Source: Pseudolactococcus piscium (lineage in GTDB: Bacteria; Bacillota; Bacilli; Lactobacillales; Streptococcaceae). From it: a stretch of DNA of 64,000 nt. Made by a program: the position numbers and the translations under genes. The stretch covers positions 1 through 64,000 of the forward strand of contig NZ_JXJW01000014.1 in NCBI RefSeq assembly GCF_002441695.1. Direction: 5' to 3'. The notes under the pieces are model-generated. The model had not been told where the DNA came from. It saw only the letters and a list, made by a program, of their open reading frames with translations, and did not search any database. Of the stretch, positions 1 to 64,000 are shown piece after piece (within the stretch, counting starts at the first letter, position 1; the number at the start of each line of letters is the position of its first letter).

Positions 1-994
1 CTAATTTTTCAGGACTTGGTAGCTGAAAGGCAAGCACTTCCTTCTCCTGCTTGTAAGGTCTTGTGATTTCCCCGACAGCCGTAACGAGGTAGTGCAAATC
101 ATTTTCTTTTTCCTCAATAGCGCTTAGCTTATTTGCCTTCTTCTCAGTAAAAAATTGAGAGACGGTAAATGTCGTCGTAAGTAAACTCGCACCTCCCATG
201 CCTAACATCATCAAGGCATCTCGACCACTTAAGAGTGTCGTGACCCCTGTCATCCCAATCATCATAAGCGGTGGCAGTATCATCTTTAAAAGACTATGCC
301 CTTTATTTTCTTGATGTTTGCTTGACCCTTGTAATTTGAATTTATCTGTTGGGACTTCTAGATTCAGTCTAGGACTTCGCCGATAGTCTGGAAAGTCTTT
401 TGGAAACTCACTTTTTCTTTTTTGTAGTAAAACATGACTCGGCTCAAAGGTAAAATCATCTGAGAAAACCGTTATTTTCCATTGACTTGGGCATTTTTCA
501 AGTAGATAATGGGGTGTTAAAAAACTTGCCCCTTCAAAAACCGAGAAAACATGGTGTCCAACGATTTTTTGATTATTATAGTAGACATCTGGTTCTTTTA
601 CATCAACGATCAATCGATCTCGATCTAAGATGAGTCGCGTCTTACCTGGTGATTTTATACCCGCAAACGCATCTGAACTGATCACCAATTTTTTATAGGT
701 ATTGAAAATAAAAAAATAAGTCTGGGCATTGTCTCTTGATAGGATTAAAAAACGCGTCCCCTTTATTTCCTGATAGCCTAGCTCAGTTGACCACCCGTCA
801 ATATGTAATTTGTTATTCACAACACCAAAGAGTGACCCTAAACACTTAGCTGAAGGTGACGTCTGCGTTAAACTAATTTTCTTTAAACGATCTCCTAATA
901 AATAGACGACAAAAATCAAATCACTCGGATTTAAGCGATTATCTATAAAAAAATGGTCCCTTGTCTCTATCTCATTTGCTTCAAAAATGCCCAT
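1..994 (-). CDS. essC: Type VII secretion ATPase EssC, N-terminal part (runs off the window)
   Basis: Membrane-anchored FtsK/SpoIIIE-family motor of the type VIIb (Ess) secretion system. Only the first 331 codons are present and the open frame continues past base 1, so the ATPase domains are outside the window. Residues 1 to about 220 look like the paired FHA-like N-terminal region. The EssC hallmark RRSPRL follows, then two hydrophobic segments (around MILPPLMMIGMTG and ALMMLGMGGASLL) and a charged FFTEKKANK stretch, the same order as in EssC. The start is ATG at 992-994. esxA lies immediately upstream with only a terminator between. The usual esaA/essA/esaB/essB genes are not found between esxA and essC, so they must lie elsewhere or be absent. 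Confidence 0.87.
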   Translation of the reverse strand, partial: MGIFEANEIETRDHFFIDNRLNPSDLIFVVYLLGDRLKKISLTQTSPSAKCLGSLFGVVNNKLHIDGWSTELGYQEIKGTRFLILSRDNAQTYFFIFNTYKKLVISSDAFAGIKSPGKTRLILDRDRLIVDVKEPDVYYNNQKIVGHHVFSVFEGASFLTPHYLLEKCPSQWKITVFSDDFTFEPSHVLLQKRKSEFPKDFPDYRRSPRLNLEVPTDKFKLQGSSKHQENKGHSLLKMILPPLMMIGMTGVTTLLSGRDALMMLGMGGASLLTTTFTVSQFFTEKKANKLSAIEEKENDLHYLVTAVGEITRPYKQEKEVLAFQLPSPEKL

Positions 995-1041
995 GTTACT
1001 ACTTTCCTAATTTTTTCGTCAGTTCATCTATTTGTTTTATG

Positions 1042-1064
1042 AAAAAAGCACCTTAAAAGGCGCT
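1042..1064 (-). terminator. Rho-independent terminator after esxA
   Basis: On the minus strand GCGCC/GGTGC arms around a TTTTAA loop are followed by six Ts. It sits between esxA and essC, so it should reduce read-through and give more EsxA substrate than EssC motor. Confidence 0.75.
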
Positions 1065-1069
1065 CATTT

Positions 1070-1360
1070 TTAAAAACCAAAACTTTGCGCATCTTGTGCA
1101 TCGCGTTCAGCAATCGTATCAGCATATCTCGTCAACTGCTGGTTAATATCCGCAAGTAAGTCCTCAAATTTTTGAACGTTTACATACAATTGGTTGTATT
1201 GCTCAAGGTAGGCTTCAAACGCTGCACCTTTCCATTCTTGGGCTATCGTATCGTTCATACGGTTCACATTTTGAATCGCTACCTCAATCTCTTCCTTTGA
1301 ACGCACATAGACTTGCGCTTGTTCTTTTAGTTCTTCTGGGGTTACACTGATTTGTGCCAT
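1070..1360 (-). CDS. esxA: WXG100 secreted protein EsxA
   Basis: Small helical-hairpin substrate and partner of the type VII secretion system. At 96 aa it is the family length. The turn motif W-K-G (EWKGAAFEAY, around residue 43) lies between two amphipathic helices, and there is no signal peptide. The start follows a good AAGGAG ribosome site in minus orientation. A promoter lies about 70 bp upstream, a terminator follows, and essC comes next on the same strand. This looks like a highly expressed single-gene unit with weak coupling to essC. Confidence 0.92.
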   Translation of the reverse strand: MAQISVTPEELKEQAQVYVRSKEEIEVAIQNVNRMNDTIAQEWKGAAFEAYLEQYNQLYVNVQKFEDLLADINQQLTRYADTIAERDAQDAQSFGF

Positions 1361-1412
1361 GATGGTCTCCTTAACCTCTATACATCGAAAGCGTTATCTT
1401 ATATATACTGAC

Positions 1413-1441
1413 AGTTTAACAAAATAAAAAGAAATTGTCAA
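1413..1441 (-). promoter_or_regulatory. Promoter of esxA
   Basis: A perfect -35 TTGACA (1436-1441) and -10 TAAACT (1413-1418) are separated by 17 bp on the minus strand, about 50 bp upstream of the esxA start. Confidence 0.6.
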
Positions 1442-1501
1442 GTAATTTAATTAACTTTATCTGTTATTTTTATTTTGCTTCCAAAATAAAAATTTAAAAA
1501 C

Positions 1502-1530
1502 AAAAAAGACCAAGTATACAATACCTGATC
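1502..1530 (-). terminator. Terminator behind the nif3 remnant
   Basis: GATCAGGTAT and ATACTTGGTC form a 10-bp stem with two GU pairs and a 3-nt loop, followed by six Ts on the minus strand. It sits at the expected 3' end of the broken nif3 gene. Confidence 0.75.
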
Positions 1531-1563
1531 TTTAAAGATTTATAATAGCTTATTTTTGGACGT

Positions 1564-1824
1564 TTAATGACGGATAAAAGGATGGTCAACGCCCTGCTTT
1601 CAATAATCGTCACATCTATTTTCAAGTCTCTAAATACTTGTGTTACTTTTTTGATAAACAATACTTCAATATGATGACCAGGATCTATAGCCGTCAAGCC
1701 AGAGTATAGCATGTCATGTGCCGTATGATAATAGATATCTCTAGTGACATAGACATCAGCTTTTTTTGCCAAGGCATCTGGATAAAATTTACCACCGCTT
1801 CCCCCACAAATGGTGACACGCTTA
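1564..1824 (-). pseudogene. Nif3/YqfO-family metal-binding protein, C-terminal remnant
   Basis: The reading frame from about 1824 encodes [19 protein letters not shown], then [18 protein letters not shown] and [10 protein letters not shown], the hallmark C-terminal motifs of Nif3-like dinuclear-metal proteins. The N-terminal two thirds are missing: an in-frame TGA precedes the homology and no start is available. A one-base shift near 1590 moves the expected tail (VDHPFIRH, stop at 1564-1566) out of frame. The canonical TGD is TRD here. It is a dead fragment with its old terminator intact, marking a deletion or insertion breakpoint beside the type VII locus. Confidence 0.75.
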
Positions 1825-2053
1825 GGGATTGATCATAATACACAATATTCAATATAATAATCACTTCTCTTTGCCCATTATGGGGGAAGTGATGTATTTT
1901 ATTAAAAAAACTAAGGCACTTGTAATTGTAGTCGCATCAGTGAACAGCTGCCAGAAAAAACGAAAGATATCTCAGAAGAATCTTATCAAAACTAAGATTG
2001 AAAAGCAAATGCCACTTAATAAAAGTGTAACGCATACCTTTTTTAGAACATGT
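1825..2053. other. Intergenic stretch without a supported gene
   Basis: About 230 bases between the nif3 remnant and the permease. One plus-strand open frame exists but has no ribosome site and a composition unlike a protein. This is probably leftover DNA from the event that removed the nif3 5' end. Confidence 0.4.
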
Positions 2054-3400
2054 TCAATTTCGCTTAACACGCATACTATAATAAAGTACAAGACCACTGA
2101 CTAAAATGAGCATCGACACGATGAGATAAATGATCCCATTTGATCCTGTTAGTCCACCGTATAAAATCAGCAGAGCACCTGCTAATGCTAATAACGGACA
2201 AACAAAACCGACAAGTTTGTTCTTAATCAAGCCTTTAGCAGCTCGAATCATGATGCCAATATATAAAAGCCCATAGAATAAATACATTATCACAATCGGA
2301 ATACTAGAAATATCGATACCAAATCGGCGAACACTGGGAAATGATATTGACATAAAATGGATACCTAGCCAAACCAAGACCATGGCGAAACTGAGCATCA
2401 CTGATAAAAGAGAGATATTAAATCTAGGGTGAAGATGGCTTATTTTTTTACTATAAGGCAACTCTTTTCTCAACGCTAAAAAATAAGGGGCACGGATATT
2501 GGCGACTACTAAGCCATTAAGGGTACCTAAGACAGAGATGATAACTGTAATCAGCATCAATTTTTGCCCTACAGGGCCAAATAATTTCTCTGCTGCAGCT
2601 GAGAAGGCCAAGTCCCCCATTTGCATAATTTCTTTTGGCCCAATCAGTAAAGAAATCCCAACAAAATAACTGACATACACAATCAAAATAATCAGTGGAC
2701 TGATAATCAAGGCAATCGGTAAATTTCGTTTTGAATTTTTTATTTCATGACCAATAGCTGGTGCAATCGCCCAGCCATCATAGGAAAAGGCAACCGCAAC
2801 AATGGCACCCGTCGATGACATCATAACCGGTAAGGTAATAGCATGTGACGATAACCCACCTGGATCACCAAAAATCAAGCCGAAAATTGCAATTAAAAAT
2901 AAGGGGATTAACTTAATAAACATGGAGGATGTCTGAAAAAACTCAGATAGTTTACTAGACATGATATTCATGATATAAATCAAAAGCAAATAAATCAAGC
3001 TAACTAACCAGACGCCACTACCTGAAAAATTGAGTTGCGGAAAAAGTGCCACCGTATAATTTGACGCAACAAAAGCAACAATAGCAACCAAGGCTGGAAA
3101 ATAAACTGTGCTTTGAAACCAACCTAATAAAAAGGCAAATACACGACCAAATGCTTTCTCAGCATAAACGATCAAGCCGCCCGCATCATCTGTCAATTTG
3201 GCCCACTCTGAAATGGTAATACCGCCAAAAATAATGCCTATTGCGCCAAATAATAGCACCAGACAGCCCATCAGGACATTGCCATTCGTTTGAATCAGAA
3301 TGTCATCCGCTTTAAAAAATATACCTGACCCTATCACAATACCAACAATCATTGCAATTGACATTAATAAGCCAAATCTACGCGTTTTTTCTTGTTTCAT
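2054..3400 (-). CDS. APC-family amino acid permease (SteT/LAT-like)
   Basis: Integral membrane amino acid transporter of 448 aa with about 12 hydrophobic helices. The first helix carries IVGIVIGSGIFFKADDIL, the APC substrate-binding signature GSGIF, and the conserved FSYDGW segment lies near residue 210, as in serine/threonine exchanger SteT and L-type transporters. It is a single gene with no adjacent lyase or decarboxylase, so the substrate cannot be named. The GGTGAGAG ribosome site is very close to the ATG. Confidence 0.85.
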   Translation of the reverse strand: MKQEKTRRFGLLMSIAMIVGIVIGSGIFFKADDILIQTNGNVLMGCLVLLFGAIGIIFGGITISEWAKLTDDAGGLIVYAEKAFGRVFAFLLGWFQSTVYFPALVAIVAFVASNYTVALFPQLNFSGSGVWLVSLIYLLLIYIMNIMSSKLSEFFQTSSMFIKLIPLFLIAIFGLIFGDPGGLSSHAITLPVMMSSTGAIVAVAFSYDGWAIAPAIGHEIKNSKRNLPIALIISPLIILIVYVSYFVGISLLIGPKEIMQMGDLAFSAAAEKLFGPVGQKLMLITVIISVLGTLNGLVVANIRAPYFLALRKELPYSKKISHLHPRFNISLLSVMLSFAMVLVWLGIHFMSISFPSVRRFGIDISSIPIVIMYLFYGLLYIGIMIRAAKGLIKNKLVGFVCPLLALAGALLILYGGLTGSNGIIYLIVSMLILVSGLVLYYSMRVKRN

Positions 3401-3558
3401 CTCTCACCATTTTTTCTGAAATACGATATTTAAAAATTTGTGCTAATAAGCTATTATAAACGATTATTTGCATTTAAACAATTGTATAAAAATGCGAGAA
3501 ATAAAAGCATAAAATTTGTTAAAAAAAATATAGTTTACTCTCTCACAAGACGTACAGC

Positions 3559-4623
3559 TTATCTAGCAAGAGGCGAGAGCAATTTAACTGTTTTATCATC
3601 TAAATCAAGGGTTACCGACTGGCCGATAGGTAAGATACACCTGGGATGAGCATGACCAAAATTCACATTATATAAAAGGGGTAACTGATATTTTTCTGCT
3701 AAGGCTTGATAGATGCTACGATAGTCGTCATAATAGGCCTCGTCCTGTGGTTTACCAACGATCAGCCCTTTAGCGTGCCTGAAAAAATCAACCTGTTCTA
3801 GTGCAGCCAATAATAGCTTAACACGCTCTGGTGTTGGTTTTTCTTCACTTGTCTCAAGAAATAGTAGCTTATCACGCGTATCACGACAAAGCAGTTGATA
3901 GGTCTCATTTACCATAACTTCATCGCCATAGCGACCACCTAGTAGCAACTCTCCTAAGCTTTCCAAACACCCACCATATAACTTGCCACTTATCTTGCCA
4001 CTACCAAAAAGAACCTCATAGCCATGCCTTTCTGGAGATGACTTTCTGTCCGTACCAAAGGCTTCTGGACCAAAGGCAGTTCTTTCATGATACCAAGTTG
4101 GACTAGACACAATTTCTGGTGCATCTCTTGAAAATAAGTGGTGTATACATGCCTCAGTATAGGCCAACATATCCGGTGCAAACTCTCCAAAATCAACGAT
4201 AGCAGCTGGACCATAGTAGGTTGCAAGCCCTAATTTTTGGAACATCAAATGATTAATGCTGGTATCCGAGTAGCCCATGAAAAGCTTGGGATTTTCAGAT
4301 ACCAGTTTTTTAAACTCGCCATCTTCAAGTAGATAGGAGACTGTTTGATAAGTATCATCTCCACCGATAGCACTTAAAATCAGCTGGACTTCCTGTTGGG
4401 CAAAGGCCCACTTTAGGTCTGCTGCACGCGCCTGAGGATTGGCTTTAATAAAATCAAGTCCTTTTAGTGCATGTGGTGTATAGATAACCTTTAGCCCAAA
4501 CGCTTTTATTCTTTTTTCGATTAAGCTTTTTTGTTGTGCCATAAAGGACTCACCTAGTATGCCACTAGATAAGGAAATAATGGCAACTGTGTCACCTTTT
4601 TTTAATCTCTGTGCTATTTGCAT
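3559..4623 (-). CDS. S66-family LD-carboxypeptidase / MccF-like peptidase
   Basis: Cytoplasmic serine peptidase of the S66 family. Members trim the terminal D-Ala of recycled muropeptides (LdcA) or cleave microcin C-type nucleotide peptides (MccF). The nucleophile Ser lies in FMGYSDTS near residue 119, the Glu in FLETSEE and the His in VNFGHAHPR near the C-terminus, completing the Ser-Glu-His triad. Start: the second of two close ATGs (4623) is chosen because AAGGAG lies six bases before it, while it directly touches the first. The 354 aa length fits the family. Which substrate applies cannot be told from the sequence. Confidence 0.83.
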   Translation of the reverse strand: MQIAQRLKKGDTVAIISLSSGILGESFMAQQKSLIEKRIKAFGLKVIYTPHALKGLDFIKANPQARAADLKWAFAQQEVQLILSAIGGDDTYQTVSYLLEDGEFKKLVSENPKLFMGYSDTSINHLMFQKLGLATYYGPAAIVDFGEFAPDMLAYTEACIHHLFSRDAPEIVSSPTWYHERTAFGPEAFGTDRKSSPERHGYEVLFGSGKISGKLYGGCLESLGELLLGGRYGDEVMVNETYQLLCRDTRDKLLFLETSEEKPTPERVKLLLAALEQVDFFRHAKGLIVGKPQDEAYYDDYRSIYQALAEKYQLPLLYNVNFGHAHPRCILPIGQSVTLDLDDKTVKLLSPLAR

Positions 4624-4707
4624 ATGCATCTCCTTTTTATAGTCATCGCGCTAGGCGATCGTCAGTTCTAGAAATCGGCTGGACTATCAGTTTGTCAGTA
4701 TAAAGTA

Positions 4708-4736
4708 TTAAAAAGACACTTCTTTCGAAGTGTACT
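4708..4736 (-). terminator. Terminator of tkt
   Basis: ACACTTC-GAAA-GAAGTGT hairpin with a stable GAAA loop and a T-rich tail on the minus strand, just after the transketolase stop codon. Confidence 0.8.
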
Positions 4737-4749
4737 TTTAGTCATAACA

Positions 4750-6741
4750 TTATAGTTCTTGATAAAGTTTAACCGCATGATCAACTGTAAAGCCATATTC
4801 GCTAAAGACTTTATCACCTGGTGCTGAAGCGCCCCATGTGTCTATTGTCAATGTTTTACCAGTTAAGCCAACGTATTTACCCCAACCAAAGCTAGTACCT
4901 GCTTCAATTGCCAAACGTTTTGTAACAGTAAGTGGTAAGACTTCTGCTTGATACTCAGCTGATTGTTCATCAAAGATATTTTGGGCTGGCATCGATACAA
5001 CGCGTACATTTGTACCAGATGCTGCAAGAGCTGCTTGTGTATCGATCGCAAGTTTCACTTCGCTACCAGTTGCGATGATAATACCTTCAAGTTCTGAGCC
5101 TGATGCTTCTGGTGAAATCACATAGGCACCATGATTAACACCAGCTTCTGCCAATTCAGCTGTGTTGTCTAAAACAGGTAAGTTTTGACGTGTCAAAATC
5201 AAAGCGGTTGGTCGTTTGGTTTCTGTTACAGCACGACGCCAAGCAGCGATCACTTCGTTACCATCTGCTGGACGAATGACATTTAAGTTAGGCATGGCAC
5301 GAACACTTGCCAGTTGTTCTACTGGCTCATGCGTTGGGCCATCTTCCCCAACAGCGATAGAATCATGTGTGAACACATAGACTGTCGGTACTTCTTGGAG
5401 GGCTGCCATACGAACTGCAGGTAACATATAGTTTGAGAAGACAAAGAATGTCCCACCATATACACGTGTCCCACCATGTAGCGCAATCCCGTTCATTGCT
5501 GCTGCCATCGCAAATTCACGGACACCAAACCAGATGTTACGGCCTGCGTAGTTGCCAACTTCAAAGTCTGTTTCTACTTTAACCATGGTATTGTTCGAAG
5601 CAGAAAGGTCTGCTGAACCACCCCATAAATTAGGCATTTGTTGTGAGAGTTGTTGGATTGTTTCTTGTGATGTCACACGGCTAGCAGCTGACGTGCCAAG
5701 CTCATACTTAGCCAATTCAAGCTCTGGTGTCACATTGTTAAAAGCATCTGCGTATTGCTTAGCCAATTCAGGGTAGGCTTTTGCATAAGCATCAAATGTT
5801 TTACGCCAGTCAAGCTCTAAAGTTTCTCCGCGATCGCCAAGTGTTTCTTTGAAGCGAGTCGCCACTTCTTCAGGCACTGTAAATTCAGGATAGTCCCAGC
5901 CGTATGCTTTTTTAGCAAAGGCAACGCCTTCAGCACCTAATGGTGCACCGTGAACGCCAGATGTACCTTGTTTTTCAGCACCAAACCCAATGATTGTTTT
6001 CACTTCGATAATCGTTGGTTGGTCTAAGTTAGCTTTGGCAGCAGTAATCGCTGCTTCGATGGCTGCTAAATCGTTACCATCTGTCACTAGGATATGTTGC
6101 CAACCGTAAGACTCAAACCGCATTTTGATGTCATCTGGGAAAGATTTTGAGATTGGGCCATCTAAAGAGATATCATTACTATCATAAAAGAGAACAAGTT
6201 TACCAAGTTTAAGTTGTGATGCAAGTGATGCCGCTTCTTGAGAAACACCTTCCATCAAGTCACCATCACCATTTAAGGCATAAGTATAATGGTCAACAAT
6301 CTCATAACCAGGACGGTTATATGTCGCAGCTAAATGCGCTTCAGCCATAGCAAGGCCGACTGCATTGGCAATCCCTTGTCCAAGCGGCCCTGTTGTCGCT
6401 TCAACACCATCAGTCCAATCAACTTCTGGATGACCTGGTGTTTTACTGTTCCATTGGCGGAAGTTTTTGAGATCATCGATCGATAGCTCATAACCAGCCA
6501 AATGAAGGAGCGAGTAAAGCATGGCAGACCCATGACCTGCTGATAAAACGAAACGGTCACGATTTGACCACTCGCGATGTGTTGCTGGGTTAACATTTAG
6601 GAAGTTGCGCCAAAGCACATAAGCCATAGGTGCAGCACCCATAGGAAGCCCCGGGTGACCAGAGTTTGCCTTTTGGATGGCGTCAATAGATAGCGTACGG
6701 ATCGTATTGACCGCGAGTTGATCTGTGTTGTCAAATGTCAT
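4750..6741 (-). CDS. tkt: Transketolase
   Basis: Thiamine-diphosphate enzyme of the pentose phosphate pathway that moves two-carbon ketol units between sugar phosphates. The 663 aa length is normal. [15 protein letters not shown] and GHGSAML lie at the N-terminus, the ThDP/Mg motif GDGDLMEG near residue 155, [13 protein letters not shown] in the pyrimidine domain, and [18 protein letters not shown] plus RPADGNE downstream. The start is set at 6741 because AAAGG lies just before that ATG; a longer frame from an upstream TTG would include the ribosome site. Transcribed alone from an extended -10 promoter and closed by its own terminator. Confidence 0.97.
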
Positions 6742-6777
6742 GTTTTGATAGCCTTTCAAATTTTTAATGCTAAGAAA

Positions 6778-6786
6778 ATTATACCA
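6778..6786 (-). promoter_or_regulatory. Extended -10 promoter of tkt
   Basis: TGGTATAAT on the minus strand, 37 bases before the tkt ATG. No convincing -35, so it relies on the TGN extension. Confidence 0.6.
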
Positions 6787-6880
6787 TATTTTTGGCTATA
6801 AATTTCACAAGAAAGCCTATATAAGCTAAAAATATGATATCGCTTACATTTTTATGAACAATTTCGTATAATTTACTATA

Positions 6881-6914
6881 AATAGGCATATATGGTAATA
6901 AGTATATGCCTATT
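6881..6914. repeat. 12-bp perfect inverted repeat upstream of tkt
   Basis: AATAGGCATATA (6881-6892) and its exact reverse complement (6903-6914) enclose a 10-base spacer. There is no T-run on either strand, so it is not an obvious terminator. It lies about 100 bp upstream of the tkt promoter and downstream of the DUF896 terminator; an operator is possible. Confidence 0.6.
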
Positions 6915-6957
6915 GATAAGCTGTCATCCTATCTTAAGTACATCTACCATCTTACAA

Positions 6958-6993
6958 AATAAAAAAGTACTAGCCATGTAGGCCAGTACTTTT
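6958..6993 (-). terminator. Terminator of the glyQS-DUF896 unit
   Basis: AAGTACTGGCC and GGCTAGTACTT pair around TACAT and are followed by a T-run on the minus strand, 12 bases after the DUF896 gene. Confidence 0.85.
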
Positions 6994-7004
6994 ATAAGTC
7001 GTGT

Positions 7005-7247
7005 TTATAGGGTATCACGTAAGCCTTTATCAAATTGGGCTTTTTTCGCCTTTTCAGGTGTGATATCATTGCCGTCAGGATCGACGACCTTGATTGATTC
7101 TACATGATGGCGCAAACTTGATTTGACACCAGAGATGTAGGCTTGTCGTAGTTCAGCCTGTTCTACTTTTTCATCAGCTGTTAGACCGACCGTTTTTTTC
7201 TTTCGTGCCAATTCATTAATGCGTTCTATATCTTGAGGGGTTACCAT
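7005..7247 (-). CDS. DUF896 (YnzC/YneF-like) small protein
   Basis: Cytoplasmic 80-aa protein of the DUF896 family, which forms a short helical hairpin of unsettled function. Recognised from [16 protein letters not shown] near the start and [18 protein letters not shown] in the middle, the family signature. It lies 24 bp downstream of glyS on the same strand and shares the glyQS transcript up to the terminator at 6958-6993. Confidence 0.85.
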
Positions 7248-7271
7248 CTTTTTCCTCCTATTTTCTTTACC

Positions 7272-9302
7272 TTATTTTGTAAGGATCCGTCTGAAATCTG
7301 CAAGTTGACCAGCCTTAGCGGCAATGTCAGCTAATAGACTCAAGCGATTATGTTTCAACGCTTCATCATCGATCATGACCATGGTATTATCAAAGAATGC
7401 TGTGATCAAATCGGATAGTGAGAACAAGGCTGTAAGCTTTTCTGCGCTAGTCCCAGTTAAGACTAGCTTCTGCTCAGCTGTAAATAGAGCCTTTTCAAAC
7501 TCATTTTCAAGTGTCGCTTCAGTTACAGATGGTGCTGTTGTTAATTTACTTGCTAGGTTAACAACACGCGCCAAGTTCTCGACTGATGTTTTAAAATCAG
7601 CATCAGATACTTTATTGTATAAGGCTTTAGCAGTCTCAATCAAGTAAGTGACGTCTAGTGACCCTGTCGCAAGCACTGCTTCTATCAAGTCATAACGGGC
7701 AACACCCTCGAGCATTTTAGCCACACGACCATTAATAAACTGCATGACCTCATCTTGTTTCCCGTAAGTAAAGCCAGCTACATCAAGCGTATAAAGCTCA
7801 CTAATCAGGCTAGCTAGGGCCATATCCCAATTTTGGCTCTCGATAATACGTAAGATACCAGCTGTGGCACGACGTAAGGCATAAGGATCGTTTGACCCAC
7901 TCGGGATTAAGCCAACAGTAAAGAAGGAAAGGATAGTGTCCAACTTATCTGCCATGGCAAGCACAGCACCCATCTCAGTTTCTGGTAGGGCACCATCAGC
8001 TGATGTTGGGAGATAGTGTTCCCGAATACTAGTCGCTACTTTGGCATCTTCACCTGCTAATAAAGCATATTTTTCACCCATCACGCCTTGTAGCTCATCA
8101 AATTCACCGACCATGCCTGTTAAGAGGTCAAATTTATAAATGTCAGCAGCACGTTCTAGTTTTGCATCATAGTCGGCTGATAAGTTAGCAGCCTGACGAA
8201 TTTTCTTAGCAATGGTCTTAACGCGATGCATATGTGCATGAACAGACCCAATTTTTTCATGGAAGGTTACTTTTTTCAGTTTTTCAACTAAATCAGCGAT
8301 CTTAAGCTTTTGATCTTCTTTCCAGAAAAATTCTGCATCTTCAAGACGGGCAACTAATACTTTTTGATTCCCTTTAGCGACATTGTCGATATGAACTGCA
8401 TTCCCATTTCTGACTGAAATGAAGTTTGGTTGTAATTGCCCTGCAAGATCACGCACTTCAAAGTAACGTTGGTGCTCACGCATCGAGGTAACTAGTACTT
8501 CTTCAGGGACATCCAGATATTTCGCATCAAACTCGCCAACAAATGCTGTCGGGTATTCCACAAGATTTGTCACTTCTTCAAGTAAACTAGGTAAGAGATA
8601 AATCGTCCAGTTATTATCTTTGGCGATTTTTGCAATTTGTGCTTCAATCTGCGCTTTTCTTGCTGCGGCATCTGCAACGACAAATGCCTCCTTAAGACGT
8701 GGTGCGTAGTCTAGGGCATCATCAAGCGTGATATGACCGTCAAATAAGAAACGATGGCCATAAGTGATTTTATCTGCTGTCACATCAAGTAAGTCAAAGG
8801 GGATAATTTGTGCATCAAGTAAACTAACGTTCCATTGGATTGGACGAACAAACAAGAAACTATTATTGGCCCATTTCATGTAAGTTGAAAACTGCATCTT
8901 GCTGATGACATCACGCCCAACTGTCGTTAAAATATCAGCAGTCGCAATACCTGCGATATGTTTATTGGCATAGTAATAGTCGCCTTGTAATACAAGGTCG
9001 TCTGGTGTGACACCTTGTCCACGGGAAAAGCCTTGAATCGCTTTTGACCAGTTCCCTTCGGCATCTTTGGCAATCTTAGCAGAAGGCCCCTTGACTTCTT
9101 CATCGATAGCTGCTGAAGCGTCTTCTAAGCCTTTGACCAAAACAGCTAAACGACGTGGTGTCGAAAACTGAGTCATCGTCTCAAATGCCACACGATTTTC
9201 TGATAAAAAGTCTGTCATACGGGTTTCAAGTTGCGTAGCTGCTGCACTGACAAGATGTGCTGGCATCTCTTCCAAACCAATTTCAAGTAGATAATTTGCC
9301 AT
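7272..9302 (-). CDS. glyS: Glycine--tRNA ligase beta subunit
   Basis: Tetrameric (alpha2beta2) glycyl-tRNA synthetase subunit that recognises tRNA-Gly. The 676 aa length fits. It begins LLEIGLEEMPAHLVSAA and contains TPRRLAVLVKGL, SMREHQRYFEVRD and AMADKLDTILSFF, all typical of GlyS, with a helical anticodon-binding C-terminus. Its ATG overlaps the glyQ stop in TAATG, so translation is coupled to the alpha subunit and should give the 1:1 ratio needed. Controlled by the T-box leader ahead of glyQ. Confidence 0.97.
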   Translation of the reverse strand: MANYLLEIGLEEMPAHLVSAAATQLETRMTDFLSENRVAFETMTQFSTPRRLAVLVKGLEDASAAIDEEVKGPSAKIAKDAEGNWSKAIQGFSRGQGVTPDDLVLQGDYYYANKHIAGIATADILTTVGRDVISKMQFSTYMKWANNSFLFVRPIQWNVSLLDAQIIPFDLLDVTADKITYGHRFLFDGHITLDDALDYAPRLKEAFVVADAAARKAQIEAQIAKIAKDNNWTIYLLPSLLEEVTNLVEYPTAFVGEFDAKYLDVPEEVLVTSMREHQRYFEVRDLAGQLQPNFISVRNGNAVHIDNVAKGNQKVLVARLEDAEFFWKEDQKLKIADLVEKLKKVTFHEKIGSVHAHMHRVKTIAKKIRQAANLSADYDAKLERAADIYKFDLLTGMVGEFDELQGVMGEKYALLAGEDAKVATSIREHYLPTSADGALPETEMGAVLAMADKLDTILSFFTVGLIPSGSNDPYALRRATAGILRIIESQNWDMALASLISELYTLDVAGFTYGKQDEVMQFINGRVAKMLEGVARYDLIEAVLATGSLDVTYLIETAKALYNKVSDADFKTSVENLARVVNLASKLTTAPSVTEATLENEFEKALFTAEQKLVLTGTSAEKLTALFSLSDLITAFFDNTMVMIDDEALKHNRLSLLADIAAKAGQLADFRRILTK

Positions 9303-10249
9303 TATTTGTCACCTCCAGCAACTTCAGTGTATTTACCGTTTTCTCCGAGATATTTATCGCGTAAGTCAGCATCTTTTAACAATGGGAAGCCAAATTTTGC
9401 ACGTTCATTAATAAACGTCCGTGCGACTTTTCTAGCCATAGTCCGCACGCGATGTAAATAACCAGCACGTTCTGTTACAGAAACTGCACCACTCGCGTCA
9501 AGTAAGTTAAAAGTATGACTTGATTTCAAAATAAAGTCATAGGCTGGATGTACCAAACCTAAATCAAGTAACTTAATGGCCTGTGCTTCATAGGTATCAA
9601 AGAGATTTAGGAAGACATCTGTATCGATTTCCTCAAAGGCAAATTTAGAGTGTTCATACTCTGGCTCAGTAAAGATATCCCCATAGAGCACGCCATTTCC
9701 CCACTCAAGATCATAGACAGATTCCACTTCCTGGATATATGAAGCTAATCGTTCAAGACCATAGGTAATTTCTGATGTCACAGAATCAACTTCTATCCCA
9801 CCAACTTGTTGGAAATAAGTAAACTGTGTCACTTCCATACCATCAAGCCAAACTTCCCAGCCGATACCAGCAGCACCCATAGACGGGTTTTCCCAGTTAT
9901 CTTCAACAAAGCGAATATCATGTTCCAGTGCATTAATGCCTAAGGCAGCCAAACTATCTAAATAGAGTTGTTGGATGTTCTTAGGGCTCGGTTTCATGAC
10001 AACTTGAAACTGGTGATGTTGAAACAGGCGGTTTGGATTTTCACCATAACGCCCATCTGCTGGACGACGTGATGGTTGCACATAAGCCGCATGCCATGGT
10101 TCTGGACCATTGGCACGTAAAAAAGTATAAGGTGACATCGTGCCAGCACCGACCTCATTATCGTAGGCTTGCATGAGGTTTGCCCCTTGCTCGCTCCAAA
10201 AGTTTTGAAGCGTTAGAATAATTTCTTGAAATGATAATTTTTTAGACAT
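9302..10249 (-). CDS. glyQ: Glycine--tRNA ligase alpha subunit
   Basis: Catalytic subunit activating glycine for tRNA-Gly charging. Contains [47 protein letters not shown] and TYFQQVGG, all characteristic of the class II alpha2beta2 enzyme. The start is the ATG at 10247-10249 preceded by GGAGGAAAT; a longer upstream frame runs into the leader terminator and is rejected. 315 aa is standard. The T-box element upstream should switch transcription on when tRNA-Gly is uncharged. Confidence 0.97.
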
Positions 10250-10314
10250 TATTTCCTCCATCGTATACGTCTCATAGCGAGTTAACGTTTTGGTGCTAAT
10301 AGCATTCAGAATAC

Positions 10315-10453
10315 AAAAAAAGTCCTGATGCTTCAACACAAAGTGTGATCACATCAGGACGCCTTATAGACGCGGTTCCACCTGAATTCTTGGTTAGACA
10401 ACCAAGCGCTTATATTAACTTTAAGCTCCACCGCGCCACCGGATTCATTGCTT
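10315..10453 (-). promoter_or_regulatory. T-box leader of glyQS with antiterminator/terminator
   Basis: On the minus strand the T-box core GGTGGAACCGCG (10371-10382) is followed by a 9-bp terminator stem GTCCTGATG/CATCAGGAC (10322-10360) with a T-run at 10315-10321. Just before the T-box, CTTGGTT-GTCT-AACCAAG forms a Stem III-like hairpin. A GGC triplet (Gly specifier) occurs in CCGGTGGCGCGG near the 5' end. From the predicted transcription start to the T-box there are only about 70 bases, short for a canonical Stem I. A CGCGG in the leader could pair with the T-box CCGCG. Confidence 0.88.
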
Positions 10454-10459
10454 TTTTAT

Positions 10460-10488
10460 AGTATACCTTATTTTGTAATGTTTGACAA
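10460..10488 (-). promoter_or_regulatory. Promoter of the glyQS leader
   Basis: -35 TTGTCA (10483-10488) and -10 TATACT (10460-10465) with exactly 17 bp between, minus strand. It places the RNA start near 10453. Confidence 0.7.
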
Positions 10489-10512
10489 CTTTCTTTTATA
10501 AAAGTTGAGTTG

Positions 10513-11670
10513 CTATACATGCAAGTCATTCCCAAGTTTTTTTAACAGTGAAAAAGCATTTTCCACATAATAGGCAACTGCTATCGGTATCGTTTCATCT
10601 TTGATGACCATATCTGAAAAGTGAAGTCCCGGACTTCCTGGTCCGTTACTACCTATAAAAGCAAATACGCCTGGTATCTGTTCTTGGTAGCTAGCAAAAT
10701 CTTCTCCCGCATTTGAGGGAACTGGCACGACAACATCCTCATGCCAGTTTTGCATATCATCAAACATGAATGCTGATAATTCTGGATCATTGTAGGTAAC
10801 GTTTGAGCCAAAAATCCAGTCTATTGTCACACTAACACCGTGGGCTGCTGCTACATTTTCTACGACTTCATAAAATCTTTTTTTAGCAAGGATACGATCT
10901 TCTGGAGCAAAGGTTCGGATTGTCCCCTCAAATATGGCCTTATCTGGCAGGACATTCCAGGTATTTCCGGCATCTACATGCGTGACCGAAACGACGACAG
11001 CATGTTGGGGATCGATGTTCCGCGAGACAAGTTGCTGAAGACTTGTGATGATGCTTGATGTGGCAAGAATGCTGTCTACACCTTGATTAGGATAGCCCGC
11101 ATGGGAGCCAGTTCCATTAACTGTCACATAAAACTGATCGACTGCTGCCATAATCCCTTTGCTACGAAGCCCTATTTGTCCTACAGGTAGATCAGGCATA
11201 TTATGGAAACCAATAATTGCTTGTACATCAGATAACACCCCTGTTTCAAGCACTTCATTTGCGCCTATGTGTGTTTCTTCTGCTTGTTGGAAGATTAATT
11301 TGATCGTGCCTTGAATCTCAGCTTCCCGCTGTTTTAGGAGTTTTGCAGCACCAAGTAGACTCGTCTGATGTAAATCATGACCACAAGCATGCATGACACC
11401 CGCATTCTTGGACGCAAACGCTAGTCCTGTATTCTCTATAATGGGGAGCGCATCGATGTCAGCCCGTAAAGCAATGACTGGTTGTCCTGAACCAATTTGG
11501 GCAACTAATCCCGTCTTTAACCCCGTCGCTAATACGGTAATGTCTAGATCCTGTAAGTAATCTGTTAAAAACTGGGTTGTCTTGAATTCCTGCCCTGATA
11601 ATTCTGGATGCTCATGGATATAGTGGCGTATCATCACTAACTCATCATAATGCTCTGGTAAAAGTCTCAT
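10513..11670 (-). CDS. M20D-family amidohydrolase (hippurate/N-acyl-amino-acid hydrolase-like)
   Basis: Metal-dependent cytoplasmic hydrolase removing an acyl group from an amino acid; relatives include HipO-type enzymes and N-acetyldiaminopimelate deacetylase. 385 aa. ALRADIDALPI and the metal ligands in MHACGHDLHQTSLLGAA lie in the catalytic half. EE in QQAEETHIGA, the His of GFHNMPD and VPSNAGEDFASY complete the site, with a dimerisation domain inserted in the middle (TGSHAGYPNQGVDSI). It is not next to dapD or other lysine genes, so the exact substrate stays open. It stands alone between holA and glyQ. Confidence 0.85.
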   Translation of the reverse strand: MRLLPEHYDELVMIRHYIHEHPELSGQEFKTTQFLTDYLQDLDITVLATGLKTGLVAQIGSGQPVIALRADIDALPIIENTGLAFASKNAGVMHACGHDLHQTSLLGAAKLLKQREAEIQGTIKLIFQQAEETHIGANEVLETGVLSDVQAIIGFHNMPDLPVGQIGLRSKGIMAAVDQFYVTVNGTGSHAGYPNQGVDSILATSSIITSLQQLVSRNIDPQHAVVVSVTHVDAGNTWNVLPDKAIFEGTIRTFAPEDRILAKKRFYEVVENVAAAHGVSVTIDWIFGSNVTYNDPELSAFMFDDMQNWHEDVVVPVPSNAGEDFASYQEQIPGVFAFIGSNGPGSPGLHFSDMVIKDETIPIAVAYYVENAFSLLKKLGNDLHV

Positions 11671-11732
11671 GTTTTTCTCCTTTAGCGTTAATCACGTTTT
11701 AAAAATGCATGCTGTAGACAAGGGTTGATGAC

Positions 11733-11767
11733 AAAAAAGATCGGCATGCCACTAGGTAAACACGATC
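11733..11767 (-). terminator. Probable terminator of ftsK-holA
   Basis: GATCG and CGATC arms with further partial pairing, then six Ts on the minus strand, just after the holA stop codon. The stem is imperfect. Confidence 0.5.
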
Positions 11768-11773
11768 TTATCG

Positions 11774-12775
11774 TCAACTGATGCCGGATAATCTAATTAA
11801 GACCATGTCCATTAAAAATTTTTTATCCGCCTGACCAGATTTGATTTTAAAATCTGTGTCTATCAGATAACGCATTGCTGCTGCTAAAAATCCCTTACTT
11901 CGACTACGTGCAGGCGCTACTAAGAATTTCAAGCGATAAGGATTAATTTTTAGGTAATCTATCAACTGACGTTCCGTATACTGCTTATCCAGTAACAGTT
12001 TGATTTGATAGTATAAGCGAAAATTACTCGTTAAGATGGCTAGTAACTTGATTTCGTCTTCTCCTTGCAAGACGAGATCTGTCACTAAGCTTCTTGCTTC
12101 TGCAATTTTACCTTTTAAAATCAGGTCGGTTAAATCAAAGATATTATCCGCTAATGATTTAGGCACAGCCTTTTCTACATCCTCAAGTGTCACCTGTCTA
12201 CCATCAGCATAAGTCGTGACTAAGGCTATATTTTGGCCTACTGTCGCAAAATGACTATTTGATTTCTCGATGATGAGGTTAACAATATTCGCTTGTAAGC
12301 TGGACTTGTTAACAAAATACTGACTTAATTCATTTGGCTTTAAAGGCGTTGCTTCTAAATGAAGGGCAATCTGTTTTAACTTCTTGACAATACGCCGTTT
12401 GCCGTCTAGTTTGCCGTGACAAATGATGATCAGTCTCGTCGATGCTAAGGGATTGTCTAAAAACTGTTCAAGTCTCAGTAACTGATTTTCCGTCAATAAT
12501 GATTTCTTGACTGTTGTTAACTCCCATACATTTTCAAATATAACCAGCATCTCATCACCAAAGAATGGTAAGCTCTCAAGCTCTTCTAAGGCCAAATCGG
12601 GATCAGCCTCAGACAAATCAAAATAGGCTTGTGACAGGTCAGATGGGTCAAAATTTACTTTTGCCATCAGTTGAAGCTTCAAGGCCGAAATAATATCGTC
12701 ATCTTCACCTGATATCATGACAAATTGCGGTAGGGTAGCTGGGGATAACTGGGTAAGGGTATCAAATACTGTCAT
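11774..12775 (-). CDS. holA: DNA polymerase III delta subunit
   Basis: Clamp-loader subunit that opens the sliding clamp in replication. 333 aa, the family length. The N-terminal AAA-like fold contains [24 protein letters not shown], and the central part has [21 protein letters not shown]. The C-terminal collar domain contains [19 protein letters not shown] and HP-like [10 protein letters not shown]. Its first 14 bases overlap the 3' end of ftsK, so the two are co-transcribed. Confidence 0.93.
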
Positions 12776-15098
12776 CTAGTTCACCACTTTCGCTTGCCGT
12801 TTCAGTTGCTGCATCATCTAAATGGGTAAGGAGTACCTTGCGAGGTTTTGTCCCTTCAGCAGGGCCAATAATTCCTGCGGCTTCCAACTCTTCCATAATC
12901 CGTGTTGCACGATTAAATCCTGTAGATAGGCGACGTTGGAGCATCGATGCTGATGCTTTTTGATATTCTACGACAAGTTGCTTGGCCTGTTCAAATAAGG
13001 GATCTCCTGAGTCAGTTACCGCAGCTGCACTATTACTATCAAATGAGCGGGCATCATCCTCAGCTACCTCACCTGGATCGAACGTCTCATCATAATCAGC
13101 GCTCGCTTGGTCTTTGATGAAGCTCACAACACTTGCCACATCTTCATCTGATAAAAAGGCGCCTTGCAAGCGTAGGGCATGATTTTCATCGATTGGTTTA
13201 AAGAGCATGTCACCACGACCTAGTAGTTTTTCAGCACCATTACTATCTAGGATGGTCCGGGAATCTGTCCCTGATGATACCGCAAAGGCAACACGACTTG
13301 GGACATTGGCTTTAATCAAACCACTGATGACATCGACAGATGGTCTTTGTGTCGCAAGGATCATATGAATCCCTGCCGCCCGTGCTTTTTGACCAATCCG
13401 GATAATGGCATCCTCTACTTCTTTTGATGCAACCATCATCAAGTCAGCAAGTTCATCAACAATGACAACGATCAATGGTAAAGTTTGCTGTTTCTCTTGA
13501 CTTTCGGCATTGAACATTTCAACTTTTGCATTATAGCCTTCAATATTTCTTGAGCCAACTCGACGAAATAGTTCGTAGCGGCTTTCCATTTCATCGACTA
13601 TTTTTTGTAACGCACGCGCCGCCTTACGTGGATTCGTGACAACTGGAATCAGTAGATGTGGAATATCATTATAGACATCTAGCTCGACCATTTTGGGGTC
13701 AATCATCAAAAACTTGACTTGACTCGGTAAGGCTTTCATCAAAATACTTGCGATAATCCCATTCACCGCAACAGATTTACCTGATCCTGTAGATCCTGCA
13801 ACCAGTATATGCGGCATTTTTGCTAAGTTAAAGGTCTTGATAGAACCATCAACTGCTTTACCTAAGGGGACTTCTAATAGATTTTCAGGACTAGTCTGGG
13901 CACTTTCCCACATTTCACGGAAACCGACCATGGCCACCTCCGCATTTGGTATTTCGATACCAACTAAGGACTTGCCTGGAATAGGCGCCTCTATCCGCAC
14001 ATCTTTCGCTGCCAAGGCAAGGGCTAAATCATCCTGTAAGTTAAGGATACGGCTGACTTTGACGCCAGTTGCTAGCTTGATTTCATATTTTGAGACAGAT
14101 GGTCCGACAACAGCGGACTCAACTGTTGCTTGGATACCAAAACTCTTAAAGGTCGTCTCTAATATTTTGATATTGTTTTGGACATTACTGCGTTCATTTG
14201 CCTGATTCTTAATGGGTGTTGGTGCAAGGAGTGATACTTCTGGTAACTGATAGTGAGACATCTCCTGATTTGGTTGGAAGTTAATCGGGGGTATGTCAGA
14301 CGCGTCATCCTCAACTATCTCTGGTGTTAAGATTTCTCCTGTCTCGGCATCATAATCAGGCATGACAATCTCTGGTTCACTTTTTGTGATAAAGTCATAA
14401 GGCTGCGATACATCAAGAGGTGTAACAGGTAAACTAGGCTCAGCAGGTAAGTCAATCTGCGCTTGTTTGACATCTCGTAATTTTTGCTTATCCGCTTTTT
14501 TAACTTGACGAGTTGCTTGCCATTGGCTGAAACGTGTCTTTAAGTTTGCAAAAAAAGCATGCCATAATTTTGGTGTTAGGACATATAGTCCGATTAGCAA
14601 TAGCAAAGCTGCAATGATATAGACACCAATCACTGAAAATAACAGTTTGAGTGGCGAATAAATGAAATGGCCAATCATTCCTGATCCTGCAAACTCTGTG
14701 ACTTTTAGTTTGACTAATTGGCTTGAAACAACATCCCAAGTCTGCTGGGTACCTGTCACCTTATCAAAGTAGGCTTGAAAGCTTAAGAGTACGGATATAC
14801 CGATTAAAGTCAACCCTAAAATTAATCGACCTTGCTGACTACCTTCTTTGTTCTTGAAAAAAGAACGGATAATCCAGAAAACGATGCCTACGATGACTAG
14901 ATAAGCAAGACTACCAATCATAATCCGAATCAAATTATAAAGGGTTACACCAATAACCCCTAGTTGGGTAGCTGCAAATAGGAGTAAAAAGAGGGACACG
15001 AAAAGGGCAATCAGTTTTTTCTTTTCTGCTTGCTCAGCTTGTGCTTTTTTTGATATTTTTCTATTTTTAGTTGCTTTTTTCTGTGTTTTTTTAACCAT
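12762..15098 (-). CDS. ftsK: DNA translocase FtsK/SpoIIIE
   Basis: Septum-located motor that pumps chromosome ends into daughter cells. 778 aa. A lysine-rich start ([16 protein letters not shown]) precedes about four membrane helices to residue 180, then an acidic linker. The ATPase follows with Walker A GSTGSGKS and Walker B-type [11 protein letters not shown], and the DNA-reading winged-helix gamma domain is at the C-terminus ([22 protein letters not shown]). The ATG is only 10 bases downstream of a TGGTATAAT element and has no Shine-Dalgarno, so the mRNA is probably nearly leaderless. Confidence 0.95.
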
Positions 15099-15108
15099 AA
15101 TTAGTCTA

Positions 15109-15117
15109 ATTATACCA
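15109..15117 (-). promoter_or_regulatory. Extended -10 promoter of ftsK
   Basis: TGGTATAAT on the minus strand with 10 bases to the ftsK ATG, predicting a 5' untranslated region of only 4-5 bases. Confidence 0.6.
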
Positions 15118-15296
15118 TATTTTACAGCTAGATAATATGATGACTGAAACGCTTTGCACGTGTTATTTGATATTTTCTACATTTAAATAATACACTCCGC
15201 ATTCAACGCAACATGATTAGCTAATTCCTGCAACAAATACACCCTATTTACTAATAATCTTTGGCTTTTTAACCTAAAATATTATACACTATCTTT

Positions 15297-16085
15297 ATGG
15301 ACAATATTAATAAACACTATCATGCACTCGCATTTTTTGATTTAGATGGCACACTCCTAAATAAGAACAGTGAGTTAGATGAATCAGTCAGCCAAGCACT
15401 CCACACCATACGAGATAATGGCATCCTGCCAATCATTGCAACTGGACGTGGTCATTTCGAATTAGAGGAGCTCATGGCACAATCTGGTATTACCAGTGCA
15501 ATTGCCATGAACGGCCAATATATTATCGTAGATGGCGAGACGATTTATCATGAGCCAATTCCTTTGGATAAATTGCTCGAGCTTAAACTGTTAGCAGAGG
15601 CTAAAAATCAGGTCATGGCTTTCTATGATAAATCTGGAAACTGGGTTTCAGATGTCAACCAGCTGGTCATCGATGCTTATGCACACATCGATTCCCCACT
15701 ACCTGTCGTTGATAATCGTCGCCATTTAACAGACGAAGTCAACATGTTATTAGTCTTTACCAATCAAGCTTCTGATGTTGCTTACTATCATAATCTAGTG
15801 CCAGCCTTTGATTACTTCAAGAACACACCATTTTCGATAGATATCGTGAATGCTGGCTCAAATAAAGGAACCGGCGTCAAAAAAGTTGTCGAGTTACTTG
15901 GCTTTACTGGCGAAACGTATGCCTTTGGTGATGGCCCAAATGACTTGCACTTGCTCGAAGCAGTTGACCATGCGACTGCTATGGGAAATGGGATAGATGA
16001 ACTAAAAGCAATCGCTGATTTTGTCTCAACAGCAAATACGGATAATGGTATCGTCAATGCCTTTAAACATTGGGATCTACTTTAA
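15297..16085 (+). CDS. Cof-type HAD-superfamily phosphatase
   Basis: Cytoplasmic phosphatase of the HAD IIB (Cof) class, which acts on sugar or nucleotide phosphates or FMN. 262 aa with nucleophile motif FFDLDGTLL (Asp15), motif II PIIATGR, the Cof cap domain and motif IV FGDGPNDLHLLEA near residue 215. The substrate cannot be inferred. It is transcribed divergently from ftsK. No ribosome site is visible; an AT-rich -10 (TACACT or TATACA) ends about 6-9 bases before the ATG, so it may be leaderless. Confidence 0.87.
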   Translation: MDNINKHYHALAFFDLDGTLLNKNSELDESVSQALHTIRDNGILPIIATGRGHFELEELMAQSGITSAIAMNGQYIIVDGETIYHEPIPLDKLLELKLLAEAKNQVMAFYDKSGNWVSDVNQLVIDAYAHIDSPLPVVDNRRHLTDEVNMLLVFTNQASDVAYYHNLVPAFDYFKNTPFSIDIVNAGSNKGTGVKKVVELLGFTGETYAFGDGPNDLHLLEAVDHATAMGNGIDELKAIADFVSTANTDNGIVNAFKHWDLL

Positions 16086-16143
16086 TGCAAAGTTGCCATT
16101 TACTTACAAATAGATAGCTAGGGCATTTGCCAAATAATTGATA

Positions 16144-16193
16144 AAAAAAGACCGACCAAGTCTAGCAATTGCTAAATCATTGGTCGGTTTTTT
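16144..16193. terminator. Bidirectional terminator between the Cof gene and pta
   Basis: ACCGACCAA and TTGGTCGGT arms with an A-run on the left and a T-run on the right, so it can stop transcription from both convergent genes. Confidence 0.85.
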
Positions 16194-16203
16194 ATGCTTA
16201 AAT

Positions 16204-17187
16204 TTAAGCTAAAGCTTGCGCTGCTGTAATGATTGATAATTTATAGACATCTTCTTCATTTGAGCCACGTGACAAATCAGATACTGGTTTATTCAAGCCT
16301 TGCAAGATTGGACCAATCGCTTCAAAATTACCTAAACGTTGTGCGATTTTGTAGCCGATATTGCCTGATTGTAAATCTGGAAAGACAAAAACAGACGCAT
16401 TCCCAGCTACATCAGAATCTGGGAATTTCAAACGACCAACCTCGGGTACAAAAGCAGCATCAAACTGCATTTCACCATCGATTTTAAGATCTGGACGTAG
16501 TGTTTTAGCAATCTTCGTCGCTTCTACAACTTTAGTTACATCTGGTGATGCACCTGACCCATTTGTAGAGAAGCTTAACATAGCAACGCGTGGTTCAATA
16601 TCAAACAATTTCGCTGTTGCTGCTGAGTCAATGGCAATTTCTGCTAATTCTTGTGACCCTGGGTCAATATTAATGGCACAATCACTGAAAACATACTTTT
16701 CTTTGCCATAGGCACGTACCATCAAGAAGGCACCAGATGTTCTAGAGACACCAGGCTTAGTTTTGATAATTTGGAGGGCCGGACGTACAGTATCTGCTGT
16801 AGAATGTATGGCACCTGATACCAAACCATCGGCTAAGCCCATATAGACAAGCATCGTCCCAAAATAGTTGACATCCAACAAGATATCTCTTGCTTGTGCT
16901 TCTGTCACTTTTCCAGCACGACGTTCCACAAAGGCTGTAACCATCGTGTCAAATTTGTCATAGTTAGCTGGATCAATAATCGTAAAGTGAGATGACTGTA
17001 AGCCACGCGCACGTAAGGTTGCAGAAATTTCTTCAACATTTCCCAAAAGAATTGGTGTCAACAATTCCTCTGCTTGCAAGCGATAGGCAGCACCAATGAT
17101 ACGAGATTCTATACCTTCTGGAAAAACTATTTTCAAATTTTTTCCTGCAATTTTGGCTTTAAGACCATCAAACAAATCATTCTTCAT
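16204..17187 (-). CDS. pta: Phosphate acetyltransferase
   Basis: Converts acetyl-CoA and phosphate to acetyl phosphate in mixed-acid fermentation. 327 aa, the short (EutD-like catalytic domain) form. IVFPEGIESRIIGAA is near the start, GLVSGAIHSTADTVRPALQ in the middle and MLSFSTNGSGASPD and NVFPDL-like FVFPDLQSGNIGYK further on, all PTA signatures. AAGGAA precedes the ATG. A CcpA-type cre sequence overlaps its predicted -35, pointing to carbon catabolite control. Confidence 0.96.
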   Translation of the reverse strand: MKNDLFDGLKAKIAGKNLKIVFPEGIESRIIGAAYRLQAEELLTPILLGNVEEISATLRARGLQSSHFTIIDPANYDKFDTMVTAFVERRAGKVTEAQARDILLDVNYFGTMLVYMGLADGLVSGAIHSTADTVRPALQIIKTKPGVSRTSGAFLMVRAYGKEKYVFSDCAINIDPGSQELAEIAIDSAATAKLFDIEPRVAMLSFSTNGSGASPDVTKVVEATKIAKTLRPDLKIDGEMQFDAAFVPEVGRLKFPDSDVAGNASVFVFPDLQSGNIGYKIAQRLGNFEAIGPILQGLNKPVSDLSRGSNEEDVYKLSIITAAQALA

Positions 17188-17234
17188 TTATAATTTTCCT
17201 TAACTTAATATAATATAGTTGTTAGTTCAATGAT

Positions 17235-17263
17235 AGTATAGCACAAATGGTAAGATAATGTAA
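17235..17263 (-). promoter_or_regulatory. Promoter of pta
   Basis: -10 TATACT (17235-17240) and -35 TTACAT (17258-17263) with 17 bp spacing, minus strand, about 50 bases upstream of the pta start. Confidence 0.55.
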
Positions 17264-17272
17264 ACGGTTACC
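17258..17272. promoter_or_regulatory. Candidate cre (CcpA) site at pta
   Basis: ATGTAAACGGTTACC matches the cre consensus WTGNAANCGNWNNCW at all positions but the last. It overlaps the predicted -35 box, so CcpA binding here would be expected to repress rather than activate. Confidence 0.55.
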
Positions 17273-17277
17273 ACTTG

Positions 17278-17904
17278 TCAATTTTCTTCTAAAATTGATG
17301 CAATTTTAGTATTAATAATATCTAGTCCAACCAAATTGCTGACACCTTCAGGAATAATCAAATCTGCGTAACGCTTTGTCGGTTCAATAAACTCATGATA
17401 CATCGGTTTAACAGCACTTAGATACTGGGTAATAATACTATCCAAACTTCTACTACGTTCGGCCATATCTCGTTTGATCCGGCGAATAATCCTGACATCG
17501 TCATCCGTGTCCACGAATATTTTAATATCCATCATGTCACGTAATCGCTTGTCATCTAATACTAAAATCCCCTCGACAATGATCACATCAACAGGATTTT
17601 GTGAATACGTTTCTTGACTCCGAGTATGTAAGGCATAGTCATAAATAGGGATATCAACTTGCAAGCCATCTTGTAAGGCGCCAAGTTGTGTCAATAAATA
17701 GTCAGTATCAAAGGCAAATGGATGGTCGTAATTTGTCTTAAGTCGGTCTTCAAACTCAAGCGAGCCTTGATCTTTATAATAAGAATCATGTGCGATCAAT
17801 GCAATATGCTCATGTGAGAAATTAGCTAATATGGCTTGGCTAACTGAACTTTTTCCAGAAGCTGACCCACCTGCTACTCCGATAATTAAAGGTTTTTTAG
17901 TCAT
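17278..17904 (-). CDS. udk: Uridine kinase
   Basis: Phosphorylates uridine and cytidine with ATP or GTP in pyrimidine salvage. 208 aa. P-loop [12 protein letters not shown] at the N-terminus, [11 protein letters not shown], the [10 protein letters not shown] Walker B region and the lid [16 protein letters not shown] are all typical. The start at 17904 gives the standard N-terminus ([10 protein letters not shown]), but it has no Shine-Dalgarno and lies six bases after TGGTATAAT, so a leaderless mRNA is likely. An alternative in-frame ATG at 17922 has a weak AGGA upstream but would lie upstream of the -10. Confidence 0.94.
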
Positions 17905-17910
17905 GTAAAT

Positions 17911-17919
17911 ATTATACCA
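17911..17919 (-). promoter_or_regulatory. Extended -10 promoter of udk at the start codon
   Basis: TGGTATAAT on the minus strand with six bases between the T of the -10 and the udk ATG. Initiation would fall on or next to the A of ATG. Confidence 0.6.
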
Positions 17920-18143
17920 CATCAGATAAGCTGTCCTGATTCGAATTTCAATTTTTTCTCATTTTTATTTCGTTAAGGCTTGTCGTGTATTAATTGATTA
18001 GACTCGAGTAAGATTTTATCTGACTGATTTATGCTATCTGCTTGTCTAGTCTGCATTTGTACCCTGTCATTTATAGGGTAACATCAAGAACCATCTTCTA
18101 TTATCTATCAATTTAAGCTGATTTTTGGTAAAATAGTCAGTAT

Positions 18144-19205
18144 ATGGAAAAAATATTAGCACTAGAAGCCTATCATCTTGACTTACATTGTGGTGAAAAA
18201 CTTCTAATTAAAGGCCCGATGGCGAGTGGGAAAACAAAGTTACTGACTGATATTGCGACGCAACTCCCCACCTATCAGTTTGATTTTCTATCTCAAACAC
18301 TAGATGATAATTTTATACCTGGCACTGTAGCTGAAAATTTGGCTTTCAACCTAGAAAACGATGCGATCTCATCTGAGGAAATCGCAACAAAAATACATAA
18401 AATTAGCGAAAAATATGATGTGATTGAACACTTGACTACAGATATTTATGAGCTATCGACTGCTCAAAAACAGGTCATCTCACTCATCCAAATTTTAATC
18501 CATCCGATGACGACGCTACTGCTTGATGAACCCCTATTTCTGCCTACAGACTACACAGGTACTGTAATCGTTACAGGGGATTTTGATGAGACCTTTTTTG
18601 ATCATGTCATTCATCTACCTGATCCTTTAAGTGATTCTCCCTCAAGTGATGCGCTAGTGGTTTTAAAGAGAGACATCAACCACGATAAAGCTATTTTATC
18701 CGTAACTGAAGTCGTTTCAGGTGTCAGTTTCACTGTTTACCAAGGGGAAAAAGTGAGTATATCAACCACAGCAAGCGCACCGATTGCTGATAAGCTTGCT
18801 GGTTTTGCCAAAGCATCTGGTGAAATTGATTTTTATTATGAAAACATTACCCATCAAGCACTTGACAAGCGTGGTCGGAAAATCGGCTATATCATGGCTA
18901 ATCCCGATGATATGATTTTCGTGACATATGTTAAAGATGGTCATATTAGTCAAGACATATTAACCCTCTGTGGCTTAAGTGATCTGACAGATAGGGCAAT
19001 CGACACGCTATCTTTTAGACAGAAAAAATTATTTGCAACTGCCTGTATTCTGATGAAGCAGACACCAATCGTCTTAGTTGATCAGCCCGAGTTTACCTAT
19101 TTTCAAGATATCCTAGCCTACCTTGATGACAAAGGCATCACCGTAATTCTGACCTCAGCATCTGATCTCTTTACACCTTTGATGGACAGAAAGGAGGTTT
19201 TCTGA
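18144..19205 (+). CDS. Degenerate fused double ABC ATPase (ECF-transporter type)
   Basis: Two ABC ATPase-like halves in 353 aa, shorter than usual fused ECF ATPases. First half (1 to about 165): Walker A GPMASGKT, Q-loop FLSQTLDDNF, ABC signature decayed to LSTAQKQ, Walker B TLLLDEP intact, switch His missing (VIVTGD). Second half (about 190-353): no Walker A (STTASAPIADKL), no Q-loop Gln (MANPDDM), signature LSFRQKK, Walker B VLVDQP with Gln for the catalytic Glu, switch His replaced (ILTSAS). It overlaps by one base the next gene, an EcfT-like protein. ATG is nine bases after TGGTAAAAT, without a Shine-Dalgarno. Confidence 0.75.
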   Translation: MEKILALEAYHLDLHCGEKLLIKGPMASGKTKLLTDIATQLPTYQFDFLSQTLDDNFIPGTVAENLAFNLENDAISSEEIATKIHKISEKYDVIEHLTTDIYELSTAQKQVISLIQILIHPMTTLLLDEPLFLPTDYTGTVIVTGDFDETFFDHVIHLPDPLSDSPSSDALVVLKRDINHDKAILSVTEVVSGVSFTVYQGEKVSISTTASAPIADKLAGFAKASGEIDFYYENITHQALDKRGRKIGYIMANPDDMIFVTYVKDGHISQDILTLCGLSDLTDRAIDTLSFRQKKLFATACILMKQTPIVLVDQPEFTYFQDILAYLDDKGITVILTSASDLFTPLMDRKEVF

Positions 19206-19912
19206 TGTCTAGACAACTTGCACCTATCACTAAATTTCTAGTGTTTATTCTGACAAGCATGGCAGCGATTATTTCAAACGATACCCGGTTTCTAGCCTTG
19301 TTAGCCCTGCTATCTATGCTTACCTACCTACATCCTAAAGTTAAGCCTTATATCCCTTTTTTAGGCTTGATTGCATGCCATCTCATCCTCCTCTATCTCA
19401 TCAATCCAAGCTACGCCGTGTCACTCTACAACTATGATATCAGCTGGATCTATGATTTTACCATACAGGATGTCCTCTACTTATTAACGATCATGCTGAA
19501 AGATATTATCATCCTTAATTTCCTCACTTATTTTATCATTAGCAGTCGGCCTTCAGAAATCAGTGCTAGTTTAGCTGAAATTGGACTGCCTTATCGTTTG
19601 GCTTATAAAATTGGCCAACTGTTTACAGTAGTTCCTACATATAAAAAGACTGTTTTAAAATTAAAGCAAGCTGCATCTGCACAAAATAAGACTGTTTCAA
19701 AAAGAACAAGACTTCATTTTTTTCTAAGCGCTAATCAGCATCATGCCTTAAGCAGCAGACACTTTGGAAAAAAAAGTCATCGCACTTGGTATGCCATCCC
19801 AGTTTTAAGTCGATTAGACTACCTCGTCTTACTACTTGCCCTGTTTTCTGTTATAATAAGTATTAGTTTAATCTATATCAATGGCTCTAGGCTATGGAAT
19901 CCTTTTATATAG
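19205..19912 (+). CDS. ECF transporter T-component-like membrane protein
   Basis: 235-aa membrane protein with four to six hydrophobic helices (SMAAIIS..., FLALLALLSMLTYL, YIPFLGLIACHLILLYLI, YLVLLLALFSVIISISLIYI). The cytoplasmic stretch SRPSEISASLAEIGLPYRLAYKIGQLF resembles the coupling-helix region of EcfT/CbiQ (P-x-E-I...LG-L-P). A strong AAAGGAGG ribosome site lies within the end of the ATPase gene, so both are made together. No substrate-binding S component is adjacent, so the cargo is unknown. Confidence 0.72.
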   Translation: MSRQLAPITKFLVFILTSMAAIISNDTRFLALLALLSMLTYLHPKVKPYIPFLGLIACHLILLYLINPSYAVSLYNYDISWIYDFTIQDVLYLLTIMLKDIIILNFLTYFIISSRPSEISASLAEIGLPYRLAYKIGQLFTVVPTYKKTVLKLKQAASAQNKTVSKRTRLHFFLSANQHHALSSRHFGKKSHRTWYAIPVLSRLDYLVLLLALFSVIISISLIYINGSRLWNPFI

Positions 19913-19967
19913 TCTGATAGCTCGTCGTATATCCTTTATATGAAAAAATAGAATGAGGCGTGACAAA

Positions 19968-20963
19968 ATGAAATTAAAACTTGGCGTAATCGGTACTGGA
20001 TGGATTTCCCGTTCTTTTATAGATGCAGCACTTGCCACTGGTAAGTATCACTTTTCTGCCGTTTTCACACGTAATCTTGAAACTGGTGTGACCTTTACTG
20101 AGGACTTCCACCATGTAGACGTCTTTGATGAATTATCAGAGTTGGTAACTGCGGATCTTGATGTGATCTATATCGCAAGCCCCAACTCTTTACATTTTGA
20201 ACAAGCAAAAGCAGCTATCTCATCTGGTAAACATGTCATCGTTGAAAAACCCGCATTTTCTAATCCAACAGAGCTTGAAGCCATTATTAAACTGGCGACT
20301 AAAGAACAAGTCTTGTTTTTTGAAGCGGCTAGAAATCTACATGAAAAATCATTTGATCTGATTCGTGCCTTTTTAGAGGATAAAACAGTGATTGGTGCTG
20401 ATTTCACCTATGCCAAATATTCCTCAAAAATGCCCGCATTATTAGATGGGCAACTGCCAAATAAATTCAATCCTGCCTTTTCTGGTGGCTTGTTAGCTGA
20501 CTTAGGCGTTTACTTGTTGTATGCTGCCCATGCCTACTTTGGCAAACCCAAATATGCACGCTATGAGGCACAAGTACTGGATTCTGGCGTTGATATCTCT
20601 GGTGTTGGCATTTTGACCTATGATGGCTTTCATGTCTCTATCAAAACAGGCGGACATTATAATTCTTTTGTCCCTTGTGAGATTTTCACGACGACTGGGA
20701 CATTAGTGCTTGATGCTGTCAACGCTGTCAAATATGCGCGTTTCATTTCTCTTGATGGCACGACACACGAACTCCCGATTAAGCCTACAAAAAATAATAT
20801 GCAAGAAGAAGCCATGGATTTTGCTAAAATCATGCTAGAACCCGATACACAAGCTAACTTTGATCTATACGAAGACTGGTTAAACCTCGCCATCAATGTC
20901 TCTGAAACAAGTTATGCGATGCGAGAAAGTGCAGGAATTAAATTTAATGCTGACGAAAAATGA
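19968..20963 (+). CDS. Gfo/Idh/MocA-family oxidoreductase
   Basis: NAD(P)-dependent oxidoreductase or dehydrogenase acting on a sugar or cyclitol. 331 aa. Rossmann motif GVIGTGWISRSF at the N-terminus, VIYIASPNSLHFEQA and the conserved HVIVEKPAF. FSGGLLADLGVYLLYAAHAYFG, the catalytic Asp-x-x-x-Tyr region, follows. The ATG at 19968 is chosen because GAGG precedes it at normal spacing; a longer frame from 19953 has its start on the ribosome site. The last 17 bases overlap the helicase gene. Confidence 0.88.
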   Translation: MKLKLGVIGTGWISRSFIDAALATGKYHFSAVFTRNLETGVTFTEDFHHVDVFDELSELVTADLDVIYIASPNSLHFEQAKAAISSGKHVIVEKPAFSNPTELEAIIKLATKEQVLFFEAARNLHEKSFDLIRAFLEDKTVIGADFTYAKYSSKMPALLDGQLPNKFNPAFSGGLLADLGVYLLYAAHAYFGKPKYARYEAQVLDSGVDISGVGILTYDGFHVSIKTGGHYNSFVPCEIFTTTGTLVLDAVNAVKYARFISLDGTTHELPIKPTKNNMQEEAMDFAKIMLEPDTQANFDLYEDWLNLAINVSETSYAMRESAGIKFNADEK

Positions 20964-22038
20964 CCTACCCCAAGTCTGGACTGATGTCTTAGCTGATGTT
21001 TCTGATTTTACAGATGTCCAAAAGGCATCCTTTGAGATCATTTCATCTGGTAAGAACAGTCTGGCAACTAGCCCCACTGGAACTGGTAAAACCTTGGCTT
21101 ATTTATTGCCAAGCTTACTGAAAGTCGAAAAAAAGCAAGGCCAACAACTCCTTATACTAGCGCCAAATAGTGAATTAGCAGGTCAGATCTTTGAAGTGGT
21201 CAAATCCCTTGCGACTCCGCTTGGTCTTAATGCTAATCTAGTTATTTCAGGTGCTAGCATCAAACGCCAAATCGAGCGTATTAAAAAAGGACCTGAGATC
21301 ATCGTGGCAACACCAGGACGTGCCTTGGACCTTGTTAAAGACAAAAAAATCAAAATGACGTCGATTAATACGATTATCTTGGATGAAGTCGATAATCTTT
21401 TAGAAACATCCCAGTGGCGATTCGTTAAACCAATCATCACACGGACACCCAAAACCTATCAGTTCATCGCTTCAAGTGCAACAGCTCATGAAGTATTCGA
21501 TAAGATGTCGGCCTTTGCGCCTGACTTGGTCGAGATTAATGTCGAAAAAACTGAGCCAACTGTTGAACATTTCATGATCAAGGTTGAAAATCGTAAAAAA
21601 ATAGACCTGCTACGTCAAATCGCGCATATGCCAAACATGCGGGGACTGGTCTTCTTTAACCGCTTGGAAGATCTTGGCAATGCTGAAGAAAAATTAACCT
21701 TCCAAAATATCGCTGCAGTATCGATTGCAAGTGATGTCAATGGCCGGTTTAGAAAAACGATTATCGAGAGATTTAAGACAGGCCAAATCACCCTGCTCCT
21801 TGCGACAGATATCGCCGCACGTGGCCTCGATATCAATGATCTTGACTATGTCATTAACTTTGATATCCCCGTAACGGCTGAAAGCTATACCCATCGGGCA
21901 GGTCGTACTGGCCGAATGGGTAAATCCGGTGTCGTGGTTAATGTCGTTGGTAACTCATTTGACGAAAAAAATGTCAAACACTATCAAAAACAACCTGAAA
22001 AAGTCCTCAAATCAGGTGAATTTATCAGCCTAAAATGA
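20947..22038 (+). CDS. DEAD-box RNA helicase
   Basis: ATP-dependent RNA helicase, 363 aa, with core domains and little extension. Q-motif region FTDVQKASFEII, motif I SPTGTGKT, motif Ia-like APNSELAGQ, motif II DEVD instead of DEAD, motif III SSAT, TDIAARGLD (motif V) and HRAGRTGR (motif VI). Start at 20947: AGGAA lies about ten bases upstream inside the previous gene; the longer upstream frame lacks a ribosome site. It ends directly before the tRNA-Arg promoter. The relatives are CshB/YfmL-like small helicases involved in ribosome assembly or cold adaptation. Confidence 0.9.
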   Translation: MLTKNDLPQVWTDVLADVSDFTDVQKASFEIISSGKNSLATSPTGTGKTLAYLLPSLLKVEKKQGQQLLILAPNSELAGQIFEVVKSLATPLGLNANLVISGASIKRQIERIKKGPEIIVATPGRALDLVKDKKIKMTSINTIILDEVDNLLETSQWRFVKPIITRTPKTYQFIASSATAHEVFDKMSAFAPDLVEINVEKTEPTVEHFMIKVENRKKIDLLRQIAHMPNMRGLVFFNRLEDLGNAEEKLTFQNIAAVSIASDVNGRFRKTIIERFKTGQITLLLATDIAARGLDINDLDYVINFDIPVTAESYTHRAGRTGRMGKSGVVVNVVGNSFDEKNVKHYQKQPEKVLKSGEFISLK

Positions 22039-22044
22039 TATAAT
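22039..22044 (+). promoter_or_regulatory. -10 element of tRNA-Arg
   Basis: TGA-TATAAT, whose TGA is the helicase stop codon, about 25 bases upstream of the tRNA. Confidence 0.5.
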
Positions 22045-22069
22045 ATTTAGTGGTTAACAAACCACTACT

Positions 22070-22141
22070 GTCCCTCTAGTATAACGGATATTACGGGCCC
22101 CTCCTAAGGGTTTGATGCTGGTTCGATTCCGGCGGGGGACA
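22070..22141 (+). tRNA. tRNA-Arg (anticodon CCT)
   Basis: Acceptor arms GTCCCTC and GGGGGAC pair over seven positions with one GU, followed by discriminator A. The anticodon stem GCCC/GGGT encloses loop CTCCTAA with anticodon CCT, reading AGG. T-arm GCTGG-TTCGATT-CCGGC is intact and the D-arm is short. A terminator follows. This is a known type of integration target, and phage debris begins just downstream. Confidence 0.93.
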
Positions 22142-22154
22142 TTATAATACGTTA

Positions 22155-22183
22155 AAAACCCTTATTTTATAAGGGTTTTTAAT
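22155..22183 (+). terminator. Terminator of tRNA-Arg; left copy of the 22-bp repeat
   Basis: AAACCCTTAT and ATAAGGGTTT arms with a T-tail. The central 22 bp (22158-22179) are repeated exactly at 31209-31230 and, inverted, in the rplS terminator. Confidence 0.8.
22158..22179 (+). repeat. Candidate att core, left copy
   Basis: Twenty-two bases starting ACCCTTATTTTATAAGGG recur in the same orientation at 31209-31230. They bracket the phage-debris island, with tRNA-Arg on the left side. Being terminator-derived, the match could also be functional convergence. Confidence 0.45.
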
Positions 22184-22217
22184 TTGAATATGCCAAAAAT
22201 GTGCCAAATTATTTTTT

Positions 22218-22334
22218 TCAGCTCATCTCGCTATTCCATTTCTTTATCTTTTCAGGTCTAAACCCTGACCAAAATTCCAACTCCTCCTCAGTCTCGTCAT
22301 CTATGATTTTGATAAATGGCAGAGAGTTTTTTAG
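22218..22334 (-). other. Short coding-like remnant after the 217-aa gene
   Basis: Directly after the stop codon of the next gene upstream, and in the same frame, 38 codons read LKNSLPFIKIIDDETEEE... to a TGA at 22218-22220. There is no start codon of its own. It looks like the tail of a phage protein or of a longer ancestral gene. Close by (22190-22212) a minus-strand GGCACATTTTTGGCA segment resembles tails of tyrosine integrase genes. Confidence 0.3.
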
Positions 22335-22988
22335 TTAATCTGAAAGTAGATAAATCAAATCAATTATAATTTGCATCTCGGTGATTGTTGAAAAAATAAC
22401 AATTGATCCAATATCAGATATCGAGAAACTAACCTCTTCACCGTTAACAGAATATACTACTGCAATATTACTTAGCTCACCAGCCCCATCGAAATCTTTA
22501 AAGACATTTGTATCTGTCACTCTTGTGCCAGAAATACTGCTTCCATGTATTGTTTCAATCCTCACTTTACGAAATTGAGCTTTTTTAACATCTGTCGAGT
22601 CTTCAATAATTCTAGGTAAGTTATAGGCTATTTTTTGATAATTTACACCAAATTCTTCAGATATATATTCAGAAATTTTATCGCAACTTTTTTTATTCGC
22701 TAAAATAATTAGTTTACCGGTTTCATTAGCAATCAGAATATCGTACTCAACATTGACGATAACTTCGGTTGTATCTTGTCCAAATACTCTAGCTCTTAAA
22801 GAAAATACTTCATCCATAACTATGCGACATCTGGTGTATGTTCCTATCATTTCATTCTTAAATAACTGAAACGATAACTCTTCAGTGTGTCCACTAACAA
22901 CTTTCTCTTCTTTTTTAGTAAAGTCATCAATTTTACTATTATCAAAAGCTAAACTTCCATTCACCCCATAAACTGATACCGACTGCAT
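22335..22988 (-). CDS. Unrecognised soluble protein, second gene of a pair
   Basis: 217 aa, no signal peptide or membrane helix, rich in beta-strand-like valine/isoleucine stretches (RVFGQDTTEVIVNVEYDILIANETGKLIILANKK). I do not recognise the family. A strong AAGGGGAAA ribosome site precedes the ATG. It lies 11 bases behind a membrane-anchored gene on the same strand, so the two are one operon inside the prophage-derived island. High AT content suggests transfer. Confidence 0.6.
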   Translation of the reverse strand: MQSVSVYGVNGSLAFDNSKIDDFTKKEEKVVSGHTEELSFQLFKNEMIGTYTRCRIVMDEVFSLRARVFGQDTTEVIVNVEYDILIANETGKLIILANKKSCDKISEYISEEFGVNYQKIAYNLPRIIEDSTDVKKAQFRKVRIETIHGSSISGTRVTDTNVFKDFDGAGELSNIAVVYSVNGEEVSFSISDIGSIVIFSTITEMQIIIDLIYLLSD

Positions 22989-22999
22989 AATTTCCCCTT

Positions 23000-23674
23000 T
23001 TACATTGTTAAAATTAATTCAGCAATAACTTTTATATCGCTAAAATTTTTATCTACGTAGCTCATTGAATCCAATCCAACTCTTATGTCATTGTCATCAA
23101 AAGCAGTTTTTTCCAAGGATGTAGCTGAAATAATCATGATAAATGATTTTATTTTATCTACACCAATTTTTGTAACACCAGGATTTAAGAACGGATTCTT
23201 TTTTGAATAATCAGATTTAAATGTAAATTTTTTATCTTCAATCCTAAATCTATTATTTAAATCATCAAATATTCTATCAAGAATATTAATATTTTTCAGA
23301 GCAGATTTGTATGAAGAATTGGGAACACTTATGAAAATCTCATATTCATATTCATCAATTTCTTTAATATCATGATGAATTATACTCACAATCATTGAAT
23401 CCATTTGAAAAACAATCTTATGTTTCGTCTGGCTGATTTTTTTTATACTATTTCTATAGTATTTTTTTGTTTCATCAAATAAAGTAGCGAGTTGTTCATC
23501 TTTATAAAAGTTAAAAAAACCTGATATTTCGAAATTAACATCTTTCTTAAATGAAAATATTTTATTCAGTGAAATATAGAATTTCACTTTATGAAAATAT
23601 AGCCATTGGAGTATTGAATAGATTATCGATAATAATCCTATGACGTTGACGACATTACCTATTACATCAAACAT
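23000..23674 (-). CDS. Unrecognised membrane-anchored protein, first gene of a pair
   Basis: 224 aa with one N-terminal hydrophobic helix (VIGNVVNVIGLLSIIYSILQ) followed by a charged cytoplasmic part rich in Lys, Asp and Ile. No known motif seen. The start ATG at 23674 has GAGG seven bases upstream; a TTG two codons earlier is less likely. It forms a two-gene unit with the 217-aa gene 11 bases downstream. Membrane anchor plus soluble partner in a phage-derived island is a layout often seen in defence modules, but nothing in the sequence proves this. Confidence 0.6.
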   Translation of the reverse strand: MFDVIGNVVNVIGLLSIIYSILQWLYFHKVKFYISLNKIFSFKKDVNFEISGFFNFYKDEQLATLFDETKKYYRNSIKKISQTKHKIVFQMDSMIVSIIHHDIKEIDEYEYEIFISVPNSSYKSALKNINILDRIFDDLNNRFRIEDKKFTFKSDYSKKNPFLNPGVTKIGVDKIKSFIMIISATSLEKTAFDDNDIRVGLDSMSYVDKNFSDIKVIAELILTM

Positions 23675-23763
23675 AATCAAACCTCACTCTCTACTTACTT
23701 AGTATAACATTAAAACGATTGATGAATTAGATAATTTTACTACTATTAGTTGGAATTGTCAAA

Positions 23764-23806
23764 CAAAAACTCCCACGATCACACTGACAAGACCACGGGA
23801 GTTTTA
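23764..23806 (-). terminator. Terminator behind the lysin remnant
   Basis: AAAACTCCC and GGGAGTTTT arms with partly paired interior and a T-run on the minus strand, eleven bases after the lysin stop codon. Confidence 0.75.
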
Positions 23807-23816
23807 ACTATATAGT

Positions 23817-24772
23817 CTAAAATTTCAATACTTGATCAGCATAAATATAATTAGGATTAGCAATTCCATTAGCTGACACAAGACGTTCCACTGTCGTACC
23901 AAATTGTGCAGCGATTGATGATAGAGTGTCACCATACTCAACGACAAATACCCCTGCTGTTGGCCATGATTGGCCACTAGTAACGTTTGTCCTGAGTAAA
24001 TCACATCAGGATTACTTAAGCTGTTAACACGCGCAAGCTCTTGCCACGTCGCCCCATACTTAGTAGCGATACCACTCAAGTTCTCGCCGTACTGTACAAC
24101 GTGAGTTTGGCCAGTATTCACAACTGGTGCACTAGTAGATGCATCTAGAGTTTCAACATCATATACGCTGATCCAGCTCATGATACCGTCAAGCAGCATT
24201 CTATCGCCTGACTTCTCAATAATCTTGTAAGAGGTACCCTTAATCCAGTCAGGAATGACCTCACCAGTCGCGTAGACACTAGAGCTAAAATTGACCTTGG
24301 CAGTCATGCCCACTTCTTTAGCGTTACCTTTTACCTGGTCGGCTTCTTTACCCGCTTCAATTGCGGGTATCTCTGTTTTAAGATTTTCAGGATTACCGTC
24401 TATATAGTCATTATCCGTCACACCCGACAAGTCGATATTCTCATCAAGTCCACCAGCTACATAGGTTGACGTGAACTGAAATACTTGAATATTGTCCCAC
24501 GATGGAAAGTAATCATAATTTGGAACAGGGGTCACATTATAATCAGGATACTGGGCCATTCACAAGCCAAACTTGCTAGAGATGCGGCCGAAATCTAAAT
24601 TATTAGTCAAGAAATGTTTATAGCCATATAACAAAGGCGTATATCCACGGTCTTTGATGTACTGCAGCGACCACAGAATTACATCAGTGTTGGCAAGGCC
24701 CTCTTCAACATCGAGTGCGACAATCGAACCCTTAGGCGTTTGCACTTGGGCAACCTTTGCTTGTTTACATAC
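23817..24772 (-). pseudogene. Phage GH25-LysM-LysM lysin remnant
   Basis: Muramidase-type endolysin broken at three places. The 5' third is missing, and the GH25 part starts around KGSIVALDVEEGLANTDV. At 24557-24559 a TGA replaces the Trp codon expected in FGL-W-MAQYPDYN, the usual W-x-AQY motif. After an intact GH25 end (FQFTSTYVAGGLDENIDLSG) and one LysM (HVVQYGENLSGIATKYGATW), a frameshift near 23960 separates the second LysM (VVEYGDTLSSIAAQFGTTV), which ends at a TAG at 23817-23819. It cannot make the full enzyme. Confidence 0.85.
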
Positions 24773-24895
24773 TGGCTGCCGACAGATTCTTTTCCTGAAC
24801 CAACACCATTACCTGCTGGGTTCTCAGCAGATGATGCTAAACGTTTATTAACTGCATTTTCAAAAGCACTATGGAATTATTTCTCAATAGCTTCT
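24773..24895 (-). other. Phage-like fragment fused between terS and lysin remnants
   Basis: The minus strand reads VEAIEK, a stop, then FHSAFENAVNKRLASS... and ...GSQYVNKQ before shifting into the lysin frame. No start codon. Composition resembles the tail of a phage structural or scaffold protein; I cannot name it. It is flanked by terS on one side and lysin on the other, so it is a deletion scar. Confidence 0.4.
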
Positions 24896-25160
24896 ACTGA
24901 ATCTTAGGTGGAGGGCTAGCATTTGGATTACCTGAATTACCTTTGGCATTCTTATTGCCTTTCATTGAATCGTAACGCTCTGTTTCAATCGGAGCGCTCC
25001 GTTTCATTTAATTGCTCCACTTGTCCTCAGATTTCCATTTTCTAATAGTTGAAGGACGTACACCGAGTTCATCAGCAATATCTTTTAAAGGCTTTTTCTT
25101 ATTAGATTCTATCCAAATTCGATACGCCTCATCACGTAACGGATTCCTCTTCCTTACCAC
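24896..25160 (-). pseudogene. Phage terminase small subunit (terS) remnant
   Basis: Starts at GTG 25158-25160, ten bases behind a perfect AGGAGG. Encodes VRKRNPLRDEAYRIWIES, an HTH KDIADELGVRPSTIRKWKSE and then a TAA (25008-25010). The frame continues past it as MKRSAPIETERYDSMKGN and KGNSGNPNASPP, which is the normal continuation of TerS. A nonsense mutation thus interrupts it and the rest of the gene is gone. It shows the island began as a DNA-packaging prophage. Confidence 0.8.
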
Positions 25161-25197
25161 ATCTACATCACCTCCTTATCTGTGTTTTGTTTTGTAA

Positions 25198-25232
25198 AAT
25201 AAAAAAGGCTATGTCAGAGACACTACCTTTAT
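25198..25232 (-). terminator. Terminator of the yfbU operon
   Basis: AAGG-TA-GTGTC and GACAT-AG-CCTT arms around TCT, followed by a T-run on the minus strand right after the 57-aa gene. Confidence 0.65.
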
Positions 25233-25236
25233 CCTT

Positions 25237-25410
25237 TTACAGTAATTTTCTTAATTTTTTTATCTCTTCAAGCATAGATTCAGAAAACTCTTTTGAGCTT
25301 TTTATTTGAGAGAAATTTTTAGTTTGCTCGGCACGTTCTTGAATATAATCTTCATGTCTCATTAACCTTGACAGATTTTCAATTCTGCTTAGTATTTCAT
25401 CTTTTTCCAT
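25237..25410 (-). CDS. Small 57-aa protein downstream of yfbU
   Basis: MEKDEILSRIENLSRLMRHE to KKLRKLL, 57 aa, charged and likely all helical or coiled coil. Its ATG is six bases after the yfbU stop and a GGTAG at the end of yfbU could act as ribosome site. A terminator follows immediately, so it is the last gene of a two-gene unit. No family recognised; a partner or antidote role for the YfbU protein is only a guess. Confidence 0.5.
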   Translation of the reverse strand: MEKDEILSRIENLSRLMRHEDYIQERAEQTKNFSQIKSSKEFSESMLEEIKKLRKLL

Positions 25411-25416
25411 GCTATG

Positions 25417-25962
25417 TTATCTACCAAGAATATACTTTATATCTTCTAAACTCCACTCGTTTTTATGACCATCTATTTTTTTCTTAAAGAGATCTTCTTT
25501 TCTTTCAATCATTTCATGATAACCATCTATACCAGGTCCCATTCCGTGACTATTTAGAGTTATTTCCCCAGATTTAAATAGTTTTCTTGTATCATGGAAT
25601 TTACCTTGATCTTTTATAAGAAATTTAGCATAAGAATATAATTTATATCCAATATCATCATTTGCATCAAACCCAGAAAAAGTTATTTGATAGCTGTCAA
25701 TACCATTCTTAATTTCATCATTTTGATTCCATTCATAGTATAAATCATCATAAAGATTTATAATTCTGTATACAAATTTACAGTCTTCTTTAGATAATGA
25801 ATCAGTATAAGGAACATGTTCAAAATATTCTCCTTCAAATCCCAGTTCATAGATCTCTTTTCTTTGACTATAATATTCTTTATCATTTTCGTCGTCAGAT
25901 AACTTTTCAAGTAAATCGTATTGATTGGCCAATACTTGTCTTTCAAATAAAGATAATTCCAT
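25417..25962 (-). CDS. YfbU-family protein
   Basis: 181-aa cytoplasmic protein matching YfbU from E. coli along its length: MELSLFERQVLANQYDLLEKL at the start, ELGFEGEYFEHV, ITFSGFDANDDIGYKLYSYAKFLI in the middle and SHGMGPGIDGYHEMIERKEDL near the end. Biochemical function is not established for the family; it has been linked to cell death or persistence in E. coli. Here it heads a two-gene unit in a prophage-derived island. Confidence 0.85.
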   Translation of the reverse strand: MELSLFERQVLANQYDLLEKLSDDENDKEYYSQRKEIYELGFEGEYFEHVPYTDSLSKEDCKFVYRIINLYDDLYYEWNQNDEIKNGIDSYQITFSGFDANDDIGYKLYSYAKFLIKDQGKFHDTRKLFKSGEITLNSHGMGPGIDGYHEMIERKEDLFKKKIDGHKNEWSLEDIKYILGR

Positions 25963-26118
25963 GAAGTTTCTCTCCTTTTTTGAGAATCAAAATACTCTTA
26001 CAAAACAATGCAAATAGACAACCCATAAACAATTAAAAAAAAATTATTTACTATCTTTATTATACCACACAAAAAAGCAATACCTGATAACTCAAAAAAT
26101 GTCCATTCTGTTTTTCAT

Positions 26119-26889
26119 TCATTTTTTTGTTTCTATTTCTAACATTTGTATATATTTTATACCTCGATCGTTCAACTCGTATCGCTCATATGATGGGATG
26201 TAATGATTATAATTTTGCAAACTGATATTTTCGCCTGGAACTTCTTCCTTGTTAATTAATGACATTTCATACCATTTAGAAATATAAAGTTCATTCATTA
26301 CTTTGCCATATAAATCATGACTTATTGTGCTTGAATGTTCTAATAATCTATCTTTGGAAAGGATCAACATTTGAGATGCAGTTAGTTTTTCTTCTGTTAT
26401 AGCAGTAACTTTTTCTACTATTTGTTTATCAGAATCAAAACTTATATTATCGGGGCTACTTGGATCTTGCTCTTTCAAAGATTCTTTTATTTTTTCAACT
26501 TCTAAATATATATCTGGTATAATCAAAGGATTGTCTGAAAGTTTGCTTTTCACATATTCAAAGCTGTATTGTCCTATAAATGCATCCTTTACTTCATTGA
26601 TTTCTTTTTGCATTTTAATTACTTCATCTTGTCTTAATACTAATTGTGAAGACAGTTGTTTATTTTCTTCATTCAAAATATCTAATTTATTTAAGTTGCT
26701 ACCCTTAATCCACCCCTCCAAAGTCTTTTCATTTCTTTTTATGACTCTATTAATAGATTTCAACACTTCTGCTTCTATTTGATCTATATTATCAATTTGA
26801 GAAACTATTTTGCCCATTATCTCTTTTTTAAATTCAATAAATTTTGGGTTGCTAGTTTCCAAGTCAGTAGCTTTTATTTCACCAGACAA
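26119..26889 (-). CDS. Unrecognised coiled-coil protein
   Basis: 256 aa, very rich in Glu/Lys. A long heptad-like region from about residue 60 to 110 (KLDILNEENKQLSSQLVLRQDEVIKMQ...) predicts a coiled coil; the C-terminal 60 residues look globular. No family recognised. The start is uncertain: the longest frame begins at TTG 26889 without a ribosome site and just after a -35/-10 pair (TTGACT...TATATA). An ATG at 26817 with AGAG upstream is an alternative giving 232 aa. Confidence 0.55.
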   Translation of the reverse strand: MSGEIKATDLETSNPKFIEFKKEIMGKIVSQIDNIDQIEAEVLKSINRVIKRNEKTLEGWIKGSNLNKLDILNEENKQLSSQLVLRQDEVIKMQKEINEVKDAFIGQYSFEYVKSKLSDNPLIIPDIYLEVEKIKESLKEQDPSSPDNISFDSDKQIVEKVTAITEEKLTASQMLILSKDRLLEHSSTISHDLYGKVMNELYISKWYEMSLINKEEVPGENISLQNYNHYIPSYERYELNDRGIKYIQMLEIETKK

Positions 26890-26948
26890 CTATATAATAA
26901 CATATTGATAGTAGTCAACACTTTTATCATTTTTTAATTATCTGCAAT

Positions 26949-27356
26949 TTAAATACATAATAATAGACTATCAGCATCTTTGACATGTGACGCTGTTTGA
27001 ATCACGTGCCAAGAACTCTTATCAAATAATTTAATTTGTTTAATCGTTGCTCCAGAAGTCCGACACCCTGTTACCAATATATCGCATTTGTATCTATTTG
27101 CAAGAACTCCAGCGCTAATAATATTCCACATATGATCACCATAAGATGAAATTAGAACTAATTCTCCTGTACTGATTTTTTTAAAAATCGAAAAAAAAGA
27201 GCGACCTCTCGGTTTTATAATTTTCATGGATTTACTCATAGTAAATACATCTTTTACTAATTTATAGTCGCTATGTGTTTTTATTTCATAATACAATAGT
27301 TGGATCGTACTAATTCTGTCACTTAAGTTTTTGCCTTCCAGAGCAATAATACGCAT
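26949..27356 (-). CDS. Unrecognised 135-aa protein
   Basis: MRIIALEGKNLSDRISTIQLLYYEI at the start resembles the first strand and helix of nucleotide kinases but lacks a P-loop lysine/serine pattern. The middle has ELVLISSYGDHMWNIISAGVLA and CDILVTGCRTSGATIKQI, an alternating alpha/beta pattern. The start at 27356 is fixed by AGGAG six to seven bases upstream; a longer frame has none. Function unknown; a degenerate P-loop-like fold is one reading. Same strand and AT-rich composition as its neighbours. Confidence 0.6.
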   Translation of the reverse strand: MRIIALEGKNLSDRISTIQLLYYEIKTHSDYKLVKDVFTMSKSMKIIKPRGRSFFSIFKKISTGELVLISSYGDHMWNIISAGVLANRYKCDILVTGCRTSGATIKQIKLFDKSSWHVIQTASHVKDADSLLLCI

Positions 27357-27437
27357 ATAGAGTCTCCTATTTATGTTTGTATAAAAAGTTACTACATAAA
27401 ATATATAGTAACACAAAAAATTCCTCACATCACTTTA

Positions 27438-28181
27438 TCAGAAAAGTCTTTTATTGAATATATGATTCACTTTTGATTTTTTGAATATTTGTGGATTTTG
27501 ATTCAAAAGCTGTTTAATAATTTTTGCTGAAATTTCACTTTCATTAAACAGTTCACTGCTATTTACTTTTTGCTTTCCCCAATCTGTTTGATTATAAAAA
27601 TCGTTTATAACATTAAAATGTTCTATTATATTTCTGCAAGGATCCAAACGTTGATCAATCACAGTAGAATACTTTAGTATATTTTCAAATTTATTATTTT
27701 CTTTTGTAAAGACCTCACTCATTTCAAATATGGCATCACCATAGCCACCAATCCATTTATGTTTTTTTACATACGTTATATTATTTTCATCTTTTGAAAT
27801 AATATAAATATTTTTTAGTTCTAAATTTTCTTTTTTGGGCAAACAAAATTCAAATAATTTATCTGATTTCAAATATGAAACTATTTCACTTCTAAAATAT
27901 TGCTCTACCCCATTTATGTTTGTTTCCAATAAAATACAGGTATACGGTGAAAATTCTCCACTAATGTACTCAATACTAAAGTTGAAATAATACACTTCTA
28001 CATCTCTAATTTTTATTAGTTTGGCATCCTCTTTTCTATATTTGGCCATATTTGAACTTCTTAATGATTCTCTTCTGTGTTTTTTATCAAAAAACATTTG
28101 AACTACAACAAATAATACGGCTAGTAGCGTACCTATTCCACTAACCCAATCTGCTATGCTCCCTAACTCTAGTGTAACCAT
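27438..28181 (-). CDS. Unrecognised single-pass membrane protein
   Basis: 247 aa. One helix at residues about 14-32 (SGIGTLLAVLFVVVQMFF) followed by a basic stretch (DKKHRRESLRSSNM), which predicts the bulk in the cytoplasm. The remaining 200 residues are mixed alpha/beta without a recognised motif. AGGAAATT precedes the ATG. It is 17 bases downstream of the next membrane gene on the same strand, so the two probably form an operon. Confidence 0.6.
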   Translation of the reverse strand: MVTLELGSIADWVSGIGTLLAVLFVVVQMFFDKKHRRESLRSSNMAKYRKEDAKLIKIRDVEVYYFNFSIEYISGEFSPYTCILLETNINGVEQYFRSEIVSYLKSDKLFEFCLPKKENLELKNIYIISKDENNITYVKKHKWIGGYGDAIFEMSEVFTKENNKFENILKYSTVIDQRLDPCRNIIEHFNVINDFYNQTDWGKQKVNSSELFNESEISAKIIKQLLNQNPQIFKKSKVNHIFNKRLF

Positions 28182-28198
28182 TAATGTAATTTCCTATC

Positions 28199-28786
28199 TT
28201 ATAAACTGATATCGAAACGGGATTTTTTTAATCTGTCCCATGCCAATTTATTAGCGTCCTCTGTTTTTTCAAAGACATATTGTTCGATATTTCCGTTGGG
28301 CCATTTTACAAAATGCGCCCCATCAACACCTTCTCCGTTTGTATAAAAAACTTCAAGTCCATTTAACAGCCTGCATGCTATATCTACATGTAGAATATTG
28401 GCGTAATATTTTTGCAATCCATGCATTTCATTAGGAAATAAAATTGCTTTTTCAACACTTTGTTCACCTGACTCTTTATAGTATAATATTCCGTCTAAAT
28501 CTCGAATTGGTAAACTTTCTTTCAACGAATTGAAAAAAAGTGACTCTACTTTGATACTGAAATACGGTAAATATTCCCTATCTTGTTCTTCTTTAGCATT
28601 TTTATGCTCTCTATCAATCTGATACTTAGCTACAAAATAGGCAATCAATCCAGATGGAATTATACCAAGATAACTACCCCAAAAACTAAGCCAATCTCCC
28701 TTGCCACTTGGGACAGGTAACCAATATTCAACTAATAAAGGTGCGACAATGCATGCAAATAACAATAATATGTACAATTTTTTCAT
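28199..28786 (-). CDS. Unrecognised two-helix membrane protein
   Basis: 195 aa. Helices at about 3-20 (LYILLLFACIVAPLLVEY) and 34-54 (FWGSYLGIIPSGLIAYFVA), then a charged linker (KYQIDREHKNAKEEQDREY) and a soluble domain ending KLAWDRLKKSRFDISL. Architecture parallels its downstream partner: membrane anchor, charged linker, cytoplasmic domain. The ATG at 28786 lies six bases after TGGTATAAT and has no Shine-Dalgarno, so the operon mRNA is probably leaderless. A longer in-frame start would lie upstream of the promoter. Confidence 0.6.
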   Translation of the reverse strand: MKKLYILLLFACIVAPLLVEYWLPVPSGKGDWLSFWGSYLGIIPSGLIAYFVAKYQIDREHKNAKEEQDREYLPYFSIKVESLFFNSLKESLPIRDLDGILYYKESGEQSVEKAILFPNEMHGLQKYYANILHVDIACRLLNGLEVFYTNGEGVDGAHFVKWPNGNIEQYVFEKTEDANKLAWDRLKKSRFDISL

Positions 28787-28792
28787 ATAGAT

Positions 28793-28801
28793 ATTATACC
28801 A
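28793..28801 (-). promoter_or_regulatory. Extended -10 promoter at a start codon
   Basis: TGGTATAAT on the minus strand with six bases to the ATG at 28786, the same geometry as at udk. Confidence 0.6.
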
Positions 28802-28885
28802 TATAGCAAAAAGCAACCACTGATTTAACAGTTAGCTGCCTTTGTCTTTATTTCCATAATACTGAGCGTTTATCTTGTTAAGAAA

Positions 28886-29605
28886 TTAACCACGATAATC
28901 TAATTTGGATCCGTTAATCAAATTAGTGATAACTACATTGTTCATAATTGTTTTGGTGAGTGCAATTCCATTAGACATTTGATGTCCTTCCGTTACCGCA
29001 TCTACTTGACCTTGTCCATTAAGAACGCTATAGATGCCGCGACTCAAATTAAACAAAACAAAAGTTCCATTTTTTATATATTGATTAACATCTCCACCAC
29101 TACATTGTGCAATAAACATTTTTAAATCTCCTTTTTCCTTTTTGTCTTCATTTGAATTTCCGTCTTGCGGGTTACCAGAACTATTAGTTCTGCCTTTGCC
29201 ATCAAAATTAATGACACTCCTTGGATTTACACGTTGCCACTGTGCGCCTTGCCACACTTCAAAATGTAAGTGTACGCCAGTTGCTAATCCGGTTTTACCC
29301 ATGATGCCCAAAATGCTATTAGCATTCACTTTTTCACCAACAGCAACGTTAACTGAACTAAAATGACCGTAGTAAGTCCAATATCCATCATCATGTTGTA
29401 CTATGACATAATTGCCACCCTGCGAGTGGTATGTAACAGTCGTTACTGTCCCTGCACGTGCTGCGTAAATGGGCGGGTTGCCTCCTGCAGTTGGAGCCAC
29501 ATCAATACCGCCATGTATCTGACCTGGCGTCCCCCACCCTTCTTGGTCCCATTCTTGTGTTACTTGATAAGAAATATCAAGCGGGCACAACCAACTATCT
29601 ACCAT
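28886..29605 (-). CDS. Phage-type M23 peptidase lysin
   Basis: 239 aa, no signal peptide, which suits a phage endolysin or tail-associated enzyme rather than a secreted host enzyme. The LytM/M23 zinc site is complete: HGGIDVAPT near residue 31, then YYGHFSSVNV and VHLHFEVWQG near 115. After a Gly/Asn/Ser linker (residues about 140-160) comes a separate 80-aa domain (MFIAQCSGGDVNQYI...), probably for wall binding. The zinc-site motifs and reading frame look intact, unlike the GH25 lysin 4 kb away. Confidence 0.82.
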   Translation of the reverse strand: MVDSWLCPLDISYQVTQEWDQEGWGTPGQIHGGIDVAPTAGGNPPIYAARAGTVTTVTYHSQGGNYVIVQHDDGYWTYYGHFSSVNVAVGEKVNANSILGIMGKTGLATGVHLHFEVWQGAQWQRVNPRSVINFDGKGRTNSSGNPQDGNSNEDKKEKGDLKMFIAQCSGGDVNQYIKNGTFVLFNLSRGIYSVLNGQGQVDAVTEGHQMSNGIALTKTIMNNVVITNLINGSKLDYRG

Positions 29606-30358
29606 ATTAATTCCTCCTTATTTTTTTAATCAGCTCTAGCAAATCCGTCAATCTGCCAACTGACCCACCTAATATACAGCTGTATTTTTTAGGAACGACT
29701 TCATGCTGGAATCGAACCAACAATAATTTCACCAACCACTTTGAAGCCTATAATTGCGTGCAGATGTCATTTCAACAACCGCTATGAATCATGTGTTAAA
29801 TATTTTTGTAGTAGTTAAAGTTGGATACTTATCCACCAGTTTCATAATCCTATTTTATCAACTATTTCCATTTACTTATCCGACGTTTATCCGATAGTCA
29901 TATCAGACCATATGCGGATGCAAATTGCAAGAGAGCACTGTTTAAATAATCATTATATCTGATTTAGGGAAATTCATTTCTGATGGATACCTATAGTGAT
30001 CATCAAAAGAATTGACTCCCATTATGCTTTAATTACATCTATTTAAGTAGTAACCAGTTTGCTACTAAACATAAATTAACATTTTTTATTTAATATTCGT
30101 CAATATGTACTCCTTGATCCTGAATGAAGGATGCGCAGCCACGTATCTTGTTATTCTTTCATTCTCATACACTACTACCACTTTAAAGATACTGCCAAAC
30201 AAATTGATATCTTTTTTAACTTGATATATAGTAATATGTTTATTGCTCATGATGTAAGAACGCCATATACAGTTTAAGTTAGGCTTATAAAATTATTGTA
30301 TCATTTTTATATTTAAAGCAACCGTGATATACTTATCCTAACTAATAGGAGGATTTCA
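29606..30358. other. 750-base stretch without a supported gene
   Basis: AT-rich DNA between the lysin and the YjbR-like gene. Many stops in all frames. The minus strand contains GTTGGTTCGATTCCAGC (about 29709-29725), a perfect tRNA T-arm shape, but no acceptor, D or anticodon arms fit around it. Probably decayed phage DNA. Confidence 0.4.
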
Positions 30359-30700
30359 ATGACTCGTAAAGAATTAATCCAATTGCTACTTCACGAAACA
30401 GACTCATATGAAGATTATCCGTTTAATAAAAATAAACGTGAAAAAACTTTATGGACTGTAATCAAACAGAAAAGCACGCATAAAATGATTGCGCTAATCT
30501 TCGAAAAAAATGGTCAGCTGATGATAGATTTGAAGCTTAAACCAGAACACGGTGATGAAGTTAGAATTTATGATGGTGTCTTCCCAGGTTACCACATGAA
30601 CAAAACACATTGGAATACAGTCGTTGTAAACAATACAAATCTTCCTTATGACGGACTCATCAAGATGATTGAAGAAAGTAATATGTTAACTACAAAATAA
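30359..30700 (+). CDS. MmcQ/YjbR-family DNA-binding-fold protein
   Basis: 113 aa, close to the family length. TRKELIQLLLHE, FEKNGQLMIDLKLKPEHGDEVR, the conserved HWNTVVVNN and DGLIKMIEESNMLT near the end match the YjbR (CyaY-like fold) family. The molecular role of the family is unproven. AGGAGG stands nine bases before the ATG. It is on the plus strand, opposite to the phage-derived genes, just inside the right 22-bp repeat. Confidence 0.8.
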   Translation: MTRKELIQLLLHETDSYEDYPFNKNKREKTLWTVIKQKSTHKMIALIFEKNGQLMIDLKLKPEHGDEVRIYDGVFPGYHMNKTHWNTVVVNNTNLPYDGLIKMIEESNMLTTK

Positions 30701-30784
30701 TGACACATCCAATCAATAAGATCTATTTAAGTTAAAGTAAAGGAACTTATCCTAAAATAAACAAATAGAAAGCGAGATGAAATT

Positions 30785-31144
30785 ATGATTGAAGAACCAA
30801 AAAATGAAGAATCGAATGGCACATTAATAAGTAACATTGAAGGTAGGAAAGATGACAAAAAAATAACGACGTGGTCAAAAACAAAAACATGGTACAAAAA
30901 AGTTAATAAAAAAATAGTTTTATTTTCTGCTGGCTTTTTCGTACTAGGTAGCTTTTCAACATTTTTAATTAGCCATACTATAAATCACTCTCAAAGATTC
31001 GAAAGAGCTAGTCTGTACAGACATGGTATAGACAGGTATGGTATAGACAGGCATGGTATGGACAGACATAGTATGGACAGACCGAAAAGAAATCACAAAT
31101 TTCATAAGGAAAATAGCAATAAAGAGCGTAATAATTTTGATTAA
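30785..31144 (+). CDS. Membrane protein with a pentapeptide tandem repeat
   Basis: 119 aa. A charged N-terminal half (about 50 residues) precedes one hydrophobic helix (IVLFSAGFFVLGSFSTFLI), then a very basic tail with four copies of a five-residue unit, RHGID-RYGID-RHGMD-RHSMD. The tail has many His and Arg, so metal or nucleic-acid contact is possible. GAAAGCGAG precedes the ATG. No family recognised. A terminator-like hairpin of opposite orientation follows. Confidence 0.55.
   Translation: MIEEPKNEESNGTLISNIEGRKDDKKITTWSKTKTWYKKVNKKIVLFSAGFFVLGSFSTFLISHTINHSQRFERASLYRHGIDRYGIDRHGMDRHSMDRPKRNHKFHKENSNKERNNFD
31019..31078 (+). repeat. Four 15-bp tandem repeats inside the membrane-protein gene
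   Basis: Units AGACATGGTATAGAC, AGGTATGGTATAGAC, AGGCATGGTATGGAC and AGACATAGTATGGAC are in frame, each giving R-(H/Y)-(G/S)-(I/M)-D. A repeat of this kind can change copy number by slippage without a frameshift. Confidence 0.8.
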
Positions 31145-31152
31145 ACATCTAT

Positions 31153-31184
31153 AAAAAAAAGCACACAGTTAATAAACCGTGTGC
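31153..31184 (-). terminator. Terminator-like hairpin of minus orientation
   Basis: GCACACGGTT and AACTGTGTGC pair and are followed by eight Ts on the minus strand. The nearest minus-strand gene upstream is far to the right, so this may be a relic or serve the plus-strand gene weakly. Confidence 0.55.
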
Positions 31185-31208
31185 TCAGACCGCAGACAGT
31201 GAAACATG

Positions 31209-31230
31209 ACCCTTATTTTATAAGGGTTTT
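31209..31230 (+). repeat. Candidate att core, right copy (terminator palindrome)
   Basis: Exact copy of the 22 bases at 22158-22179 in the same orientation, followed by TTTTGTTTTTT and so still able to act as a terminator. It marks the right edge of the AT-rich phage-debris island. Confidence 0.45.
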
Positions 31231-31478
31231 GTTTTTTACTGCCAATAGAAAACAATACTTTCTAAAGAAATTGGGCACAAGCAAAGCATAAAATGAAAAA
31301 TTTTGCTTTATTATCTGGTATCTTTTTTCTGATTTTTACCATATTGTTGTTCATAGCTACTCAGCCATAATTAAATGATGTCAAGCGCTCACGCGCTTTT
31401 TTCATCTATTTTTTTCAATATAACCTACTAATGATGCGAAATAAGCTAACAAAAAATAACCTGACTATGATTGACACT

Positions 31479-31507
31479 TTGACATCTTTTAAAAATCATG
31501 TTATCAT
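31479..31507 (+). promoter_or_regulatory. Promoter of the CaCA exchanger leader
   Basis: TTGACA (31479-31484) and TATCAT (31502-31507) with exactly 17 bp spacing; transcription should start near 31514, about 105 bases before the gene. Confidence 0.65.
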
Positions 31508-31533
31508 GGATTAAATTGATATAAACAAAGGTT

Positions 31534-31599
31534 GGGCTGTGGCTTCAAGGTTTATTCTTCTTAGGGCAGGAAGAATACTTGAAGTCACGCCCTTTTTTT
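31534..31599 (+). promoter_or_regulatory. Long leader hairpin with T-run before the CaCA gene
   Basis: A 59-base stretch folds into one hairpin of about 25 pairs: GGGC/GCCC at the base, CTTCAAG/CTTGAAG in the middle, TATTCTTC/GAAGAATA at the top, loop TTAGGGCAG. Seven Ts follow. As placed, between promoter and start codon, it would end transcription unless something remodels it. It does not match the yybP-ykoY manganese element or other leaders known to me. Confidence 0.65.
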
Positions 31600-31618
31600 A
31601 TGAAAGGTATTCCTACTT

Positions 31619-32608
31619 ATGACACAACTTTTTAACCACTCACCCATTATTATCATCATTTTTGTTTTTGTGGCGGCACTAGTCACACTTTCCAAGTCAA
31701 CTGACTACTTGACAGATGCTGCTATCGTCATCTCAAAATCTTTTGGTATCTCGGACATCATCATTGGCGCGACCATCGTCTCATTAGGGACTAGCTTACC
31801 AGAGTTTGCAACCACCATAAGCGCTTTAGCAAGTGGCTCAACTGATTTAGCATTAGGTAATGTATTAGGTTCTATTATTACAAACACTAGTTTCATTTTA
31901 GGACTGGGGATCTTATATGGCAGTATACCCGTCTCAAAAAAATCTACCTTTAATGTAGGGGTTACGTTTTTAGGAATCGTCAGTATTTATCTTATATCCC
32001 TGTTCAATCATGCATCGGTACCCAGATTTTTAGGGTATGTCCTATTAATTGCCCTACCGATATACCTGTTCCAATCCTTCAAAACGAATCAAGTTGATGA
32101 GGCAATTGTGCATCCAAATGCTAACAAAGAAAAAATGTCGCTGGCCAAACTGACCCTATTAATCCTTAAAGTCATTATTTCCGGTTTAGTCGTCGCATTA
32201 AGTTCAAGCTTTTTAGTGGCAACAGTACAAGTTTCAGCAAGTAGAATTGGTATTTCTGAAGCCATCATTTCAGCCACAATCGTCGCACTTGGCACCAGTT
32301 TACCTGAGCTATCTACTGTTATCTCCTCTGCTAAAAAAGGATATGGCGGACTGGCATTTGGTAATTTAATAGGCGCTAGCCTAATGAATCTGCTATTTGT
32401 GCTGAGTACTGCTGTTGCTTTTTCTAAAACGCCTATTATCGTGCCCAAGTCATTTCTAATCTTTCATTTTCCAATGGCAATAACCATTTTTCTTTATCTA
32501 CTTTACTGTATATACAACTCAAAAAAACATGTCCTAACAAAAAAAGAGGGAGTATTTTTTATCATCCTGTACATCGTTTATATCCTATATAACTTATTTG
32601 CAAATTAG
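31619..32608 (+). CDS. CaCA-family sodium/calcium exchanger
   Basis: 329-aa membrane antiporter with about ten helices. The two alpha repeats are clear: VSLGTSLPEFATTISALASG followed by ALGNVLGSIITN in the first half and VALGTSLPELSTVISSAKKG followed by AFGNLIGASLMN in the second, carrying the acidic ion ligands. Relatives export calcium in exchange for sodium or protons. A GAAAGG site precedes the ATG. Expression is probably set by the leader hairpin upstream. Confidence 0.9.
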   Translation: MTQLFNHSPIIIIIFVFVAALVTLSKSTDYLTDAAIVISKSFGISDIIIGATIVSLGTSLPEFATTISALASGSTDLALGNVLGSIITNTSFILGLGILYGSIPVSKKSTFNVGVTFLGIVSIYLISLFNHASVPRFLGYVLLIALPIYLFQSFKTNQVDEAIVHPNANKEKMSLAKLTLLILKVIISGLVVALSSSFLVATVQVSASRIGISEAIISATIVALGTSLPELSTVISSAKKGYGGLAFGNLIGASLMNLLFVLSTAVAFSKTPIIVPKSFLIFHFPMAITIFLYLLYCIYNSKKHVLTKKEGVFFIILYIVYILYNLFAN

Positions 32609-32823
32609 CTAATCAAAACACCCTACTGACTTAGTGTCTGTAGGGTGTTAAGCTATTATTGATTGTTTCAGCAATTGGGTAGTCTTCATAAACTAACGAC
32701 TAGCTATCCAATTGACTGATAGCTGATTTTTTGACTGTTGATCAAACTAATTAGCAATGACTGATAGTGTATTATCAGATCAATAATACAAGCACCTGTT
32801 GTTACGCATCATTGGTCACATAT

Positions 32824-33051
32824 TTAACTCTCACTAGTTAAACTTTTATAAATATTTTCTATTTTTTCAACTACTATATTGACATAATACATGACATCAA
32901 TGTTGTATTTATAAATAAACAAAACTAAAGCAATTATTGCTAGAAAAAACACAAATGATATTGCTCTTTGTAGTCTAGCCGATTCATAGGCACCTCGCCA
33001 CTTTGGATCGTTTTTTCTTCTTCTCAAAAACTCATACGTATGATATGCCAT
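32824..33051 (-). CDS. Small single-pass membrane protein
   Basis: 75 aa. A basic start (YHTYEFLRRRKNDPKWRG), one helix (AISFVFFLAIIALVLFIYKY) and an amphipathic tail. The start at 33051 follows AAGGG; a longer upstream frame lacks one. No family recognised. Confidence 0.55.
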   Translation of the reverse strand: MAYHTYEFLRRRKNDPKWRGAYESARLQRAISFVFFLAIIALVLFIYKYNIDVMYYVNIVVEKIENIYKSLTSES

Positions 33052-33215
33052 AGATACCCTTACTATTATTGCTATTTTTATAACAAGTGTATCATAAAAA
33101 AACGTCATAAACAACATGTTTAAAGGCTTTACTCTATTTCAAGTTTTTAACTTTTACAGTTTGGTTAGATTGGATAAATTCAGGATGACTTACGGCCATG
33201 CATACGGTCTTCACT

Positions 33216-33524
33216 TTAATCAGCAACATCTTGTTCCAGCAACTTCTCAAGTAACTGATCCAATGTCATCAGTTCATGCTTGGTATCTGCTAGACTTGCT
33301 AGATTATCGTCATAGTCTTTGATGAGTTCCTTAAATTCTTTTTTGGTTTCTGCTTCATCCTCAGTTGGTCTTTCAGCATCCACGTAACCACTGATATACT
33401 CAAACGGTTGACCTGATACTACTTCGCTGTCATATACAGCGTAGACAGTAAAGTCCCCACCAAATTGCTCTATATCCGCCTTAACTTCATATATGACTAG
33501 CTCACTATCGATATGCTGTTTCAT
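33216..33524 (-). CDS. Unrecognised acidic protein
   Basis: 102 aa, rich in Glu and Asp (about a quarter of residues), no membrane helix. The N-terminal half reads like beta strands (GGDFTVYAVYDSEVVSGQPF) and the C-terminal half like two helices (DEAETKKEFKELIKDYDD, LMTLDQLLEKLLEQ). GAGTAAATG stands upstream as a weak ribosome site. Single gene, function unknown. Confidence 0.6.
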   Translation of the reverse strand: MKQHIDSELVIYEVKADIEQFGGDFTVYAVYDSEVVSGQPFEYISGYVDAERPTEDEAETKKEFKELIKDYDDNLASLADTKHELMTLDQLLEKLLEQDVAD

Positions 33525-33595
33525 CTATCATTTACTCTTTTCTTTTTTTATTTTCGTTTGACACGGTCTACGATGGTTTAATAAGTGGTGCTCGG

Positions 33596-34156
33596 TCAAT
33601 CGCTGTTTTTGACAAATGCTAATAATTCATCGTAGACGACTGGTAAGTCAAGTATACCATCTCTATCGATAAAGTGCTTTCCTTCAGGCATGACTATCAG
33701 TTTACATTTCAGATGTCGAGCTAATGTCTCAGAATAAACGTAAGGGATAATGTCATCATCTAAAGCTGAAATAACGACTGCTTGATTTATTTTAGGTAAA
33801 ACAGTTCTATAATCAATCGGTTGATCTGTGAACCCTGCTAATTGCGGTAAGGTATGTGTTTTTTCATCAAACCCAGAAACCAATATCAAATTAACCTGTT
33901 TAATATCATGTCTTTCTATAAAACGTAGTGCTTGAATACAACCAAGACTATGGCCAATGATCGTAATTCCATCAGTTTGGCTGATATGCGCATCACAATA
34001 AGCATCCCATGCAAGAGGATCTGGATCTTGAGAATTTGGCATATCTAGTAATGAGATGGCTAGATTATCTTTTTTAATTTCATTTTTTAACCATGGAAAC
34101 CAGTTATCACTTGGTTGCGCAGTATAACCGTGAACTAAAAATAATTTGTTTTCCAT
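33596..34156 (-). CDS. RBBP9/YdeN-like alpha/beta hydrolase
   Basis: 186-aa serine hydrolase of the RBBP9/YdeN group. FLVHGYTAQPSDNWFPWL at the start holds the oxyanion region and the usual W-x-P-W-like motif. The nucleophile is in IIGHSLGC near residue 77, the Asp in ALDDDIIP near 136 and the His in EGKHFIDRDG near 165. The triad is complete, so it is probably an active esterase of unknown substrate. Confidence 0.87.
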   Translation of the reverse strand: MENKLFLVHGYTAQPSDNWFPWLKNEIKKDNLAISLLDMPNSQDPDPLAWDAYCDAHISQTDGITIIGHSLGCIQALRFIERHDIKQVNLILVSGFDEKTHTLPQLAGFTDQPIDYRTVLPKINQAVVISALDDDIIPYVYSETLARHLKCKLIVMPEGKHFIDRDGILDLPVVYDELLAFVKNSD

Positions 34157-34264
34157 TTTTCTCCTCTATAATTATGAGTTCTAGCTTAATGATGGTTATG
34201 ACATATGCCAATCAAAGTCTTTTTGTTTCCGAGTAAAAAAAATTACTCATCCAGTGATCGACAG

Positions 34265-34555
34265 TTATTTACGTGATGACTTATTGAATTTCATCCTCTG
34301 TAATAAATAATATATACTCCCGAAAATCAAACTTGACACCACCCAAATAACCAAAAAAGTTGCGATAATCATAGCGATCATCCAAACTTTATCATCCGAC
34401 TTAAGTAACTGATCTTTCAATGCCAAAAAATCCGATTTTCCCCAGAAAATTTTTCGAATCACTCTTACAGCCATAAAAGATAAGATGACCAAGGCTGTTG
34501 TTTTGATTGACCTTGACAATTTAGGTGGCGTAATGTCTGATTTATCTATTTCCAT
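34265..34555 (-). CDS. Small two-helix membrane protein
   Basis: 96 aa with helices at about 21-36 (TALVILSFMAVRVIRK) and 58-82 (WMIAMIIATFLVIWVVSSLIFGSIY) and a basic C-terminus (RMKFNKSSRK). No family recognised. The ATG lies seven bases downstream of TGGTATAAT with no Shine-Dalgarno, another probable leaderless message. Confidence 0.6.
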   Translation of the reverse strand: MEIDKSDITPPKLSRSIKTTALVILSFMAVRVIRKIFWGKSDFLALKDQLLKSDDKVWMIAMIIATFLVIWVVSSLIFGSIYYLLQRMKFNKSSRK

Positions 34556-34562
34556 ATATCAT

Positions 34563-34571
34563 ATTATACCA
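34563..34571 (-). promoter_or_regulatory. Extended -10 promoter at a start codon
   Basis: TGGTATAAT on the minus strand, seven bases from the ATG at 34555. Confidence 0.55.
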
Positions 34572-34836
34572 TGTCTTAATCCGTGTTATACAGTTTATTT
34601 TCTCTTAAATTTATCGAGTATCTTTTTTATAAATGGTGCAACTTCAACTGTTTTATGAGTCAAGACTGGTCTGCCGTTTTTATGCTATTTGTTGTCTTAT
34701 CATAAATCTTAACGCTTTTTATACTTTATCTTTTACTATTCATCATTAAAAAATGCATGATACATCCTATTTGTCAGCAATGATCTCTCAGATAAAAAAT
34801 TTTAAAGCTAATATTTTTCAACCTGCTTTTAAATTT

Positions 34837-34845
34837 TGGTATAAT
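34837..34845 (+). promoter_or_regulatory. Extended -10 promoter of the 66-aa gene
   Basis: TGGTATAAT, 22 bases before the ATG. Here a ribosome site (AGAGG) fits between, unlike the leaderless cases. The rest of 34556-34836 shows no gene. Confidence 0.6.
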
Positions 34846-34867
34846 TGAATTAGAAAGAGGTCTTATT

Positions 34868-35068
34868 ATGTTTAATACTGAAAATATTTTATCAAATGAA
34901 CAACGTGCCCATGATCTTGCTTTACTCATCGCACAAGCTGAAATCAATAAAACACTGGTTGCTCAAGTTAAGTCAGAAAATGAAGCAACTGAGTTAGACA
35001 TCTACCCTCTTTATTTGACTGCTTATCATGAAGCACTCGAATCATTCTCTAAAGACTTTCCAGACTAA
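34868..35068 (+). CDS. Small 66-aa protein of unknown function
   Basis: 66 aa, acidic, predicted helical (RAHDLALLIAQAEINKTLVAQ; LTAYHEALESFSKDFPD). No membrane helix or signal. It has its own promoter, AGAGG ribosome site and terminator, so it is a genuine single gene. No family recognised with certainty. Confidence 0.65.
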   Translation: MFNTENILSNEQRAHDLALLIAQAEINKTLVAQVKSENEATELDIYPLYLTAYHEALESFSKDFPD

Positions 35069-35080
35069 TCAAACACATGT

Positions 35081-35110
35081 GCCTACCAATCTAGTTTGGT
35101 AGGTTTTTAC
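35081..35110 (+). terminator. Terminator of the 66-aa gene
   Basis: CCTACCAA and TTGGTAGG arms around TCTAG with a TTTTT tail. Confidence 0.8.
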
Positions 35111-35157
35111 ATTGTCAAAATAAACCGGCTGATTATTTTTAGTTCTAGTCTAGCGGA

Positions 35158-35997
35158 TCAGCTAGTTTTCCTAAATCGATTAAAAAATTTCTGAAGCTGA
35201 CTTTTTTGATGTAAATACCAAATTAATTGTTGCCGCGATTTTTTTATCTTGCTATATCTTTTCTTTTGTTTTTGATAAAACTGCTGATGATAGTCTTCTG
35301 CTGGCCAAAATGTCGTCGCATCTCTAATCTCTGTTACGATTGGCTGCTCATATCTGCCAGAGTCGCTTAAGTCTTGTTTTGATTGCTGGGCAAGTGCTTT
35401 TTGACTTGCGTCTGCAACAAAAATAACGGACTTGTATTGCTCTCCCCTATCTTGAAATTGGCCAAAGGCATCCGTAGGATCTGTTATCAGCCAAAATAAA
35501 TCGAGCAAGGCGTCATAAGTGATCAACCGTGTATCAAATATGATTTCTACTGCTTCAACATGGCCCGTATAGCCACCTAAAATTTGGTCATAGGTTGGGT
35601 GATCGACATGCCCACCAGTATAGCCTGACAAAACTGAGATGATACCAGTTTTTGTTTCAAAAGGTTCCACCATGCACCAAAAACAGCCACCAGCAAATAC
35701 TGCACGCGCCTCATAAGGTAAATCCTGATGGGCATGCTTTGCCAGATCAATGGTTGTTTTAATGATTGGTTGATCCGTTATCTTTAAATAGAAATCTGCA
35801 AGGTCAGGTGTTAAATTGCTTCTAAGTGCTAATGGGCGTAAGGCCAGTTCAAGTTTTTTTAGAGGTGCTTTGACCTTACTTGTCACTGCTAATTCATCCT
35901 TGGCGATGATCAAGACAGACCGCTCCCAGTCACGTGTCCCTGGATTTAAGATAAGATTATAAATATCGTTTAATACTGCTTCTTTTGTCAGCGTCAT
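35158..35997 (-). CDS. msrA: Peptide-methionine (S)-S-oxide reductase with an extra N-terminal domain
   Basis: Repairs oxidised methionine in proteins. 279 aa against about 170 for plain MsrA. The catalytic motif GGCFWCMVEPF is near residue 108, followed by GYTGGHVDHPTYDQILGGYTGHVEAVEI and FWPAEDYHQQFYQK. Residues 1 to about 90 form a separate helical domain (AVLNDIYNLILNP; LTPDLADFYLKI) resembling four-helix bacteriocin immunity proteins. The start at 35997 is chosen since AAAAGG is nine bases upstream and touches the earlier ATG. The tail is very basic. No msrB nearby. Confidence 0.9.
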   Translation of the reverse strand: MTLTKEAVLNDIYNLILNPGTRDWERSVLIIAKDELAVTSKVKAPLKKLELALRPLALRSNLTPDLADFYLKITDQPIIKTTIDLAKHAHQDLPYEARAVFAGGCFWCMVEPFETKTGIISVLSGYTGGHVDHPTYDQILGGYTGHVEAVEIIFDTRLITYDALLDLFWLITDPTDAFGQFQDRGEQYKSVIFVADASQKALAQQSKQDLSDSGRYEQPIVTEIRDATTFWPAEDYHQQFYQKQKKRYSKIKKSRQQLIWYLHQKSQLQKFFNRFRKTS

Positions 35998-36085
35998 CTC
36001 GTTCATCCTTTTTAGACGATTTTTTATAACTAGATTAGGAAAAAATAATCCCCTCTATGCCTACTTAAGTGATTCGTCTAAAGCA

Positions 36086-36694
36086 TTACTTGCTCTCAGT
36101 AGTTGGGTCAATCATTTGCACAAGCTCAAACCTGCCATCTTCATAGGTCAGTTCAAATATGGCGCAATTGCCAAAAGGGAGTAAGCGTCTGACCGCTTCT
36201 TGTTCAAAATGGCGTTGTAACCACAGGTATATACTACCACCATGGGACACAACTAGACTCGTTTGCGCAGATGATGACACGATGTCAGTCATTGCTTTGT
36301 CCATCCGATCACTGACTGCCGTATCTGATTCTCCGCCATACCCAACATAGGCTTTGCCAAAGCTGATCGTCCCTTCATCTGGTTGCAATGGGGGTGGATT
36401 TAAGGTTGCATTTTGTCCCTCAAATAACCCAAAATCCCATTCAGAAAGCCTTCTATCTCTGGCATAGTCACCATCTTTTAAACCAGCCACAATCTCTAGT
36501 GTATCTGATGCGCGTTCTTTAGTAGATGAAACTGCCGCATCAAAGCTAATGCCTTGCTCCTTAAACCATTGGCCTGCTAATCTTGCTTGTGAGATGCCTA
36601 ATGGGGTCAATGGTGCATCCCAAGCGCCTTGATTTAGTCCTGCAGCATTTAGTCTCGTTTGTCCATGTCTCATCAAATATAGGTGCTGCATCAT
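36086..36694 (-). CDS. Histidine phosphatase family protein
   Basis: 202-aa phosphoglycerate-mutase-like phosphatase. Catalytic LMRHGQTRLN at the N-terminus, PLTPLGISQARLAG, SSTKERASDTLEIVAG and second His in LVVSHGGSIYLWL near residue 150. The substrate is not predictable. GGAG stands eight bases before the ATG. Single gene. Confidence 0.88.
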   Translation of the reverse strand: MMQHLYLMRHGQTRLNAAGLNQGAWDAPLTPLGISQARLAGQWFKEQGISFDAAVSSTKERASDTLEIVAGLKDGDYARDRRLSEWDFGLFEGQNATLNPPPLQPDEGTISFGKAYVGYGGESDTAVSDRMDKAMTDIVSSSAQTSLVVSHGGSIYLWLQRHFEQEAVRRLLPFGNCAIFELTYEDGRFELVQMIDPTTESK

Positions 36695-36834
36695 TGGTCA
36701 TACTCCACACGTTTTTCTACAAAATATACTGCCTCATTAGTTTCATTATATCATGTTTACCTGCTATTATTTATAACCCGCTACATGGGGGGCTATCTGA
36801 AAATAGATAGGCTATAAGGTGTAAGCAATTGACT

Positions 36835-37194
36835 TTAATCTTCATCTGCAATGACAGGGGTCCCCTGATGAAAAATCAGCTGCCAGTTTTCATCTGATTT
36901 AAGCCAAATATTACTTCTGAACGATAAGGTATTACTATTTTTTTCTTTTAGCTTGTAGAAAGATAATACACTACTATCACTCAAGACTTTGATATCGTAT
37001 GATAAAATTTCATAGGCTTTAGGAGATACATCTAGTGTTGCTAACTTGGCATAATCTTGATAGTGATTTAAGTTACCAGAAGCTGTAATCTCGCTATATC
37101 TTTCATCTAATACCCCTAAGATTGTCTTGATATTACGCCGATTGTCAGCAGACAAATGTTGTTGGTCTAACTGTTTAAAAAATGCCTTATCCAT
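36835..37194 (-). CDS. NTF2/SnoaL-like (DUF4440-type) protein
   Basis: 119 aa. The C-terminal RSNIWLKSDENWQLIFHQGTP is the signature of DUF4440/NTF2-like folds, small cone-shaped proteins that bind ligands or act as isomerases. ATG at 37194 has GGTGG upstream. It is divergent from another NTF2-like gene at 37360, so the two may be an old duplication or share a control region. Confidence 0.65.
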   Translation of the reverse strand: MDKAFFKQLDQQHLSADNRRNIKTILGVLDERYSEITASGNLNHYQDYAKLATLDVSPKAYEILSYDIKVLSDSSVLSFYKLKEKNSNTLSFRSNIWLKSDENWQLIFHQGTPVIADED

Positions 37195-37359
37195 CACTTA
37201 CCACCGTGCTTTCTAATGATCATATTGCCTAATTGATATACCTGTTATACCAGTAGTATAGCATTTATCATGACACTAACTCAAGATGCTTGTAGCTATC
37301 TTATTTTCTATCATATGACCTATACTGTGCTATAATCTTACATACTGGAGGATTAAAAT

Positions 37360-37776
37360 ATGCAACCTATCAAACAAATTGAACATGACATCAAAGTAAT
37401 CATAGACACCTGCGATCAGCTCATTCACGCAGAAAAATTTGATGACTTAATTAACTTTTATACGGAAGATGCGATTTTGGTCATTAAACCAGAGATGATT
37501 GCTAGGGGCAGGGAACAAATCAAGTCAGCATTCATCAAAATAGCTGCATATTTTGATAACTCTATCAAGCCGCTTGAAGGTCAGATGCTTTATCTGGTAA
37601 CTGGCGATACCGTCTTAGTATTGGCACAGACCTTTTTAGAAGCTAATCAGACTGCTACGGATAAATCAGACTATGCTATGGAGAGACGTGCAACCTACAT
37701 TTTTCGAAAAATCGACGGCAAGTGGTTATGTGCAATAGATAATTCTTATGGTACATCTCTTCTTGATTCACTTTAA
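37360..37776 (+). CDS. NTF2/SnoaL-like protein
   Basis: 138 aa. LIHAEKFDDLINFYTEDAILVIKP, GREQIKSAFIKIAAYF and YIFRKIDGKWLCAIDNSYG match the SnoaL-like fold seen in SgcJ/YybH-type proteins. GGAGG ribosome site. It faces away from the shorter NTF2-like gene at 36835 and ends at a bidirectional terminator. Function unknown. Confidence 0.75.
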   Translation: MQPIKQIEHDIKVIIDTCDQLIHAEKFDDLINFYTEDAILVIKPEMIARGREQIKSAFIKIAAYFDNSIKPLEGQMLYLVTGDTVLVLAQTFLEANQTATDKSDYAMERRATYIFRKIDGKWLCAIDNSYGTSLLDSL

Positions 37777-37806
37777 ACACTAACACTCAAGTCTATCAAG
37801 TTAAAC

Positions 37807-37855
37807 AAAAAACGCCCCATCAGCTGACATATGCAGTCAGACTATGGGGCGTTTT
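37807..37855. terminator. Bidirectional terminator
   Basis: AAAACGCCCCAT and ATGGGGCGTTTT arms close the plus-strand NTF2-like gene and the convergent methyltransferase gene. Confidence 0.85.
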
Positions 37856-37885
37856 ATGATGTTGAACTGTGCAATCCTACTAAGC

Positions 37886-38629
37886 CTAAATATGTGCAAT
37901 CGCGCGCAGTCTCTTATAGTCTGCAACCCAGTTAGTCCCATCCCAAAGCTCAGCTCGTACTGCATTTTCTAGTTCAGCTAGTAGGCTATCTTTATCGGCT
38001 TGACTAAAGTCTACCAAGTCAGTGGCAAAAAATTGACTCGCCCAATTTGCTAGCCCTTTTTCACCATCTTTAAGCACCGTAGGACGATCATAGATATAAA
38101 GGTCATCGATTATAAACCCGTTTTTTTCGAGTAATGTGCCAAATGCGTCGACAGTTGGAAAATTAAATCTTGATTTGTAGGTGTAGCCTTTGGCTGCTAG
38201 CAATTTTTTAAAGGCTTGTTCTATCGTTCCAATATTACCATAGCCACCAAACTCACAAATCAGTTTTCCAGACGATTTGAGTGATTGCTTAATATTTTTT
38301 AACAACTTGTCATGATCAGGAATCCAATGAAATACAGCATTTGAAAAAACAACATCCCATTCCTGCTCAAAGTTCATGTTCAGCGCATCCACTACCTCAA
38401 AAGGGACATTTGGATAAGTTTCTTTTGCTTTTTGAATCATGTCTGGAGAGCCATCTACTCCCAAAACGTCATGGTATTTATCTGAAATCTCAGAGGTTAA
38501 GGTACCAGTCCCACACCCTAAATCCAAGATTTTTTGGTCACTAGCTTCTGGTATATAGCTGAGTAATCCCTTGCCATATTCAGATACAAAATCATGTTTA
38601 CCATCGTATAACGTCGAATCCCATTTCAT
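37886..38629 (-). CDS. Class I SAM-dependent methyltransferase
   Basis: 247 aa. Motif I ILDLGCGTGTLTSEI near residue 34, acidic motif II VLGVDGSPDMI, then EQEWDVVFSNAVFHWIPDH, the arrangement of trans-aconitate 2-methyltransferase-like (Tam/UbiE group) enzymes. The acceptor is probably a small molecule. GAGG lies before the ATG and a TATAAT is further upstream. Confidence 0.83.
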   Translation of the reverse strand: MKWDSTLYDGKHDFVSEYGKGLLSYIPEASDQKILDLGCGTGTLTSEISDKYHDVLGVDGSPDMIQKAKETYPNVPFEVVDALNMNFEQEWDVVFSNAVFHWIPDHDKLLKNIKQSLKSSGKLICEFGGYGNIGTIEQAFKKLLAAKGYTYKSRFNFPTVDAFGTLLEKNGFIIDDLYIYDRPTVLKDGEKGLANWASQFFATDLVDFSQADKDSLLAELENAVRAELWDGTNWVADYKRLRAIAHI

Positions 38630-38741
38630 AAGCTACCTCTTTTCTTATTCGTATTATAGCATAATGGCTAGTATCATTGGGATATAGCACAACAAAACGA
38701 TGCTAAACTTAGGTTCTATCATTAATTATAAGGACATAGGG

Positions 38742-38984
38742 TCAATTTTTACCTGATTTATGACAATTGGACAAGATGGTTTTTAGCATCAAGTGAACAC
38801 CCTTTGGTATAAATTGGGACAATATCAGGACTAAAACAAATACGATTGCCCATATTTTCAGCCATGTCTCCCAAATTAATTTGCCATTTGTTAAATAATT
38901 CAATAATAGACTTAAACTGCCAGTCGTAAGTAAGTTAGTGATTAACAAGTGAATCCTAACATAGGTCTTGTTTGATTCATCCAT
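38742..38984 (-). CDS. Small two-helix membrane protein
   Basis: 80 aa with helices at about 12-28 (LLITNLLTTGSLSLLLN) and 40-58 (WLKIWAIVFVLVLILSQFI), DUF2798-like in layout. Its ATG starts one base after the stop of the ABM monooxygenase gene, so it is the second gene of the MerR-controlled operon. Confidence 0.6.
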   Translation of the reverse strand: MDESNKTYVRIHLLITNLLTTGSLSLLLNYLTNGKLIWETWLKIWAIVFVLVLILSQFIPKGVHLMLKTILSNCHKSGKN

Positions 38985-38985
38985 G

Positions 38986-39294
38986 CTATAGGGATACCTT
39001 TTCTGAACTTTCGAATAATACGATTGTATCTAGCTGCTCACTAAAGAAAGCTTTGGTATAGTATTTTTGGTGGTGTGCATAAAAAGCCTCTTTATTTTCC
39101 CATATCTCCCATAGCGCAAACCGCTCCTCATCTCTATCAAGGGGAACGATTTTAAATAAGATACACCCCGCCTCAATACTTGTCACTTCTTGCAATGCTG
39201 ATAATTTCTCAATTAAATCATTGTACCCTATCTTTTTTGTAGATTGTACAATCGCAGTACAATACAAGAAAGGGTCTTTTAAATCATGCGTCAT
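38986..39294 (-). CDS. Antibiotic biosynthesis monooxygenase (ABM) family protein
   Basis: 102 aa. LYCTAIVQSTKKIGYNDLIEKL, SIEAGCILFKIVPLDRDEERFALWEIWENKEAFYAHHQ matches the dimeric ABM ferredoxin-like fold, whose members oxidise quinols or degrade heme, or act as stress sensors. The ATG at 39294 has GAGGAGG seven bases upstream; a longer frame runs into the operator. Divergent from a MerR regulator, which probably controls it. Confidence 0.8.
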   Translation of the reverse strand: MTHDLKDPFLYCTAIVQSTKKIGYNDLIEKLSALQEVTSIEAGCILFKIVPLDRDEERFALWEIWENKEAFYAHHQKYYTKAFFSEQLDTIVLFESSEKVSL

Positions 39295-39318
39295 ATCTTC
39301 CTCCTCTATTCTAATATT

Positions 39319-39349
39319 AGTGTATACTATAGAGTATGCTCCATAGCAA
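39319..39349 (-). promoter_or_regulatory. MerR-type promoter and operator of the ABM operon
   Basis: A near-perfect 20-bp dyad, CTATGGAGCATACTCTATAG (39327-39346 on the minus strand), lies between -35 TTGCTA (39344-39349) and -10 TACACT (39319-39324), spaced 19 bp. That long spacing with a spacer dyad is the classic MerR activation layout. Confidence 0.65.
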
Positions 39350-39361
39350 GGAAAAATTAGC

Positions 39362-39712
39362 ATGTTTATAAAAGAATTTTCTGAGAAGACAGGTTTATCG
39401 ATTGATACATTAAGATATTATGAAAACGAAAACCTCTTAACCCCTAAAAGAAATCAACACAATTATAGGGACTATACTGAATCTGATGTCTGTTGGGTTG
39501 AGTTACTATTAAAAATGAAGCAAACAGGGATGTCTATCAATGAAATAAAAGGGTATGCGGCGTTACAAGAGCAGGGAGATGTTTCGTTAGCTAATAGAAT
39601 TGACATTTTAGATAAGCATTTGACTAGCCTTAAACAGGCTAAGGTAACTTTAGAGCAGACGATGTCTTTTGTTGAGCGAAAAATCAGTGGTTATAAACAA
39701 AGACTTCATTAA
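39362..39712 (+). CDS. MerR-family transcription regulator
   Basis: 116 aa. N-terminal winged helix FIKEFSEKTGLSIDTLRYYENENLL and KRNQHNYRDYTESDVCWVELL, then a coiled-coil dimerisation helix. No Cys pair for metal binding except one Cys at about 44. It is divergent from the ABM/membrane-protein operon and its start abuts the dyad operator at 39327-39346. It probably senses a small hydrophobic or oxidised compound. Confidence 0.9.
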   Translation: MFIKEFSEKTGLSIDTLRYYENENLLTPKRNQHNYRDYTESDVCWVELLLKMKQTGMSINEIKGYAALQEQGDVSLANRIDILDKHLTSLKQAKVTLEQTMSFVERKISGYKQRLH

Positions 39713-39815
39713 ATGATTAACTTGTGAAGTTTTGCTTATTTCTGTTTTTTTGAGGACTACCGTCCTCTCTCCATTTTTCAGCTATAATCCGACAATCCTG
39801 AGGCAAATGCTATAG

Positions 39816-39854
39816 AAAAAACGATGGTGAACTTGGGTTCTACCATCGTTTTTT
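39816..39854. terminator. Bidirectional terminator between two merR genes
   Basis: AAAACGATGGT and ACCATCGTTTTTT arms. A related but decayed copy (ACGATGCTAAACTTAGG...) lies at about 38697-38725. Confidence 0.8.
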
Positions 39855-39870
39855 GTTATGTCATACCTAG

Positions 39871-40302
39871 TTAGAGACACTTATGACTCGATTCAACTAG
39901 TTCATCACTACTTTGCCCTTTTTCAAGTGCTTGCAATTTTTGCTCAACTTGAGAAATATGATCATCATAATGATCAATTTTGTAGGTCAGGTAATCAATC
40001 GCATACTGAATATCTACCTTTTTATCAGCCATAATGGCACGTTGCTCCTTGAGCAAGGCTAATTGGGCATCATGATGGTTTGCTTCATCATCAATCAAGC
40101 CCATATAGGTTTTAAGGGTTGCTATTGGCATCCCTGCCTGTCTCATTGACCTGACAAAAGAGATCCTACTTAGGGTTCTCTCCCCAAAGGTTCTAATACC
40201 AGAGGGCGTCCGATCAATCGTGGTCAGTAAGCCTACTTTTTCATAATAGCGAATGGTATTTGCTGAAACCCCACATTTTTCCGCTGCTTCTTTGATATTC
40301 AT
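39871..40302 (-). CDS. MerR-family regulator (NmlR/AdhR-like)
   Basis: 143 aa. Winged helix MNIKEAAEKCGVSANTIRYYEKVGLL, RTPSGIRTFGERTLSRISFVRSMRQAGM and a long coiled coil. It lies 12 bases downstream of a zinc alcohol dehydrogenase gene on the same strand, the arrangement of aldehyde-responsive AdhR and NmlR regulators. Cys residues at about 10 and 142 could act as thiol sensors. It probably controls its own operon through the palindrome at 41400-41417. Confidence 0.88.
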   Translation of the reverse strand: MNIKEAAEKCGVSANTIRYYEKVGLLTTIDRTPSGIRTFGERTLSRISFVRSMRQAGMPIATLKTYMGLIDDEANHHDAQLALLKEQRAIMADKKVDIQYAIDYLTYKIDHYDDHISQVEQKLQALEKGQSSDELVESSHKCL

Positions 40303-40314
40303 CTTAGCCTGCTA

Positions 40315-41358
40315 TTATCCTTGAGAAACACGCAAGAGTGATTTGATTGTTTTACGTTCATCCATGTCCTGGTAAGCTGCTTGTATCTCATCGAGTTGAT
40401 ACGTTGCTGTGAACACTTTTCCTGGGTTGATTTCGCCATCTAGAACAGCCTGTAATAGCAACTCTTTATCCCAAAGTGAGACTGATGCAACACCACCAGT
40501 TAAGCCGATATTCTTAGCAAACAACCGTGTCATATACGGATTGTAGTCGACATCATGTGGAATCCCAACACGACCAATATTACCACCCGCACGCGCCACT
40601 TTAAAAGCTGTTTCGACAGAACTCTTAGTCCCAGCACACTCTAAAACAGCATCCGCACCAAGGCCGTCTGTCATCGCTAATATTTGATCAACGGCTGCTT
40701 GGTCACGTTCTTTAATGATTGCAGTCGCACCAAATTCTGTAGCCAAAGCACCACGATCAGCATGGCGACTCATCATAATAATTTGGTCTGCACCAAGTAA
40801 TTTTGCACCAATAACAGCACAGAGACCAACTGCACCATCACCAAAGATGACAACTGTATCCCCTTTTTTAACTTGGGCAGCCTTAGCGGCATGGAACCCT
40901 GTAGGCATAACATCAGCAAGCGTTGTCAAACTAGCCAACTGTTCATCTGAGTAATCACTAGGTTGCCCTGGTACCTTAACAAGCGCACCATCTGCATTGA
41001 TTGCTCGGTAGTATTCTGCTTGATGGGCACTCGTCGCACCAGCATCATTGATACAGTTTCCCTCAAAGCCAGCCTTACAAATTTTACAGTGGCCACACCC
41101 ATGCGTAAACGGTACGATAACAAAATCACCTTTACGAAACTGCGTAACATCCTGGCCAACAGATTCGATGACGCCTATTGCTTCATGACCGACAACGCCT
41201 GGTTCCTTTTTAGAGATACCTCTGTACCACCAAAGGTCTGAGCCACAAACACAGGCTCTAACAATTTTAATCACGGCATCCGTCGAATTCTCTAGTTCTG
41301 GTTTTGGTAACTCCCGAACTTCCATTACGCCTGGTGCTACAAAATATGCAGATTTCAT
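40315..41358 (-). CDS. Zinc-dependent alcohol dehydrogenase
   Basis: 347-aa MDR-superfamily enzyme. Catalytic zinc ligands in CVCGSDLWWYRG and GHEAIGVIESVG, the structural zinc cluster CGHCKICKAGFEGNC with four cysteines, and NAD site VVIFGDGAVGLCAVIGAKLLGA. Resembles class III-like/NmlR-linked dehydrogenases that detoxify aldehydes. The start at 41358 is set by AGAGGA just upstream; the earlier ATG lies on the ribosome site. First gene of the operon with a MerR regulator. Confidence 0.92.
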   Translation of the reverse strand: MKSAYFVAPGVMEVRELPKPELENSTDAVIKIVRACVCGSDLWWYRGISKKEPGVVGHEAIGVIESVGQDVTQFRKGDFVIVPFTHGCGHCKICKAGFEGNCINDAGATSAHQAEYYRAINADGALVKVPGQPSDYSDEQLASLTTLADVMPTGFHAAKAAQVKKGDTVVIFGDGAVGLCAVIGAKLLGADQIIMMSRHADRGALATEFGATAIIKERDQAAVDQILAMTDGLGADAVLECAGTKSSVETAFKVARAGGNIGRVGIPHDVDYNPYMTRLFAKNIGLTGGVASVSLWDKELLLQAVLDGEINPGKVFTATYQLDEIQAAYQDMDERKTIKSLLRVSQG

Positions 41359-41390
41359 CTTTTTTCCTCTTTTCATTTATCGTTCATCTT

Positions 41391-41421
41391 ATTTTATACC
41401 TTAGCCTTAAGGCTAAGTCAA
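41391..41421 (-). promoter_or_regulatory. MerR-type promoter with perfect palindrome
   Basis: CTTAGCCTTAAGGCTAAG (41400-41417) is a perfect 18-bp palindrome between -35 TTGACT (41416-41421) and -10 TAAAAT (41391-41396), 19 bp apart, or TATAAA at 17 bp. Close to published AdhR/NmlR-type sites. Confidence 0.75.
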
Positions 41422-41673
41422 GTAAAAGTGTTTAGTATTTGTCACAGGCCCATTTTATTTAGAAACTTGAACAGTATATCCTACAATTTTAGCACATTAC
41501 TTAACCTAATCAGGCATATCTGCTTGTATTTAAAATTTTCTCCTACACAAAAAATGGTAGCTTAAACACCACCACTTTAGGATACACGACTCGTTGCAAT
41601 TTAATTTTTCTTTACTAAGACTTGATCAACATCTAGACCAATTAAAATAAGCAGTCTAGCTAAGCACTTTGCA
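41422..41673. other. Intergenic region
   Basis: 250 bases between the adh promoter and the OYE gene. A weak hairpin (TGGTGTTTAAGCTACCA with six Ts on the minus strand, about 41550-41575) may terminate the OYE transcript. Nothing else seen. Confidence 0.35.
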
Positions 41674-42861
41674 TTAAAGTTTCTTTTCAACACCTTCCAT
41701 AGGTGCCAACTCATTGGTATAGCTTTTTACTACTGCCTCATCTGTCGTAAAATGCATGACATCAAAGAAAGCACCTGTCAGAAAACTTTGCATTGCAGCC
41801 GGAATGGCGAGGTCATCCATTTCTTTAGGATCTAGCGTCTGACGAATACTTGCTTCATTACCAGATGCTACTTTTTGCACCCACTCTGGTTCCCTTATCA
41901 ATTCACGACCGATTGCAATTAAACTAGCGCCCTTAGATAAGGCTTCTTCTGCATCTTGAGGTGTTTCGATTGAGCCAATACCGATAAGTGGGATTTGTTG
42001 TGACAGGATATTAGAGAAATGATGCAGCAACAAGGTCTTATCATCACGATCATTAAGAGAAGTCCGTTTATAGCTACCCATTGACAAGTGAATATAGTCG
42101 ACATTATCCTTGATAGCTGAAACAAAATATAGTGAATCTGCCAAACGGATACCTGGTGTTTCAATCTCCTCAGGAGAGAGACGATAGCCTAATAAAAAAC
42201 TATCTTTTCCATATTTTGTGATGACACGATTTACTTCAGCAAGTACTTTTTTTGCAAAAGATAATCGACCATCTCTATCTCCCCCCCATGCATCGGTTCT
42301 GAGATTAGCATTTGGTGAATAAAACTGTTGTAACAAGTAAGTATTGGCACCATGGAGTTCAACGCCATCAAATCCTGCTACAATAGCACGTCTTGTTGCT
42401 TGTCCAAAGTCGACTATAATTTGCTCAATCTCTGCTTCTGTTAATTCTCTTGCTACTTCTGAATTTGCCGGAAAGATTGCCTTAGTGGCGCTTGGGCCAA
42501 CTGGTGTCTCACCAGCTAAAATCTTTTTAAATGATTTTCTGCCAGCATGAAAAATTTGTAAGATAGCTTTTGCACCATCTTTTTGGATAGTCGTAGCCAG
42601 TTTTGTTAAGCCAGGAATCATGTCATCACTAGCTACTGAGAGCTCTCCTTCAAATCCTTTGCCATTTGTACTGACATTAGCGACCTCAGTCACAATCATA
42701 CCTGGTCCATCTGCACGTTTTGCATAGTAGGCTAACTCATCGTTAGTAACCATGCCATTATAAAAACTAGACATAGTCGTCGTGGGTGCCATGACCACTT
42801 TATTTTTTAGCTCAAGGCCATTATTAAATCGGTAGGGTGTTAAAAATTGATAGTTTGTCAT
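41674..42861 (-). CDS. Old Yellow Enzyme-family NADH:flavin oxidoreductase
   Basis: 395-aa FMN enzyme with a TIM barrel. LTPYRFNNGLELKNKVVMAPTTT is the FMN-binding start, AILQIFHAGRKS and FDGVELHGANTYLLQQFYSPNAN the substrate His/Asn region, and LIGIGSIETPQDAEEAL and SLIAIGRELIREPEWVQK the phosphate-binding end. Reduces activated double bonds of electrophiles. Divergent from an HxlR regulator across a shared inverted repeat, suggesting induction by reactive electrophiles or aldehydes. Confidence 0.9.
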   Translation of the reverse strand: MTNYQFLTPYRFNNGLELKNKVVMAPTTTMSSFYNGMVTNDELAYYAKRADGPGMIVTEVANVSTNGKGFEGELSVASDDMIPGLTKLATTIQKDGAKAILQIFHAGRKSFKKILAGETPVGPSATKAIFPANSEVARELTEAEIEQIIVDFGQATRRAIVAGFDGVELHGANTYLLQQFYSPNANLRTDAWGGDRDGRLSFAKKVLAEVNRVITKYGKDSFLLGYRLSPEEIETPGIRLADSLYFVSAIKDNVDYIHLSMGSYKRTSLNDRDDKTLLLHHFSNILSQQIPLIGIGSIETPQDAEEALSKGASLIAIGRELIREPEWVQKVASGNEASIRQTLDPKEMDDLAIPAAMQSFLTGAFFDVMHFTTDEAVVKSYTNELAPMEGVEKKL

Positions 42862-42945
42862 ATATATTCTCCTTTTATTAAGCTGTAATCTTCTTGATTA
42901 ATACTTACATATGCTATTATAGATGCTATAGATGTTTGATTCAAG

Positions 42946-42984
42946 TAGGCACTATTTTGTAACATACGTACTAAATAGTACCTA
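42946..42984. promoter_or_regulatory. Inverted-repeat operator between OYE and HxlR genes
   Basis: TAGGCACTATTT (42946-42957) and AAATAGTACCTA (42973-42984) match as an inverted repeat at 11 of 12 positions with 15 bases between, immediately upstream of the hxlR ribosome site. Confidence 0.65.
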
Positions 42985-43003
42985 AAATATAGGAGATAGG
43001 GTT

Positions 43004-43378
43004 ATGGAAACAGTTTACAAGATGAGTATGGAAGCAACTTTAAGCGTAATAGGCGGTAAATGGAAACCGCTTATTCTATGCAATTTAGGACTTAATCCCA
43101 TGCGATCTGGCGAATTAAAAAGAAGGATACCCAATGTTAGTCAAAAAGTTTTAACACAACAATTACGTGAGTTAGAAACAGATCATATTATCAATCGTAT
43201 CGTCTTCAATGAAATGCCACCAAAAGTTATTTATGCACTAACAGATGAAGGCAAGACACTTAAAGATGTCCTAATCGCCATGTCTACTTGGGGAGAAAAA
43301 AGAATAAAATTAGAGCAAGAAAGAGGCAAGAATGTCAGTTTACTAACAGATGAGTATAGTGGCTTTTTAAATCTATAA
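43004..43378 (+). CDS. HxlR-family transcription regulator
   Basis: 124-aa winged-helix protein. SMEATLSVIGGKWKPLILCNLG at the start, LKRRIPNVSQKVLTQQLRELE as recognition helix, NEMPPKVIYALTDEGKTL as wing. A single Cys near 27 may be the redox or electrophile sensor, as in HypR/YodB relatives. Divergent from the OYE gene it probably controls. AGGAG ribosome site. Confidence 0.9.
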   Translation: METVYKMSMEATLSVIGGKWKPLILCNLGLNPMRSGELKRRIPNVSQKVLTQQLRELETDHIINRIVFNEMPPKVIYALTDEGKTLKDVLIAMSTWGEKRIKLEQERGKNVSLLTDEYSGFLNL

Positions 43379-43450
43379 AGCAATTGACTCTAGATTTGAC
43401 ATCCTTACTTTTTAGGTTCTTCATCAGCTAACACATTCAGTTATAACGTT

Positions 43451-43485
43451 AAAAAAAACTTACAGATCAACCTGTAAGTTTTTTT
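43451..43485. terminator. Bidirectional terminator hxlR/uspA
   Basis: AAAAAACTTACAG and CTGTAAGTTTTTTT arms between convergent genes. Confidence 0.85.
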
Positions 43486-43498
43486 AACAATAAATGAC

Positions 43499-43927
43499 TC
43501 ACTTAACAACCATCACATTACACGGTGCATGATTCACAACGTATTGTGTTGTTGACCCAATGAATAATTTATCAATGACACCTGTACCAGTCGCACCAAT
43601 GACAATCAGATCAATCTCATTGTCTTTAGCATACTGTACAATTTTTCGTTTTGCATTGCCATCGTAGAGGTCTTTATCGATTAAGTCAACCTCTCCGTTT
43701 ACCAACTCAGTTACTTTACTGAGGATATCGCTGGCCATTTTATCCAGTGCTGTCGTCCCAGTGACAGACATATCCAAGGTATCATAGTAACGATTAGTTT
43801 CTTTAACGGTTAAGACCCATAACTTACCATCATTTCTTTTGGTAATTTCAATCGCTTCTCGAACTGCATTATAAGCTTGTTCTGATCCATCGACTGCAAC
43901 CAGAATATTTTTGTATTGATCTTTCAT
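43499..43927 (-). CDS. Universal stress protein, UspA family
   Basis: 142 aa. ILVAVDGSEQAYNAVREAIEI at the start and the ATP-binding IDLIVIGATGTGVIDKLFIGSTTQYVVNHAPCNVMVVK at the end, with the G-x2-G-x9-GS pattern complete. Probably a nucleotide-binding cytoplasmic stress protein. A clear ribosome site (AGGTG) precedes the ATG. Confidence 0.92.
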   Translation of the reverse strand: MKDQYKNILVAVDGSEQAYNAVREAIEITKRNDGKLWVLTVKETNRYYDTLDMSVTGTTALDKMASDILSKVTELVNGEVDLIDKDLYDGNAKRKIVQYAKDNEIDLIVIGATGTGVIDKLFIGSTTQYVVNHAPCNVMVVK

Positions 43928-44224
43928 AATGACACCTCACCTTCTAATTCTATTATAAAACTATGTGGATAAAAAAGACACTGATAACTAATGAATCGCC
44001 AAATTTTAGTGATGTTGCTACGCTTTCCTTATTTATCGTATCTGAGCTAAACAAGTTATGCGATACTGACTAAGTTTTTGCTTGCCTATTGACACTTTCA
44101 CATATTTTTACATCAGTCTTTTCCCTTCAAATCCAGTTGATCCCTTTTTTGATAACTTATGCTATACTACAAATAAGTATGATTTTCTTTAATTTTTCAA
44201 ATATTTTATTTTAGGAGGTCAATA
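43928..44224. other. Intergenic region with a promoter for the GDPD gene
   Basis: About 300 bases. TGC-TATACT lies near 44161-44169 as extended -10 on the plus strand, and TTTAGGAGGT stands before the ATG at 44225. Nothing else recognised. Confidence 0.45.
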
Positions 44225-45886
44225 ATGCATAATCGAAAACTAACCCACATAACGTGGTTCATGGTTCTGATCTTTATATTTAATTATCTTGCTGCAAGCT
44301 GTCTTCATTATTTCTTATCCTATGCGCCACAAGCCTACCAAATCAATACATCAAGCTTCAAGCACTTAGTGGATGATTTGCTGGCTGACGCACCTATTTA
44401 TGCCGTCACGATCACGACATACTTCCTTATTTTTGGCTTATTTGTCAGCCTACTTATTTTAACTGAATTATCAATACATCATCAACTCTGCTGGCACAAA
44501 TTTTTAAGCGCAGTAAAACGACCTAAATTATATGGGTTTGTACTTGTTTTGATTATCATCTTACTACCACTTAATGAACTGGGTCTAAAAATACCAGTTG
44601 CCAACTATATGACCATTCCGCAAACATTCATGTCAATGATTGCTAACCCGTTTATCTTAACTGGCCTATCACTCCTATATATACTGATACTCTTTCTCGC
44701 CCTACGATTAAAACATATACCTTACTATCTGATTATAGATGGTATTAAACAGGAAAGTTTAATCAAGAAAAGTTGGCAAGCAACTCAAAAATCAGCTTGG
44801 CATAACTTTAGGCAACTCGGCTTTATTTTTGTCAAGATTGTATTTGCTTTTGCTATCCTTTCCGGCATACAATTTTTCATAGATATAGCGAATCATAGAA
44901 ACTGGAGTGTCTTCACTGCCAATCTATTTACCTCACTGCTAGCAGGGGTACTCTATTTTTATACGGCTACCATCCTATACCTATTTCTCTCGAATCCAGA
45001 TCAAAAAAGACAGGTACTACCACATCAGAAATATGTGCATATCAGAGCTGTTCTATTTTTTGTCATCATTGGCTTTTCTACTATTTTTTTATCAGGAAAA
45101 CAATTAAAAGTAGCTCATCAAAATTATCTTGTCATTGCACATATGGGCATCACTTCCAAGTCAGATATCCCTAATACGATTAAGAATTTGAAAAAAGTAC
45201 ACGCGACGCATCCAGACTATGTAGAAATAGACATTCAAAAAACAAAAGACGGTCAGTATGTTTTAAGTCACGACCCTGCTATAAAAAATCAAGAGGATAA
45301 GTCATATCAAATTAGTGACTATAGCTGGGATCAATTAAAAGATATCACATTTTTACACGAGAATCAAAAAACAACATTATCAAATTTTAAGGATTATTTG
45401 ATTCTTGCAAATGAGCTAAAACAAAAATTACTCGTCGAAGTAAAATTTAGTCAAACAGTTAGTAACCAGGAATTAAAAGCCTTTTCAGAAGACTTCGGCC
45501 AACTACTAGCTGAAAATAAAGCACAATTACAGTCCTTAAACCAAAACTCACTCATTAGAATTGATCAATTTTTGGATAATGATCTAGGTCTACTATCCCC
45601 TATTCAAAATGGAGTCAATCAATCAAAATTGAGTCAATTTTACGCCATTGAATCCTCTAGTTTAACTCAAAAAACGATTACGCAAGCGACTAGCGTCAAC
45701 AAAACGATTTACGCATGGACGATTAACTCTCATAAAGAGATCCAAACAACTTATGCTGTAGGTGTGATAGGATTTATTACCGATTATCCTGCTAAAACAC
45801 GACAATATTTGGAAAAAATATCAGATCGACCACACTATGCATTAGTTCCCACTGGTACACTACTACTAAAACGCTCTGATTTCTAG
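44225..45886 (+). CDS. Membrane-bound glycerophosphodiester phosphodiesterase family protein
   Basis: 553 aa: six or seven N-terminal helices (to about residue 300) followed by a GDPD domain facing outward. Catalytic pieces VEIDIQKTKDGQYVLSHD and LLVEVKFSQ keep the metal ligands and second His. The usual HRG is HMG (VIAHMGI) and the usual PENT is IPNT, so the phosphate-binding Arg and a conserved Glu are replaced. The end ATSVNKTIYAWTINSHKEIQ is typical. Relatives hydrolyse glycerophosphodiesters from lipids or teichoic acid; activity here may be altered. Confidence 0.85.
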   Translation: MHNRKLTHITWFMVLIFIFNYLAASCLHYFLSYAPQAYQINTSSFKHLVDDLLADAPIYAVTITTYFLIFGLFVSLLILTELSIHHQLCWHKFLSAVKRPKLYGFVLVLIIILLPLNELGLKIPVANYMTIPQTFMSMIANPFILTGLSLLYILILFLALRLKHIPYYLIIDGIKQESLIKKSWQATQKSAWHNFRQLGFIFVKIVFAFAILSGIQFFIDIANHRNWSVFTANLFTSLLAGVLYFYTATILYLFLSNPDQKRQVLPHQKYVHIRAVLFFVIIGFSTIFLSGKQLKVAHQNYLVIAHMGITSKSDIPNTIKNLKKVHATHPDYVEIDIQKTKDGQYVLSHDPAIKNQEDKSYQISDYSWDQLKDITFLHENQKTTLSNFKDYLILANELKQKLLVEVKFSQTVSNQELKAFSEDFGQLLAENKAQLQSLNQNSLIRIDQFLDNDLGLLSPIQNGVNQSKLSQFYAIESSSLTQKTITQATSVNKTIYAWTINSHKEIQTTYAVGVIGFITDYPAKTRQYLEKISDRPHYALVPTGTLLLKRSDF

Positions 45887-46016
45887 AGTGTTCATATTAT
45901 GATTAGCTTTATCAGTTTAGTCGTATGCTATCATACTTATAGAAATAAAAAAAGTAGATGACAATTAGACCTAAACCTTCTTGCACACCTACCTATTTTA
46001 AATTTTTTGATGACAG

Positions 46017-46744
46017 TTATTCATAGCTATAGTAAGTAATCGGTCTACTCGTTTCTTCCCACTTTTGTAACTTTTTCGTTTCGGTTAAATAGCCAGGCAA
46101 CAAGGCTATCCCTTGTCCAGCTTCAATACAAGTGATGATGTTTTCAAAAGAGTCAAGTTCAATCACGACCTTATCCTTAGCGAATTCAGCAAGTGTCTGT
46201 TGTCTAAAGGGGCAAGTCTCATCACGATTCACGAAGAAATAAGCACATTGTACATCATCAATCAATGGTGATGCTAAATAATACGCATCGATTGTTTTTC
46301 TAGTTTCCGCCATATCTGACACATGCTTTAACTTTAAAAAACTGACGATCCTATCAAAGCTATTTTTAAGTGATGCTGATGCGATATCTCTTGTTTTTTT
46401 GATGGTGATGGTGTCTTTAGCGATATCAATGGTTTGTAAATTGTTGATATCATCATTTAGGAGTAACTCGGATATCAGTATTATTTTCGTATCAGAGTGA
46501 AATGTCTGTTTTATAGTCGCTAAGTTTTGAATCGCTTCTTTTGCAAATAGATAAAACTTATCCCCATTTTTAGTCGGTGTTAAGCCATTATACCTCTGAT
46601 AAAAAGTCTTGTAGCCATATCAAGCTCTAATTTCTTCAAACGTGCAGTCAGATTTGACTGAGCATAGCCTAAATGTATCGCACTTTGATTTAAGGATCCT
46701 GTCTCATAAATATCGACAAATATAGCTAAGTCATTAAAATTCAT
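46017..46744 (-). pseudogene. LysR-family regulator, frameshifted
   Basis: The N-terminal part reads MNFNDLAIFVDIYETGSLNQ and SNLTARLKKLELDMATRLFIR, a standard LysR winged helix, then stops after a one-base deletion near 46598. The second frame continues YNGLTPTKNGDKFYLFAKEAI and runs without stops through the effector domain to VIELDSFENIITCIEAGQGIALLPGYL. The full product would be about 242 aa, short for LysR. Its start codon has no clear ribosome site. It is divergent from a DUF4865 gene, a typical partner of such regulators. Confidence 0.8.
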
Positions 46745-46855
46745 ATCTGCTCATTTCACCTATCACTTTTTGTTATAAGTATATCATTTTCTGGTATTAT
46801 GCAACACCCTCCTATTCTTTTATAATTAAGCTATCAAAGAAAAAGGAGTACTACC

Positions 46856-47374
46856 ATGCAAGCAATGCGATATGATATTAGTTTACCTACTGATTATGAT
46901 ATGACAATCATCAGGGATCGGGTGAAAAATACAGGACACTTGATGTCTGGATTTCAAGATTTGTACGTCAAAATTTTCATGATTTCTGAAAAAAGTCAAG
47001 GTGCGCTTTCTAATAGCTACAGTCCACTTTATGTCTGGAAAAATACAGATGGCATGTCGAAATTCATCTTCGATGGTTATTTTGACAATATTTTAACGTC
47101 ATTTGGTTGGCAACATATCGAAATTGGAATCACAACGACAGTCACTTTGGCAGATGACTTTATGTCAAGCCACTATGTTACTGAAGAAGTACAAGATATT
47201 CAAGAAACTAACGCGCTAAAGCAGGTTGACTGCCAAGACAAGCTAAGTGATGGGGAAACTGGAAAACTCGTGATCTATAATCCAGATAAATGGAAAAAAG
47301 TGATTTATCGGTTTTATAAGGAGAAACCTCAAACACAATATCGCTGTTTTGAAATCCTCTATATAGCCAGATAA
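46856..47374 (+). CDS. DUF4865-family protein
   Basis: 172 aa. MRYDISLPTDYDMTIIRDRVKNTGHLMSGFQDLYVKIFMI and SPLYVWKNTDGMSKFIFDGYFDNIL fit the DUF4865 family, ferredoxin-like proteins often encoded beside LysR regulators. The C-terminus is a little shorter than usual. AAAAGGAG precedes the ATG. With its LysR partner broken, its regulation is probably altered. Confidence 0.8.
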   Translation: MQAMRYDISLPTDYDMTIIRDRVKNTGHLMSGFQDLYVKIFMISEKSQGALSNSYSPLYVWKNTDGMSKFIFDGYFDNILTSFGWQHIEIGITTTVTLADDFMSSHYVTEEVQDIQETNALKQVDCQDKLSDGETGKLVIYNPDKWKKVIYRFYKEKPQTQYRCFEILYIAR

Positions 47375-47732
47375 TATGGCCTCCTCTCTTAATTAACTCA
47401 TACAATAGAAAACAGTTTTCTAATTTCCATCGTCTACTATGACGAAAGATACTGGAAGCAAAAATAGAATCATATTAAAATACAGTATCTGTAGCTAGCT
47501 ATCATTTACCTACAAATTTCATCCAAATACTTGAATTAGCGTATATTATTAAGCGCTTTTTTGTTATAATAATTTTAACATTATTTTTAATAAGTCTGTT
47601 ATTAAGGCTTTTTAGAGAACTCATCAATAACATAATCGATGAAAAAATAAAGGTATAACGACTACTGTAATACTAAATTATCCCATTTCGTGCAAATTTG
47701 ATCCACGTTAAACCCAATTAGGAGGCTATATT
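47375..47732. other. Intergenic region with promoter and shared upstream element
   Basis: About 360 bases without a gene. A TGTTATAAT extended -10 lies at 47563-47571, predicting a leader of about 150 bases. Its 3' end carries the 24-bp element (47689-47712) also found before the lipoprotein gene. Confidence 0.5.
47689..47712 (+). promoter_or_regulatory. Shared 24-bp upstream element, copy 1
   Basis: Begins CGTGCAAATTTGATCCACG; 23 of 24 bases equal copy 2 at 48656-48679. It lies 20 bases before the start codon, so it is inside the leader RNA. CGTG and CACG ends form a short dyad. Confidence 0.6.
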
Positions 47733-48308
47733 ATGAGTTTAAATGATGGCATAGAAACACCTGGAAAATCCAAAAAAACATCACTAAGAATCATCATTTT
47801 CTTAATAAGTGTCGTACTTATGATATGTGGTGCAATAACTAGTCTCGTAACTTACAGACCAAAATCCATTTCTACTTCACTAAATGCTAAGGTGGAAAAA
47901 AAGACTGGAAAAGTTGGGCAAGACATTATCATTAATGATGTCTACTATAAGGTAAATTCAGTTACTTACAATCCTGGTACAAAATATGCAATACCTAGAG
48001 CGGGCAATCAATTCGTCATTGTAAATATCACGGTGACGAATAAAGGGAAAAAGACGATTGACTATAATCTATTTGATTTCAAACTAGATGATAAAGGTAA
48101 TCAAACAGCATTAACTGAATCGATCATTGGTGATGATGGCAAAAATATCGTGAATGATCGATTTCCAAGTGGCAGCCTTGCCCAAGGCGGTAGCGTAACA
48201 GGTACAATGGTAGGACAGGCAAAAATAGCAGATAAAGATAGCTATAACTTACTCTATCAATCAAATAGGCTGGCTAATAAAAAACAAATTACATTTAATT
48301 TAAACTAA
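47733..48308 (+). CDS. Membrane-anchored DUF4352-type surface protein
   Basis: 191 aa. A cytoplasmic basic start, one helix (IIIFLISVVLMICGAITSLVTY) and an outside Ig-like domain: KVGQDIIINDVYYKVNSVTYN, GNQFVIVNITVTNKGKKTIDY, then FPSGSLAQGGSVTGTMVGQA. This matches DUF4352/TRF2-like accessory domains of Gram-positive surface proteins. AGGAGG ribosome site. No lipobox. Function not known. Confidence 0.75.
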   Translation: MSLNDGIETPGKSKKTSLRIIIFLISVVLMICGAITSLVTYRPKSISTSLNAKVEKKTGKVGQDIIINDVYYKVNSVTYNPGTKYAIPRAGNQFVIVNITVTNKGKKTIDYNLFDFKLDDKGNQTALTESIIGDDGKNIVNDRFPSGSLAQGGSVTGTMVGQAKIADKDSYNLLYQSNRLANKKQITFNLN

Positions 48309-48346
48309 ATGTAAAATAGTACTGATACGTTTATCGCGCATCTTAA

Positions 48347-48400
48347 GCAGGACAAATACAGAGATTATTTATCTGTGTGTTTGTACTGCTTTTCGTTTTA
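48347..48400 (+). terminator. Terminator of the DUF4352 gene
   Basis: GCAGGACAAATACAGA and TCTGTGTGTTTGT-ACTGC arms with small mismatches, followed by TTTTCGTTTT. Confidence 0.65.
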
Positions 48401-48655
48401 AATCAGATGCATCTGTATCCATGAAAAGCGGTTGCTTCTTTTCCAATGTCAAATTTTGATATGTAACCTCCTAACATAAATAGTTTTTTACTATAAGTAA
48501 AGAAAACTATATAATTGCTTGATAAAAACTACTATAATTAGTACAATGAAGGCATCTGCAGACAACCTATAAAACACCTTACTAACTTTGCTTGGAGGCT
48601 ATTCATTCATTACTAGTTTAGGTTTTCTTTTAAATTCTTATATAGATAAACATAG
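48401..48655. other. Intergenic region upstream of the lipoprotein gene
   Basis: AT-rich. ACTATAATTAG near 48530-48540 offers a -10. CTTGGAGGCTATTCATTC at about 48590-48607 resembles the ribosome-site region of the preceding gene (GGAGGCTAT), a hint that the two upstream regions are duplicates. Confidence 0.35.
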
Positions 48656-48679
48656 CGTGCAAACTTGATCCACGTTAAA
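48656..48679 (+). promoter_or_regulatory. Shared 24-bp upstream element, copy 2
   Basis: Begins CGTGCAAACTTGATCCACG, one base different from copy 1 and at nearly the same distance (18 bases) from its start codon. Confidence 0.6.
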
Positions 48680-48697
48680 AGCTACTAGGAGAGAATT

Positions 48698-49279
48698 ATG
48701 AAAAAGGCGATTATTTTAGGGTTATTATTATGTTCAACCTTACTCGTAGGCTGTTCGAATAATAAGAAAACAACTGAAGCATCAAAAGAAAACAAAATCG
48801 AAAAAAGTACATCAAAAAATTCAGTCACAGAAAAAACGAGTTCAAAATCAGAAGTAACAAAGTCAACTGAGCAGACAGTGTCTGAGAGTGCTTCTCAGAA
48901 CCCACCCCAATCCCAATCCGCTGCAGAACCAGCAGTAACTGAGCAGGATATTAACCCTGGTGCTATTTTTAACGGTGACATTAGTTCTATAGTAGGTAAA
49001 TGGGAAGATACAAAAGGTGATTATATCATTATCAATAGCGACTATACTGTGACTCACTCATCAACACAAAGTTCTCCACACCCTTTTAAACTATATGAAG
49101 CTGACTACAACCAATTCATAGCAAATCCCGGACTTGTTGTTAGAGCCGAAGTTGGCGGGTATGCTATTATGTTATTCCCAATTGGTTATCATAATATGAT
49201 AGGTGATCAATCTAACATAGATAGACCTAGACTTACATGGGGGAACTCGCCTTCTGAAGATTATTATTATAGAAAATAA
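48698..49279 (+). CDS. Lipoprotein with DUF6287-like domain
   Basis: 193 aa. Signal peptide KKAIILGLLLCSTLLVGC with lipobox LVGC, cleaved before Cys19. A Ser/Thr/Lys/Glu-rich linker to about residue 80 spans the wall. The C-terminal domain (INPGAIFNGDISSIVGKWED, GDYIIINSDYTV, EVGGYAIMLFPIGY) resembles the DUF6287 domain of streptococcal and lactococcal surface proteins. AGGAGAG ribosome site. Role unknown; it shares an upstream element with the DUF4352 gene. Confidence 0.78.
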   Translation: MKKAIILGLLLCSTLLVGCSNNKKTTEASKENKIEKSTSKNSVTEKTSSKSEVTKSTEQTVSESASQNPPQSQSAAEPAVTEQDINPGAIFNGDISSIVGKWEDTKGDYIIINSDYTVTHSSTQSSPHPFKLYEADYNQFIANPGLVVRAEVGGYAIMLFPIGYHNMIGDQSNIDRPRLTWGNSPSEDYYYRK

Positions 49280-49427
49280 AAAACGCTACTCACTCTGACA
49301 TCTTCAGACATACCCACGTTTCTAAACTGCAGAGTTAGGTGTACCACTCCACATGATTCAGAAACGAGTATGTCATGCAAAGGAAGGCATTACCATAGAC
49401 ATTTATTTACACATCACAGAAAAATTA

Positions 49428-49474
49428 AGAAGGCTTAAAGGAATTCTAAAAGGTCCTTTAAGCCTTCTTTTTTT
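49428..49474 (+). terminator. Strong terminator after the lipoprotein gene
   Basis: Perfect 15-bp stem AGAAGGCTTAAAGGA / TCCTTTAAGCCTTCT with an 11-base loop and seven Ts. The DNA between the lipoprotein gene and this hairpin (49280-49427) shows no gene. Confidence 0.85.
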
Positions 49475-49510
49475 AATTGATAAAAAACTGCCCACTTTTC
49501 GCCCACCAAA
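49454..49510 (+). repeat. 57-bp direct repeat, copy 1
   Basis: Starts at the right arm of the terminator and ends CCCACTTTTCGCCCACCAAA. Matches 50653-50709 at about 51 of 57 bases without gaps. The two copies bracket the Nudix gene, a small ORF and an IS stub. Confidence 0.75.
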
Positions 49511-49615
49511 ATTGGCACATTGATACAACTTTATCCTGCTCATACTTTTTAAATTAAACTTATATACTTATTATAAATGTTGTAAGTATTTTATAATTGA
49601 TTTTCCAGCTATTTT

Positions 49616-50059
49616 TTAAAAATCATCTTTTTTTATTCTTTGATTGAGTTCCCAGAGTGCTGTCTTGTCCAAATCAAAATGCAATAATTCAGTAGCTTCC
49701 TCATAACTTAACCACATATATTTTACATGTTCTTTAGATAAATTTATTTTAAGATTTTCAACACAATAAGAAAAAGAATATACCGGGATTACATATTGAG
49801 GTAAATTCGCCAATTCTGGGAAATGAGCAATTATAACAGACGCCATAGATTCAAGTTTAAATAAACTTTTATAATTAGACTTTATTCCAGTTTCTTCTTC
49901 AAGTTCTCTTAAAGCTGAATCAAAAATACTTTCCTGCCCTTCTCCTCCACCAGCAACAAATTGCCAAATCTTTAAATCACTTCTCTTAAAAATGCAAAAC
50001 TTAATTTCATCATTTGTTTTAAAAAAGGGAATAACTAAAACATTATAATTTTGCCTCAT
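49616..50059 (-). CDS. Nudix hydrolase
   Basis: 147 aa. Nudix box FVAGGGEGQESIFDSALRELEEETGIKS keeps G-x5-E-x7-REx2EExGI (REL-EEETGI) with only the spacing-compatible GG start. Relatives of this type act as dihydroneopterin triphosphate or NTP pyrophosphohydrolases. The start at 50059 is taken because the Nudix fold begins here; a longer frame (to 50182) crosses a perfect 15-bp inverted repeat and reads poorly. No clear ribosome site. Lies between 57-bp repeats with an IS fragment, so probably acquired. Confidence 0.8.
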   Translation of the reverse strand: MRQNYNVLVIPFFKTNDEIKFCIFKRSDLKIWQFVAGGGEGQESIFDSALRELEEETGIKSNYKSLFKLESMASVIIAHFPELANLPQYVIPVYSFSYCVENLKINLSKEHVKYMWLSYEEATELLHFDLDKTALWELNQRIKKDDF

Positions 50060-50081
50060 AATTTTGATTACCAATCTTTTT

Positions 50082-50128
50082 AGTATACTTGAATCAGTCC
50101 AACACCATCTGATTGATTCAAGTATACT
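50082..50128. repeat. Perfect 15-bp inverted repeat at the Nudix gene 5' end
   Basis: AGTATACTTGAATCA (50082-50096) and its exact reverse complement (50114-50128) flank 17 bases. No T-run. It contains TATACT on both strands, so it may be an operator or a transposon end relic. Confidence 0.7.
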
Positions 50129-50228
50129 TTTCTGTTTATCTTTTGTCAAAAGAGAAGAGTTTATCCTGTATTGACATTGCATACTTATACGAAGATGTTC
50201 TGTCTGACTAACATTGCAGATACTTGGT

Positions 50229-50435
50229 CTACAGGGTGTTAGTGATAACTAAAAATATATAATTTGATATAAGTCTACCTGTTACTTTATATTCATAATA
50301 AACCTTATCCGCTTTATCTTCTTTCATCGCCGTGGTGTGTTCTGACAAGAAGAACCCTTGCCATTTCATCATGCTACGATCGTGATAGTTTCTGATTTCT
50401 TCAAATTGACTATAGCTTCTGTCTACTCTCGGCAT
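50229..50435 (-). CDS. Unrecognised 68-aa protein
   Basis: PRVDRSYSQFEEIRNYHDRSMMKWQGFFLSEHTTAMKED, then KVYYEYKVTGRLISNYIFL. AAGGAGAAA precedes the ATG at 50435, a convincing start. The conserved-looking KWQGFFLSEHT region suggests a real family, perhaps YolD-like, but the last 15 residues look like a run-on, so the gene may be truncated. Confidence 0.5.
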   Translation of the reverse strand: MPRVDRSYSQFEEIRNYHDRSMMKWQGFFLSEHTTAMKEDKADKVYYEYKVTGRLISNYIFLVITNTL

Positions 50436-50517
50436 GTATTTCTCCTTAAACAAAAAAGTGTTAGTATTTTAATGTGACACCCAAAATATAGACTTTCCAA
50501 AAGGAAGGTCTTTTCTA

Positions 50518-50682
50518 ATGGCAAAATATTCATTTGATTTGAAACTAAAAGCAGTTATAGACTATGAACAAGGATTAGGTATTTATCAATTTATAGCTGA
50601 TAAATACCATGTTAAGACGTCAGGTCGAATCAAAGACTGGGTTCAGATCAATTCCTTTAAGGGTTCTTTTTTTAATCGATAA
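50518..50682 (+). pseudogene. IS3-family transposase orfA, 5' stub
   Basis: AKYSFDLKLKAVIDYEQGLG and KYHVKTSGRIKDWVQ are the helix-turn-helix start of an IS3/IS150-type orfA. AAGGAAGG precedes the ATG and TGACACCC at about 50474 looks like the element's left end. After about 43 codons the sequence runs into the second 57-bp repeat, so the rest of the IS is lost. Confidence 0.75.
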
Positions 50683-50709
50683 AAACTCGCCCACTTTTCG
50701 CCCACCAAA
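50653..50709 (+). repeat. 57-bp direct repeat, copy 2
   Basis: Near-identical to 49454-49510. It contains only the right half of the terminator because the IS stub replaces the left arm. The CGCCCACTTTTCGCCCACC part, read on the minus strand, resembles integrase gene tails. Confidence 0.75.
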
Positions 50710-50756
50710 CAATATTTAGCCTAAAAACCTCCCACGATACCAAAACCAAGACATAA

Positions 50757-50784
50757 GAAAAACCCTTATAAAATAAGGGTTTAA
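50757..50784 (-). terminator. Terminator of rplS
   Basis: AAACCCTTAT/ATAAGGGTTT palindrome with a T-tail on the minus strand, just after rplS. Its core equals the 22-bp repeat at 22158 and 31209. Confidence 0.85.
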
Positions 50785-50794
50785 CACCGATATA

Positions 50795-51142
50795 TTAACG
50801 ACGGATTTCTTTGATACGCGCTGCTTTACCTTGAAGTGCACGGAGGTAATAAAGTTTAGCACGACGTACTTTACCGTAGCGGATTACTTCGATTTTTTCT
50901 ACACGTGGTGTGTGGATTGGGAAGATACGTTCAACACCAACACCGTTTGAAATTTTACGAACTGTATAAGTTTCTGAGATGCCTTGACCTTTACGGGCAA
51001 TAACAACACCTTCAAAAAGCTGGATACGTTCGCGCGTTCCTTCGACAACTTTAGCGTGAACACGCACAGAGTCACCAGGACGGAAAGCAGGGATGTCGCT
51101 GCGAAGTTGACCTTCGTTGATAGCTTCGATTAATGGATTCAT
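50795..51142 (-). CDS. rplS: Ribosomal protein bL19
   Basis: Component of the large subunit at the interface with the small subunit. 115 aa, exactly standard. [35 protein letters not shown] and [28 protein letters not shown] are diagnostic. AGAGGAGA ribosome site. A leader with the features of the Firmicutes L19 leader lies upstream. Confidence 0.98.
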
Positions 51143-51164
51143 TTTTTATTCTCCTCTTCTACCC

Positions 51165-51243
51165 ATCTTAAAACTTACCGTAGTATTCGTGACATAGCAC
51201 ACGTTCCAGCGGATGAGCGGTTTATATGCGTCCATTACGCACC
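51165..51243 (-). promoter_or_regulatory. Candidate L19 leader
   Basis: On the minus strand the rplS leader contains GCGTAATGGACGCATATAAA, then CCGCTGGAACGTGTGCTATG, able to fold into GCGT/ACGC and further stems. Position and motif recall the L19 protein leader family, but I cannot score it here. Confidence 0.4.
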
Positions 51244-51329
51244 TAACTATTATATCAAGAATGATACTTATTTACAAGCTAATTATTGAAAAAACACCCA
51301 AAAATGACAGCTTCGTCTCTATATTGTCA

Positions 51330-52634
51330 TCATAAATCAAAAATTTTGCCTGGATTTAGCATATTTTCAGGATCCAGTGCCACTTTCATCACTTTCATCG
51401 TCGTTAAGGCAATCGGATCGCTATATTTTTCAAAATAATATTTTTTGAGCATGCCAATCCCATGTTCAGCAGATGGTTTCCCACCTACTTGGGCGATATA
51501 GGCATAGAGCTGATCCAGATAGCGACTTAATTTATCTTCCCACACTGCATCTGATAAGTCATTTTTTATAATATTGGCATGGATATTCCCATCACCTGCA
51601 TGACCAAAAAAGATAGCTGATAGGCCTTCTGCTTGCGCCAAGTTCTTTAATGCGACGATTGTTGATGCGATTTTGTTGACTGGCACGACAACATCTAGTG
51701 GCTCTTGTAAGCTCTCTAGTTCAACTGAGGAAACGATGGCGCCTCTAAGTTGCCAAACAGTTTGAAGGATTGCATCGTCTGTCAGCACTAGCGTATGCGC
51801 ACTTAAGCTACTTAAGTAACGCAACTCTTGGGCTAATTGCCCCTCATCATTGCCATTCAAAGTAATGAGGAGGAAAGCCTCTCCAAAGATAGCAGGAAAG
51901 CTTAGACCCAATCCTTTTTCAGAATAGGCGATACTATCACGTTCAAAAAACTCAAGCGTCGCAGGCATAAGCCCACTAGACAGGATAGCAAATACCTTGG
52001 GTGAGAGTTGACTCAAACTATCAAATCCTAGTAGGATATCACGCCTAAATTTTGGTTTGGGCTGAATCTTTAAGTCAAGCTCGGTTATGACACCGAGTGT
52101 GCCCTCACTGCCGATAAAGACATCTTTTAGATCATAGCCTGAACTATCTTTGCGATTGATCGAGCCGACCTGCATGACTTGTCCACTTGCCAATACCACA
52201 CGCATGCTCCGGATATTATCACGTGTCACGCCATACTTAATGGCACGCATACCACCAGCATTTGTCGCAGCATTCCCACCAATTGTTGCTAGTTTGCTAC
52301 CAGGGTCAGGTGCATAAAAATAGGGTGTGTCTGCTAAATAATCTGAAATTTGGGCAATCGTCACACCTGCTTGGACTGTTAGCGTCAGGGTTTCACTGTC
52401 AAGGTTAATGATTTTGTTTAGCTTTTCTAAACTCATTAAGACTTGATGATTATCTGGAAACGTTGCACCTGAAAGTCCTGTATGTCCCCCGATGGTAATC
52501 AATTTTTGCTTTTTTATTCTGACAGTTTGCACCATATCGATAATATCATCTTCATGCATAGGGAAGAATATTACCTCTGCTTGTCCCTTTTCTCCAGTGA
52601 CCCGATTAATTAAATACTTATCTGAAATATTCAT
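51330..52634 (-). CDS. FAD-binding oxidase, GlcD / D-lactate dehydrogenase type
   Basis: 434-aa flavoenzyme oxidising a 2-hydroxy acid such as D-lactate or glycolate. PCMH-type FAD domain: KLITIGGHTGLSGATFP, PDPGSKLATIGGNAATNAGGMRAIKYGVTRDNIR, and GSEGTLGVITELDLKI. The C-terminal FAD-oxidase domain has FFGHAGDGNIHANII and SAEHGIGMLKKYYF with catalytic His and Glu. Its 5' end overlaps the HAD gene by four bases (ATGA-type coupling). Confidence 0.9.
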   Translation of the reverse strand: MNISDKYLINRVTGEKGQAEVIFFPMHEDDIIDMVQTVRIKKQKLITIGGHTGLSGATFPDNHQVLMSLEKLNKIINLDSETLTLTVQAGVTIAQISDYLADTPYFYAPDPGSKLATIGGNAATNAGGMRAIKYGVTRDNIRSMRVVLASGQVMQVGSINRKDSSGYDLKDVFIGSEGTLGVITELDLKIQPKPKFRRDILLGFDSLSQLSPKVFAILSSGLMPATLEFFERDSIAYSEKGLGLSFPAIFGEAFLLITLNGNDEGQLAQELRYLSSLSAHTLVLTDDAILQTVWQLRGAIVSSVELESLQEPLDVVVPVNKIASTIVALKNLAQAEGLSAIFFGHAGDGNIHANIIKNDLSDAVWEDKLSRYLDQLYAYIAQVGGKPSAEHGIGMLKKYYFEKYSDPIALTTMKVMKVALDPENMLNPGKIFDL

Positions 52635-53431
52635 CGCTTATTTTCATCCTCAACTATTGCTAAAACATCTGTCAGGCTATGGACGATAAAATCCGGATTA
52701 ATGCCTGCCACTAGCGTTTCATTTCTTCTATTTAGCCAAACTGATCTGATACCAGTTGCATTTGCCCCTAAAATATCCGTAAGCAGATTATCGCCAACCA
52801 TCAGAGTTGTCTGCTTGTCTGCTTGTAACCGAGAGAGAGCAAATTCAAAAAACGCAGGCGCAGGTTTACCTTGACCAAAGTCTCCAGAACTAATGATCCG
52901 TTTAAAGTACTTTCGAAGTTTAGGGACTTTCCTTAGCTTCAACTGCTGTAAAGCAGGCGCATCATTCGTCAAAAGGAGTAATGGATAGGCTTCGTAAAGC
53001 TGATCTAAAACCTCAAACGTATCCTCATATACCAGCACAGTCTCTATTCTGATTGCAATATACATCAGCTCTAACACTTTAGCCATTCGTCTATCAAAAA
53101 TCCCTAGGGCTGCTAAGGTACGTAGCCAAACTTTTTCACGGTATAGCCTAATATGTTGAGCCAACTCCGGGAACCTTAATGTCTCATCATTGAACTTTCC
53201 CCATAATCCTTCGATAGGACTGATACCGATCATGACTGTAAAGTCATAAAAATCATAACTTTCAAAAAGTGCCAGTGCTTCTGCTTTCAGACAGGTTTCA
53301 AATTCATCGACAGAAAGATGAGGGTGCTTAGTTTGTAAAAATGATGTCAGTCTCTCCAATGCCATACGATCAGCATGGTCTGATGATAACAGTGTGTTAT
53401 CAAGGTCAAATATAAGGGCTGTTACTGTCAT
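52631..53431 (-). CDS. HAD-superfamily hydrolase (YjjG-like)
   Basis: 266 aa. ALIFDLDNTLLSSDHAD at the start (nucleophile Asp9), LLLTNDAP motif II, PKLRKYFKRIISSGDFGQGKPAP with catalytic Lys, and MVGDNLLTDILGANATGIRSVWLNR motif IV. The DNT rather than DGT motif fits YjjG-type nucleotidases. Co-transcribed with the flavin oxidase downstream; it may clear a phosphorylated by-product such as phosphoglycolate, but this is inference. Confidence 0.88.
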   Translation of the reverse strand: MTVTALIFDLDNTLLSSDHADRMALERLTSFLQTKHPHLSVDEFETCLKAEALALFESYDFYDFTVMIGISPIEGLWGKFNDETLRFPELAQHIRLYREKVWLRTLAALGIFDRRMAKVLELMYIAIRIETVLVYEDTFEVLDQLYEAYPLLLLTNDAPALQQLKLRKVPKLRKYFKRIISSGDFGQGKPAPAFFEFALSRLQADKQTTLMVGDNLLTDILGANATGIRSVWLNRRNETLVAGINPDFIVHSLTDVLAIVEDENKR

Positions 53432-53809
53432 CTACTACCTCATTTTCTTTCCTAAAATTTAAAACTTTTCATTTCCAGACAAGTTGCCTGTCTTACAAGA
53501 CATCCCCATGCTATAGACATATAGTAGAGACAAGCTGATGTATTAAGATACACCATTTTTTAATGTTTGATCTTGTGCTTATTATATCATAAATGACTAC
53601 TTTTATCCTGACTAACCAAGCTAGGTCGTATTGGCTACTAAGGTTATATCAGATGGTTTTCATTAGTCAAACCTTTTCTCTTTTCGCTTTATGTCTAATC
53701 GCCACTGTTAACTAATGATAGATCTGTAAAATAGAAAATGCGCTAACATCTTATGACATTAGCAGCATTTATCGTGTTAGTATAATGAGCTAAAGCTCAT
53801 ATCAAAGGG
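53432..53809. other. Intergenic region with the mraY terminator
   Basis: 378 bases. Hairpin AATGC-TGCTAATG / TGTTAGC-GCATT with a T-rich tail on the minus strand at 53738-53771 ends the dcw operon. Otherwise AT-rich with no gene seen. Confidence 0.6.
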
Positions 53810-54802
53810 TTAATTCTGTAAGAAATAAATGAGGAGTGCTAGGATGGATCCGATTAAGGAGATACTCCAAAAGAAACTATCTACTCGCCATTCAGACCAA
53901 GGCTTACCTTTTCCTGAAAACCCACCTAGTTCAAAGTGATGATGTACAGGTGTCATCCGAAAAATGCGTTTGCCATGTGTCAGTTTAAAATACGAGACTT
54001 GCAACATGACACTAACAGTTTCAAATACATAAACAATCCCAATCAGTAGCAAGGTCCATTCCACATTTAAAAGAATTGAAATCGTACCTAAAACACCACC
54101 AAGTGCCAAGCTACCAACATCTCCCATAAAAATCTTTGCAGGTTTATGATTGAATAAAAAGAAAGCAAGTAAACTGCCAATAATGGCAAGTATGACAAGT
54201 AAGATATCAAACTGCTGTTGATGAATGGCTATGATCGCATAGGCAATCAAAGAAATAACGACAGACATGGTAGCTAAGCCATCAATACCATCTGTTAAAT
54301 TTACTGCATTTGAAAAACCAACCAACCAAAAGACTAAGAAGACCATAAAGAACACGCCTAGTTCAATCTGATAGCCAAAGACATTCAATAAATTATCGCC
54401 AGCTTCATGCACATAGATAAGATAGGCAATGATACCAGTGATGATTTGTGCGACTAGTTTTTGTAAACTGGTCAGCCCTTGATTTATCTGCTTGAAAATC
54501 TTTAAAAAATCATCTAAGAAACCAACAATCGCAAACATGGCAAAGACAAACCAGAGGATCATAAAATCGGCCGTTAATAAGCCAGAAACAAGCGCAAAAA
54601 GCAAAGCAATCACTAAACTAACTGTGACAAAAACGACGCCTCCCATGGTTGGGGTACCAGCTTTTGCAGCATGTTGCTTAACATCTTCATGCATCTGTTG
54701 ACCACCAATTTTTGCTTTGTGGTAAAAACGGATAAAAGATGGAATAGTGAACAAGGTGACAATAAATGCCACAACTCCTGCAATAAGTGAGTAAAATATC
54801 AT
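53810..54802 (-). CDS. mraY: Phospho-N-acetylmuramoyl-pentapeptide-transferase
   Basis: Makes lipid I by moving phospho-MurNAc-pentapeptide to undecaprenyl phosphate. 330 aa, about ten helices. [13 protein letters not shown], the Asp-rich [35 protein letters not shown] and the [12 protein letters not shown] loop are all present. Last gene of rsmH-ftsL-pbpX-mraY, followed by a terminator. Confidence 0.97.
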
Positions 54803-54913
54803 AGTTAATTTCCGTTAATTGTATCTGCCAACCTCAATAAAGCGATATTAAATGACTTGATTCAGCATAAATTGAATAACTGTCCAACCTATCGAGTCAA
54901 TTTAATACATCAT

Positions 54914-57211
54914 TTATTTGAGTGTGACCGTCAATTTTTTCCCTTTCTTGATTGCCTCATTCATTTCGATGCTTTGCTTAGTAGCTTTACCATCCTCAGC
55001 ACCATCATAAGTAACCGTCAATCCAGCCCATTTGGCCAGTATGTCAATATCTTGTTTAGACCAGTCATAAATATCAGGCATGGTTAATTTGCCATTAGTC
55101 AGTAGCAAAATTCGCTTGTTTGCACCGAGTTTTGTTCCCGGTTCAATAGACTGTTTGGTAATCACTGAACCGCTACCAATGACGACTGGCTGTAAAAGCT
55201 GTTGTCTAAGTAAATCGAGGGTATTACCTGGATTTTTACCTTCATAATTTGCTAAAGTAACCTTCGTTTCATTGCTAGTCTTGCTGATCGATTTATTCGA
55301 TGTTGCATCGATCGTAGCTTTTGAATCATAGGCACGTTCTAATAAAGGATTAGCTACATTAGAAATAAAATTTAAACTCCAATGATCCGGTAAGGTAACC
55401 GTCATATAAAAAATATAATCCGGATTTACAGATGGCACCATGGCAACAGCAGAATAGAGATAAGCTGTGGTTCCTACATGGTAACCACCTTTTGGATCCG
55501 GTACTTGGGCAGTCCCTGTTTTAACTGAGACATCTTTACCAGCAACACGGAAATATGGTTGATTGGTACCCCAATCATATGCCGTACCATTGATATTATC
55601 TGTCCCAACATTAACCATATATTTTAAAACAGAGTCAGCTGTTGTCTTACTAACAGGCTTACCAATAATTTCTGGTGCTGAAATACGCTGTGTACTATCA
55701 TCAGTATTGACTATTTTTGAAATGAAATGAGGTTCCAACATGGTACCGCCATTTGCTATAGCAGAATATCCACGTAACATCTGAGTCCCTGTCACAGAAA
55801 TACCTTGACCAAAAGATGAGTTGACTTGAGATACGATATTATCGTCGGGTAATTTACCAAAGCCTTCACCACCAACACCCATTCGTGTCGGGATACCAAA
55901 TCTAAAGCGATTAAGGTAGTTGTCCCAAGTTTTATCGCCCATTGCTATCTGTAGTTTTGACATCCCTACATTTGACGAATGAGCGAACCCTTGTGCATAG
56001 GTCAAACTCAATCCACCAGGATGTGTTTCTTTATCCCAGTCAGCAATCGGTGTATCACCAACTGATATCGGTGCTGAAGAATAAGTCGCATTTGCATTAA
56101 AAGTACCATTTTCGATGGCAGCAGCCATGGTAAAGAGTTTAAAGGTTGAGCCTGGTTCAAAACTAGATTGATACAGCAGATTACTTTGATTGTTTAGATT
56201 TTGTTTATCTGAAATAGTCGTATCTTTGGGCCCAATCACTTTTTGTGTAGATGGATCAAAAGTCGGTCTTTGTGTGGTCGCAAGTATCTCACCTGTATCT
56301 GCTTTAACTAAGGTCGCAACAACTTCTGTAGCAGTAAAGTTTTGAAGTGAGGTATCGACTAAAGTTTCCAAATAAGATTGTAAGCTTGAATCCAGTGTCG
56401 TATAGACATCTTGACCATCTTTTGCGGGTGTTACGGATTTTGCAATCCCTTTTAAAGTTTGGCCATCCTTATTTTTTTCTAAAGTTTCAACACCATTTTT
56501 TCCGGATAAGGTACTATCTAATGATGCCTCAATCCCAAATTGTCCGATCAGGCCTTTGGTATCATCATCACCATCTTTAAGGCCAGCAAGTCCTATAAAA
56601 TTAGAGGCGAAGTTACCAGTGTAGGAGCGGGCAAGGTGTGAGGTAAAGCCAATCCCTGCTATCCCTTTGTCTTTGGCCTCTTTCTCGATTTGTTCTTTTA
56701 GTGTAAATGAAATATGCTTACCTTTTGTGCCAAATTCAACCTGACTTGCTTTAGGTATATTTAATTGACCTCTTGTATAACTCTCATCTATACCGAGCTT
56801 TTCTTTAAATATAGCAGCAACTTTACCAAAATCTTCACTACTCGCATATAATTTCTTACCTGCTGCCGAAACATATGTTTTATCTAAGATAACATAGATA
56901 GAGTAATCACTAGAGTCGGTCGCTATAGCGGCGCCTTCTCTATCAAAAATAGTGCCACGCTTTGCATAAATCGTTGTCGTTTCAGAATAATTTGATTTAG
57001 CAAGGGGAGATAATTTCACCCCATTACTGGAATCTGTTACAATGATCCATGAAAATCTAACGATAAAAACCGTAAACACAAGGAGAGCGAGAAAAAGAAT
57101 ATCCTGTGCAATCCGTTTACGGTTCTCTTGTGGGCTTAAACGCGTCTTACCCGCATTTATTGCAACTTTTCTAAAGGGAAAGGTTGCAATGTTTTTTAAT
57201 ATTTTTATCAT
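54914..57211 (-). CDS. pbpX: Penicillin-binding protein 2X
   Basis: Septal transpeptidase working with FtsW. 765 aa. Short cytoplasmic start, one helix (ILFLALLVFTVFIVRFSWIIV), a pedestal domain beginning KRGTIFDREGAAIATDSSDYSIY, then the transpeptidase with SxxK in EPGSTFKLF, SxN in HSSNVGM and SVKTGTAQ. Two PASTA-like domains at the C-terminus (from about residue 650 and 710: KLGANKRILLL, MPDIYDWSKQDI). Adjacent to ftsL with no gap. Confidence 0.96.
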   Translation of the reverse strand: MIKILKNIATFPFRKVAINAGKTRLSPQENRKRIAQDILFLALLVFTVFIVRFSWIIVTDSSNGVKLSPLAKSNYSETTTIYAKRGTIFDREGAAIATDSSDYSIYVILDKTYVSAAGKKLYASSEDFGKVAAIFKEKLGIDESYTRGQLNIPKASQVEFGTKGKHISFTLKEQIEKEAKDKGIAGIGFTSHLARSYTGNFASNFIGLAGLKDGDDDTKGLIGQFGIEASLDSTLSGKNGVETLEKNKDGQTLKGIAKSVTPAKDGQDVYTTLDSSLQSYLETLVDTSLQNFTATEVVATLVKADTGEILATTQRPTFDPSTQKVIGPKDTTISDKQNLNNQSNLLYQSSFEPGSTFKLFTMAAAIENGTFNANATYSSAPISVGDTPIADWDKETHPGGLSLTYAQGFAHSSNVGMSKLQIAMGDKTWDNYLNRFRFGIPTRMGVGGEGFGKLPDDNIVSQVNSSFGQGISVTGTQMLRGYSAIANGGTMLEPHFISKIVNTDDSTQRISAPEIIGKPVSKTTADSVLKYMVNVGTDNINGTAYDWGTNQPYFRVAGKDVSVKTGTAQVPDPKGGYHVGTTAYLYSAVAMVPSVNPDYIFYMTVTLPDHWSLNFISNVANPLLERAYDSKATIDATSNKSISKTSNETKVTLANYEGKNPGNTLDLLRQQLLQPVVIGSGSVITKQSIEPGTKLGANKRILLLTNGKLTMPDIYDWSKQDIDILAKWAGLTVTYDGAEDGKATKQSIEMNEAIKKGKKLTVTLK

Positions 57212-57592
57212 TTATTTTATTGCCTTCATTACATTTTCCGGAATTGATTTAATTCCATTATCATTTGCTTGTTTGATGACACGTTCTTTACCCATCAACT
57301 CATCTATTTTTTGATCATAAGTTTTAAGCTGTGTTTCCTTGGTTGTCACTTCTGTTTGCGTATCTAGCGTATTTTGCTCAACTTCGATAATTTTTGTTCG
57401 AACATAAACCATCCCAATTGATAGCACAATGACTGAAAAAATAATAGAAAGGTAGAAACATTTTTCAACAATGGTCAAGTTTCGAAACTTACTTTTAAAA
57501 ATATCTGGTGCAATAGAATCTGCCGAAATATTGTAACTACCATTTTGATTAGCTGTTTTAATATCGAAATACTCTTTTGGTTTTGCTGCCAT
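57212..57592 (-). CDS. ftsL: Cell division protein FtsL
   Basis: 126-aa bitopic divisome protein. Basic cytoplasmic part, one helix (CFYLSIIFSVIVLSIGMVYV) and an outside coiled coil (IIEVEQNTLDTQTEVTTKETQLKTYDQKIDEL). Stop codon directly abuts the pbpX start. Identified mostly by position and topology, as FtsL sequences diverge. Confidence 0.9.
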   Translation of the reverse strand: MAAKPKEYFDIKTANQNGSYNISADSIAPDIFKSKFRNLTIVEKCFYLSIIFSVIVLSIGMVYVRTKIIEVEQNTLDTQTEVTTKETQLKTYDQKIDELMGKERVIKQANDNGIKSIPENVMKAIK

Positions 57593-57684
57593 GTTTTCTT
57601 ACCTTTCTATTTTGATGCTACCTAACTGGGTTGCTAAGGCTATCTAGGCCTTAACTTTCGTCAAGTACCTCACACCTACTCTTT

Positions 57685-58632
57685 TTAATTTTTTTGGGCC
57701 ACTCTAAGTTTAGCTGAATGTGCCCGATTATTAACTGCTAATTCTTCGTCGGAAGCCAAGACTGGTTTGCGATTTACCAAAGTCAGTAGTGGCAACATAT
57801 CATCAGGTATCATCGGTAACCCTCTTGGAATATCAACGTTTGCATACTCTTTAAATAAAGATTTTGTTAACTTATCTTCTAAAGAATGGAAAGTAATGAC
57901 TGAAATCCTGCCACCCTGATTTAGCATGTGGATAGCAGTTTCAATCGATTCTGCAGCAGCGCCAAGCTCATCATTTACTTCTATTCTAATCGCCTGGAAA
58001 ATACGTTTTGCCGGATGACCTTTTTTCTTTAATTCTTTTTGGGGTAAAGCTGATTTAATTAATTCAGCTAATTCTAAAGTGGTATTGATTGGCTGAACTT
58101 CTCTTGCTTTTTCAATTTTTCTAGCGATCTGCTTAGAAAATTTTTCCTCACCGTAGCGACTAAAAATACGCATCAGATCATTAAAAGCATAAGTATTGAC
58201 AACATCATGTGCAGTCAATTCTTGAGACTGATCCATCCGCATATCTAATCTTGCATCTTTTCGATAAGAAAAACCACGTTGACTATCGTCAAATTGCGGG
58301 CTAGATACCCCTAAATCATAGAGGATACCATCAAATCCTGTGACATCTAGGGCTGCAAGTGCCTCCCGAAGATGTCTAAAATTATTTTTTATCAGTGTGA
58401 CACGGTTCGCGTCGAGTTGTGATTTTAATTTTACTTTTGCATTTTCATGTGCTGTTTCATCCTGATCAAAGGCATATAGATGGCCTGTTGTCAGCTTACT
58501 TAGTAAATACTCACTATGTCCTGCGCCACCAAGCGTCGCATCTATATAAATGCCATCTGGTTTGACTTCTAGCATATCAACGGTTTCATGAAGCAGAACG
58601 GTATCATGCTTAAAAGTTATTTGATGTGGCAT
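57685..58632 (-). CDS. rsmH: 16S rRNA (cytosine-1402 N4) methyltransferase
   Basis: Methylates C1402 in the ribosomal decoding centre. 315 aa. [34 protein letters not shown] with SAM motif, [31 protein letters not shown], and [20 protein letters not shown] are signatures. First gene of the dcw unit; its promoter at 58688-58696 overlaps the T-tract of the proA terminator. Confidence 0.97.
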
Positions 58633-58687
58633 ATAGGCTCACTTTCTAAAGGTAGGGGACAGTAATTAGTTAATACAAACACCTTTT

Positions 58688-58696
58688 ATTATAACA
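58688..58696 (-). promoter_or_regulatory. Extended -10 promoter of the rsmH operon
   Basis: TGTTATAAT on the minus strand, about 55 bases before the rsmH ATG; overlaps the end of the upstream terminator. Confidence 0.55.
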
Positions 58697-58725
58697 AAAA
58701 AATCTAGTAATTTCTAGATTTTTAA
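58694..58725 (-). terminator. Terminator of the proline/FemAB operon
   Basis: AAAAATCTAG and CTAGATTTTT arms around AAATTA with a T-run on the minus strand. Confidence 0.75.
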
Positions 58726-58788
58726 GGAAATGTAATATTTGATTGATATAGTGATCTAGTTGACTGCCAAATTTATAAGGCGATTTAT

Positions 58789-60030
58789 TTACCCTCGGGT
58801 TTGACCTGTCCCATTGATCAAGTATTTATAAGACGTTAATGCTTCTAGTCCCATCGGTCCTCTAGCATGGAGTTTCTGTGTCGAAATACCAATTTCTGCA
58901 CCAAATCCAAAGGCAAAGCCATCCGTAAATCGTGTTGAGGCATTGACATAAACTGCTGCTGCATCGATCTGTGCTTGAAACTGCTCCGCATGTGCAATAT
59001 TATCAGTGATGATACTCTCAGAATGTTTTGTACCGTAGTGATTAATATGGGCGATGGCTTGATCAAGATCAGACACAACTTTTACTGACATAGTATAATC
59101 CAGATATTCTGTCGAAAAATCTGCATCCGTCGCAGGTGTTCCAGTCATTAGGTTTATGGCAATGTCATCTAGACGGAAATCAACTGGCTGTACTGCATCA
59201 ATAGCTTTCTGGAGTTTTGGTAAAAACGCAGCAGCAACCTTTTCATGGACAACTAAACTCTCTGCCGCGTTACAAACACTTGGTCTTTGTACTTTAGCGT
59301 TAATGACGATTTTCGTCGCCATATCCAGATCAGCAAATTCATCAACATAGATACTAACATTTCCACTACCAGTTTCGATGATTGGGACGCGAGACTGTTC
59401 TTTAATCGTCCGGATTAAGCCAGCCCCTCCTCTTGGAATCAGGACATCTAAATACTCAGTCGCAAGCATCATTTGTCTTGCCACTTCATGACTGGTATCC
59501 GTCACCAAACCAACCGCATGTTCCGTAATTCCTTGTGCAACTAAAGTCGCTTTGATGACGGTAACGAGTGCCTTATTTGAATTTATCGCATCTTTACCCC
59601 CACGTAAAATGACGGCATTATTGGTTTTAAAACAGAGTGAAAAGGCATCTATCGTGACATTTGGCCGGCTTTCAAAAATCATGCCGATGACGCCGATCGG
59701 TACGCGCGTTTGTAGCACTTTCAAACCATCAAGATTTGTGAACCCCGTCATCACTTGACCGACAGGATCTGCTAATGTCGCAACCTGTCTAATTCCTTCT
59801 GCCATGTCAAGAATACGCTCAGCAGTTAGTCTGAGTCGATCAACCATGATGTCATTCACACCATTATCCTGGGCATGCGCTAAATCTTTGGCATTTTCAA
59901 GGACGATAAAGTCAGTTTCCGCAATCAGGGCTTGGGCCAATGCGTGAAGTAAGGCATTTTTTTCAAGTGTCGAGAGTTTTGCTAGTTCAAATGCTGCTGT
60001 TTTAGCGTGTTTTCCTAGAGTACCAATCAT
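58789..60030 (-). CDS. proA: Gamma-glutamyl phosphate reductase
   Basis: Second step of proline synthesis, giving glutamate-5-semialdehyde. 413 aa, standard. [32 protein letters not shown], catalytic Cys in [15 protein letters not shown] and [23 protein letters not shown] at the end. It is separated from proB by two FemAB genes on the same strand, and a terminator follows. Confidence 0.97.
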
Positions 60031-60044
60031 CTGTTTACCTCAAT

Positions 60045-61214
60045 CTATCTCATCTTTTTACGAAGTTTATAGGCAAGATCACTTAGCTTATAGAGTAAGC
60101 TGTTTACTGGAATGTTAAATTCTCCAGCATATTCTTCAATCGACGGGTTAAAATGTTTTTTAAACTTTAATAAGCCATCTGATGCTGCTAATGAATTTTC
60201 AAGTCCACCCATATTTAGGGTATCAGCCCCTTGCTCAAAGGCATGGTTAATCGCTTCATACCAAGCTAAATATGACGGATAATATTTTTGAAAGTCTGTA
60301 TCAGTTCCAGCATACAAGGTTTCTGCTGCCCCACCAAATGTAAGGGTCAGTGTGCCAGCAACAGGAACGATATTGCCACGTTCTTCAATAATAGCAGTCA
60401 ACTCTTTGATATTTTTATCAACTATCTCAAGGTCACTTGTTAATGCTTTTAACCGTTTTTCATTTTTAGCATTTGCTATATTATCCACTATTTTAGCATA
60501 GTTTTCTTTAGTTTCCGTCAATAATTGTCCGAAATCCATTTTAATCAGGTTAATAAAGGCTTCTTTCTGATAGACATCAAGTAATTTGGTATAATAGGTC
60601 GCATTTCTTAGGCTGACATTTTTACGAGATTCAGTTTTCTTCATTAATTCTGAAAACTCAGGAACTAAATCAGTCCCCCCTACTTCAGCCACTGGATGTG
60701 AATTGCGTGCTTTTCTCAAAAACTGGCGTGTTTTCTTGCTTAACGCTGCCTCTGAAAATCCCTCACGATGAATCACAGCATTGAACCGCGGCTGGATCGT
60801 ATCATGCATATCAGAGGTTAAGCCAGACCACTTGACACCCAAACTTTGTAGCGTTTCTATCAAGTCTTTTGCTTCTGACGCTAAAATTGCTGGATCAAAT
60901 TTGATAAAGAGGGCATGCTTTGATTTACCATATTTTTTAAGTTCTGAGATGACAAACTTAAGAAATGCCTTGTCAGCATAATCTAAAGCGATGCCTCTCG
61001 GGATATATAACATGGTAAAGCCAAGTGGTAAGGGTTTAATCAAAATGCTTACACTTGCTTTTAACTGCTGATTGTCGTAAAAGCCGATACGCTCATGCTG
61101 CCAGCCTTCTTTTATTTTTGCCCAACTTGCGGATTGTAACAAGTTCACCAAAGGTGATGTCACAACCAGTTGATCATGTTCAGCTGCTGATAAGCCGATT
61201 TTTACTGTATACAT
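60045..61214 (-). CDS. FemAB/MurN-type peptidoglycan bridge aminoacyltransferase (second)
   Basis: 389-aa FemABX enzyme adding an amino acid from aminoacyl-tRNA to the Lys side chain or bridge of lipid II. Two GNAT-like halves with a helical coiled-coil arm inserted at about 220-280 (ENYAKIVDNIANAKNEKRLKA). GTLTLTFGGAAETLYAGTDTDFQKYYPSYLAWYEAI and NMGGLENSLAASDGLLKFKKHFNPSIEEYAGEF are typical. Start at 61214 follows GGAG; the longer frame lacks a site. It lies 15 bases before proA. Confidence 0.88.
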   Translation of the reverse strand: MYTVKIGLSAAEHDQLVVTSPLVNLLQSASWAKIKEGWQHERIGFYDNQQLKASVSILIKPLPLGFTMLYIPRGIALDYADKAFLKFVISELKKYGKSKHALFIKFDPAILASEAKDLIETLQSLGVKWSGLTSDMHDTIQPRFNAVIHREGFSEAALSKKTRQFLRKARNSHPVAEVGGTDLVPEFSELMKKTESRKNVSLRNATYYTKLLDVYQKEAFINLIKMDFGQLLTETKENYAKIVDNIANAKNEKRLKALTSDLEIVDKNIKELTAIIEERGNIVPVAGTLTLTFGGAAETLYAGTDTDFQKYYPSYLAWYEAINHAFEQGADTLNMGGLENSLAASDGLLKFKKHFNPSIEEYAGEFNIPVNSLLYKLSDLAYKLRKKMR

Positions 61215-61327
61215 ACTAACTCCTATATGACTAATGCATGGATAATGATTCGCTCCTATGATTAATCGCCAACACATGAATTGATTCGGGACTAAGAGCT
61301 AATCAATCAACTTGTGGTCAATTTATC

Positions 61328-62545
61328 TTATCTTGCAATAATTTTTTTTAACGCTTCTGTTATCTTGTTTATAAGTGGTTTAATGACTAATTCATAGTTG
61401 CCAGATGATTGCCAAATATAGCCCTTAAAATTTTGCTTAAATTTCAAGACGCCTTGGTCAGGATTATCGGGTGCATTGACGCCCATGAAATTATACTGGT
61501 CGATTTGATGCGCATAGGCATATTTTAACATATAATCTTGAATCAAAAAAGGCGCTGAAAATTCTCTAAATTCATCATACATACCACTAAACATATAAAT
61601 GACTTCATTAGGCATCACGAAAAACTGGGCAGCTGAGAGGATAACGTCCTGATCACCATAAATGCCAACAAACTTACTTAATTCTTCATGCAACTTTTCA
61701 AGGCGTGATACTCTTTGTCCAAGTGTATCCAAACTTTTGAGCTTATTTTGTTCTTGAGCTTTCCTAATTTCAGCCTGAATATTATCAAGCTCAATTTGAT
61801 TCGCTCTTAGCTCTGAATTGAAATTCAATTTAGCTAAAATGAACTTGACGCGATCACCATATGCTTGATGCACTGCCTCATAATAAGAAAGATCTCTAGT
61901 CGCAAATTTCCGTCTTTCACCTGCTTCATCGACAACTTTTTTAAAATCACTTAACTCGTCAAAACGAGCTTCATAAACTTTAATGCCTAATTTGCGTGCT
62001 TTTTTGATGGTCTGTAACCCATTTTTTTTATATGATTTTTCAACTTTAGCAAAACTTTCATAACCGCTCAAGTCTTTACTATAGTTATAGTTAAACCCTT
62101 TTTCAAACTCGCTTAATTGGATTTGTTTGAGCCCTAATTCTTGATAAAAGTCAGCTAAGGCTTGATTTAACTCAGCTGTTTTTTCCCAATTATCATCATA
62201 TGTCCTTTGTACAACATTCGAGTGAACCACTAATTTTAAAACACCTTGCTTTTTAAGTACTTTTTTTAGTCCAGAGATTAGGACTTGGTTAGTCACATGA
62301 TCCTCTGAAAAATAAGGATTCCCATGTGCCTCAGCTAAATAACCAAACTTAACCTTTGCAAGCGTCACTAAGATAGCTGCAACTAGCTTATCCTGGTTTT
62401 TCACTGCAAAATAATAAGCCTGATGCCCCAAAGCAGTCTGTAACTCCCCAAAATTTTTGGTTTGTTGGAAATGCATATCATCTCGTTTGTCGACAAATAA
62501 CTCAAATTCAGCCGCGCTTACTGCTACAAATTGCCTACTGTCCAA
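61328..62545 (-). CDS. FemAB/MurM-type peptidoglycan bridge aminoacyltransferase (first)
   Basis: 405-aa FemABX enzyme, paralogue of the downstream gene. KNFGELQTALGHQAYYFAVKN, a long coiled-coil arm (about 240-290), ILSAAQFFVMPNEVIYMFSGMYDEFREFSAPFLIQDYMLKYA and NFMGVNAPDNPDQGVLKFKQNFKGYIWQ. It starts at a TTG overlapping the proB stop by 11 bases, with AAGGGGA eight bases upstream, so it is translationally tied to proB. Two such enzymes in series imply a two-residue bridge. Confidence 0.88.
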   Translation of the reverse strand: MDSRQFVAVSAAEFELFVDKRDDMHFQQTKNFGELQTALGHQAYYFAVKNQDKLVAAILVTLAKVKFGYLAEAHGNPYFSEDHVTNQVLISGLKKVLKKQGVLKLVVHSNVVQRTYDDNWEKTAELNQALADFYQELGLKQIQLSEFEKGFNYNYSKDLSGYESFAKVEKSYKKNGLQTIKKARKLGIKVYEARFDELSDFKKVVDEAGERRKFATRDLSYYEAVHQAYGDRVKFILAKLNFNSELRANQIELDNIQAEIRKAQEQNKLKSLDTLGQRVSRLEKLHEELSKFVGIYGDQDVILSAAQFFVMPNEVIYMFSGMYDEFREFSAPFLIQDYMLKYAYAHQIDQYNFMGVNAPDNPDQGVLKFKQNFKGYIWQSSGNYELVIKPLINKITEALKKIIAR

Positions 62546-63335
62546 AATATGTCCCCTTCTTCTTAGCTTCTAGGATATCTCTTATTTCCCAAATTCTGGC
62601 ACCATTTGTCAAGACCATCTGTTTTTTAGCACCAAAAATTAATTTAGCAGCTTCGAGCTTACTGGTCATCCCACCAGTCCCAAAGCGACTGCCAGCACCG
62701 CCAGCAGCTTTCATCAAGTGATCTGTAATCTCAGATACTGTTTCGATTAAACTAGCATCATCAAATATGGTCGGGTTTTTATCATATAGGCCATCTATAT
62801 CAGACAACATGATCAAGAGATCCGCATCTGATAGGGTCGTTACGATTGCCCCTAATCGGTCATTATCACCAAATTTAGTCTTGTGGTCCATCTCATCTAC
62901 ACTGACGGCATCATTTTCATTAATGATAGGAATAATGCCTAAGCTTAGTGTCGCATTAAGTGCATCACTGGCATTTTTACGGCTTTCTGGAAATTCAATC
63001 ACATCATTTGTTAACAATAACTGTGATATCTTCTGCTGATAGCGTGCGAAGGTATGCTTATACAAGCTCATCAATTCAACCTGACCAATGGCAGCCAAGG
63101 CTTGTTGTTGTGCCATTTCTGCTGGACGTTTGTCTAAGCCCAGTACATTTAGGCCAACACCAATAGCGCCCGAGGTAACCAGAATAATCTCATAGCCTTC
63201 GTGTTGCAGGCTTGAGAGCATAAAAGCAAGTTCATCGATATTTTTTAGATTTATTTTTCCGTTAGCCAAAATAAGACTTGATGTCCCAATTTTTATCACA
63301 ATTCTTTTGGCAGTTTTTAATTTTTCTCGGTTCAT
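62535..63335 (-). CDS. proB: Glutamate 5-kinase
   Basis: First step of proline synthesis. 266 aa, the short form without a PUA domain. KRIVIKIGTSSLI, EIILVTSGAIGVGLNVLGLDKRP, NENDAVSVDEMDHKTKFGDNDRLGAIV and GSRFGTGGMTSKLEAAKL are diagnostic. Starts three bases after the recN stop and its end overlaps a FemAB gene. Confidence 0.97.
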   Translation of the reverse strand: MNREKLKTAKRIVIKIGTSSLILANGKINLKNIDELAFMLSSLQHEGYEIILVTSGAIGVGLNVLGLDKRPAEMAQQQALAAIGQVELMSLYKHTFARYQQKISQLLLTNDVIEFPESRKNASDALNATLSLGIIPIINENDAVSVDEMDHKTKFGDNDRLGAIVTTLSDADLLIMLSDIDGLYDKNPTIFDDASLIETVSEITDHLMKAAGGAGSRFGTGGMTSKLEAAKLIFGAKKQMVLTNGARIWEIRDILEAKKKGTYFGQ

Positions 63336-63338
63336 TTT

Positions 63339-64000
63339 TTATTTTTCCAATAATTTTTCAGCTTGTGCAAGTGCTTCTGGTGTAATATCATCCCCAGCCA
63401 GCATTTTAGCAATTTCTGTTTTGCGTTGTGATCGGCTTAATTTACTAACAGTTGATGTTGTTCTATCAGCCGCTTGCTGCTTATCAATATGAAATTGAAC
63501 ATCCGCAATCGCAACAACTTGTGGCAAGTGAGAAATACAAAGCACCTGGCCACTTTGAGAAATCTTATGTATTTTATTTGCAATTGCTTGGGCAACACGA
63601 CCGGAAACCCCAGTATCTACTTCATCAAATACGATAGAGGTCTTATTCTCCCGTCTGGCAAAACTTGACTTAATGGCCAACATAATGCGACTTAATTCAC
63701 CACCGGACGCGGTTTTAGCTAATGGTTTAAAGCCTTCACCTGGATTCGTTTGAATGAAAAACTCGACATGTTGATTCCCATTTACAGAAAATTTGGCTGG
63801 TTCAAACATGACTTTAAAATCTGCTTTCTCCATGTAGAGATCAGCTAGCTCTAATTTAACATCTTCAACGACCTGCTCTGCCATGACAGCTCTCGCTTCA
63901 GCTAATTGTTTGGCATGGCTGATAAGGGATTGCTCTGCTGCTTTAAATGCAGTTTCTAGACTTTCTGATGAGTTATCATCTCCAGTTAAACGGGCTAATT
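63339..64000 (-). CDS. recN: DNA repair protein RecN, C-terminal part (runs off the window)
   Basis: SMC-like double-strand-break repair protein. The last 220 residues are present: end of the coiled coil, then KTASGGELSRIMLAIKSSF (ABC signature), IVFDEVDTGVSGRVAQAIA (Walker B and D-loop) and VLCISHLPQVVAIAD (switch His). The 5' part lies beyond base 64000. It appears to be the head, or near the head, of the recN-proB-femAB-femAB-proA transcript. Confidence 0.95.
   Translation of the reverse strand, partial: LARLTGDDNSSESLETAFKAAEQSLISHAKQLAEARAVMAEQVVEDVKLELADLYMEKADFKVMFEPAKFSVNGNQHVEFFIQTNPGEGFKPLAKTASGGELSRIMLAIKSSFARRENKTSIVFDEVDTGVSGRVAQAIANKIHKISQSGQVLCISHLPQVVAIADVQFHIDKQQAADRTTSTVSKLSRSQRKTEIAKMLAGDDITPEALAQAEKLLEK

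Follow-up and report, generated by a model that had tools for sequence, protein, structure and literature searches.

Apparent Exchange of a Probable First-Residue Peptidoglycan Bridge Ligase Gene between Species of Pseudolactococcus within a Conserved proB–proA Locus

Introduction

Why should two peptidoglycan bridge ligase genes stand between the proline-synthesis genes proB and proA, and which residues would their products add to the wall? The question is raised by a 64,000-nucleotide stretch of DNA from Pseudolactococcus piscium, a lactic acid bacterium associated with fish (here L. piscium; the whole stretch is referred to as the window, and its genome as G000). A first-pass annotation, made from the letters alone, proposed that the two FemABX-type ligases act in series to build a dipeptide bridge of L-amino acids on Lys, and that bridge synthesis might be coupled to proline synthesis and osmotic stress. 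We compared the locus across 12 genomes of the genus and with relatives in other genera, and present here evidence that the second ligase gene, fem2, exists in two deeply different versions that have probably been swapped between species.

Results and Discussion

The annotated order recN-proB-fem1-fem2-proA was confirmed on the minus strand of the window genome, with fem1 overlapping proB by 11 nt and fem2 ending 14 nt before proA (Table 1). Both proB and proA exceed their NCBIfam cut-offs, a single copy of each was found in the window genome, and fem1 and fem2 are its only FemAB-family genes. The fem2 start is the ATG chosen at 61214, the open frame itself extending to 61277. Beyond proA, on the same strand and outside the interval first annotated, follows rsmH-ftsL-pbpX-mraY, in an order shared by all 12 genus genomes; pbpX matches the PBP2X model NF038271 at 4.7e-261, under the model cut-off of 1050 bits, and the names ftsL and mraY are putative, given by gene order. 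Scans of positions 57500–64000 yielded about the chance number of signals: 20 promoters where 20.2 would be expected, and 5 terminators where 4.6 would be.

Table 1. Features of the recN-to-mraY region, with positions in the window
Feature	Position	Strand	Remarks
recN, 3' part	63339..64000	-	full frame 555 aa, runs past the window; upstream neighbour in 12/12 genus genomes
proB, glutamate 5-kinase	62535..63335	-	TIGR01027 4.3e-83; conserved left anchor of the exchanged stretch
fem1, predicted FemA/MurN-like second-step bridge ligase	61328..62545	-	405 aa, TTG start, Pfam FemAB 8.1e-77
fem1-fem2 spacer	61215..61327	-	113 nt; AGGAG ahead of the fem2 ATG
fem2, predicted FemX/MurM-like first-step bridge ligase, class A	60045..61214	-	389 aa; Pfam FemAB 1.2e-106
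fem2 3' end, similar in class A and class B	60045..60135	-	right edge of the exchanged stretch
proA, glutamate-5-semialdehyde dehydrogenase	58789..60030	-	NF001221 9e-173; conserved right anchor
rsmH (mraW), start of wall/division cluster	57685..58632	-	TIGR00006 1.6e-115
ftsL-pbpX-mraY, rest of wall/division cluster	53810..57592	-	pbpX by PBP2X model NF038271; others by order

Both ligases match Pfam PF02388 (cut-off 24), fem2 with 357.4 bits over profile positions 1–406 and fem1 with 259.2 bits over positions 2–406. Window fem2 is closest to Staphylococcus aureus FemX (6snr, 5e-35), followed by FemA (4.3e-23) and Weissella FemX (5.8e-17), while fem1 is closest to S. aureus FemA (1lrz, 2.6e-31), followed by FemX (6snr, 2.7e-15), and has no match to Weissella FemX at 0.001. 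One fem2 of the second version described below (class B) is nearly equidistant from FemX (1.7e-32) and FemA (3.7e-31). The AlphaFold model of fem2 (pLDDT 90.7) has 6snr as its top PDB fold in Foldseek (E 3.3e-34, TM 0.80), 1lrz giving a TM of 0.79; against the NCBIfam equivalog for UDP-MurNAc-pentapeptide-lysine N6-alanyltransferase fem2 scores 96.2 bits and does not reach the cut-off of 500, and we do not identify it with that enzyme. We infer that fem2 is a first-step FemX/MurM-type ligase putting Ala on the Lys side chain, and that fem1 is a second-step ligase adding the outer Ala. The window genome matches the L. piscium type strain, for which a Lys-Ala1-2 bridge is published, and a dipeptide bridge is therefore supported. 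The FemX-/FemA-like pair and the published bridge thus support the expectation that the two ligases act in series and build, on Lys, a bridge of at most two L-amino acids. A Ser/Thr-Ala bridge is not supported for this organism: L. piscium has Ala, and Lys-Thr-Ala belongs to several relatives.

The fem2 slot, with an open frame in all 12 genus genomes, is occupied by class A in four, by class B in seven and by an A/B chimera in one (G007), the two classes sharing 36–41% protein identity. Three sister pairs differ in fem2 version, namely G000(A)/G001(B) with support 99/98, G002(A)/G005(B) with 100/100 and G007(chimera)/G008(B) with 100/100, and in these pairs seven flanking genes are 92–100% identical (66–100% over the whole genus). 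Between G000 and G001, 41 window ORFs (at least 120 aa, coverage >0.9) have a median identity of 96.45%, fem2 being the lowest at 39.9% and fem1 the second lowest at 86.4%; the fem1-fem2 spacer is 17 nt in G001 as against 113 nt in the window. On the tree of the flanking genes the class changes four times without the chimera, and five times with the chimera counted as A. When 64 fem2-like ORFs were split by profile into types A and T, 35 fell to A and 29 to T, some by a small margin, and L128 and L129 were placed in T by the profiles and on the A side by the tree; beyond the genus, the division into two types is less clear-cut.

At this locus fem2 has the marks of a mosaic gene: a sharp change of identity, conserved flanks and conflict between gene tree and species tree. 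The ends of the exchanged stretches, analysed with one genome per species, differ from pair to pair. The stretch measures ~2.2 kb in G000/G001, where it runs into fem1, 1.3–1.6 kb in G002/G005, and 0.8–0.9 kb, within the gene, in G007/G008. Between G000 and G001 DNA identity is 84% at the 60045..60135 step and 39–60% over the remaining fem2. In G007 the start and tail of fem2 are B-like and the core is A-like; at 33 class-separating sites, 32 of which fall beyond residue 140, it carries the A residue at 25, the B residue at 3 and neither at 5. Which member of each pair was the recipient can be proposed but tentatively.

Class A coincides with an Ala bridge in all three of its species with a published wall, L. 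piscium, L. chungangensis (Lys-Ala2) and L. reticulitermitis (Lys-Ala1-2), the fourth class A genome being G006. If G003, G004, G005 and G009 are, as we infer, L. hodotermopsidis, L. insecticola, L. laudensis and L. raffinolactis, three of these have Lys-Thr-Ala and one Lys-Asp, and on these genome identities class B fem2 would be the ligase that adds Thr first. Published G+C values differ between papers (41.1 or 38.69% for L. laudensis, 41.5 or 39.67% for L. raffinolactis), and G003, G005 and G009 are therefore named as a group rather than individually. An assignment of G001 and G006 to carnosus and paracarnosus by G+C is weak, the sampled values being 38.57% (standard error 0.29) and 37.71% (0.46) and the published ones 38.8 and 38.2%. 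The Lys-Asp bridge is that of L. insecticola; G004, the best G+C fit for this species, carries class B fem2 and is thus an exception to the pairing of class B with Lys-Thr-Ala. A search for a D-Asp ligase with PF02655 gave matches in 18 of 18 genomes and hence does not discriminate, the six proteins scanned next being two biotin carboxylases, a pyruvate carboxylase piece, a D-Ala-D-Ala ligase-like protein, PurD and a neighbouring FtsW. The class A-like fem2 core of G007, presumably L. plantarum, is at odds with the Lys-Thr-Ala given for that species in the same table as the other genus bridges. An older report is said to describe Lys-Ser-Ala for L. plantarum; our literature search did not find it.

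The reading we favour, at a probability of roughly 0.7, is that fem2 encodes an exchangeable first-residue ligase, specific for Ala in class A and for Thr in class B, which is swapped by homologous recombination, while fem1 adds a constant Ala. Here, fem2 would add residue 1 and fem1 residue 2 of the side bridge on Lys. Class A would use Ala to give Lys-Ala-Ala, consistent with the Lys-Ala1-2 of L. piscium, and class B would use Thr to give Lys-Thr-Ala; fem1 would cap both bridge types with Ala, so that transpeptidases would always meet the same Ala amine. Sister species are nearly identical in proB and fem1 to the one side and in the fem2 tail and proA to the other, which would let recombination replace all or part of fem2 in place; the bridge type would have been switched several times in the genus with the operon undisturbed.

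The same distribution of versions could arise with no interspecies transfer if an ancestor had held both in tandem and each lineage had lost one, which we regard as unlikely. Tandem runs of fem genes do exist in relatives: three in L030, and four consecutive ones after proB in L. termiticola, which has no proA there and in which rsmH was not seen in the examined stretch. Moreover, a genome of another genus, G035, has both fem2 types, on two contigs, and the identity between the piscium clade and the chungangensis clade, 72–74% in class A and 79–80% in class B, suggests for each class an age close to that of the genus. Yet no genome among the 12 of the genus carries both classes (in G003 the third FemAB gene resembles fem1), the fem2-proA spacing is 14 nt in seven of the 12, with either class among them, and the G007 chimera and the G000/G001 stretch reaching into fem1 require recombination. 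Far less credible still is the view that a single gene, inherited vertically, diverged very fast under selection while the amino acid added stayed the same. Although most neighbours of fem1 are better conserved than fem1 itself, each fem2 class clusters with other genera at high support, class A with garvieae-type Lactococcus, and class B with genus code g6 and then S. sobrinus and S. orisratti; genus class B fem2 carries a 14-residue insert that is missing from class A. Together with these trees, an AU test that rejected the genus fem2 as one clade (p-AU 1.35e-5, for a group picked after the identities had been seen and including the chimera) led us to reject a single, vertically inherited, fast-evolving fem2.

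There is also the suggestion that proB-fem-fem-proA forms a functional module through which proline or osmotic stress would govern bridge synthesis. The synteny on which it could build is real: all 12 genus genomes keep the order, mostly with overlaps or few-base spacing and with fem1 decayed in one (G006), and the arrangement is therefore not chance. Outside the genus, however, both genes were found in 13 genomes, many of them drafts, and in every one proA is either more than 90 kb away from the fem2 homologue or on a different contig. In five garvieae-type Lactococcus loci (L027, L028, L029, L037 and L106) a class A-type fem2 stands directly upstream of rsmH-ftsL-pbpX-mraY with no proA, L. 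petauri and L. formosensis having two further fem genes ~5 kb upstream, and fem2 likewise adjoins this cluster without proA in L036 (genus code g2); the older partnership of fem2 therefore appears to be with wall genes. With terminator-like hairpins separating fem1 from fem2 in the class A species L. chungangensis and L. reticulitermitis, and no Rfam family reaching its gathering score within 40000–64000, we find the proposed coupling unsupported and such a module very unlikely. As a separate matter, we considered whether import had left a conserved terminator-promoter scar ahead of class A fem2. L. chungangensis and L. reticulitermitis have such a stretch, the window lacks it, and class B G004 has one resembling it that the scan did not call; we therefore draw no conclusion on origin from it.

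Beyond exchange as such, we tentatively put forward, as a possibility on the doubtful side, that the bridge is a long-lived two-state polymorphism crossing species borders, with genus-old versions and recombination anchored in proB/fem1 and proA. The gene pool would then retain both versions, and species would pass them among each other by recombination, akin to a serotype switch, and phage lysins or bacteriolysins, as bridge-cutting enzymes, would favour whichever bridge type is rare. The inner residue would be freely swappable because fem1 holds the outer Ala constant, and loss of fem1, as in G006, might be tolerated only with class A because the class A residue is already Ala.

The nearest known case would seem to be that of the pneumococcal mosaic PBP genes with altered MurM; PMC12632259 describes mosaic pbp genes built with PBP fragments from relatives, and resistant strains with an altered MurM. 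The likeness extends to S. pneumoniae murM/murN, in which a first ligase adds Ala or Ser and an invariant Ala ligase follows. In contrast to the pneumococcal genes, the fem2 versions are only ~40% identical, are apparently swapped between species at one fixed place, between proB and proA, and apparently switch Ala versus Thr. Mosaic murM as such is known in S. pneumoniae, and we know of no link of fem2 exchange to drug selection. Family and fold are common to fem2, S. aureus FemX/FemA and Weissella viridescens FemX; the S. aureus glycine chain requires FemX, FemA and FemB, whereas here two enzymes would serve a bridge of one or two residues. Bacteriolysin producers carry the FemABX-like immunity factors Zif, Lif and Epr, where similarly an acquired Fem ligase alters bridge composition and blocks bridge-cutting enzymes. 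These are extra genes beside the lysin gene, while in the present case the resident fem2 itself would be exchanged; that the exchange is protective we offer only as a hypothesis. Among the literature matches listed (titles and abstract starts, with most subscription journals outside the search) there was no account of fem gene exchange in the genus.

Conclusions

In the naming of lactococci and streptococci, peptidoglycan type has long served as a character taken to be stable. In this genus the bridge type appears to track one gene that is mobile between species, which could explain the occurrence of Lys-Ala and Lys-Thr-Ala in close relatives. The near-isogenic natural pairs, together with a natural chimera, provide material for finding what determines the choice between Ala and Thr in a Fem ligase.

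Results and Discussion

In transcription order, the minus strand carries recN, proB, fem1, fem2 and proA, followed by rsmH, ftsL, pbpX and mraY, with fem1 and fem2 being the two FemAB-family ligase genes. Both ligase proteins match the whole Pfam FemAB profile, no further FemAB gene was found in the 2.4-Mb genome, and proB and proA were each found once. Given this order, the profile matches and the copy counts, the gene identification and coordinates of the first-pass annotation hold.

Features of the window
Feature	Position	Strand	Remark
proB	62535-63335	minus	
fem1	61328-62545	minus	overlaps proB by 11 nt if the start is TTG
fem2	60045-61214	minus	
proA	58789-60030	minus	starts 14 nt past fem2
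LysM protein	23825-24559		
M23 peptidase	28886-29605		

The fem2 slot is occupied by one of two versions. Class A is found in the window genome (G000, taken as the type strain of L. piscium), G006, G002 (L. chungangensis) and G010 (L. reticulitermitis), and class B in G001, G003, G004, G005, G008, G009 and G011. Members of A share 72-93% identity and members of B 78-95%, against 36-41% between the classes, with G007 fem2 being intermediate. Seven flanking genes span 66-100% identity genus-wide; in the pairs G000/G001, G002/G005 and G007/G008 they reach 95-100%, 95-98% and 92-98%, and their tree makes these pairs sisters (support 99/98, 100/100 and 100/100, respectively). When window ORFs of 120 aa or longer were compared with G001, the 41 matched at coverage >0.9 (a few overlap and are perhaps not genes) had a median identity of 96.45%; fem2 gave the smallest value (39.9%) and fem1 the next (86.4%). 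On the flank tree the class changes four times without the chimeric G007 gene and five times with it counted as A.

Stretches apparently exchanged by recombination were mapped by DNA identity in 100-base steps. Between G000 and G001, identity starts at 92-99%, drops to 81-88% (one step 95%) some 200 bases into fem1, is 39-60% in fem2, reaches 84% in its last step and 89-97% in proA. Between G002 and G005 the drop comes only at the end of fem1, with recovery within the first part of proA, and between G007 and G008 it is confined to the fem2 interior; the affected stretch is a different one in each of the three pairs. In a 49-row fem2 tree, which has long branches including that of G007 and drew a program warning on one deep join, class A joins garvieae-type Lactococcus, and class B joins genus g6 and, deeper, genus g2 genomes, S. 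sobrinus and S. orisratti. A single genus clade for fem2 is rejected (p-AU 1.35e-5, the group having been picked once the identities were known). In the fem1 tree the sister pairs persist, and G007/G008 group with the chungangensis clade (99/98), contrary to the flank tree, and thus fem1 may have been exchanged as well. Between the piscium and chungangensis clades, class A is 72-74% and class B 79-80% identical, near the values of fem1 and several flanking genes, so that either version seems to date back roughly as far as the genus. The division into two types blurs beyond the genus: when 64 fem2-like ORFs were sorted by profile, 35 went to A and 29 to T (the B side), some margins being small, and for loci L128 and L129 the type disagrees with the tree. 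Genome G035, of another genus, holds both A-like and T-like fem2, on two contigs (L117, L118).

G007 fem2 is a chimera. Its first 90 alignment columns (~80 residues) are 95-100% identical to class B G008, columns 150-240 and 330-360 share 68-73% with the closest class A row and 13-46% with class B, columns 240-330 are weakly nearer A (39-53% versus 21-33%), and the last 30 are again nearest G008 (86% versus 71% for A). Of 33 sites that tell 7 class A rows from 11 class B/T rows, 32 lie beyond residue 140; G007 matches A at 25 of the 33, B at 3 and neither class at the other 5.

The gene order from recN to mraY is kept on one strand in 12 of 12 genus genomes, fem1 being a remnant in G006. Outside the genus, proA lies >90 kb from fem2 or on another contig in each of the 13 genomes where both genes could be located, many of these assemblies being drafts; in L. 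termiticola, proB adjoins the fem genes and proA does not. Five garvieae-type Lactococcus loci and one of g2 (L036) have fem2 directly before rsmH-ftsL-pbpX-mraY, without proA, and in two further g2 loci rsmH lies 1.3-2.1 kb beyond fem2. The Streptococcus loci and several others showed no neighbour gene of the window beside their fem genes. Because proA is elsewhere outside the genus and fem2 adjoins the wall-gene cluster without it, the fem genes look like old neighbours of that cluster, flanked by proB and proA later, an order of events that we infer.

The proposed link between osmotic stress and wall structure finds no support: no Rfam family reaches gathering score in window 40000-64000, promoter and terminator counts in 57500-64000 are at chance level, and two relatives, L. 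chungangensis and L. reticulitermitis, have a terminator-like hairpin between fem1 and fem2 (L025 7959-7981, L026 7961-7979). There TATAAT follows straight after the hairpin and the fem2 ATG 6 nt further on, which suggests that both species make a separate fem2 transcript almost without a leader. Visual inspection shows a comparable arrangement in garvieae-type loci, there following a tRNA-like sequence.

By sequence, window fem2 is nearest S. aureus FemX, with Weissella FemX also matched, and fem1 is nearest FemA; for one class B fem2, FemX (1.7e-32) is only just nearer than FemA (3.7e-31). The predicted fem2 model (pLDDT 90.7) has FemX and FemA as best PDB matches. In pneumococcus, MurM is described as adding Ala or Ser and MurN then an invariant Ala (PMC12632259). 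With this order as model, we infer that fem2 would add the first bridge residue and fem1 the outer Ala. Bridges are listed as Lys-Ala1-2 for L. piscium and L. reticulitermitis, Lys-Ala2 for L. chungangensis, Lys-Thr-Ala for L. laudensis, L. raffinolactis, L. hodotermopsidis, L. plantarum and P. yaeyamensis, and Lys-Asp for L. insecticola (PMC12281737). The dipeptide bridge predicted by the first-pass annotation is thus supported, by the L. piscium value together with a FemX-like fem2 and FemA-like fem1, and its Ser/Thr-Ala type applies to relatives and not to the window organism. The three Ala-bridged species are all class A, so class A as Ala agrees with the listed bridges in 3/3 cases. G003, G004, G005 and G009, all class B, are, taken as a set, the best fits for laudensis, raffinolactis, hodotermopsidis and insecticola, and class B as Thr agrees in 3/4 if these putative names hold; Lys-Asp in L. 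insecticola is an exception that the scheme leaves unexplained. G007 fits L. plantarum (G+C 37.3-37.4% sampled, 36.8% published), whose listed Lys-Thr-Ala conflicts with an A-type fem2 core, unless the first part of the chimera sets the choice. An older value for this species is reportedly Lys-Ser-Ala, which, if right, removes the conflict. G003 has a third FemAB gene on another contig, away from the operon (L042 8519-9838, 439 aa, 50-58% identical to fem1 proteins), and a longer or branched bridge is possible there.

Two other window regions differ among relatives. Within 22300-31600, none of the ORFs of 120 aa or more matches the syntenic stretches compared from G001 or G006, both sides matching. 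The region, which holds the LysM and M23 proteins of the table, may be a mobile or prophage-like insert carrying wall-cutting enzymes. At 18144-19912 lie two adjacent ORFs with unusually low identity to G006 (83% and 78%). Against G001 the first reaches 93%, and the second 98% over only half its length. This is possibly another exchanged stretch.

Were fem1 always to add Ala, transpeptidases would meet the same acceptor amine under either fem2, which may be why the swap is tolerated. Once fem1 is lost, only a class A cell would still present an Ala amine. The sole case of loss, G006, is class A, a single instance and no proof. Its proB, fem2 and proA are 99%, 93% and 97% identical to those of the window, and its fem1 (L045, between proB and fem2) survives only as N- and C-terminal pieces, in different frames, within 487 bp. 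Pieces of at least 48 residues share 28-49% identity with known fem1 proteins, and short ones share up to 75%. Possibly the version that decayed was already a divergent one. Precedents exist for FemABX enzymes, for mosaic PBP genes and for altered MurM. New, as far as a limited literature search reached, is a fixed chromosomal slot in which two ~40%-identical first-step ligases replace each other between sister species, together with a natural chimera, a pattern that fits a switch in bridge chemistry.
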